Assembly (NCBI RefSeq): GCF_028693505.1
Contig: NZ_JAQUVF010000025.1
Span: 1-32,085 of the forward strand
Reading direction: 5' to 3'
DNA length: 32,085 bases
From: Oscillibacter sp.
GTDB taxonomy: Bacteria > Bacillota > Clostridia > Oscillospirales > Oscillospiraceae
Shown: positions 1 through 32,085 of the stretch, in pieces
Layout: each line of letters starts with the position of its first letter
How positions within the stretch are numbered: position 1 is the stretch's first letter
Program-made: the position numbers and the translations under genes
The notes under the pieces: model-generated
What the model was told of the DNA's origin: nothing
What the model saw: the letters and a program-made list of their open reading frames with translations, nothing else
The model's database searches: none

Positions 1-2
1 GG

Positions 3-95
3 AAGGCTCGCGGATTCAATACATTCAAGGGCTATACCTCCATGATTTACCTCATTGCGGGTAAATTGGAGCTTGCTGTGCCGCGCCCGTTTTAG
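3..95 (+). CDS. Probable ISL3-family transposase, C-terminal 30 residues only
   Basis: The frame is open from the window edge to a TAG at 93-95. It contains ARGFNTFKGYTSMIYLIAGK, which resembles the end of ISL3/IS204/IS1001-type DDE transposases (pattern ARGY-x-x-F-x-x-F-x-x-x-x-Y-L-x-x-GKL). No catalytic residues fall inside the window. The gene is cut off by the window rather than visibly broken. It points toward the amino-acid ABC genes, so transcription from the element could run into them. The assignment is from memory of the family and rests on a short stretch. Confidence 0.45.
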   Translation, partial: KARGFNTFKGYTSMIYLIAGKLELAVPRPF

Positions 96-97
96 CA

Positions 98-124
98 GTC
101 ATCAACAAACTTTGGAGTTGAGCC
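98..124 (+). repeat. Candidate IS terminal inverted repeat (right end)
   Basis: Read inward from 124 the sequence begins GGCTCAACTCCAAAGTTTGT. It lies just after the transposase stop codon, where the right repeat of an ISL3 element should be. A candidate 8-bp target site (aatttttt) follows at 125-132. Confidence 0.45.
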
Positions 125-183
125 AATTTTTTTATCCCACCGGCGGGGATCGCGCCGGAAATATTTTTGAAAAGGTGATTATC

Positions 184-1056
184 ATGAAGAAGTTTCTCTC
201 TTTGCTGATGGCGTTGACCATCATGGCGTCTCTTACCGCCTGCGGCGGTTCCAAGCAGGAAACCGCAGCTCCCTCCGGGGAAACGACTGCCCCCTCCGGT
301 GTGGAGGACGGCGTGCTGACCGTCGCCATGGAGTGCGCCTACGCGCCCTACAACTGGTCCCAGCCCGACGATTCCAACGGGGCCGTGGCCATCAAGGATT
401 CCAATGAGTATGCCAACGGCTACGATGTGATGATGGCCCAGAAGCTCTGCGAGGCCAACGGCTGGACGCTGGAAGTGGTGCGGCTTGACTGGGATTCCCT
501 GATCCCCGCCGTCCAGTCCGGCACGGTGGACGCCGTCATTGCCGGTCAGTCCATGACCGCCGAGCGCGCGGAGCAGGTGGACTTTGCAGGCCCCTATCTG
601 TACGCCTCCATCATCTGCCTGACCAAGCAGGGCAGTGCCTTCGCCGGCGCCAAGGGCATCTCCGACCTCTCCGGCGGCAGCTGCACCAGCCAGCTGGGCA
701 CCATCTGGTATGATACGTGCCTGCCCCAGATCGAGGGCGCGAAGGTCCAGACCGCCGCAGAGTCCGCCCCCGCCATGCTGATGGCGCTGGAGACGGGTGC
801 CGTGGATTTTGTGTGCACCGATATGCCCACCGCCCAGGGCGCTCTGGTGGCCTATCCGGACTTCCAGCTGCTGGACTTCTCCGATACCGACGATAATTTT
901 CAGGTTTCCGACGAGGATGTAAACATCGGTATTTCCGTGATGAAGGGCAATACTACCTTAAAGGACGCGCTGGATGCCGTCCTCTCCGCCATGACCGCCG
1001 AGGATTTCAACGATCTCATGGCCAAGGCGGTGGCGGTGCAGCCCATCGGCGGCTGA
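184..1056 (+). CDS. Polar amino-acid ABC transporter, substrate-binding lipoprotein
   Basis: 290 residues. This is the extracytoplasmic receptor of an amino-acid importer of the bacterial family-3 solute-binding type (SBP_bac_3). The N-terminus has a basic start, a hydrophobic stretch and the lipobox LTAC with lipid-bearing Cys20, then a Gly/Ser/Pro/Thr-rich linker. The mature part has the family pattern: VAMECAYAPYNW, then NGYDVMMAQKL, then AGQSMTAERAEQVDFAGPY. The Arg in the last motif normally binds the ligand carboxylate. The start at 184 was chosen because the signal peptide begins there and AAAGGTG lies just upstream; an earlier in-frame ATG at 55 lies in the IS remnant. The permease and ATPase follow in the same direction. 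The exact amino acid cannot be read from the sequence. No convincing promoter is visible between the IS end and the gene, where only a 6-bp GC hairpin (140-158) stands out. Confidence 0.88.
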   Translation: MKKFLSLLMALTIMASLTACGGSKQETAAPSGETTAPSGVEDGVLTVAMECAYAPYNWSQPDDSNGAVAIKDSNEYANGYDVMMAQKLCEANGWTLEVVRLDWDSLIPAVQSGTVDAVIAGQSMTAERAEQVDFAGPYLYASIICLTKQGSAFAGAKGISDLSGGSCTSQLGTIWYDTCLPQIEGAKVQTAAESAPAMLMALETGAVDFVCTDMPTAQGALVAYPDFQLLDFSDTDDNFQVSDEDVNIGISVMKGNTTLKDALDAVLSAMTAEDFNDLMAKAVAVQPIGG

Positions 1057-1096
1057 GCGGCTTTCACCTAAAATTTGAGGGAGCGAGGAACATTTC

Positions 1097-1999
1097 ATGG
1101 ACTGGTCAAGATTTGGGCAGTTGGCGGCGGATATGGGAACCCTGTTGGCCAAGTACGGCAAGGTAAACTATCTCAGCGGCATGGGCCGCACACTGGCGCT
1201 GGCAATCATCGCCACCGCCATCGGCTGCTTCATCGGCCTTGCCTGCGGCGTTTTGCAGACCATCCCCCACGCGAAAACGGATCATCCCGTGAAGCGGTTC
1301 TTTCTGGGGCTTGTGCGGGGCGTTCTCCGGGTCTATATCGAGGTGTTTCGCGGAACGCCCATGATTTTGCAGGCCGTTTTTATTTTCTACGGCCTTCCCT
1401 ATTTCACCAACAACACCCTGCGCTTTGAGAGCATCTGGGCCGTCTCCATTCTGGTGGTGTCCATCAACACCGGCGCGTATATGGCGGAGTCCGTCCGGGG
1501 TGGCATCCTCTCCGTGGACCCGGGGCAGACGGAGGGGGCAAAGGCCATCGGCATGACCCATTTCCAGACGCAGACCTGCGTGATTCTGCCCCAGGCTTTG
1601 CGCAATATCATGCCCCAGATCGGCAATAACTTTATCATCAATATCAAGGATACCTCGGTCATGTTCATCATCGGCTTCTCCGATTTCTTTGCCGCCCACA
1701 AGGCGGTCTCCGGCGCGACCTTCACCTATTTCCCCTCCGCGACCATCGAGATGGCGGGCTATCTCACCATGACGCTGATCGCCTCCTTCCTGCTGCGGTG
1801 GATCGAAAAGCGGATGGACGGGTCCAACAGCTATGAGCTGGTGCAGCAGGATTCCCTGACCATGACCGCCGGCACGTACAACCACCCCGACAAGGGCAGC
1901 AACTATGATGAGCACAGCAAGGAGTACGGCAAAGAGCACCGGGAGAATCTGAAGAAGCCCCTGAAAAACAGGAATTTCACCGCGAGAGGAGAGCGCTGA
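1097..1999 (+). CDS. Polar amino-acid ABC transporter permease (HisM/GlnP type)
   Basis: 300 residues, an inner-membrane channel subunit of the binding-protein-dependent importer. Hydrophobic segments begin around residue 30 ([20 protein letters not shown]). The family stretch [20 protein letters not shown] follows. The cytoplasmic EAA-type loop that docks on the ATPase is seen as [20 protein letters not shown], then [12 protein letters not shown]. The last ~55 residues are an unusually long hydrophilic, charged tail (rich in Asp, Lys, Glu and Asn) not needed for the fold. The start at 1097 follows GGGAGCGAGGAA. The stop is one base before the ATPase start, so the two are translationally coupled. 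It acts with the lipoprotein at 184 and the ATPase at 2001. Confidence 0.88.
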
Positions 2000-2000
2000 C

Positions 2001-2741
2001 ATGGGCGAGATGATTTTGCAGGTCGACCACCTGTCCAAGAGCTTCGGCAGCCACGAGGTCCTGCGGGATATCGATTTCACGGTGGAAAAGGGTGACGTGA
2101 CCAGCATCATCGGCGCTTCCGGCTCCGGAAAGAGCACCCTTTTACGATGCATCAATCTGCTGGAGGTCCCCACCTCCGGCGAGATCCTCTACCATGGGGA
2201 GAACGTGGCGGGCCGGGGCGTCAATGCCGCCGCCTACCGCGCCCATGTGGGTATGGTGTTCCAGTCCTTTAACCTCTTTAATAATATGACGGTGCTGGAA
2301 AACTGCTGCGTAGGGCAGAGGAAGGTGCTCAAAAAGAGCGGCGAAGCCGCCCGGGAGCACGCCATGGAGTATCTGGAGAAGGTGGGCATGGCCCCATATA
2401 TCAACGCCAAGCCTCGGCAGATCTCCGGCGGACAAAAGCAGCGGGTGGCCATCGCCCGGGCGCTGGCCATGGACCCGGAGGTGCTGTTGTTCGACGAGCC
2501 GACCTCCGCGCTGGACCCGGAGATGGTGGGCGAGGTGCTGAGCGTGATGCAGACGCTGGCCCGGGAGGGCATGACCATGCTGGTGGTCACCCATGAGATG
2601 GCCTTTGCCCGGGATGTGAGCAGCCAGGTGGTGTATATGAATCAGGGGGTCATCTGCGAACAGGGCTCTCCCGCCGGCCTTTTCGGCAATCCCCAAAGGC
2701 AGGAGACCAAGGACTTCCTCTCCCGCTTCCGGAAAAGTTAA
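2001..2741 (+). CDS. Polar amino-acid ABC transporter ATP-binding protein (GlnQ type)
   Basis: 246 residues, the usual length for GlnQ/HisP ATPases. Walker A is GASGSGKST (residues 38-46), the Q-loop lies in [10 protein letters not shown], the signature is [15 protein letters not shown], Walker B is [14 protein letters not shown], and the switch His is in VVTHEM. It hydrolyses ATP on the cytoplasmic face to drive the importer. The start follows GAGAGGAGAG, with one base between the permease stop and this ATG. It is the last gene of the three-gene operon, and a strong hairpin terminator follows 35 bp downstream. The ATPase itself does not show substrate specificity. Confidence 0.92.
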
Positions 2742-2776
2742 AAAAACCTCTGCCTGAAGCGGAGGTTCCCAAAGAA

Positions 2777-2809
2777 AAGCGCTCCGAAACCAACGGTTTC
2801 GGAGCGCTT
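2777..2809. terminator. Bidirectional intrinsic terminator
   Basis: A perfect 15-bp stem (AAGCGCTCCGAAACC paired with GGTTTCGGAGCGCTT) with a 3-nt AAC loop. CTTTTT follows on the plus side, and on the minus strand the hairpin is followed by TTTTC. It lies between two convergent operons and can serve both. Confidence 0.85.
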
Positions 2810-2814
2810 ACTTT

Positions 2815-4338
2815 TTATGCCTGCAAGAGGCCTCTTGCCACCAGCGCCTGACGCGCCACGTCGTCCACGCTTTGGCCCTGCACGTCCACCTGATAGGTCA
2901 TTTCCACCATATCCTCGTTGCGGATGGTGCCGGAGAGCAGGTTCAAAACCTCCTCCAGATCGGGGGCCGTATCGGCAAACTTTTCAAAGGTGTCATTTCG
3001 CACCAAAAACGCGCCGTTGTAGTCGGGGAAGAAGTTCCGATCGTCCTCCAGCACCTTCAAATTGGCCTTGCGGTTCAACCCGTCGGTGGCATAGACCTCC
3101 GTCACGTCGAAGCTGCCCTTTTCCGCTGCGGCGTATTTGAGACTCACGTCCACGGACACCTCGTCCTTGAATTTCAGACCGTAAAATTCCGTGAAGGGTC
3201 CGAATTTCATGCTGCCCTCCTGGGTGAAGAACTCGTGCTCCGCGCCGAATACCAGCTGATCGGCAATGGGAAGAAGATCGCTGACCGTCTCAAGGCCGTA
3301 TTGGTCCGCAACGGCTTGGGGCACGGCGATGGCGTAGGTGTTGTCAAAGCCCAGCTTCTCCAGCATCCGCAGGCCGTACCGCTCACCCGCCGTCTGGTCT
3401 GCAAAGTCATAGATGGAAAGGCCCTCCGGCACGTCGGCGGTGTCCAGCTGCAAAAAGGTGGTCAGCAGCGTGCCGTCGTAGGAGATCATGAGATCGCAGG
3501 TGTGGTCGTTTCCGATGAGGGATTTGAAATTGTTCACCTGCGACATCTGGTCCTGAATGGTAACGGTGAGGTCCGTCCGCTCCTCCACCAGCAGCTTTAC
3601 CATGTGGTGCATGATCTGGGTTTCGGAGTAGTCGCCGTCGTAGAGCATCAGCTCGTCGGCCCCGCCGCTTTTTCCCACGCCGTAGGGGAGCAGCAGGCAA
3701 AAGGCCAGCAAAATGGCTCCCACCGGAATCCACATGCTCCGGGAGCCGCCCTTGTTTTTGCGCATCTGCCGCTCGAAGAAGCCCATCAGCAGGTCCAGCA
3801 CCACGGCAATGACCATCAGCGCGCCGGTGCCGGAGAGGATGAGGGTCATATCCTGAATGCGGATGCCGCGGTTAATCATGCCGCCAAGACCGCCGCCGCC
3901 CACGAAGGCCGCGAACACAGCGGTGCCGATGGCGTTCACCACCGCGATGCGGATGCCGGTGAACACCGTGGGGAAGGCGAGGGGGAATTCCACCCGCAAA
4001 ACCCGGTAGGTCCGGCTCATGCCCATGCCCCGGGCGGCTTCCTTTACACCGGGGTCCACCTGATCGAGACCGAGGCAGGTGTTGCGCACGATGGGCAGCA
4101 GGGAATACAGGGTGATGCCGAGAATGACGGTGACCTTACCGGCCCCCAGAAACACCATGATGATGCCCAGCAGCGCAAGGGAGGGAATGGTTTGCAGCAG
4201 GTCCACCACCCGCAATATGATCCCCCGGGCCTTGGGATAGACATAGGCGAGAATCCCCAGCGGCAGACCGATGGAAATGGAGAGGATACCGGCGGCCAGC
4301 ACGATGAAAAGGTGCTCGCAAACGATGGCCCAGCTCAT
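2815..4338 (-). CDS. Osmoprotectant-type ABC transporter: permease fused to substrate-binding domain (OpuCB/OpuCC-like)
   Basis: 507 residues with two parts. Residues ~1-195 are a permease of the OpuB/OpuC/ProW class: several hydrophobic segments, and the EAA-type loop AARGMGMSRTYRVLRVEFPL. After a charged linker (MRKNKGGSRS) and a further hydrophobic segment (~205-225) comes a binding domain of the OpuAC/ProX quaternary-amine type, from DELMLYDGDYSETQIMHHMV to the C-terminus. The extra hydrophobic segment would place this domain outside the cell, tethered to the channel. Such fusions are known in the family. Last gene of the minus-strand operon; it overlaps the preceding permease gene by 4 bp. 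The likely substrate class is betaine, carnitine or choline, by family only. Confidence 0.87.
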   Translation of the reverse strand: MSWAIVCEHLFIVLAAGILSISIGLPLGILAYVYPKARGIILRVVDLLQTIPSLALLGIIMVFLGAGKVTVILGITLYSLLPIVRNTCLGLDQVDPGVKEAARGMGMSRTYRVLRVEFPLAFPTVFTGIRIAVVNAIGTAVFAAFVGGGGLGGMINRGIRIQDMTLILSGTGALMVIAVVLDLLMGFFERQMRKNKGGSRSMWIPVGAILLAFCLLLPYGVGKSGGADELMLYDGDYSETQIMHHMVKLLVEERTDLTVTIQDQMSQVNNFKSLIGNDHTCDLMISYDGTLLTTFLQLDTADVPEGLSIYDFADQTAGERYGLRMLEKLGFDNTYAIAVPQAVADQYGLETVSDLLPIADQLVFGAEHEFFTQEGSMKFGPFTEFYGLKFKDEVSVDVSLKYAAAEKGSFDVTEVYATDGLNRKANLKVLEDDRNFFPDYNGAFLVRNDTFEKFADTAPDLEEVLNLLSGTIRNEDMVEMTYQVDVQGQSVDDVARQALVARGLLQA

Positions 4339-4976
4339 CCGCCCACCTCCTTTTGGAGACCCCGGGGCGTCACCTTCTTTTGCAGAAGGTCAATCACCGC
4401 GCCGATGGCGATGGCAAGGATGGCTGCGGGGATGGCGCCCAGCAGGATCAGCGTGTTGTTGTTGGAGGACGTGCCCTGATAGACAAAGTTGCCAAGACCG
4501 CCCAGACCGATCATGGCGGCCAGCACCGCCCAGGAGACGGTGTAGACGGCGGCCATGCGGAGACCGGCGATGATGGTGGGCATGGCCAGCGGCAGCTCCA
4601 CCTTCAAAAGCACCTGAAAGGGGGACATACCACAGCCCAGCGCGGCTTCCACGTATTTGCGCTCCACGCTGAGAATCCCCGCGTAGGTATTTTTCAGCAC
4701 CGGGAACATGGCGTAGATGGACAGGGCGATGATGACCGTGGCGGGCACCATGCCCAGCCATAAAAAGAGCAGGCCGATGAACACCAGCCCCGGGATGGTC
4801 TGAAACACGGAGATGACCGGCAAAATTACGCCCGACCAATTGGGAATGCGGGACAGCAGCACGCCAAACGCCAGCCCCAGCGCAAAGCCGATGGCCACGG
4901 AGACCAGCACATACACCGTGTGAACGCCGACGGCTTTGACCAGCAGCGCGCCGTAAGTATCCAGAAGGCCTCTCAT
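4335..4976 (-). CDS. Osmoprotectant-type ABC transporter permease (OpuCB/ProW-like)
   Basis: 213 residues, the normal length of single-domain OpuCB/OpuCD permeases. Hydrophobic segments start at VHTVYVLVSVAIGFALGLAFG. The family motif VFQTIPGLVFIGLLFLWLGM follows, then the ATPase-docking loop EAALGCGMSPFQVLLKVELP and GLGGLGNFVYQG. It overlaps the ATPase gene upstream and the fused permease-receptor gene downstream by 4 bp each (ATGA), so all are translationally coupled. With the permease half of the neighbour it would form a heterodimeric channel. The second subunit carries the receptor, so no separate binding protein is needed. Confidence 0.88.
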   Translation of the reverse strand: MRGLLDTYGALLVKAVGVHTVYVLVSVAIGFALGLAFGVLLSRIPNWSGVILPVISVFQTIPGLVFIGLLFLWLGMVPATVIIALSIYAMFPVLKNTYAGILSVERKYVEAALGCGMSPFQVLLKVELPLAMPTIIAGLRMAAVYTVSWAVLAAMIGLGGLGNFVYQGTSSNNNTLILLGAIPAAILAIAIGAVIDLLQKKVTPRGLQKEVGG

Positions 4977-6085
4977 TTCGCATCCCCCCAGAGATTTTCC
5001 GCCACCGACCGCGCCACGCTGGTCTTGGTTACGATCCCCGCGATGGTTCCCTCGTCGTTCAGGACCACCACGTAGTTTGCGCCAGAGTCCAGAAGGTAAT
5101 CGAAGCTCTCCTTGGCGTTGTCGCCCACCTGGGCGGTCCGGGCGGTCTGACGGATCAGCGGCTCGATATTCGCAAGCCCCTGCCCCCAGTGGCGGATGTC
5201 ACCGATGGAGATGGTGCCCGCGTAGTGACCTTTTTCGTCGGTGACAAGAAGGGTGTCCACGCTGCCCCGGGCCATGCGCTCGGCACATTCCAAAACGCCC
5301 CGGTCCTTCCGGACCGTGAGAACGTTGGTGCGCATGAAGCTTTCCACCTTGGACGGCCCCGGCGCGTCTGTTGAATGCTTGCCTAAGAATTTTCGCACCC
5401 GGTCCGTGGCGGGGTTCTCCAGCATTTCCTCTGGAGAGGCCATCTGCACGATCTCGCCGCCGTCCATAAAGATGATGACGTCCGCCAGCTTCAGCGCCTC
5501 GCCCATGTCGTGGGTGACGAACACGATGGTTTTATTCAGCTTTTGCTGGAGACTTTTCACCTCGTCCTGCAAGACCTCCCGGGTTTGGGGGTCCAGTGCG
5601 CCGAAGGGCTCATCCATCAGCACGATGGGGGGCGAGGCCGCCAGCGCCCGCAAAACGCCGATGCGCTGCTGCTGACCGCCGGAGAGCTCCGTGGGGTATT
5701 TGTCCGCGTGCTGTTCCATGTTAACCAGCTTCAAAAGGTCCCGCACGATCTCGTCGCACTGGGTCTTATTGTACTTCAAAAGCTTTGGCACCACGCAGAT
5801 GTTCTGGGCCACCGTCATGTTGGGGAAGAGGCCGATCTGCTGGATGACGTAACCGATGTGACGGCGCAACTCCACCTTGTCGGAGGAGCGGATGTTCGCC
5901 CCGTCGATGGACACCGTGCCGGAGTCCGGCTCCAGCAGGCGGTTAATCATTTTCATGGTGGTGGTCTTTCCGCAGCCGGAAGGGCCGATGAGGACCACGA
6001 ACTGCCCGTCCTCGATGGTGAAGTTCAAATCCTTGAGGATGGGCGTTTTCCCGTAGCTTTTGCAGATGTGTTCAAATTGGATCAT
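4973..6085 (-). CDS. Osmoprotectant-type ABC transporter ATPase with C-terminal CBS domains (OpuCA/ProV-like)
   Basis: 370 residues. The ATPase core shows Walker A GPSGCGKTT (34-42), signature LSGGQQQRIGVLRAL, Walker B IVLMDEPFGALDP and FVTHDMGEAL. From about residue 250 two CBS repeats follow (FMRTNVLTVRKDRGVLECAE, and GANYVVVLNDEGTIAGIVTK). In related OpuA/OpuC ATPases the CBS pair senses ionic strength or binds cyclic di-AMP; that this one does is inference. The start ATG at 6085 lies inside the end of the regulator gene (4-bp overlap), preceded by AGGAGG, and the gene overlaps the next permease gene by 4 bp. It supplies energy for the two permease subunits downstream. Confidence 0.9.
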   Translation of the reverse strand: MIQFEHICKSYGKTPILKDLNFTIEDGQFVVLIGPSGCGKTTTMKMINRLLEPDSGTVSIDGANIRSSDKVELRRHIGYVIQQIGLFPNMTVAQNICVVPKLLKYNKTQCDEIVRDLLKLVNMEQHADKYPTELSGGQQQRIGVLRALAASPPIVLMDEPFGALDPQTREVLQDEVKSLQQKLNKTIVFVTHDMGEALKLADVIIFMDGGEIVQMASPEEMLENPATDRVRKFLGKHSTDAPGPSKVESFMRTNVLTVRKDRGVLECAERMARGSVDTLLVTDEKGHYAGTISIGDIRHWGQGLANIEPLIRQTARTAQVGDNAKESFDYLLDSGANYVVVLNDEGTIAGIVTKTSVARSVAENLWGDAK

Positions 6086-6717
6086 AAAACCTCCTTTGCT
6101 GTCACAAGCCTGTGGGCGGCCTCTGCGGCGGATGGACTGCCTACCAGAACGATCGTGTCGCCGGCGTACAACTCCGCGTAGGGACCGGGGGAGAGAATCA
6201 CGGTCTGCCCCCGCCGGATGGCGACAATGGTGCCGCCTGTGGACTGCCAGAATTTCAGCGCGCCGATGCTTTTTCCAATCAGGGGGGAATCCTTGGGCAC
6301 GGGGACTTCGTAATTCGGGAAGGGTTCGTTGGCGGCGGAAAAGGTCTCCCGGCTTTTGATGAGCGCGGTGACGGTTTCCGCCATGCGGCGGTTCAGCTCC
6401 GCGTATTCCGCCATCTGCCCTTTGAGCTGACTGCGCAGCGCGCGGCTGTCGGTGCTCTCCTCAAAATTTTCCATGTACCGCCGGGCACTGTCCGCGGAGA
6501 GGACCACGGCCCCGCTTTGAGGCTTTACCTCCACCACCTTCATGTCCGAGAGAAGCCGCAGCGCCCGGCGAATGGTCTCCGGGGACACGTTATACTCGGA
6601 CGCCATGACGGAACGGCCGTAAATACGGCTTCCCTCCGGCAGCTCCCCTCTTGCGATGCGCCCGGCCAGATCCAGCGCGATTTGCAGATACTGAGACGGG
6701 ACGACGGTTTGCTGCAT
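6082..6717 (-). CDS. GntR-type winged-helix regulator with RCK_C (TrkA-C) domain, BusR-like
   Basis: 211 residues. Residues ~10-75 form a GntR winged helix (GRSVMASEYNVSPETIRRAL, then LSDMKVVEVKPQSGAVVL). About 85-125 is a charged, coiled-coil-like stretch (LRSQLKGQMAEYAELNRRMA). About 130-211 is an RCK_C/TrkA-C domain (SPLIGKSIGALKF, GGTIVAIRRGQTVILSPGP, LYAGDTIVLVGSP). This order matches BusR of Lactococcus and Streptococcus agalactiae, a repressor of the busAB betaine transporter that binds cyclic di-AMP in its RCK_C domain. The start at 6717 was chosen because GGGAGG lies 7-8 bases upstream; the in-frame upstream extension to 6873 crosses the promoter. It is the first gene of the transporter operon and overlaps the ATPase gene by 4 bp, so it probably autoregulates. 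Ligand and target are inferred from the family. Confidence 0.85.
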   Translation of the reverse strand: MQQTVVPSQYLQIALDLAGRIARGELPEGSRIYGRSVMASEYNVSPETIRRALRLLSDMKVVEVKPQSGAVVLSADSARRYMENFEESTDSRALRSQLKGQMAEYAELNRRMAETVTALIKSRETFSAANEPFPNYEVPVPKDSPLIGKSIGALKFWQSTGGTIVAIRRGQTVILSPGPYAELYAGDTIVLVGSPSAAEAAHRLVTAKEVL

Positions 6718-6747
6718 GCATAGTACCTCCCTGTTGTTGATGGTGCT

Positions 6748-6776
6748 ATTATACACTGCCAACTTGCAAAAGTAAA
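6748..6776 (-). promoter_or_regulatory. Sigma-A-type promoter of the BusR-like/osmoprotectant operon
   Basis: On the minus strand TTTACT (-35) and a perfect TATAAT (-10) are separated by 17 bp, about 30 bp upstream of the regulator's start codon. Confidence 0.72.
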
Positions 6777-6789
6777 TAGAGATGGCAGT
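6755..6789. promoter_or_regulatory. Candidate bipartite operator (inverted repeat with 21-bp spacer)
   Basis: ACTGCCA (6755-6761) and TGGCAGT (6783-6789) form a perfect 7-bp inverted repeat separated by 21 bp. One arm lies in the spacer between -10 and -35, the other just upstream of -35. A tetrameric BusR-like protein is known to read two half-sites at a fixed distance. The link to this regulator is inference from position. Confidence 0.5.
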
Positions 6790-6901
6790 TAAAAAATTGT
6801 AAACAGATTGCGGAAATCCATTAAGAAAAGGGAAAAGGCGCAAGAAAAATGGATAGAAGTACCGAAAAAACAAAGGAAAAAGATCTGCGGCGGAAAGGAA
6901 A

Positions 6902-6936
6902 AGGACGGTCCGTCCCGGAAGGGAACGGATCGTCCT
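6902..6936 (-). terminator. Imperfect hairpin, possible minus-strand terminator or attenuator
   Basis: AGGACGGTCCGTCCC (6902-6916) can pair with GGGAACGGATCGTCCT (6921-6936) with about two mismatches. On the minus strand the stem is followed by TTTCCTTTCC, a weak U tract; on the plus strand it is followed by A residues. It could stop minus-strand read-through before the BusR-like operon. The rest of the gap 6718-7041 holds the operon promoter and, at 6962-6990 on the minus strand, a weak promoter match (TTGAAT, 17 bp, TAATAT). Confidence 0.35.
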
Positions 6937-7041
6937 AAAAAAACCATAAAATTCTTGATGCTATATTACCACGAAACGGGCAAAAATTCAAGTCTTGTTC
7001 GGCGCGGCGCGAGGGTGTAGTCTGCGGTTGGAGGTGGTTTC

Positions 7042-7428
7042 ATGGAAGAACTGTCCGCATGGGAGGCCCATGGGCTGAAGGAGACGATACAAAGCGTGGT
7101 GGACTGCAATGCGCGAACCGCGCGATTTGGCCTGTCCCTTTCCCGGGAGCAGGCGGAGGCGCTGGCGGTGGGGCGGTCCCACGCGCTGCGGGACACCGGA
7201 CGGGTGGAGTTTGGCGGGGGAATTCTGAGCGCGCTGATCGACGCGCTTTGCTCCTCTCCCTTTTTGCAGCAGGAGACGTATGCCGACACGCTGGAGACGC
7301 TGCAGGAGGTCTTTTACCACTGGAAAAACGAGCTGGACGACACGACGCCGGACCGGGCGCTGCTCTCGCTGATGCGCCGGGCCTTCGATGAAAAGGCGCG
7401 GGGGGCGCTGCTGTTCCCGGCGCTTTGA
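7042..7428 (+). CDS. DUF6323-like small cytoplasmic protein
   Basis: 128 residues with no signal peptide or membrane segment. From memory it resembles the DUF6323 family of Clostridia: a Leu-rich helical protein with the conserved-looking pattern LSLSREQAEALAVGRSHALR, then DTGRVEFGGGILSALIDALC, then ETYADTLETLQEVFYHWKNE. Function is unknown. The start at 7042 is supported by TTGGAGGTGG seven to eight bases upstream. It stands alone: the next gene is convergent, with only 9 bp between stops and no terminator visible between them. Members of this family often have a partner gene next to them; none is seen here. Family identity is moderately sure; the reality of the gene is more so. Confidence 0.7.
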   Translation: MEELSAWEAHGLKETIQSVVDCNARTARFGLSLSREQAEALAVGRSHALRDTGRVEFGGGILSALIDALCSSPFLQQETYADTLETLQEVFYHWKNELDDTTPDRALLSLMRRAFDEKARGALLFPAL

Positions 7429-7437
7429 TTCCGGCGC

Positions 7438-8199
7438 TCAGAGACTCATGCCGCCGTCCACGATGACGTTTTGACCGCACAAAAAGCCCAGTTCCTCCGA
7501 GGCGATGGCGACCATTGCAGTGGCGATCTCCTCCGGTTTGCCCAGACGGCCCAGCGGCTGGCGGCCGATAAACGCTTGCAGCGCGGCATCGGGATCGGGG
7601 GAGTGGTTAATCCGATCCTGGAGGGAGGGCGTATAGACGGTGCCGGGGCAGACACAGTTTACCCGGATACCTTCGGAAATGTATTCCGCAGCCATGGACA
7701 GCGACAGCGACAGCACGGCGCCCTTGGAGGCGCTGTATATCGCCCGGTTGCGCACGCCCTTGACCGCCACGATGGAGGTGGTGTTGATGATGGAGCCTTT
7801 TACCTTGCGCAGATGGGGCAGGCACAGCCGACTCATGAGGAATACGCTCTTGGCATTGACCGCCATGACGTGATCCCACTCGTCCTCCGTGTTTTGCTCC
7901 ACGCTGCCGCCGGGCACGATGCCGGCGTTGTTGATGAGCACGTCGATTTTGCCAAAGCGCTCCAGCGCGGAGGAGACCAGCAGCTCCGCGCCTGCCTGGG
8001 TGGAGACGTCCGCTCGGACGGACATGCAGGAATATCCTGCCTCCAGCAGCCTTTGACAGACTTTTTCGGCAGAGTCAGAAAGGGAATTCAAGACAACGCA
8101 GGCGCCCAACTGTGCAAACTTTTCCGCGGCTACCGCGCCGATCCCCGCACCGGAACCGGTAATGAGAACAGTTTTGCCTTTCAAGGATTCAAACATCAT
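7438..8199 (-). CDS. SDR-family NAD(P)-dependent oxidoreductase
   Basis: 253 residues, a classical short-chain dehydrogenase. The cofactor motif is TGSGAGIG (residues 14-21). NNAG, the catalytic Ser in NTTSIVAVKG and the YSASK motif follow. The C-terminal GQNVIVDGGMSL is typical. CPGTVYTPSLQDRI resembles the subfamily with 2-keto-3-deoxy-L-fuconate dehydrogenase and DHRS6, suggesting a sugar-acid or hydroxy-acid substrate; this is only a hint. Two adjacent ATGs (8199 and 8196) follow AGGAGG; the first is listed, the second would give 252 residues. It has its own promoter (8253-8281) and a GGAGCA-AA-TGCTCC palindrome in its short leader. It may serve the same metabolism as the IclR-linked operon nearby, but nothing in the sequence proves this. 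Confidence 0.88.
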   Translation of the reverse strand: MMFESLKGKTVLITGSGAGIGAVAAEKFAQLGACVVLNSLSDSAEKVCQRLLEAGYSCMSVRADVSTQAGAELLVSSALERFGKIDVLINNAGIVPGGSVEQNTEDEWDHVMAVNAKSVFLMSRLCLPHLRKVKGSIINTTSIVAVKGVRNRAIYSASKGAVLSLSLSMAAEYISEGIRVNCVCPGTVYTPSLQDRINHSPDPDAALQAFIGRQPLGRLGKPEEIATAMVAIASEELGFLCGQNVIVDGGMSL

Positions 8200-8214
8200 A
8201 GATTCCTCCTGACG

Positions 8215-8228
8215 GGAGCAAATGCTCC
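8215..8228. promoter_or_regulatory. Short palindrome in the SDR leader
   Basis: GGAGCA-AA-TGCTCC lies between the SDR promoter and its ribosome site. It could be an operator or a small leader hairpin. Confidence 0.3.
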
Positions 8229-8252
8229 GTTTCATTGAATTGCGCATAAAAT

Positions 8253-8281
8253 AGTATATCAACTGGGGAGAAAAGGGTCAA
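8253..8281 (-). promoter_or_regulatory. Sigma-A-type promoter of the SDR gene
   Basis: On the minus strand TTGACC and TATACT are separated by exactly 17 bp, about 54 bp upstream of the SDR start codon. Confidence 0.75.
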
Positions 8282-8298
8282 GATTACCGCGGCATGAA

Positions 8299-8327
8299 TT
8301 GACTTTAAAAAAGTTTGTGTATAGAAT
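8299..8327 (+). promoter_or_regulatory. Sigma-A-type promoter of the YcxB-like gene
   Basis: TTGACT and TAGAAT are separated by 17 bp. The promoter diverges from the SDR promoter, with 17 bp between the two -35 boxes. It leaves a leader of about 85 nt before the start codon at 8418. Confidence 0.75.
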
Positions 8328-8417
8328 AGTAAAATAAATTCATGACGCCGATATGGACAGCGCAAGATGCTGCCTGCCGTATCACGAAAAGTCAGCTGTG
8401 CGAGCGGAGGTTCGGCT

Positions 8418-9020
8418 ATGCGCTATGCGGCCAGTATTCAGCACTCGGAGGAAACGTTCCTGCGATTATCGAAAATTCAATACGATGCGTTTTGCGGCGG
8501 GAGAAAGGGCGGCGCCATTGTGCTGGCCCTGGCTGCGTTTTTTTGCGGCGTGTTTGGGGGACTGAATTCCGCGCTTTCCATGCTGCTGGTGTTTGCGGCC
8601 TGCTGGATGCTGGTCAGTCTGGGGCTGCCCGCCCGGAGAAACGGGGAAAAGATGATCCGGATGGCCAAGGGGAATTATCCGGAGACCTTCTACACCTTTG
8701 AACCGGAAGAGATCAAGCTGCGCTGCGGCAATCAGGAGTTGACCGTGGGCTATCGGGATGTCTACGCCTTTTTTGAGGATGGGGCGTATTTTTGCTTTTT
8801 CCTGAATCGGCAGTCCGGTTATCTGGTGCCCAAAGCTGCGCTGCAGCCGAAAAAGGTGAACGAGTTTCGGGACTTTATGCAAAAAAAGACCGGCCTTTCC
8901 GTGGAACAGACGGCGCCTCTGGGCGGAACCGGCGTGAAGGCGCTTTTGCTGCGGCGCAAGAACCGTCAGCTTCGGAAAGACGGCGCCAAGGGCGCTGAGC
9001 GCATCAAAAGCCGAAGATGA
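8418..9020 (+). CDS. YcxB-like membrane protein
   Basis: 200 residues. The N-terminal 30 residues are soluble. Two close hydrophobic segments follow (AIVLALAAFFCGVFGGLNSA, then LSMLLVFAACWMLVSLGLPA). The C-terminal cytoplasmic domain resembles the YcxB-like family: TFYTFEPEEIKLRCGN, LTVGYRDVYAFFEDGAYFCF, GYLVPKAAL. The function of the family is not established. The tail is strongly basic (RRKNRQLRKDGAK). The start at 8418 has GGAGG seven bases upstream, and an in-frame ATG at 8367 has no ribosome site. The thiamine-binding protein gene follows after 19 bp and is probably cotranscribed. Confidence 0.75.
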   Translation: MRYAASIQHSEETFLRLSKIQYDAFCGGRKGGAIVLALAAFFCGVFGGLNSALSMLLVFAACWMLVSLGLPARRNGEKMIRMAKGNYPETFYTFEPEEIKLRCGNQELTVGYRDVYAFFEDGAYFCFFLNRQSGYLVPKAALQPKKVNEFRDFMQKKTGLSVEQTAPLGGTGVKALLLRRKNRQLRKDGAKGAERIKSRR

Positions 9021-9039
9021 AAGGGGACAGGGAGGAAAG

Positions 9040-9342
9040 ATGAGGGCAAGTATCGCAATTCAAACACTGCCAGCGGTGGAGAGCGACGAGGAGCTGATCC
9101 GGATCGTGGATGAGGTCATCGCCTACATCCAAAGCACAGGCCTTCCTTATGAAGTCGGCCCATTTGAAACGACCATCGAGGGAGACGATTACGACCGCTT
9201 GATGGAGGTGGCGAAGGAGTGCCAGCACGTGGCGATTCGCGCCGGGGCCAAAAAAGTGTCCGCCTATATCAAAGTTGTCTACGAGCCGGAAGGAGAAATC
9301 CTGACAATTGACAAAAAGACCGCCAAGCATCGTCGGAAGTGA
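9040..9342 (+). CDS. MTH1187-family thiamine-binding protein
   Basis: 100 residues, the usual length. The family pattern is clear: VSIAIQ-like ASIAIQTLPAV at the start, then IRIVDEVIAYIQSTGLPYEV, then GPFETTIEGDDYDRLMEVAK, and KVSAYIKVVYEPEG. Members form small alpha/beta oligomers that bind thiamine or hydroxymethylpyrimidine and often sit beside thiamine or HMP ABC transporter genes. Here no such transporter is present; the upstream neighbour is the YcxB-like gene, 19 bp away. The start has GGGAGG eight bases upstream. The thiamine role is family knowledge, not shown here. Confidence 0.85.
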   Translation: MRASIAIQTLPAVESDEELIRIVDEVIAYIQSTGLPYEVGPFETTIEGDDYDRLMEVAKECQHVAIRAGAKKVSAYIKVVYEPEGEILTIDKKTAKHRRK

Positions 9343-9385
9343 GGGGCGGCAGGATCCCTGTTGGAATAATTATAAAGGAAAACAG

Positions 9386-9414
9386 TTGTAAAACCTGTGG
9401 AAATGGTGTAAGAT
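9386..9414 (+). promoter_or_regulatory. Probable promoter of the 61-residue membrane protein gene
   Basis: TTGTAA and TAAGAT separated by 17 bp, 40 bp upstream of the start codon. Each box matches consensus at four of six positions. Confidence 0.5.
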
Positions 9415-9454
9415 ACTTTCGTGGATTGTCAATTATCCAAAGGAGGAATTTTCC

Positions 9455-9640
9455 ATGAGCAAAACGGCACGTATGGTAATGAAAATTGTTGGCGCCAGTC
9501 TGGCATTCGCTGCTTTTGTCTGCCTGCTGATTGGCGGCTGGCACGATTTAAGCGTCGGCTGCTGTGGAATGAAGAAGCGCCTGCGCCAGAAGTTCGGCTC
9601 TGAATATGACGATTATGCCGACGAGGAACTGTATAACTGA
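9455..9640 (+). CDS. Small single-span membrane protein of unknown function
   Basis: 61 residues. One hydrophobic segment (MKIVGASLAFAAFVCLLIGG) is followed by HDLSVGCCGMKKRLRQKF and an acidic C-terminus (DDYADEELYN). It is preceded by a perfect AAAGGAGG and followed at once by a strong terminator, so it is a monocistronic unit with its own promoter. This supports a real gene despite its size. I do not recognise a named family. The paired Cys residues after the membrane segment and the acidic tail are its notable features. Confidence 0.75.
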   Translation: MSKTARMVMKIVGASLAFAAFVCLLIGGWHDLSVGCCGMKKRLRQKFGSEYDDYADEELYN

Positions 9641-9647
9641 AAAGACC

Positions 9648-9684
9648 AAAAAAGGAGCCAGCTGTCAAGCTGGCTCCTTTTTTT
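9648..9684. terminator. Intrinsic terminator, probably bidirectional
   Basis: AAAAAAGGAGCCAGCT pairs with AGCTGGCTCCTTTTTT around a GTCA loop. A run of seven T follows on the plus strand, and TTTTTT follows on the minus strand. It ends the small membrane protein gene and can also end the IclR gene, whose stop is 28 bp away. Confidence 0.9.
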
Positions 9685-9711
9685 ACTCCCTGGGGCAAGA
9701 GGCGCGTTCCC

Positions 9712-10509
9712 TTACAGATTTTTAAAACCGTTGAGGGAAAAGACCTCGTGCAGATCAACGTCCATGGTGGAGAGAACGTTCTCAATTTTCTGAACGGAAA
9801 TGGGCAGCGCCTTGGAGGCGGTCATCGCCTTTTCCGGATTCACCCGGAAGGAAGGCAGAATAACGCCGATGGAGGCCACCACCTTGTCCTGAAAGCGAAT
9901 CGGCGCGGCCACGCATTGGATGCCGGGTTCCACCTCGCCGTACTCATAGGCGATATTTGTGAGGCGGGTTTCCTCCATTTGAATATGGGCCCGGTAGAGA
10001 TTCAACTGCGGCGGCAGCTGCCCGCCGTCTTTGAAAAACAATTCTGTCAGTTCGCTCAGCTTAAAGTCGCACAAAAGGCACTTCCCGATTGCGCCAAGAC
10101 AGGCCAGCTCCGTTCGCCCGGGCGACTTGTAACAGCATACGGAGTCGGGGGGGTCCGTCCGGTGGAGAAAGAGCACATGATCCTCCTCCAGAGTACCCAG
10201 ACAGCAGGATTCCTCCATGCGGTGCGTCAGCTGCCGCATCTCCATGTCGATGAACTTATTCATGGAAATCTTATTGCGGTAGATGGAGGAGGCGTAAAAC
10301 AGATTGATCCCGATGGTATAGCGATTGGTGTGATAGTCCAGATCGATATAGCTGCGGGCGGCCATGGTTTGCAGAATTGGCAGAAGGCTGCTTTTGGGAG
10401 ATTCCAGCGCCTGCGCAATCTCTGTCAGCGTAAACCCCTCCGTGGTGGTGGAGAGCAAATCGAAAATATCCAGAACGCGGGATGTGGACCGATGAGATAC
10501 TTGGGCCAT
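9712..10509 (-). CDS. IclR-family transcriptional regulator
   Basis: 265 residues, a typical IclR length. The N-terminal winged helix spans about 8-70 (STSRVLDIFDLLSTTTEGFT, LTEIAQALESPKSSLLPILQ, NRYTIGINLF). The effector-binding part follows with the usual family features: CLGTLEEDHVLFLHRTD, ACLGAIGKCLLC, EYGEVEPGIQCVAAPI and VASIGVILPSF. IclR proteins bind small acids such as pyruvate, glyoxylate or aromatic acids. The start at 10509 has AGGAGGG eight bases upstream. The gene is divergent from the opine-dehydrogenase/TRAP operon, so it most likely controls it and itself. The effector cannot be read from sequence. Confidence 0.92.
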   Translation of the reverse strand: MAQVSHRSTSRVLDIFDLLSTTTEGFTLTEIAQALESPKSSLLPILQTMAARSYIDLDYHTNRYTIGINLFYASSIYRNKISMNKFIDMEMRQLTHRMEESCCLGTLEEDHVLFLHRTDPPDSVCCYKSPGRTELACLGAIGKCLLCDFKLSELTELFFKDGGQLPPQLNLYRAHIQMEETRLTNIAYEYGEVEPGIQCVAAPIRFQDKVVASIGVILPSFRVNPEKAMTASKALPISVQKIENVLSTMDVDLHEVFSLNGFKNL

Positions 10510-10540
10510 GATTGGAACCCTCCTAAATAAAGCGAGCAGT

Positions 10541-10565
10541 TTATGGTTTCTTTTTTCTACCATAA
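10541..10565. promoter_or_regulatory. Candidate operator over the IclR promoter
   Basis: TTATGGT (10541-10547) and ACCATAA (10559-10565) form a perfect 7-bp inverted repeat with an 11-bp spacer. One arm covers the -10 box of the IclR gene, suggesting autoregulation. Binding is inferred from position. Confidence 0.45.
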
Positions 10566-10587
10566 CACGCAATGTAAAAAACGGCAA
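10559..10587 (-). promoter_or_regulatory. Probable promoter of the IclR gene
   Basis: On the minus strand TTGCCG and TATGGT are separated by 17 bp, about 50 bp upstream of the start codon. Each box matches consensus at four of six positions. Confidence 0.5.
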
Positions 10588-10625
10588 CACATTTTTGCCA
10601 GATTTCACAAAAAATTGAAAACTTG

Positions 10626-10653
10626 TTGACATTTTTTTGTTTTGATATAAAAT
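10626..10653 (+). promoter_or_regulatory. Sigma-A-type promoter of the opine-dehydrogenase/TRAP operon
   Basis: A perfect TTGACA is followed after 16 bp by TAAAAT. It lies 65 bp upstream of the first start codon. Confidence 0.75.
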
Positions 10654-10667
10654 GAAATTACGTTCTT

Positions 10668-10689
10668 ATATACGAAGTTGTTCGCATAT
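10668..10689. promoter_or_regulatory. Candidate operator just downstream of the operon promoter
   Basis: ATATACGAA and TTCGCATAT around GTTG form a 9-bp inverted repeat with one mismatch. It starts about 15 bp after the -10 box, where a bound repressor would block transcription. It is a good candidate for the divergent IclR protein; the match is positional only. Confidence 0.5.
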
Positions 10690-10717
10690 ACGCACAAGTG
10701 AAAATGGAGGCGATGGG

Positions 10718-11797
10718 ATGGAGCAGCTAAAATTCGCGGTTTTGGGAGCCGGGGCGGGTGGCCAGACGATGGCGGCCGTTCTCAGTAGCGGCGGGTATTC
10801 TGTGAAGCTCTATGATAACGACAGAGAGAAAATCGCGCGTCTCAATGAGCTGGGAAAGATCACGGTTACGGGCAAGTTCGCCTGTGAAGGCTTTCCGCAG
10901 CTGGTCACGGCCGACATTGCCGCGGCGGTGGCGGATGTGGATGTCATCATGGTGACGACCACCACGGACGCCCACCGTGAAATTGCGAATCTTTGCGCGC
11001 CGTATCTGCGGGACGGGCAAATCTTTTTGCTGAACCCGGGACATGTGGGCGGCGCGCTGGAAGTCCGTCACATCATCCGGGAGGTCCATGGCTGCCGCGC
11101 GGATGTCGTCATCGGAGAGACCGGGGATTTGATGTACGCCTGCCGCACCGCCGAGGTGGGGCAAACCTTCCAGTCCGGGGTGAAAAACAAAGTGGAGGTG
11201 GCTACGATTCCCGCCGGGGACGTAAAGCGCGTGATGGAGGCGCTGGGACCTGTCTTTCCAAATCTGACCGCGGCAAAAAATATTTTGGAGACCGGCTTTG
11301 AAGGCGGCGGCGCCATGCTGCATCCCATTCCCAGCCTGATGAATATTACCAACACGGACATGGGGCAGGGCTACGATTATTATATGGAGGGCATTACCCC
11401 CAGCGTTGCCCGGCTGGTTTCCGCCTGTGACGCAGAACGGTTGCGCGTGTGCCGTGCGCTTGGGCTGGAGGTTCCGTCCCTGGTAAAGACCCTGCAAAAG
11501 ATTTACGGATTGGAGCAGGAGGACCTTTATGATCTCCTTCAGCACAACAACGCGTACAGGGGACTGAAAAGCCCCATGAATTTGAAGCACCGCTTTCTTG
11601 TGGAGGATACCGTGTGCGGCCTGGTGCCGCTTTCCTCCATTGGCCGTATGCTGGGCGTGGAAACGCCCGTGATGGATGCCTTTATTGAGATCAGTAGCAT
11701 CGTCTGCGGACGCGATTTCCGGAAGGAGGGCCGCACGGCGGAAAAATTGGGACTGGCCGGAAAGACACTGGAGGAGATTTACGAACTGATTTCCTGA
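10718..11797 (+). CDS. NAD(P)-dependent octopine/nopaline dehydrogenase-family enzyme
   Basis: 359 residues, the usual length. The N-terminal Rossmann domain starts FAVLGAGAGGQTMAA, with GAGAGG at residues 10-15 as the dinucleotide loop. LLNPGHVGGALEV and IGETGDLMYACR follow. The C-terminal octopine-dehydrogenase domain includes LHPIPSLMN, in the place of the family's catalytic His/Asn region. Family enzymes join or split an amino acid and a 2-keto acid through a secondary amine, using NAD(P)H; some relatives act on other substrates. The start at 10718 has GGAGG seven bases upstream. It is the first gene of the IclR-linked operon, followed by a TRAP transporter and a dehydratase, which suggests catabolism of an imported compound rather than opine synthesis. 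Direction and substrate are inferred. Confidence 0.82.
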   Translation: MEQLKFAVLGAGAGGQTMAAVLSSGGYSVKLYDNDREKIARLNELGKITVTGKFACEGFPQLVTADIAAAVADVDVIMVTTTTDAHREIANLCAPYLRDGQIFLLNPGHVGGALEVRHIIREVHGCRADVVIGETGDLMYACRTAEVGQTFQSGVKNKVEVATIPAGDVKRVMEALGPVFPNLTAAKNILETGFEGGGAMLHPIPSLMNITNTDMGQGYDYYMEGITPSVARLVSACDAERLRVCRALGLEVPSLVKTLQKIYGLEQEDLYDLLQHNNAYRGLKSPMNLKHRFLVEDTVCGLVPLSSIGRMLGVETPVMDAFIEISSIVCGRDFRKEGRTAEKLGLAGKTLEEIYELIS

Positions 11798-11803
11798 GCG
11801 GCT

Positions 11804-11832
11804 CATTCCAGCGGCGTGTGCACCGCTGAATG
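11804..11832 (+). other. Intercistronic hairpin between the dehydrogenase and TRAP receptor genes
   Basis: CATTCCAGCGG pairs with CCGCTGAATG (10 bp with one bulged base) around a loop of 8 nt. No U tract follows, so it is more likely an mRNA-stability or processing element, useful for unequal expression of a receptor gene, than a terminator. Confidence 0.45.
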
Positions 11833-11870
11833 AAATAAAAAAGAGGTACTAAAAAACGGAGGGTGAAATT

Positions 11871-12911
11871 ATGAAGAAGTTCCTATCCATGCTTTTGGCT
11901 GTGGCCATGATGATGACCATGACAGCCTGCGGCGGGTCCAAGCAGGAAGCCCCGGCCCCGGAGAAGCCAGCTGAAAACACCCAAAAGGAAGAACCCGCAA
12001 AGAGCGACAGCAATCTGGACGAGAGCGCCCTGTATGCCATTGGCGGCGGCGCCACCGGAGGCACCTTTAACGCCATGGGCGCGGTATTCACTCAGTTTTT
12101 TAATGATGGCAAGGTGTTTGGCCAGTTCTCTGCCACGGCTACCACCGGCGGCGTGCAGAACGTCATGTTTATGGAAAACGGTACCTGCGACTTCGGTATC
12201 GTCGGACAGAGCGTGTTCGTTCAGGCTGCGGATGGCACCGACTCCTTCAAGGAGACCGGCGCCAACGAGAATCTGAAAATCATCGCGCCGCTGTACAGCG
12301 CGATCTTCCAGCAGTTTGTCGGCAAGGGAATCAAGTCCGAGGCGGACCTGCGGGGTAAAAAGCTGATCGTCGGCGGCCCCGGTTCCGGCGATCTGGCAAT
12401 TGCGGAAACCCTCTATGGCGCCATGGGGATGACGTTTGAAGACTTTGAGCCGCTGTATCTGGGCAGCAACGAGGGCGCGGAGACGATGAAGGATGGCCAC
12501 GCCGATGGCGCCATTGCCTTGACGCAGCTGCCGTTCTCCATCTTTGTGGAGCTGACCAATGCCGACAAGGCATACCTGATTCCTCTGGAGAAGTCCACCA
12601 TCGATACCATGTGCGAAACCAACGGTCACAGCTATCCGTCCTACTATCCCTCTGTGATTCCCGCGGATACCTATAAGAATCAGACGGAGGAGCTGCCCAC
12701 CTTTGCCACCGGTACATATTTTTGCTGCAGTGGGGATTTGAGCGATGAACTGGTCTATGAGCTGACGAAGTACATGTGGGAAAATATTGAGGATCTGAAC
12801 ACCCTGCACGCAGCTGTGGCGAATTTGACCATCGACGCGGTGAAGGACATTGCCGATATGCCCATCCATCCCGGCGCTTTGAAGTACTATCAGGAGCAAG
12901 GCATTTTGTAA
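11871..12911 (+). CDS. TAXI-family TRAP transporter substrate-binding lipoprotein
   Basis: 346 residues. The signal peptide ends in lipobox MTAC with lipid-bearing Cys20, and a Pro/Glu/Lys-rich linker follows. The mature protein shows TAXI-family features: YAIGGGATGGTFNAMG, TATTGGVQNVMFMENGTCDF, APLYSAIFQQFV, GKKLIVGGPGSGDLAIAE. It captures a small organic acid or amino acid outside the cell and delivers it to the fused permease encoded next. In this transporter class transport is driven by an ion gradient, not ATP. The start has GGAGGG eight bases upstream. The opine-dehydrogenase gene precedes it by 73 bp with a hairpin between. The ligand is unknown; known TAXI receptors bind dicarboxylates, glutamate and related compounds. 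Confidence 0.92.
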   Translation: MKKFLSMLLAVAMMMTMTACGGSKQEAPAPEKPAENTQKEEPAKSDSNLDESALYAIGGGATGGTFNAMGAVFTQFFNDGKVFGQFSATATTGGVQNVMFMENGTCDFGIVGQSVFVQAADGTDSFKETGANENLKIIAPLYSAIFQQFVGKGIKSEADLRGKKLIVGGPGSGDLAIAETLYGAMGMTFEDFEPLYLGSNEGAETMKDGHADGAIALTQLPFSIFVELTNADKAYLIPLEKSTIDTMCETNGHSYPSYYPSVIPADTYKNQTEELPTFATGTYFCCSGDLSDELVYELTKYMWENIEDLNTLHAAVANLTIDAVKDIADMPIHPGALKYYQEQGIL

Positions 12912-12941
12912 GAGCTGCGAATGACGCATAAGGAGGGGCCT

Positions 12942-14978
12942 ATGAATCGCGAGAAAAAGGGCCTTTTCCACAAAGGAACCGCTGCGGCGACAGAAAAACC
13001 GGAGGCTTCGGCCTCCGGTGTCGCTCCTGGGGAAGATTGTGCGGAAAAGGCGGACGAGATCCTGCGGGAGTATTCCCGGGAGGACAATACGAGAGCGCTG
13101 ACCAAGGTGGTCTCTTATATTGTTAATGTGTTTTCCCTGTTCATCTCTTTGTTTCTGGTATATACGGCTGCGTTTGGGCAGCTGCCCGCCATGCAGCAGC
13201 GCTCCTTGTATCTGCTGTGCGCCATGGTGATTTTGTTTCTGGTCTATCCCGCCTTCAGCAAGCACAGTGAAAAGGGCGTGGCTTGGTATGACTATCTGTT
13301 TGCGGCGGCCTCTCTGGGGTGCTGCCTGTATGCCTATGTCAACTATGAAGCCATTCTGATGCGGTTTGGAATTTCCAACTCCACGGACCAGTTTGTGTTC
13401 GTGATTCTGGCAATTCTGGTGCTGGAAGGCACCCGGCGGCTGGTCAGTCCCGCGCTGTCGCTGGTGACGCTGGTCTTTCTGGTCTACGCGTATTTTGGCA
13501 ACTACATGCCCGGCATGTTTCAAACCAAAGCCGGGGGACTGACCCGGATGGCCGACCATATGTTCATGATTCCGGAGGGGATTTTTGGCAGTCCTCTGGG
13601 CACGGCGGCGACCTACGTTTCCCTGTTCGTCCTGTTTAGCGCCCTTTTGCAGGAATGCGGTATGGGTGATTTTATTCAGGAAATTGCGCTGGCGCTGACG
13701 GGACGGTCTACCGGAGGTCCTGCCAAGGTGGCTGTGGTTTCCAGCGCGGCTTTCGGAACCATTTCCGGCGCCGCGGCGGCCAATGTGGTGGGAACCGGCA
13801 CCTTCACCATCCCCTTGATGAAAAAGTGCGGGTATCCGGCGGAATTCGCCGGGGCGGTGGAGGCATGCGCATCCACCGGCGGCCAGCTGATTCCGCCGGT
13901 TATGGGCGCGGCCTGCTTTATCATGGCGGAATACATCGGAATTCCTTATTCCAAAATCATGCTGGCAGGTTTGATCCCCGGGTTCCTATATTATATGAGC
14001 GTGTTTATCACGGTGGACCTGCGCAGCAAAAAGCTGGGTCTTGTGGGAATGCCCAAAGAGCAGCTGCCGGACGCCAAGGCGGCCATGAGGTCCCGGGGCC
14101 ATCTGCTGATCCCCTTTGTGGCGGTCATTTATCTGATTATCCGGCAGTATACCATCTCCTTTGCCGCCCTGATCGGGATTCTTCTGGTGATTGTGATTTC
14201 TCCTTTGAAAAAGGAAACCAGAATGTCCCCCAGACAGGTTGCCAACGCCTTTGTGGACGGCGGCAAGAAAACGGTGTCCTTCGGTGTGTCCTGCGCCTGC
14301 GTGGGCATGATCATCGGCGTTACGACGCTTACCGGCGTTGGAAACGTGCTGGGCAACTATATTCTGGAGATCTCCCAGGGCAATCTGCTTTTGACGCTGA
14401 TTCTGGTGATGATCATGTCCATCATCATGGGCATGGGAATGCCTACTGTTGCGGTGTATATCGTTTTGGCGACGGTGGCGGCTCCGGTACTCGTGAAGCT
14501 GGGCATCCCCACCCTGACGGCCCATTTCTTCTGCTTCTATTTCGGAATTCTGGCCTGTATCACACCGCCGGTCGCCGTGCCGTCCTATGCAGCCGCCGCG
14601 ATTGCGGGCAGCAATCCATCGCGAACGGGCTGGGTGGCGTTTAAAATGGCGATCCCGGCCTTCCTGATTCCCTACGTGTTTGTCTATGAGCCCAGTATGC
14701 TGCTCAATGAGATCGACGTGGTCAATACCACCGCCTGCATCTTTACCGCCATCATTGGCGTTTATCTGGTGGCGGTGGGGCTGGAGGGCTATCTGCTCCG
14801 CCCGATGGTGATGTGGAAACGGTGCTTGGCGTTTACGGCGGGCATTTTCTGCATTGTGCCGGAGCATATCACAGATTTGCTGGGCGTGGCGGTTCTGGTG
14901 TTTTTGGTTGTCACCGAGAGAAGAGCCAGAAAAGCCGAGCTGGCGCAATGCGGCAAAGAAAAAGAGAGGATTCATTGA
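12942..14978 (+). CDS. TRAP transporter permease, fused small and large subunits (TAXI type)
   Basis: 678 residues. The first ~65 are hydrophilic and charged. Then come many membrane segments: a DctQ-like part, then a DctM-like part with the hallmark SAAFGTISGAAAANVVGTGT, FTIPLMKKCGYPAEFAGAVE and ACASTGGQLIPPVMGAACFI. The repeated half includes IMGMGMPTVAVYIVLATVAA and ACITPPVAVPSYAAAAIAGS. It is the usual partner of TAXI receptors, here the preceding gene. The start at 12942 was preferred because AAGGAGGGG lies just upstream; the ATG at 12921 has none. Its stop is one base from the dehydratase start, so the two are coupled. This ties uptake to the dehydratase. Confidence 0.92.
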   Translation: MNREKKGLFHKGTAAATEKPEASASGVAPGEDCAEKADEILREYSREDNTRALTKVVSYIVNVFSLFISLFLVYTAAFGQLPAMQQRSLYLLCAMVILFLVYPAFSKHSEKGVAWYDYLFAAASLGCCLYAYVNYEAILMRFGISNSTDQFVFVILAILVLEGTRRLVSPALSLVTLVFLVYAYFGNYMPGMFQTKAGGLTRMADHMFMIPEGIFGSPLGTAATYVSLFVLFSALLQECGMGDFIQEIALALTGRSTGGPAKVAVVSSAAFGTISGAAAANVVGTGTFTIPLMKKCGYPAEFAGAVEACASTGGQLIPPVMGAACFIMAEYIGIPYSKIMLAGLIPGFLYYMSVFITVDLRSKKLGLVGMPKEQLPDAKAAMRSRGHLLIPFVAVIYLIIRQYTISFAALIGILLVIVISPLKKETRMSPRQVANAFVDGGKKTVSFGVSCACVGMIIGVTTLTGVGNVLGNYILEISQGNLLLTLILVMIMSIIMGMGMPTVAVYIVLATVAAPVLVKLGIPTLTAHFFCFYFGILACITPPVAVPSYAAAAIAGSNPSRTGWVAFKMAIPAFLIPYVFVYEPSMLLNEIDVVNTTACIFTAIIGVYLVAVGLEGYLLRPMVMWKRCLAFTAGIFCIVPEHITDLLGVAVLVFLVVTERRARKAELAQCGKEKERIH

Positions 14979-14979
14979 T

Positions 14980-16653
14980 ATGAGTGAAGTAAAAAGGAAA
15001 ATCAACAGCGATCTGGAGGATCGCATGACGCTGGACTGGCAGGGGACGCGGGCGTTTTTCTACGGCCTTGGCTATAACGACGCGGATATCGAAAAGCCCC
15101 GCGTGGGCATTATGAACACCTGGAACGAGATCAATCCCGGCCACATCCACCAGCGTCAGCTGGCGGACGCCGTGCGGGAGGGAATCATCGAAAAGGGCGG
15201 CCTGCCGTTTTTGTTTTACGGCGTGAACCTGTGCGACTGCGTGGGCGGGGGCGACTACGTGCTGCCCTCCCGGGATCTGCTGGTCAACGAGATCGAGCTC
15301 AACGCCAAGGCCCATCATCTGGACGCCATGGTGCTCATCGGCACCTGCGACAAGGTGGTCCCCGCCATGCTGATGGCGGCGGGCCGGGTAAATATCCCCA
15401 CGGTCATCGTCACCGGCGGCTACATGGAAACGCCCTATCTGGACGGCGAGCATGTGGACTTTATCGACGTGGGCGCCAGCATCTCCAAGGTGGAAGAGGG
15501 CGCCATGACCAAGGAAAAGTTCGATGAGCTGATCCATGTGTGCGCGCCCTGCAAGGGCGCCTGCGGCATGATGGGCACAGCCAACACCATGAGCCTGCTG
15601 ACCGAGACCATCGGCATGTCCCTGACGGGAAACGCCACCATGGCGGCGATTTCCGGCACGCTAATCAATCTGAGCCGGGATGCGGGTCGCAAGGTGATGG
15701 AGCTGTGGGAGAAGAACATCCGGCCACGGGACATCATCACGGAAAAGGCCATCGTGAATGCCATTCGGGTCTGCATGGCCATCGGCGGCTCCTCCAACAC
15801 CATTATCCACATCCCCGCTGTGGCCACCGAGGCCTGCCTGGACATGGATTGCAGCGCAATTTATGCCGAGGCTAGCTGCGAGGTGCCGCTGCTGATCGGC
15901 ATTCGTCCCAACGGGAAGTGCTGCATGGCGGACTTCGAGGCTGCCGGCGGACTTTCCGCCCTGCTCAACGAACTGTGCGGAAAGCTGGACCTTGCCGGCA
16001 TGACAGTCACGGGGAAAACGCTGGCGGAGAACATTGAGGGCCGCGTTACCCGCAATGCGCAGGTGATCCACTCGCTGGCGGCGCCGCTGGACAGCGACGG
16101 CGGCCTGATTCTCTGCAAGGGCAATCTGGTGCCGCAGGGCGCGTTCATCAAGCAGTCCGCGGTACCTGCCAAGCTGCATAAGTTCCGGGGCACCGCCAAG
16201 GTGTTCTACAATCAGGACGAGGCCATCGCGGCGCTGCGGGACGGCCGGATTCAGGCCGGCAACGTGGTGTTCATCCTCTATCAGGGCGTCAAGGCGGGAC
16301 CCCATACCTCCTATGCGTTTACCACGGCTTTGAAGGGTAGTCACCTCAAGGACGATGTGGCGACGGTGACGGACGGTCGCCTTTCCGGCGCGGCGTCCGG
16401 GGCCTGCTTTGGCTATGCCTCTCCCGAAGCCGCTCTGCGGGGACCGTTGTGCGCCGTGCAGGACGGGGACTTTGTGAATTACGACATTGAAAAGCGGGAG
16501 CTGAACATTGAGCTTTCCGACGAGGAGCTGGCGGAGCGCATGGCCCGGGCCGAGCTGAAGCTGGAGCCGAAAACCGGCTGGCTTTCCGTCTACCAGCGCT
16601 GCGTGGGTTCCATCTTGAAGGGAGCCACCCTGATCGAGGATCATCGCGCCTGA
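14980..16653 (+). CDS. IlvD/EDD-family dehydratase, probably for a sugar acid or other dihydroxy acid
   Basis: 557 residues. The family removes water from 2,3-dihydroxy acids to give 2-keto-3-deoxy acids, using an Fe-S cluster and Mg. Cluster motifs visible are GTCDK with Cys123 and CAPCKGACGMMGTANTM with Cys188, 191 and 195. The first motif is NTWNEINPGHIH, with Gly where [2Fe-2S] members have a third Cys. Gly at this place, together with Cys at 123 and 195, matches E. coli IlvD, a [4Fe-4S], oxygen-sensitive enzyme. Catalytic C-terminal motifs VTDGRLSGAASGACFGYASP and KAGPHTS-type GVKAGPHTSYAF are present. No other branched-chain biosynthesis genes are nearby. The coupling to the TRAP permease suggests a catabolic acid rather than valine synthesis. 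Substrate is unknown. Confidence 0.87.
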   Translation: MSEVKRKINSDLEDRMTLDWQGTRAFFYGLGYNDADIEKPRVGIMNTWNEINPGHIHQRQLADAVREGIIEKGGLPFLFYGVNLCDCVGGGDYVLPSRDLLVNEIELNAKAHHLDAMVLIGTCDKVVPAMLMAAGRVNIPTVIVTGGYMETPYLDGEHVDFIDVGASISKVEEGAMTKEKFDELIHVCAPCKGACGMMGTANTMSLLTETIGMSLTGNATMAAISGTLINLSRDAGRKVMELWEKNIRPRDIITEKAIVNAIRVCMAIGGSSNTIIHIPAVATEACLDMDCSAIYAEASCEVPLLIGIRPNGKCCMADFEAAGGLSALLNELCGKLDLAGMTVTGKTLAENIEGRVTRNAQVIHSLAAPLDSDGGLILCKGNLVPQGAFIKQSAVPAKLHKFRGTAKVFYNQDEAIAALRDGRIQAGNVVFILYQGVKAGPHTSYAFTTALKGSHLKDDVATVTDGRLSGAASGACFGYASPEAALRGPLCAVQDGDFVNYDIEKRELNIELSDEELAERMARAELKLEPKTGWLSVYQRCVGSILKGATLIEDHRA

Positions 16654-16686
16654 GCAAATTGCGCAGGAAACAGAAACTGCTGAAAA

Positions 16687-16732
16687 CGGCGCAAGGTCCT
16701 GCCGGGCACTTGCCGGGCAGGACCTTGCGCCG
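16687..16732 (+). other. Long perfect hairpin inside the operon
   Basis: A 17-bp perfect stem (CGGCGCAAGGTCCTGCC with its complement) and a 12-nt loop that can close further by GGCA/TGCC. It lies 34 bp after the dehydratase stop and 20 bp before the nitroreductase start. GCTGGGAAAGGAA follows, so there is no U tract and it is not a standard terminator. It may be an mRNA processing or stability element, or a palindromic repeat. Confidence 0.75.
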
Positions 16733-16751
16733 CTGGGAAAGGAAGCGTTTC

Positions 16752-17264
16752 ATGGAAGTCATGGAAGCCCTGAAGGGGCGTCAGAGCGTAAAGAGCTATC
16801 TGCCAAAAGCGGTGGAGCCGGAAAAACTGGAGAAGGTGCTTGAGGCCGGCAGACTGGCGCCGTCCGCCTTTAACCACCAATACCGCCGTTTTATCGTTGT
16901 GGACGATCCGGCGGTGAAGCGTCTGCTCCGGGAAAAGGCCGGCGCGCAGCCGATGATCGAACAGGCGCCGGTGGTCCTTGTTTTGTGTGCCACGGCGGAG
17001 ACCGAGTTTACGATGCCCTGCGGGGAAAAAAACTACCCCATCGACGCGGCGCTGTGCGGCGCCTATATGATGCTGGAAGCGTACGAGCAGGGCCTTGGGA
17101 CCTGCTGGCTGGGAGCGTTTGACGCGGAGGCGGTGAAGGACGTGCTGGGCATACCGGCGCAGACGCGGGTCGTCACCATGATTCCGCTGGGGTATCATGA
17201 CGGCACGCAGGAGCGCAAGAGCCGAAAGACGCTTGCGGAAATTGTGGGGCACAACCGATATTGA
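16752..17264 (+). CDS. Nitroreductase-family FMN-dependent oxidoreductase
   Basis: 170 residues, a short member of the family. The N-terminal FMN-phosphate motif is seen in LKGRQSVKSYLPKAVEPEKL, followed by LEAGRLAPSAFNHQYRRFIV. The C-terminal part has IDAALCGAYMMLEAYEQGLG, TCWLGAF and VVTMIPLGYHD, all family features. Enzymes of this fold use NAD(P)H and FMN to reduce nitro groups, quinones, enones or other electron-poor substrates. The start at 16752 was preferred because AAAGGAA lies ahead of it and the family begins here; a start at 16659 would add a stretch encoded by the hairpin. It may reduce an unsaturated or imine intermediate of the operon's pathway; that is inference. Confidence 0.82.
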   Translation: MEVMEALKGRQSVKSYLPKAVEPEKLEKVLEAGRLAPSAFNHQYRRFIVVDDPAVKRLLREKAGAQPMIEQAPVVLVLCATAETEFTMPCGEKNYPIDAALCGAYMMLEAYEQGLGTCWLGAFDAEAVKDVLGIPAQTRVVTMIPLGYHDGTQERKSRKTLAEIVGHNRY

Positions 17265-17296
17265 GGAGCGTGGGCCGCAGAGGGCCCGGTAAAGAG

Positions 17297-18163
17297 ATGA
17301 AAGAGAGAAAACAGGCGGTGGCGTTGATGCTGCTCTCCGCGCTATCCTTTTCCCTGATGCAGGTGGTGGTCAAGATTTCCGCCACCCATGTGGGAACCAT
17401 GCAGCAGGTCTTTTTCCGCAATCTGTTCAGCCTCTTTGTGACGTTTGTGCTGCTGCGGCGAAACCGCCTGCCGCTGATGGGACCGCGTGCGTATCGCCTG
17501 CCGCTGTTTGCACGGTCCTTTTTGGGATTTGTCGGTGTGGTGATGCTGTTCTATGCCAGTGCGGGCGCCCGGCAGGCAGACGTGGCGCTGCTGAACAGGA
17601 CGTCTGCCATTTGGGTGAGCGTGTTTGCGATGATCTTCTTAAAAGAGAAGATCTCCAAAGTGCAGGTTCCGGTCATTCTGCTGTGTTTGGCGGGGGCCTT
17701 TGTGGCCATGCGCCCTTCCTTTGAGTCTAACTTTTTGCCGCTGCTCCTGGCCTTTTTGACAGCGGTGAGCAGCGGCCTTGCCTACACCATGATCGCCTTT
17801 TGCAAAGGACACGTAAATCCGCTGACCGTTATTTTCCATTTCTCCCTATTCAGTACGGCTGCCGCCGGTATCCTGATGATTCCCGCCTTTGTAATCCCTT
17901 CGTGGCGGGATCTTATGATCTTGATTCTGATTGGAATCTTTGGCGCGGCAGGGCAGATCAGTCTTACCTACGCCTATCAAAAGGCCCCTGCGTCCGAGGT
18001 CAGCATTTATGATTATTCCGGCATTTTGTTTTCTGCCGTATTGGGATATTTCCTGCTGGGAGAAGCGCTTACCGCGTCCACTGTGCTGGGAGCTGCGCTG
18101 ATTGTCTGCGGGGCTTTGTGGTCCTATTTATATCATCAGCGGCAGGCCCAACCGGCAAGTTAA
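17297..18163 (+). CDS. EamA/DMT-family transporter (RhaT/YdcZ-like superfamily)
   Basis: 288 residues with about ten hydrophobic segments in two EamA-type halves. The first half includes LMLLSALSFSLMQVVVKISA and LNRTSAIWVSVFAMIFLKEK, the second AGQISLTYAYQKAPASEVSI and YFLLGEAL-type FSAVLGYFLLGEALTAS. Each half ends in the usual YLxLGE/FLKE-type pattern. Members export amino acids, nucleosides or drugs, or import sugars. Within this operon it may export a leftover amine or amino acid; this is a guess from context. The start at 17297 fits the family; the region 17261-17296 is also open but its TTG/GTG starts have poor ribosome sites. The ribosome site for 17297 is itself weak. Confidence 0.85.
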   Translation: MKERKQAVALMLLSALSFSLMQVVVKISATHVGTMQQVFFRNLFSLFVTFVLLRRNRLPLMGPRAYRLPLFARSFLGFVGVVMLFYASAGARQADVALLNRTSAIWVSVFAMIFLKEKISKVQVPVILLCLAGAFVAMRPSFESNFLPLLLAFLTAVSSGLAYTMIAFCKGHVNPLTVIFHFSLFSTAAAGILMIPAFVIPSWRDLMILILIGIFGAAGQISLTYAYQKAPASEVSIYDYSGILFSAVLGYFLLGEALTASTVLGAALIVCGALWSYLYHQRQAQPAS

Positions 18164-18187
18164 AGATTTTATATGGAGGCAATGACA

Positions 18188-18577
18188 ATGGCACCTGAAA
18201 AAATTCAAATTGTTCCCAAAGGGGAGACATTGAAAACCAAGTGGTCCCGCGCGATCCGCTACGGAGACCTGATTTTTACCACCGCCCACTCCGCCACAAG
18301 GAGCGACGGCACCATGCCCACCACGCCGGAGGAGCAGATTCGCGGCTGTTTTGAAAGCTTGAAGAATACGCTGGAATCCGGCGGCAGCGGCATGGACATG
18401 GTGCTGCACTGCGACTGCTTTCTGGCGCACCGCGAGGACTTTGCCCTGATGAACCAGATTTTTGACGAGTACTTTCTGGGAGAGGGAGTCCCCACCACCC
18501 GCAGCGTCACAGAGGTCAATTTCACGGCGCCGAAGTTTCTTTTTGAGATTCAGGCGGTTGCCGGCGTGCGGGACTGA
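18188..18577 (+). CDS. RidA-family (YjgF/YER057c/UK114) imine/enamine deaminase
   Basis: 129 residues, the normal length. The catalytic Arg105 in VPTTRSVTEV and Glu120 in FLFEIQAVA fall at the same residue numbers as in E. coli RidA. This supports an active deaminase that hydrolyses reactive enamines or imines to keto acids and ammonia. The N-terminus also fits (WSRAIRYGDLIFTTAHSATR). The start at 18188 was chosen because GGAGG lies eight bases upstream; in-frame ATGs at 18173 and 18182 sit on or too close to the ribosome site. Last gene of the operon, 24 bp after the EamA gene and before a strong terminator. An imine-clearing enzyme fits beside an opine-type dehydrogenase, whose reaction passes through an imine. 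Confidence 0.9.
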   Translation: MAPEKIQIVPKGETLKTKWSRAIRYGDLIFTTAHSATRSDGTMPTTPEEQIRGCFESLKNTLESGGSGMDMVLHCDCFLAHREDFALMNQIFDEYFLGEGVPTTRSVTEVNFTAPKFLFEIQAVAGVRD

Positions 18578-18628
18578 GCGCAAATACCGGGGAGCTGCCA
18601 AGAACGGGCGAAAAATCCGCAAAGGGAT

Positions 18629-18665
18629 AAAAAGGGCCGGCTGTATGGTACAGCCGGCCCTTTTT
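18629..18665 (+). terminator. Intrinsic terminator of the IclR-linked operon
   Basis: AAAAAGGGCCGGCTGTA pairs perfectly with TACAGCCGGCCCTTTTT around a TGG loop: 17 bp followed by a T run. It separates the catabolic operon from rpoB. Confidence 0.92.
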
Positions 18666-18671
18666 GCGCAA

Positions 18672-18697
18672 AACAGCCGACCATTTGGTCGGCTGTT
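18672..18697. promoter_or_regulatory. Second hairpin/palindrome between the terminator and the rpoB promoter
   Basis: AACAGCCGACCA and TGGTCGGCTGTT form a perfect 12-bp inverted repeat around TT. It ends 12 bp upstream of the rpoB -35 box. Its CAGCCG core is shared with the preceding terminator, so the four arms could pair in alternative ways. It could be a back-up terminator (AATTTT follows) or a protein-binding site. Confidence 0.5.
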
Positions 18698-18709
18698 GGA
18701 TAATTTTCC

Positions 18710-18738
18710 TTGACACAGCATGAGATCTGTGGTAGAAT
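18710..18738 (+). promoter_or_regulatory. Sigma-A promoter of rpoB-rpoC
   Basis: A perfect TTGACA, a 17-bp spacer and TAGAAT (five of six). It lies 202 bp upstream of the rpoB start codon and directly after the terminator of the previous operon. Confidence 0.85.
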
Positions 18739-18744
18739 AAATCG

Positions 18745-18940
18745 CTTATATGATGATGGAAATAGAACGCCATTCTTTATTAGCTACGTACAAGATAGCA
18801 TATTTCCCATGACAATGCAAGAGCAGGAAACAAACGTTTTAACAACGCTCCCTCGTGTGTCCTGCCATGCTGCTTGAAAGAAATGACTTGCCGCCTCCGC
18901 CGGACAGGACGGGGACGGCAGAAGAAAGGTGAATGAGAAG
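18745..18940 (+). other. About 195-nt untranslated leader of rpoB
   Basis: No convincing gene is seen here. The part next to the ribosome site can fold: TGCCGCCTCCGCC (18889-18901) pairs with GACGGGGACGGCA (18908-18920), 13 positions with two C-A mismatches and one G-U. A weaker pairing joins GCAGGA and TCCTGC further upstream. The hairpin ends only 3-4 bases before the purine-rich ribosome site, so it could affect translation of rpoB. No known riboswitch was recognised. Confidence 0.4.
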
Positions 18941-22649
<3,709 letters not shown>

Positions 22650-22654
<5 letters not shown>

Positions 22655-22697
22655 TTCAGAATCAGCCCGTTCGTCAAACACCCTATTCTGAATCATT
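22650..22697 (+). repeat. 13-bp inverted repeat across the rpoB-rpoC junction
   Basis: AATGATTCAGAAT (22650-22662, including the rpoB stop codon) and ATTCTGAATCATT (22685-22697) pair perfectly around a 22-nt loop. The second arm ends just before the AGGAGG of rpoC. No U tract follows, so it is not a terminator. It may be an RNA processing or stability hairpin. Confidence 0.75.
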
Positions 22698-22715
22698 GAA
22701 GGAGGAAAACGCACT

Positions 22716-26507
<3,792 letters not shown>

Positions 26508-26526
26508 CCCTGCGCTGTGACGAAAA

Positions 26527-26557
26527 AAAAGGGCCGTGGATACTCCACGGCCCTTTT
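26527..26557. terminator. Intrinsic terminator after rpoC, usable from both strands
   Basis: AAAAGGGCCGTGGA pairs perfectly with TCCACGGCCCTTTT around TAC (14 bp). Eight A precede it and TTTT follows. It serves rpoC and the convergent lipoprotein gene. Confidence 0.9.
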
Positions 26558-26566
26558 CTGCAATTT

Positions 26567-26950
26567 TTATGGGCGGGCGACAATGAAGGACTGCTCACCG
26601 TTGGCCTCGTCGGTCACCGTCCCGGCGGGGAAGGTGATCACGACGTTGCCCTTCTCATTCACATGGAAGGCGGTGGTTTCGTCGATAGCGGCATAGTCCG
26701 TCAGCGGCGCGTTTTCCTCAATGGGGAAGTAACGGACCTCCGGCGTCTTTTCCATCCGGTTTCCCATCTGCATGAGAATGGTATCTGCGAGATAGGTCTG
26801 ATAGTCCTCACCGCAGAGCGTCTCCAGCGTCTCCGTTTCCTGGGACGTCTCCTGGGACGTCTCCTGGGGCGGCTTCGGGGCGGTTTTACAGGCACTCAAA
26901 AGCAGGAGCAGGCACAAAACCGCGGAGGTCAAAAGCAGTCGTCGGCGCAT
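26567..26950 (-). CDS. Small lipoprotein of unknown function
   Basis: 127 residues. The signal peptide (MRRRLLLTSAVLCLLLLL) ends in lipobox LSAC, so the protein should be anchored outside the membrane. A Thr/Glu/Gln/Ser repeat (QETSQETSQETET) follows as a linker. The C-terminal part (AAIDETTAFHVNEKGNVVIT then FPAGTVTDEANGEQSFIV) loosely resembles the end of DUF3298/RsiV-type extracellular domains; this is too weak to name a function. The ribosome site is GGGAGG eight bases before the ATG at 26950. It lies on the opposite strand between rpoC and the L7Ae-like gene, which are usually adjacent in Firmicutes. Confidence 0.8.
   Translation of the reverse strand: MRRRLLLTSAVLCLLLLLSACKTAPKPPQETSQETSQETETLETLCGEDYQTYLADTILMQMGNRMEKTPEVRYFPIEENAPLTDYAAIDETTAFHVNEKGNVVITFPAGTVTDEANGEQSFIVARP
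26839..26869 (-). repeat. Short tandem repeat in the lipoprotein linker
   Basis: The 12-bp unit CCTGGGACGTCT occurs twice in a row, and a partial third copy follows. It encodes the ETSQ repeats after the lipobox. Loss or gain of a unit would keep the frame and change only linker length. Confidence 0.7.
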
Positions 26951-27053
26951 GGCGGAGTCCTCCCTTTATCATTTAATATATAGTATAGACGTGGAAAAGC
27001 TGAAAAAGTTTCCACCATATGGAGAAAAGCAGAATTTTCTTTCCCGGCACCAC

Positions 27054-27082
27054 TTGACGGATGCAGAAAACAATGCTATAAT
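27054..27082 (+). promoter_or_regulatory. Sigma-A promoter of the L7Ae-rpsL-rpsG-fusA-tuf operon
   Basis: TTGACG, a 17-bp spacer and a perfect TATAAT, 58 bp upstream of the L7Ae-like start codon. It is one of the strongest promoters in the window, as expected for translation genes. Confidence 0.88.
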
Positions 27083-27140
27083 TCTAAATCGCGCGGATAT
27101 ATTCTGCGAATTTCGCCATGCAAACCAGGAGGATTTTCCC

Positions 27141-27386
27141 GTGATCACGGAGCTTGCTTCCCAGAAGAAGGTCATCGGCGTGAAGCAGTCCCGCAAGGCG
27201 ATCCGGGAGGGTCGTGCGAAGCGGGTGTACCTTGCCTGCGACGCCGATCCGGCCGTTGTCGATCCTGTTGCCGAAAGCTGCCACGCCGCCGGGATTCCGG
27301 TGGAGGGGACTTTCACGATGGCGCAGATGGGTCAGGCCTGCCACATTACCGTCGGTGCGTCGGTGGTGGCGGTGCTGACGGAATAA
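27141..27386 (+). CDS. Ribosomal L7Ae/L30e-like RNA-binding protein (YbxF type)
   Basis: 81 residues from a GTG start. The ribosome site AGGAGG lies eight bases upstream. Longer in-frame reading back to 26949 would run through the promoter and is rejected. The family pattern is clear: KKVIGVKQSRKAIREGRAKR then VYLACDADPAVVDPVAESCH, and GQACHITVGASVVAVL at the end. B. subtilis YbxF, in the same place before rpsL, binds kink-turn RNA and associates with ribosomes. It is the first gene of the str operon here. Its job in the cell is not well defined. Confidence 0.88.
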   Translation: MITELASQKKVIGVKQSRKAIREGRAKRVYLACDADPAVVDPVAESCHAAGIPVEGTFTMAQMGQACHITVGASVVAVLTE

Positions 27387-27482
27387 TTTTGTTTTTTTGG
27401 GAATAACCTTACGGTTTTCTGCAAAAAATAAAGGCTGTCCGTCTAAAGCGGCTGCCAAATTATGAGAGAAAGGAGAAAATCA

Positions 27483-27899
27483 ATGCCTACTTTTAACCAG
27501 CTGGTCCGTAAAGGAAGAGAAAAGGTTTCCTACAAGTCCACTTCTCCCGCTCTGCAGTTCGGTCTGAACACCCTGAAGACCAAGTCCACCGACCTGCCGT
27601 CTCCCCAGAAGAGAGGCGTCTGCACCGCCGTGAGAACTGCGACCCCTAAGAAGCCTAACTCCGCTCTGCGTAAGATTGCCCGTGTGCGTCTGACCAACGG
27701 CTATGAGGTCACCGCTTATATCCCCGGCGTGGGTCACTCCCTGCAGGAGCACTCCGTCGTCATGATCCGCGGCGGCCGTGTGAAGGACCTTCCCGGCGTC
27801 CGTTATCACATCATTCGCGGCACTCTGGATACCCAGGGCGTCAACGGCCGTATGCAGTCTCGTTCCAAATACGGCGCCAAGCGTCCCAAGTCCAAGTAA
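27483..27899 (+). CDS. rpsL: 30S ribosomal protein S12
   Basis: 138 residues, with the ~14-residue N-terminal insertion ([20 protein letters not shown] region) seen in Firmicutes compared with E. coli S12 (124). The decoding-site motifs [11 protein letters not shown] and [13 protein letters not shown] are intact, including both lysines at which streptomycin resistance arises. The start at 27483 has AAAGGAG just upstream; an in-frame ATG at 27462 lacks a ribosome site. It lies 96 bp after the L7Ae-like gene; that gap is AT-rich and I see nothing else in it. Confidence 0.98.
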
Positions 27900-28031
27900 G
27901 GACAACCAATTGAAAGCTTTGCCGAATAGGTTTATATAGATCGGCCTCTTTGGCAGGCATTCACGGAAGGCTGCAATACGCCTTTTGAGTACCTATGAGA
28001 TCATAGAATTATTATGAAGGAGGGAAGCATA
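27900..28031 (+). promoter_or_regulatory. Structured rpsL-rpsG intercistronic region
   Basis: 132 nt without a gene, containing three small inverted repeats: GCCGA/TCGGC (27921-27945), AAGGC/GCCTT (27967-27984) and CTATGA-GA-TCATAG (27993-28006), the last 11 nt before the rpsG ribosome site. In E. coli this junction holds the S7 translational operator. A similar role here is inference. Confidence 0.35.
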
Positions 28032-28502
28032 GTGCCCAGAAGAGGTAATGTTCCCAAGAGAGAAGTTCTGGCCGACCCCGTATACGGCTCCGTTCTGGTA
28101 ACGAAGCTTGTCAACAGCGTCATGCTGGATGGCAAGAAGGGTGTGGCACAGAAGGTGGTCTACGCGGCCTTTGATCAGATCAAGGAAAAGACCGAGAAGG
28201 ACCCCGTTGAAGTGTTTTCCCAGGCTATGGAAAACATTATGCCCAGTTTGGAAGTCAAGGCGCGTCGCGTTGGCGGCGCCAACTATCAGGTCCCCATGGA
28301 AGTTCGCCCCGCCCGTCGTCAGACCCTGGGTCTGCGCTGGCTGACTGCTTACTCCCGCGCCCGCAGCGAGCGCACCATGGCTGATCGCCTTGCAGGTGAG
28401 ATTATGGACGCCGCAAACAGCACCGGCGCTGCCGTGAAAAAGCGTGAGGAAGTGCATAAGGCCGCCGAGGCAAACAAGGCCTTTGCCCATTTCCGCTGGT
28501 AA
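28032..28502 (+). CDS. rpsG: 30S ribosomal protein S7
   Basis: 156 residues from a GTG start, exactly the family length. The N-terminus [19 protein letters not shown] is canonical. [20 protein letters not shown] and the C-terminal [16 protein letters not shown] match bacterial S7. AAGGAGGG lies seven bases before the GTG; an upstream in-frame ATG at 28014 overlaps the ribosome site. S7 starts assembly of the 30S head and binds 16S rRNA. fusA follows after 15 bp. Confidence 0.97.
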
Positions 28503-28517
28503 GTTAGGAGAAACAGT

Positions 28518-30623
28518 ATGCCGAGAAAAACAGCCCTCGAAAATACCAGAAATATCGGCATTATGGCTCACATCGACGCAGGCAAGACAACGACGACTGA
28601 ACGTATCTTGTTCTATACCGGCGTGAACTATAAGATCGGTGAAACCCATGATGGCACGGCCACCATGGACTGGATGGCCCAGGAGCAGGAGCGTGGTATT
28701 ACCATCACTTCTGCTGCGACTACCTGCTATTGGTCTGGTTCCAAAAACCAGTTCAAGCCCACCCGCATCAACATCATCGACACCCCGGGCCACGTGGACT
28801 TCACCGTCGAGGTGGAGCGTTCCCTGCGCGTGCTGGACGGCAGCGTTACCGTGCTGTGCGCCAAGGGCGGCGTGGAGCCCCAGTCTGAGACTGTGTGGCG
28901 TCAGGCCGATAACTACAAGGTCCCCCGCATGATCTACGTCAACAAGATGGACATCATGGGCGCGGATTTCTTTAACGTGCTGCGCATGGTGGAAGATCGC
29001 CTCAAGTGCAACGCCGTACCCATTCAGCTTCCTATCGGCAGCGAGGATACCTTCAAGGGCATCGTCGATCTGATCGAAATGGACGCTGACGTCTACTACG
29101 ATGATCTGGGTAAGGATATGCGCGTGGAGGAGATTCCCGCCGATATGGTGGATCTTGCCAACGAGTATCGTGAAAAGCTGATGGATGCCGTCTCCATGTT
29201 CGATGAAGAGATCATGGAGCTGTATCTGGGCGGCGAGGAAATCCCGCAGGAGAAGATTCGTGCCGCCATCCGGAAGGCTACCATTGCCAACGAGATGGTC
29301 CCCGTTACCTGCGGCACCTCTTACAAGAACAAGGGCGTGCAGAAGATGCTCGATTCCATCGTGGACTTCATGCCCTCTCCCACCGACGTTCCCGCCATCA
29401 AGGGTGTCAATCCCAAGACGGAAGAGGAAGAGGTGCGCGAGTCTGACGACAGCGCGCCGTTCTCCGCACTGGCGTTCAAGATCATGACCGACCCCTATGT
29501 GGGCCGTCTGAGCTTCTTCCGCGTCTATTCCGGACATTTGGCAACCGGTTCCTCCGTGCTCAACAGCACCAAGAACGTCAAGGAGCGCATTGGCCGGATT
29601 TTGCAGATGCACGCCAACCACCGCGAGGATATTGAAGAGGTCTATTCCGGCGACATCGAAGCCGCCGTCGGCCTCAAGAATACCACCACCGGTGATACCC
29701 TGTGCGATGAAAAGAGCCCCATCATTCTCGAGTCCATGGAATTCCCCGAGCCCGTCATTCGCGTGGCCATCGAACCCAAGACCAAAGCTGGTCAGGAGAA
29801 GATGGGCATGGGTCTGGTCAAGCTGGCTGAGGAAGATCCCACCTTCCGGACCTGGACGGACGATGAGACCGGCCAGACGATCATCGCCGGTATGGGCGAG
29901 CTGCATCTGGAAATCATTGTGGACCGTCTGCTCCGCGAATTCAAGGTGGAGGCCAATGTGGGCGCACCTCAGGTCGCTTACAAGGAAACCATCAAGAAAA
30001 CTGTGGATCAGGACACCAAGTATGCCCGCCAGTCCGGCGGTAAGGGCCAGTACGGCCATGTCAAGATCCACGTCGAACCCAATGAGTCCGGCAAGGGCTA
30101 TGAGTTCGTCAATGCCATCGTGGGCGGCTCGATCCCCAAGGAGTATATCCCTGCGGTCGACGCCGGTATTCAGGGCGCCCTGAACGGCGGCGTTGTCGCC
30201 GGTTTCCCCGTGGTGGATGTGAAGGTCACTTTGTACGACGGCTCCTATCACGAGGTGGACTCTTCCGAAATGGCGTTCAAGATCGCCGGCTCCATGGCCT
30301 TCAAAGAGGCCTGCCGCAAGGCGGATGCCACGCTGCTGGAACCCATCATGAAGGTTTGCGTGATTGTGCCTGACGAGTATATGGGCGACGTCATCGGCGA
30401 TTTGAACAGCCGCCGTGGACAGATCGTGAAGCTGGAGGCCCGTCCCGGCGCCCAGCAGATCGACGCACATGTGCCTCTGGCCGAGATGTTCGGCTACGCC
30501 ACCGATCTTCGCTCCCGTACCCAGGGCCGTGGCCAGTATACCATGGAGCCCAGCCACTATATCGAGATTCCGAAGAACATTCGGGACAAGATCGTGGAGA
30601 CGCGCACCAAGGCGCAGGGCTGA
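28518..30623 (+). CDS. fusA: Translation elongation factor G
   Basis: 701 residues. GTPase motifs are all present: G1 [16 protein letters not shown]2 [11 protein letters not shown]3 DTPGHVDF, G4 NKMD. Domain IV follows from [20 protein letters not shown], and the domain V end includes [16 protein letters not shown] and [20 protein letters not shown]. The protein drives translocation on the ribosome. This is the canonical EF-G, in the conserved rpsL-rpsG-fusA-tuf order, not a ribosomal-protection resistance paralogue. The start has TTAGGAG eight bases upstream and lies 15 bp after rpsG. Confidence 0.98.
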
Positions 30624-30631
30624 AATAGGGA

Positions 30632-30660
30632 TTGATTTTTCCCGCGATATACTGTAAAAT
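30632..30660 (+). promoter_or_regulatory. Probable internal promoter for tuf
   Basis: TTGATT and TAAAAT are separated by 17 bp in the 102-bp fusA-tuf gap, starting 9 bp after the fusA stop. It would give tuf extra transcription, in keeping with the need for more EF-Tu than EF-G. Confidence 0.6.
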
Positions 30661-30725
30661 AAGCAGTGCTGAAGTAGTTTGCATTGCTCAAAATGTATTT
30701 TGAAAACTGATAGGAGGATTTTCAA

Positions 30726-31931
<1,206 letters not shown>

Positions 31932-31940
31932 GACTTTTTC

Positions 31941-31978
31941 AAAAAAGAGACTGCTGCATTTGCAGCAGTCTCTTTTTT
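31941..31978. terminator. Intrinsic terminator after tuf, usable from both strands
   Basis: AAAAAAGAGACTGCTGCA pairs perfectly with TGCAGCAGTCTCTTTTTT around TT (18 bp, A run before and T run after). It overlaps the stop codon of the convergent gene at the window end by one base. Confidence 0.93.
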
Positions 31979-32085
31979 TACGTTGTCTCCTCCGGATAGA
32001 CCAGGGTGTCCTGAAAACCGTCCGCGTCCGGGCAGAAAATATCACCGGCCACGGGTAAATCTTCGCATAGGTATAGATTTGCCTG
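31978..32085 (-). CDS. 3' end of an unidentified minus-strand gene (cut by the window edge)
   Basis: The last 35 codons read on the minus strand are open and end in TAA at 31980-31978, right against the terminator. The text (NLYLCEDLPVAGDIFCPDAD, ending DTLVYPEETT) looks like real coding sequence, acidic and without membrane segments. I do not recognise the family. The stop codon is placed as expected for a gene convergent with tuf and sharing its terminator. Confidence 0.55.
   Translation of the reverse strand, partial: QANLYLCEDLPVAGDIFCPDADGFQDTLVYPEETT

Follow-up and report, generated by a model that had tools for sequence, protein, structure and literature searches.

The closest described relative of the dehydrogenase at this locus is ArODH of Arthrobacter sp. 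1C (PDB 1bg6, N-(1-D-carboxylethyl)-L-norvaline dehydrogenase), given in one study as the nearest template of metagenomic opine dehydrogenases, enzymes that couple oxo acids with amino acids (PMC10787698). Other sources state that a B12-binding protein adjoins pfam02317 genes (PMC2667541), that the TAXI receptor VcGluP has the key residues Tyr45 and Gln93 (PMC11574862), that the IlvD/EDD family includes sugar-acid dehydratases and that the Mg-ligand Glu463 is fully conserved in this superfamily (PMC5770437), and Oscillibacter is named in one source, with no gene given, as a reported degrader of carboxymethyllysine. The locus described here lies in a window of 32,085 nucleotides from Oscillibacter sp. 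and combines relatives of several of these proteins; a preliminary description knew of no pathway with this exact gene set, and none of the papers listed in our literature searches describes it.

Gene organization and probable transcriptional control

Positions 9712-18665 of the window are filled by an opposite-strand IclR gene and seven same-direction genes, a set that is predicted from its sequence to be a real operon. Pfam and TIGRFAM matches agree with the genes and families assigned earlier, with some starts corrected:

9712..10510, minus strand: IclR-family regulator (PF09339 and PF01614 above cut-off; open frame extends to 10632)
10626..10653, plus strand: promoter-like TTGACA-16-TAAAAT (11/12 consensus matches)
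10667..10690, plus strand: palindromic operator-like site TATATACGAA-N4-TTCGCATATA, behind the promoter
10718..11797, plus strand: opine-type (octopine/nopaline family) dehydrogenase (PF02317)
11871..12911, plus strand: TAXI-type TRAP solute receptor (TIGR02122, 215 bits, cut-off 84; lipoprotein-like start by eye)
12921..14978, plus strand: fused TRAP permease (TIGR02123, 683 bits, cut-off 321)
14980..16653, plus strand: IlvD/EDD-fold dehydratase, divergent branch (PF00920 and PF24877; below the ilvD cut-off)
16752..17264, plus strand: nitroreductase-family flavoprotein (PF00881, 101 bits)
17297..18163, plus strand: EamA-family exporter-like protein (PF00892, 108 bits)
18173..18577, plus strand: RidA-fold imine/enamine deaminase-like protein, narrow subfamily (PF01042)
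18634..18665, plus strand: intrinsic terminator hairpin with T-run (by eye in the sequence; absent from the pattern-scan list)

Genes were called with a home-made codon model, and starts were set by eye and with that model; the calls for loci L038 and L079 were swapped for another set because the first had missed a gene. With the corrected starts (IclR near 10510, nitroreductase 16752, EamA 17297), the coordinates give gaps of 73, 9, 1, 98, 32 and 9 bases between the seven genes. The dehydrogenase starts at 10718, with a ribosome-binding-like ggagg at 10706; a start at 10652 was rejected, as this position lies inside the promoter. The single terminator proposed earlier at 18665 is borne out by the hairpin and T-run read by eye. 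Farther on, ahead of rpoB, the pattern scan lists another hairpin (18672-18697) and then a promoter-like sequence (18710-18738). Rfam at the gathering threshold gave no match in the window.

The promoter-like match alone is not evidence, since a promoter-pattern scan of the region found 7 sites with 4.8 expected. The operator-like site recurs in the same place at L033 (0 mismatches) and L078 (2 mismatches); at L077 it has diverged and the pattern did not find it. Allowing up to 3 mismatches, the palindrome is present as a single copy per genome, at the opine-dehydrogenase gene, in 3/4 genomes searched; the reversed control gave 0 matches, and all 100 shuffles of the window lacked it. The IclR gene is divergent from the opine dehydrogenase in the window, L033, L077 and L078. 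The genes probably form one substrate-inducible uptake-and-catabolism operon, as first described, and its own IclR probably represses at the single site just behind the promoter. As the site is a lone one, the inducer, and hence the substrate, should be directly screenable.

Proposed pathway

We tentatively favor, while holding it to be somewhat doubtful as a whole, a dedicated IclR-controlled operon in which an N-substituted amino acid would be taken up and then degraded by the opine dehydrogenase followed by the IlvD-branch enzyme with RidA. The compound imported by the TAXI-TRAP system would be an amino acid with an N-substituent, either opine-like or peptide-like, and the dehydrogenase would oxidatively strip its N-carboxyalkyl group, releasing the amino acid together with a 2-oxo acid and NAD(P)H. 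The freed amino acid would be a beta-hydroxy amino acid, from which the IlvD-branch enzyme would eliminate the beta-hydroxyl, leaving an enamine/imine that the partner RidA would hydrolyze to a 2-oxo acid and ammonia. EamA may serve as an exit for surplus product and the nitroreductase-family protein may have some redox role. The stable core would be the IlvD-like enzyme with RidA, and the entries would be interchangeable (opine dehydrogenase or peptidases; TRAP or peptide-ABC uptake). We favor this route because RidA is present at 6/6 IlvD-branch loci, a lyase at 13/13 opine-clade loci and no aldolase beside the IlvD gene, and because the operator-like site is unique in 3/4 genomes; the loss of Glu463 shared with the aldolase-linked loci L134-L137, the classical sugar-acid role of UxaA/GarD enzymes and the position of IlvD outside the RidA transcript at L077 count against it.

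The opine-type dehydrogenase and its neighbors

The dehydrogenase matches PF02317 at 148.3 bits (cut-off 30), and its best PDB relative is 1bg6 (E 1.2e-84), which it resembles over the whole length. The Rossmann GxGxxG is kept (G10 and G12 in 22/22 aligned sequences, G15 in 21/22), and the opine-type assignment made earlier holds in that the active-site residues are in place: H202 and R292 in 22/22, D297 in 21/22. This His/Arg/Asp set, which we take to be catalytic, has identical numbering in ArODH (His202, Arg292, Asp297). Unlike ArODH, the window enzyme is part of a transport/dehydratase operon, with a function predicted from sequence.

Within its clade a dehydratase or ammonia-lyase lies nearby in 13/13 loci vs. 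3/50 outside (p 5e-11), or 4/50 (p 2e-10) under a looser count with a second SDH-like cluster, a gene of which is carried by L087, outside the clade. The clade's lyases come from three unrelated families (IlvD, UxaA/GarD and the serine-dehydratase type); Fe-S L-serine dehydratases and UxaA/GarD dehydratases, with folds unrelated to IlvD/EDD, adjoin the same clade in relatives and are not in the window operon. The serine-type dehydratase acts on a 2-amino-3-hydroxy acid, and the classical substrates of UxaA/GarD enzymes are sugar acids. The neighbor table holds 64 loci, of which L088, a 114-residue fragment on 10.6 kb that hold no dehydratase cluster, was left out of the 13-vs.-50 count and the tree, while L082 (a frame-split gene) is among the 13 and was left out of the tree only; L034, whose IlvD neighbor is of the ordinary type, was counted via its SDH genes. 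Of the 12 loci in the opine clade that have a lyase, two (L035 and L036) lie on short contigs, and absences at, for example, L035, L036, L041, L083, L102 and L104 are weak because contig ends cut these loci. The B12-binding partner of octopine-type dehydrogenases was seen at 19 loci in distant clades, with none in the window's clade.

These neighbors bear on the direction of the reaction. If it ran in reverse, an imported hydroxy or amino acid would be converted by the dehydratase to a 2-oxo acid, which the opine dehydrogenase would join to an amino acid with NADH; this step would act as a redox sink in fermentation, and EamA would export the opine. IlvD, GarD and serine-dehydratase types, all found at the loci, give 2-oxo acids that are direct opine-dehydrogenase substrates, the coupling itself is described (see above), and EamA is present at 9/9 close opine loci in the genus and also at L083 (queries did not find it at L035, L036 and L038). 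We nonetheless judge this direction unlikely, as the IlvD-RidA core occurs without the dehydrogenase and the closest characterized opine dehydrogenase reportedly originates from an opine-grown bacterium. Very improbable is an opine metallophore of the staphylopine/pseudopaline type, in which the dehydrogenase would make, EamA export and the transporter re-import a metal chelator: the pairing of opine dehydrogenase with EamA would fit, as would the peptide/nickel-type receptor at L079 with its weak match to the staphylopine receptor model (121.6 bits, cut-off 800), yet the eight genes include no nicotianamine-synthase-like gene, the regulator is an IclR and not a metal regulator, and uptake is by TAXI-TRAP.

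Linkage of RidA to the IlvD branch

RidA goes with the IlvD protein and not with the opine dehydrogenase. It is present at 6/6 loci of the IlvD branch at >=52% identity (window, L033, L077, L078, L144 and L139), two of which, L139 and L144, have no opine dehydrogenase, and it was found at 0/9 close opine-dehydrogenase loci without the IlvD branch (p 2e-4) and at 0/4 loci of a more distant branch, three of these being near KDPG-type aldolases. EamA accompanies 5/6 and nitroreductase 4/6 of the IlvD-RidA loci. The RidA proteins of L033, L077, L078 and L144 are of the window's lineage (87-92% identical) and that of L139 is different (33% identical); because those of five loci are one lineage, about two independent events underlie the link. 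The window RidA keeps the equivalents of Arg105, Asn88 and Glu120, scores 45.3 bits against TIGR00004 (Rid detoxifying hydrolase, cut-off 106) and belongs to a narrow subfamily, with 41 relatives at E<=1e-20 among 48 candidates.

This pattern bears directly on the pathway first put forward. Its substrate would be an N-carboxyalkyl amino acid that is polyhydroxylated, either an opine from plants or a product of glycation; this would be oxidized to an imine and split with the help of RidA, and the IlvD enzyme would dehydrate the sugar-acid part. The opine-type active-site residues, the IlvD/EDD fold, the sugar-acid dehydratases among the IlvD/EDD and GarD/UxaA families and the naming of Oscillibacter as a carboxymethyllysine degrader are in its favor, and the opine-type enzyme and inducible operon that it called for are supported. 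Its use of RidA as a helper of the dehydrogenase is not supported, since RidA tracks IlvD and was not found at those nine opine loci. Opine oxidation, moreover, gives an oxo acid and an amino acid and not a 2,3-dihydroxy acid, and the IlvD-RidA core exists without the dehydrogenase. The sugar-like part is weakened as well: in the same genome, the other two IlvD/EDD genes that score below the cut-off each have an aldolase beside them, unlike the window gene, and genes for peptide uptake and peptidases are present at two related loci. As a whole we regard this pathway as unlikely.

L144/L145, from another genus, hold an M20 peptidase, peptide ABC genes assigned by eye, an S9 peptidase, two IlvD, nitroreductase, EamA, MATE and RidA, with no opine dehydrogenase; L139 has the order nitroreductase-IlvD-DctPQM-RidA, also without it. 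At L077, the two IlvD genes lie outside the RidA transcript, upstream of PanB and one-carbon genes. A threonate/4-hydroxy-2-oxobutanoate substrate, raised by this PanB, was rejected: PanB was not found in 8/11 genomes searched, the window's included and some incomplete, which means that the pathway here does not depend on it.

The co-conservation proposed earlier was found, with all eight genes in the same order in the congener L033 and partial sets in others. Among 86 genomes of the genus, 9 have a close opine dehydrogenase (E<=1e-100) and 5 the IlvD branch (E<=1e-130), thresholds picked after the tables were seen, and all 5 are among the 9 (hypergeometric 3.6e-6). This overlap argues against two unrelated modules (opine use and IlvD-RidA) that merely have a common inducer and transcript, as do 7 longest-contig coincidences, identified by eye, between the opine-dehydrogenase and IlvD protein lists; two further contig-length coincidences, 2115 (opine dehydrogenase/IlvD) and 1780 (RidA/IlvD), were left out of the count because their contigs are too short for both whole genes. 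Each module is found alone, the opine module at L079-L083 and IlvD-RidA at L139 and L144, and we consider the two-module reading quite unlikely.

The divergent IlvD/EDD branch

The window IlvD protein has both Pfam domains and the features of the IlvD/EDD superfamily, with the Cys-Asp-Lys motif, third Cys and TDGRxSG serine (C123, D124, K125, C195, S469) in 42/42 aligned branch members and a structure model of pLDDT 90. It scores 504.7 bits against TIGR00110 (equivalog cut-off 618), which two other genes of the same genome exceed. A wider search gave 7270 relatives of this IlvD protein, some of them in Aminivibrio, Paratissierella and Sedimentibacter. Glu463 is present in E. coli IlvD, Edd and four other aligned IlvD/EDD proteins, whereas no acidic residue is conserved at this position among the 42 members; the window has His, and on the most generous reading window position 442 is E in 12 and D in 3 of the 42. 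The loop after the Cys-Asp motif is shorter than in E. coli IlvD/Edd in 41/42 members, by 4 residues in 32. The branch thus differs from L-arabinonate dehydratase (5J84), D-xylonate dehydratase (5OYN), DHAD and 6-phosphogluconate dehydratase in the missing conserved acid, the shorter loop, the score under the ilvD cut-off and the RidA partner.

The idea that a further Mg ligand, Glu92, is missing as well was rejected, because E. coli IlvD and Edd likewise carry no Glu in the loop that is shortened in the branch; Glu92 presumably has its equivalent in the Asp retained in the Cys-Asp motif. Glu463 loss alone is no safe sign of an amino substrate, because L134-L137 share it and three of them are near a KDPG-type aldolase.

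Both TIGR02122 and TIGR02123 place the transporter in the TAXI-TRAP type, to which VcGluP also belongs. At the places of Tyr45 and Gln93 the window receptor has Phe and Gly, by eye via a Thermus receptor, with a Gln one place on. Glutamate therefore seems a less likely substrate, as both key residues of VcGluP appear to be lacking, although the Gln could be retained if the alignment were shifted.

Implications

We know of no IlvD-type enzyme that acts on an amino acid. It is possible, if somewhat unlikely, that the Glu463-less IlvD/EDD branch is an ammonia-lyase for a beta-hydroxy amino acid, with its own RidA, through which gut and other anaerobic amino-acid fermenters would consume N-substituted (opine-like or peptide-bound) amino acids, GarD-type and serine-dehydratase-type enzymes replacing it in sister loci. 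If true, this would add to the IlvD/EDD family a branch that acts on amino acids and has an altered metal site, RidA would gain a non-PLP-dependent partner enzyme, and the opine-type dehydrogenases of gut anaerobes would gain a catabolic setting.

Gene order, surroundings and promoter region

The open frames and protein families named in the preliminary description were borne out, with revised start positions. The genome carrying the window (its contig C38) is 2.06 Mb and 97.65% complete, and the sites considered in and around the operon are as follows:

10626-10653, promoter-like site, near-consensus
10667-10690, palindrome TATATACGAA-N4-TTCGCATATA, downstream of the promoter-like site
18634-18665, hairpin at the operon end, identified by eye

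The gene rpoB lies downstream of the hairpin with its own promoter-like site, directly after the operon end in this genome (window 18577-18929). It was not found in the 20 kb that make up L033, the corresponding locus of genome G291, so the operon seems to be placed elsewhere there. Upstream of the operon, an ABC receptor gene of family 3 (amino-acid type) lies at 112-6085 together with a divergent permease-receptor gene of the glycine-betaine type, which has an OpuAC domain.

The palindrome also follows the promoter-like site in L033 (perfectly) and in L078 of genome G309 (two mismatches), and a more diverged version was read by eye in L077 of genome G336. Searching at up to three mismatches gave one match each in the window's genome, G291 and G309, always at this gene, and none in G336; the reversed palindrome, used as a control in this search, was not found. 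A single palindrome per genome fits a dedicated switch to which IclR would bind.

Co-conservation of the gene set

L033 carries all eight genes in the order of the window, with identities of 92% for IlvD, 89% for RidA, 86% for TRAP, 85% for IclR, 81% for TAXI, 76% for the nitroreductase, 72% for EamA and 67% for the opine dehydrogenase. L078 carries IclR, opine dehydrogenase, EamA, IlvD and RidA, adjoining a DctPQM-type transporter, an amidohydrolase, a peptide-type ABC system and an M20-like peptidase (transporters named by eye), and in L077 the set is opine dehydrogenase, TAXI, TRAP, EamA, MATE and RidA, with two IlvD genes coming after the divergent IclR.

Across 86 genomes of the genus, the divergent IlvD/EDD group of the window's protein (the IlvD branch, E<=1e-130) occurs in 5 and the close opine dehydrogenase (E<=1e-100) in 9, all 5 falling within the 9 (p = 3.6e-6); the two share one locus in 4 of the 5 and lie far apart in G379. 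Among the best 120 matches of each protein list, read by eye, at least seven opine dehydrogenase/IlvD pairs have an equal-sized longest contig (53732, 3863400, 8652, 6525, 10235, 10872 and 21537), as do RidA and IlvD matches at 10872, 5616 and 3427; as the lists do not name contigs, this is no more than suggestive of linkage. At L082:9997-11087 (G379) and L088:9373-10206 (G309) the close opine dehydrogenase is present as a broken or partial copy, one adjoining a nitroreductase-family gene and the other an EamA fragment.

A dehydratase slot beside the opine dehydrogenase

We gathered 64 octopine-type dehydrogenase loci of at most 20 kb each and clustered the neighbours within 8 kb. A tree built from 62 of the loci, without L082 and L088, places the window in a clade of 12 with support of 99/92. 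An IlvD, GarD/UxaA or SDH_alpha family gene is nearby in all 12 and in L082, as against 3 of 50 loci outside the clade (L102, L107 and L114, all SDH; p = 5e-11), or 4 of 50 if the second SDH-like cluster gene of L087 is included (p = 2e-10). The occupation of one slot by three unrelated lyase families suggests one common job, which may be the elimination of water from a 2-hydroxy- or 2-amino-3-hydroxy acid. Genomes of the genus hold 0 to 3 GarD-domain copies each, and in G345 and the half-complete G365 the locus holds the sole copy; G100, from another genus, has ten matches.

Distant clades have instead a B12-binding protein at 19 loci (L098-L100, L103-L106, L110, L112, L113, L115, L116, L040-L045 and L047; that of L110 has 555 residues) and an ornithine-cyclodeaminase-family protein at 10. 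The B12-protein link has been in print since 2009 (PMC2667541). L128:1080-12616 in G100 combines PanB and peptide-type ABC genes with genes for a GarD-type dehydratase and an ornithine-cyclodeaminase-family protein, and with a gene read by eye as IclR-like; this is the same theme with a different imine-type dehydrogenase fold.

RidA accompanies the IlvD branch

With four RidA queries (E<=1e-4) over 19 loci (21 stretches), RidA was present at 6 of 6 loci with an IlvD branch of at least 52% identity, although five of these six RidA proteins belong to one lineage. The same queries found none at the 9 close opine loci without the IlvD branch, nor at the 4 loci of a 44-46% branch (L134-L137). Two of the six lack an opine dehydrogenase: L144 (G236, another genus) reads IlvD, IlvD, nitroreductase, EamA, MATE, RidA, and upstream of this run L144/L145 hold a peptide-type ABC system together with peptidases of the M20 and S9 types; L139 (G379) reads nitroreductase, IlvD, DctPQM, RidA, its RidA being only 33% like the window's.

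A sugar-type substrate, as the preliminary description had it, is among the strongest rival readings. A KDPG-type aldolase lies near the IlvD gene in L135-L137. Of the two other IlvD/EDD genes under the ilvD cut-off in the window's genome, one adjoins genes for a KDPG aldolase and a PfkB kinase, and the other a gene for a DHDPS-family protein. By this comparison the window's IlvD protein does not look like a sugar-acid dehydratase, and the presence of RidA would be explained most simply if it formed an imine or enamine. In the sister branch of L134-L137, three of four near that aldolase, Cys-Asp-Ser replaces Cys-Asp-Lys and Glu463 is also lost.

In G336, genes for PanB, formate-THF ligase, a formiminotransferase-cyclodeaminase-family protein and FolD come after two IlvD-branch genes (L077:14549-20000 and L117:1-2745); PanB did not turn up in the 8 other genomes of the genus that were searched. 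This cluster may represent catabolic use of PanB releasing methylene-THF, with formate and ATP as end products.

Conserved residues and proposed pathway

In the opine dehydrogenase, the catalytic residues His202, Arg292 and Asp297 stand at the same numbers as in 1bg6. Relative to E. coli RidA, the window's protein, of a narrow subfamily (41 relatives at E<=1e-20), keeps Arg105, Asn88 and Glu120, with Tyr17 replaced by Trp and Cys107 by Val. Two residues are described as mattering most for glutamate in VcGluP; aligned by eye, the TAXI receptor seems to lack both, so its ligand is probably other than glutamate.

The gene set was not found described in our searches of open-licence papers. Support for possible food-glycation or plant-opine substrates consists of a single mention of Oscillibacter as a reported carboxymethyllysine degrader (PMC9501902). 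A reductive redox sink with opine export is also among the strongest rivals. The best reading of the observed anatomy and co-occurrence is that an N-substituted amino acid would be imported, its substituent oxidatively removed by the opine-type enzyme, the freed beta-hydroxy amino acid subjected to elimination by the IlvD-branch enzyme, and the product of that elimination hydrolysed by RidA, all of this chemistry being putative.
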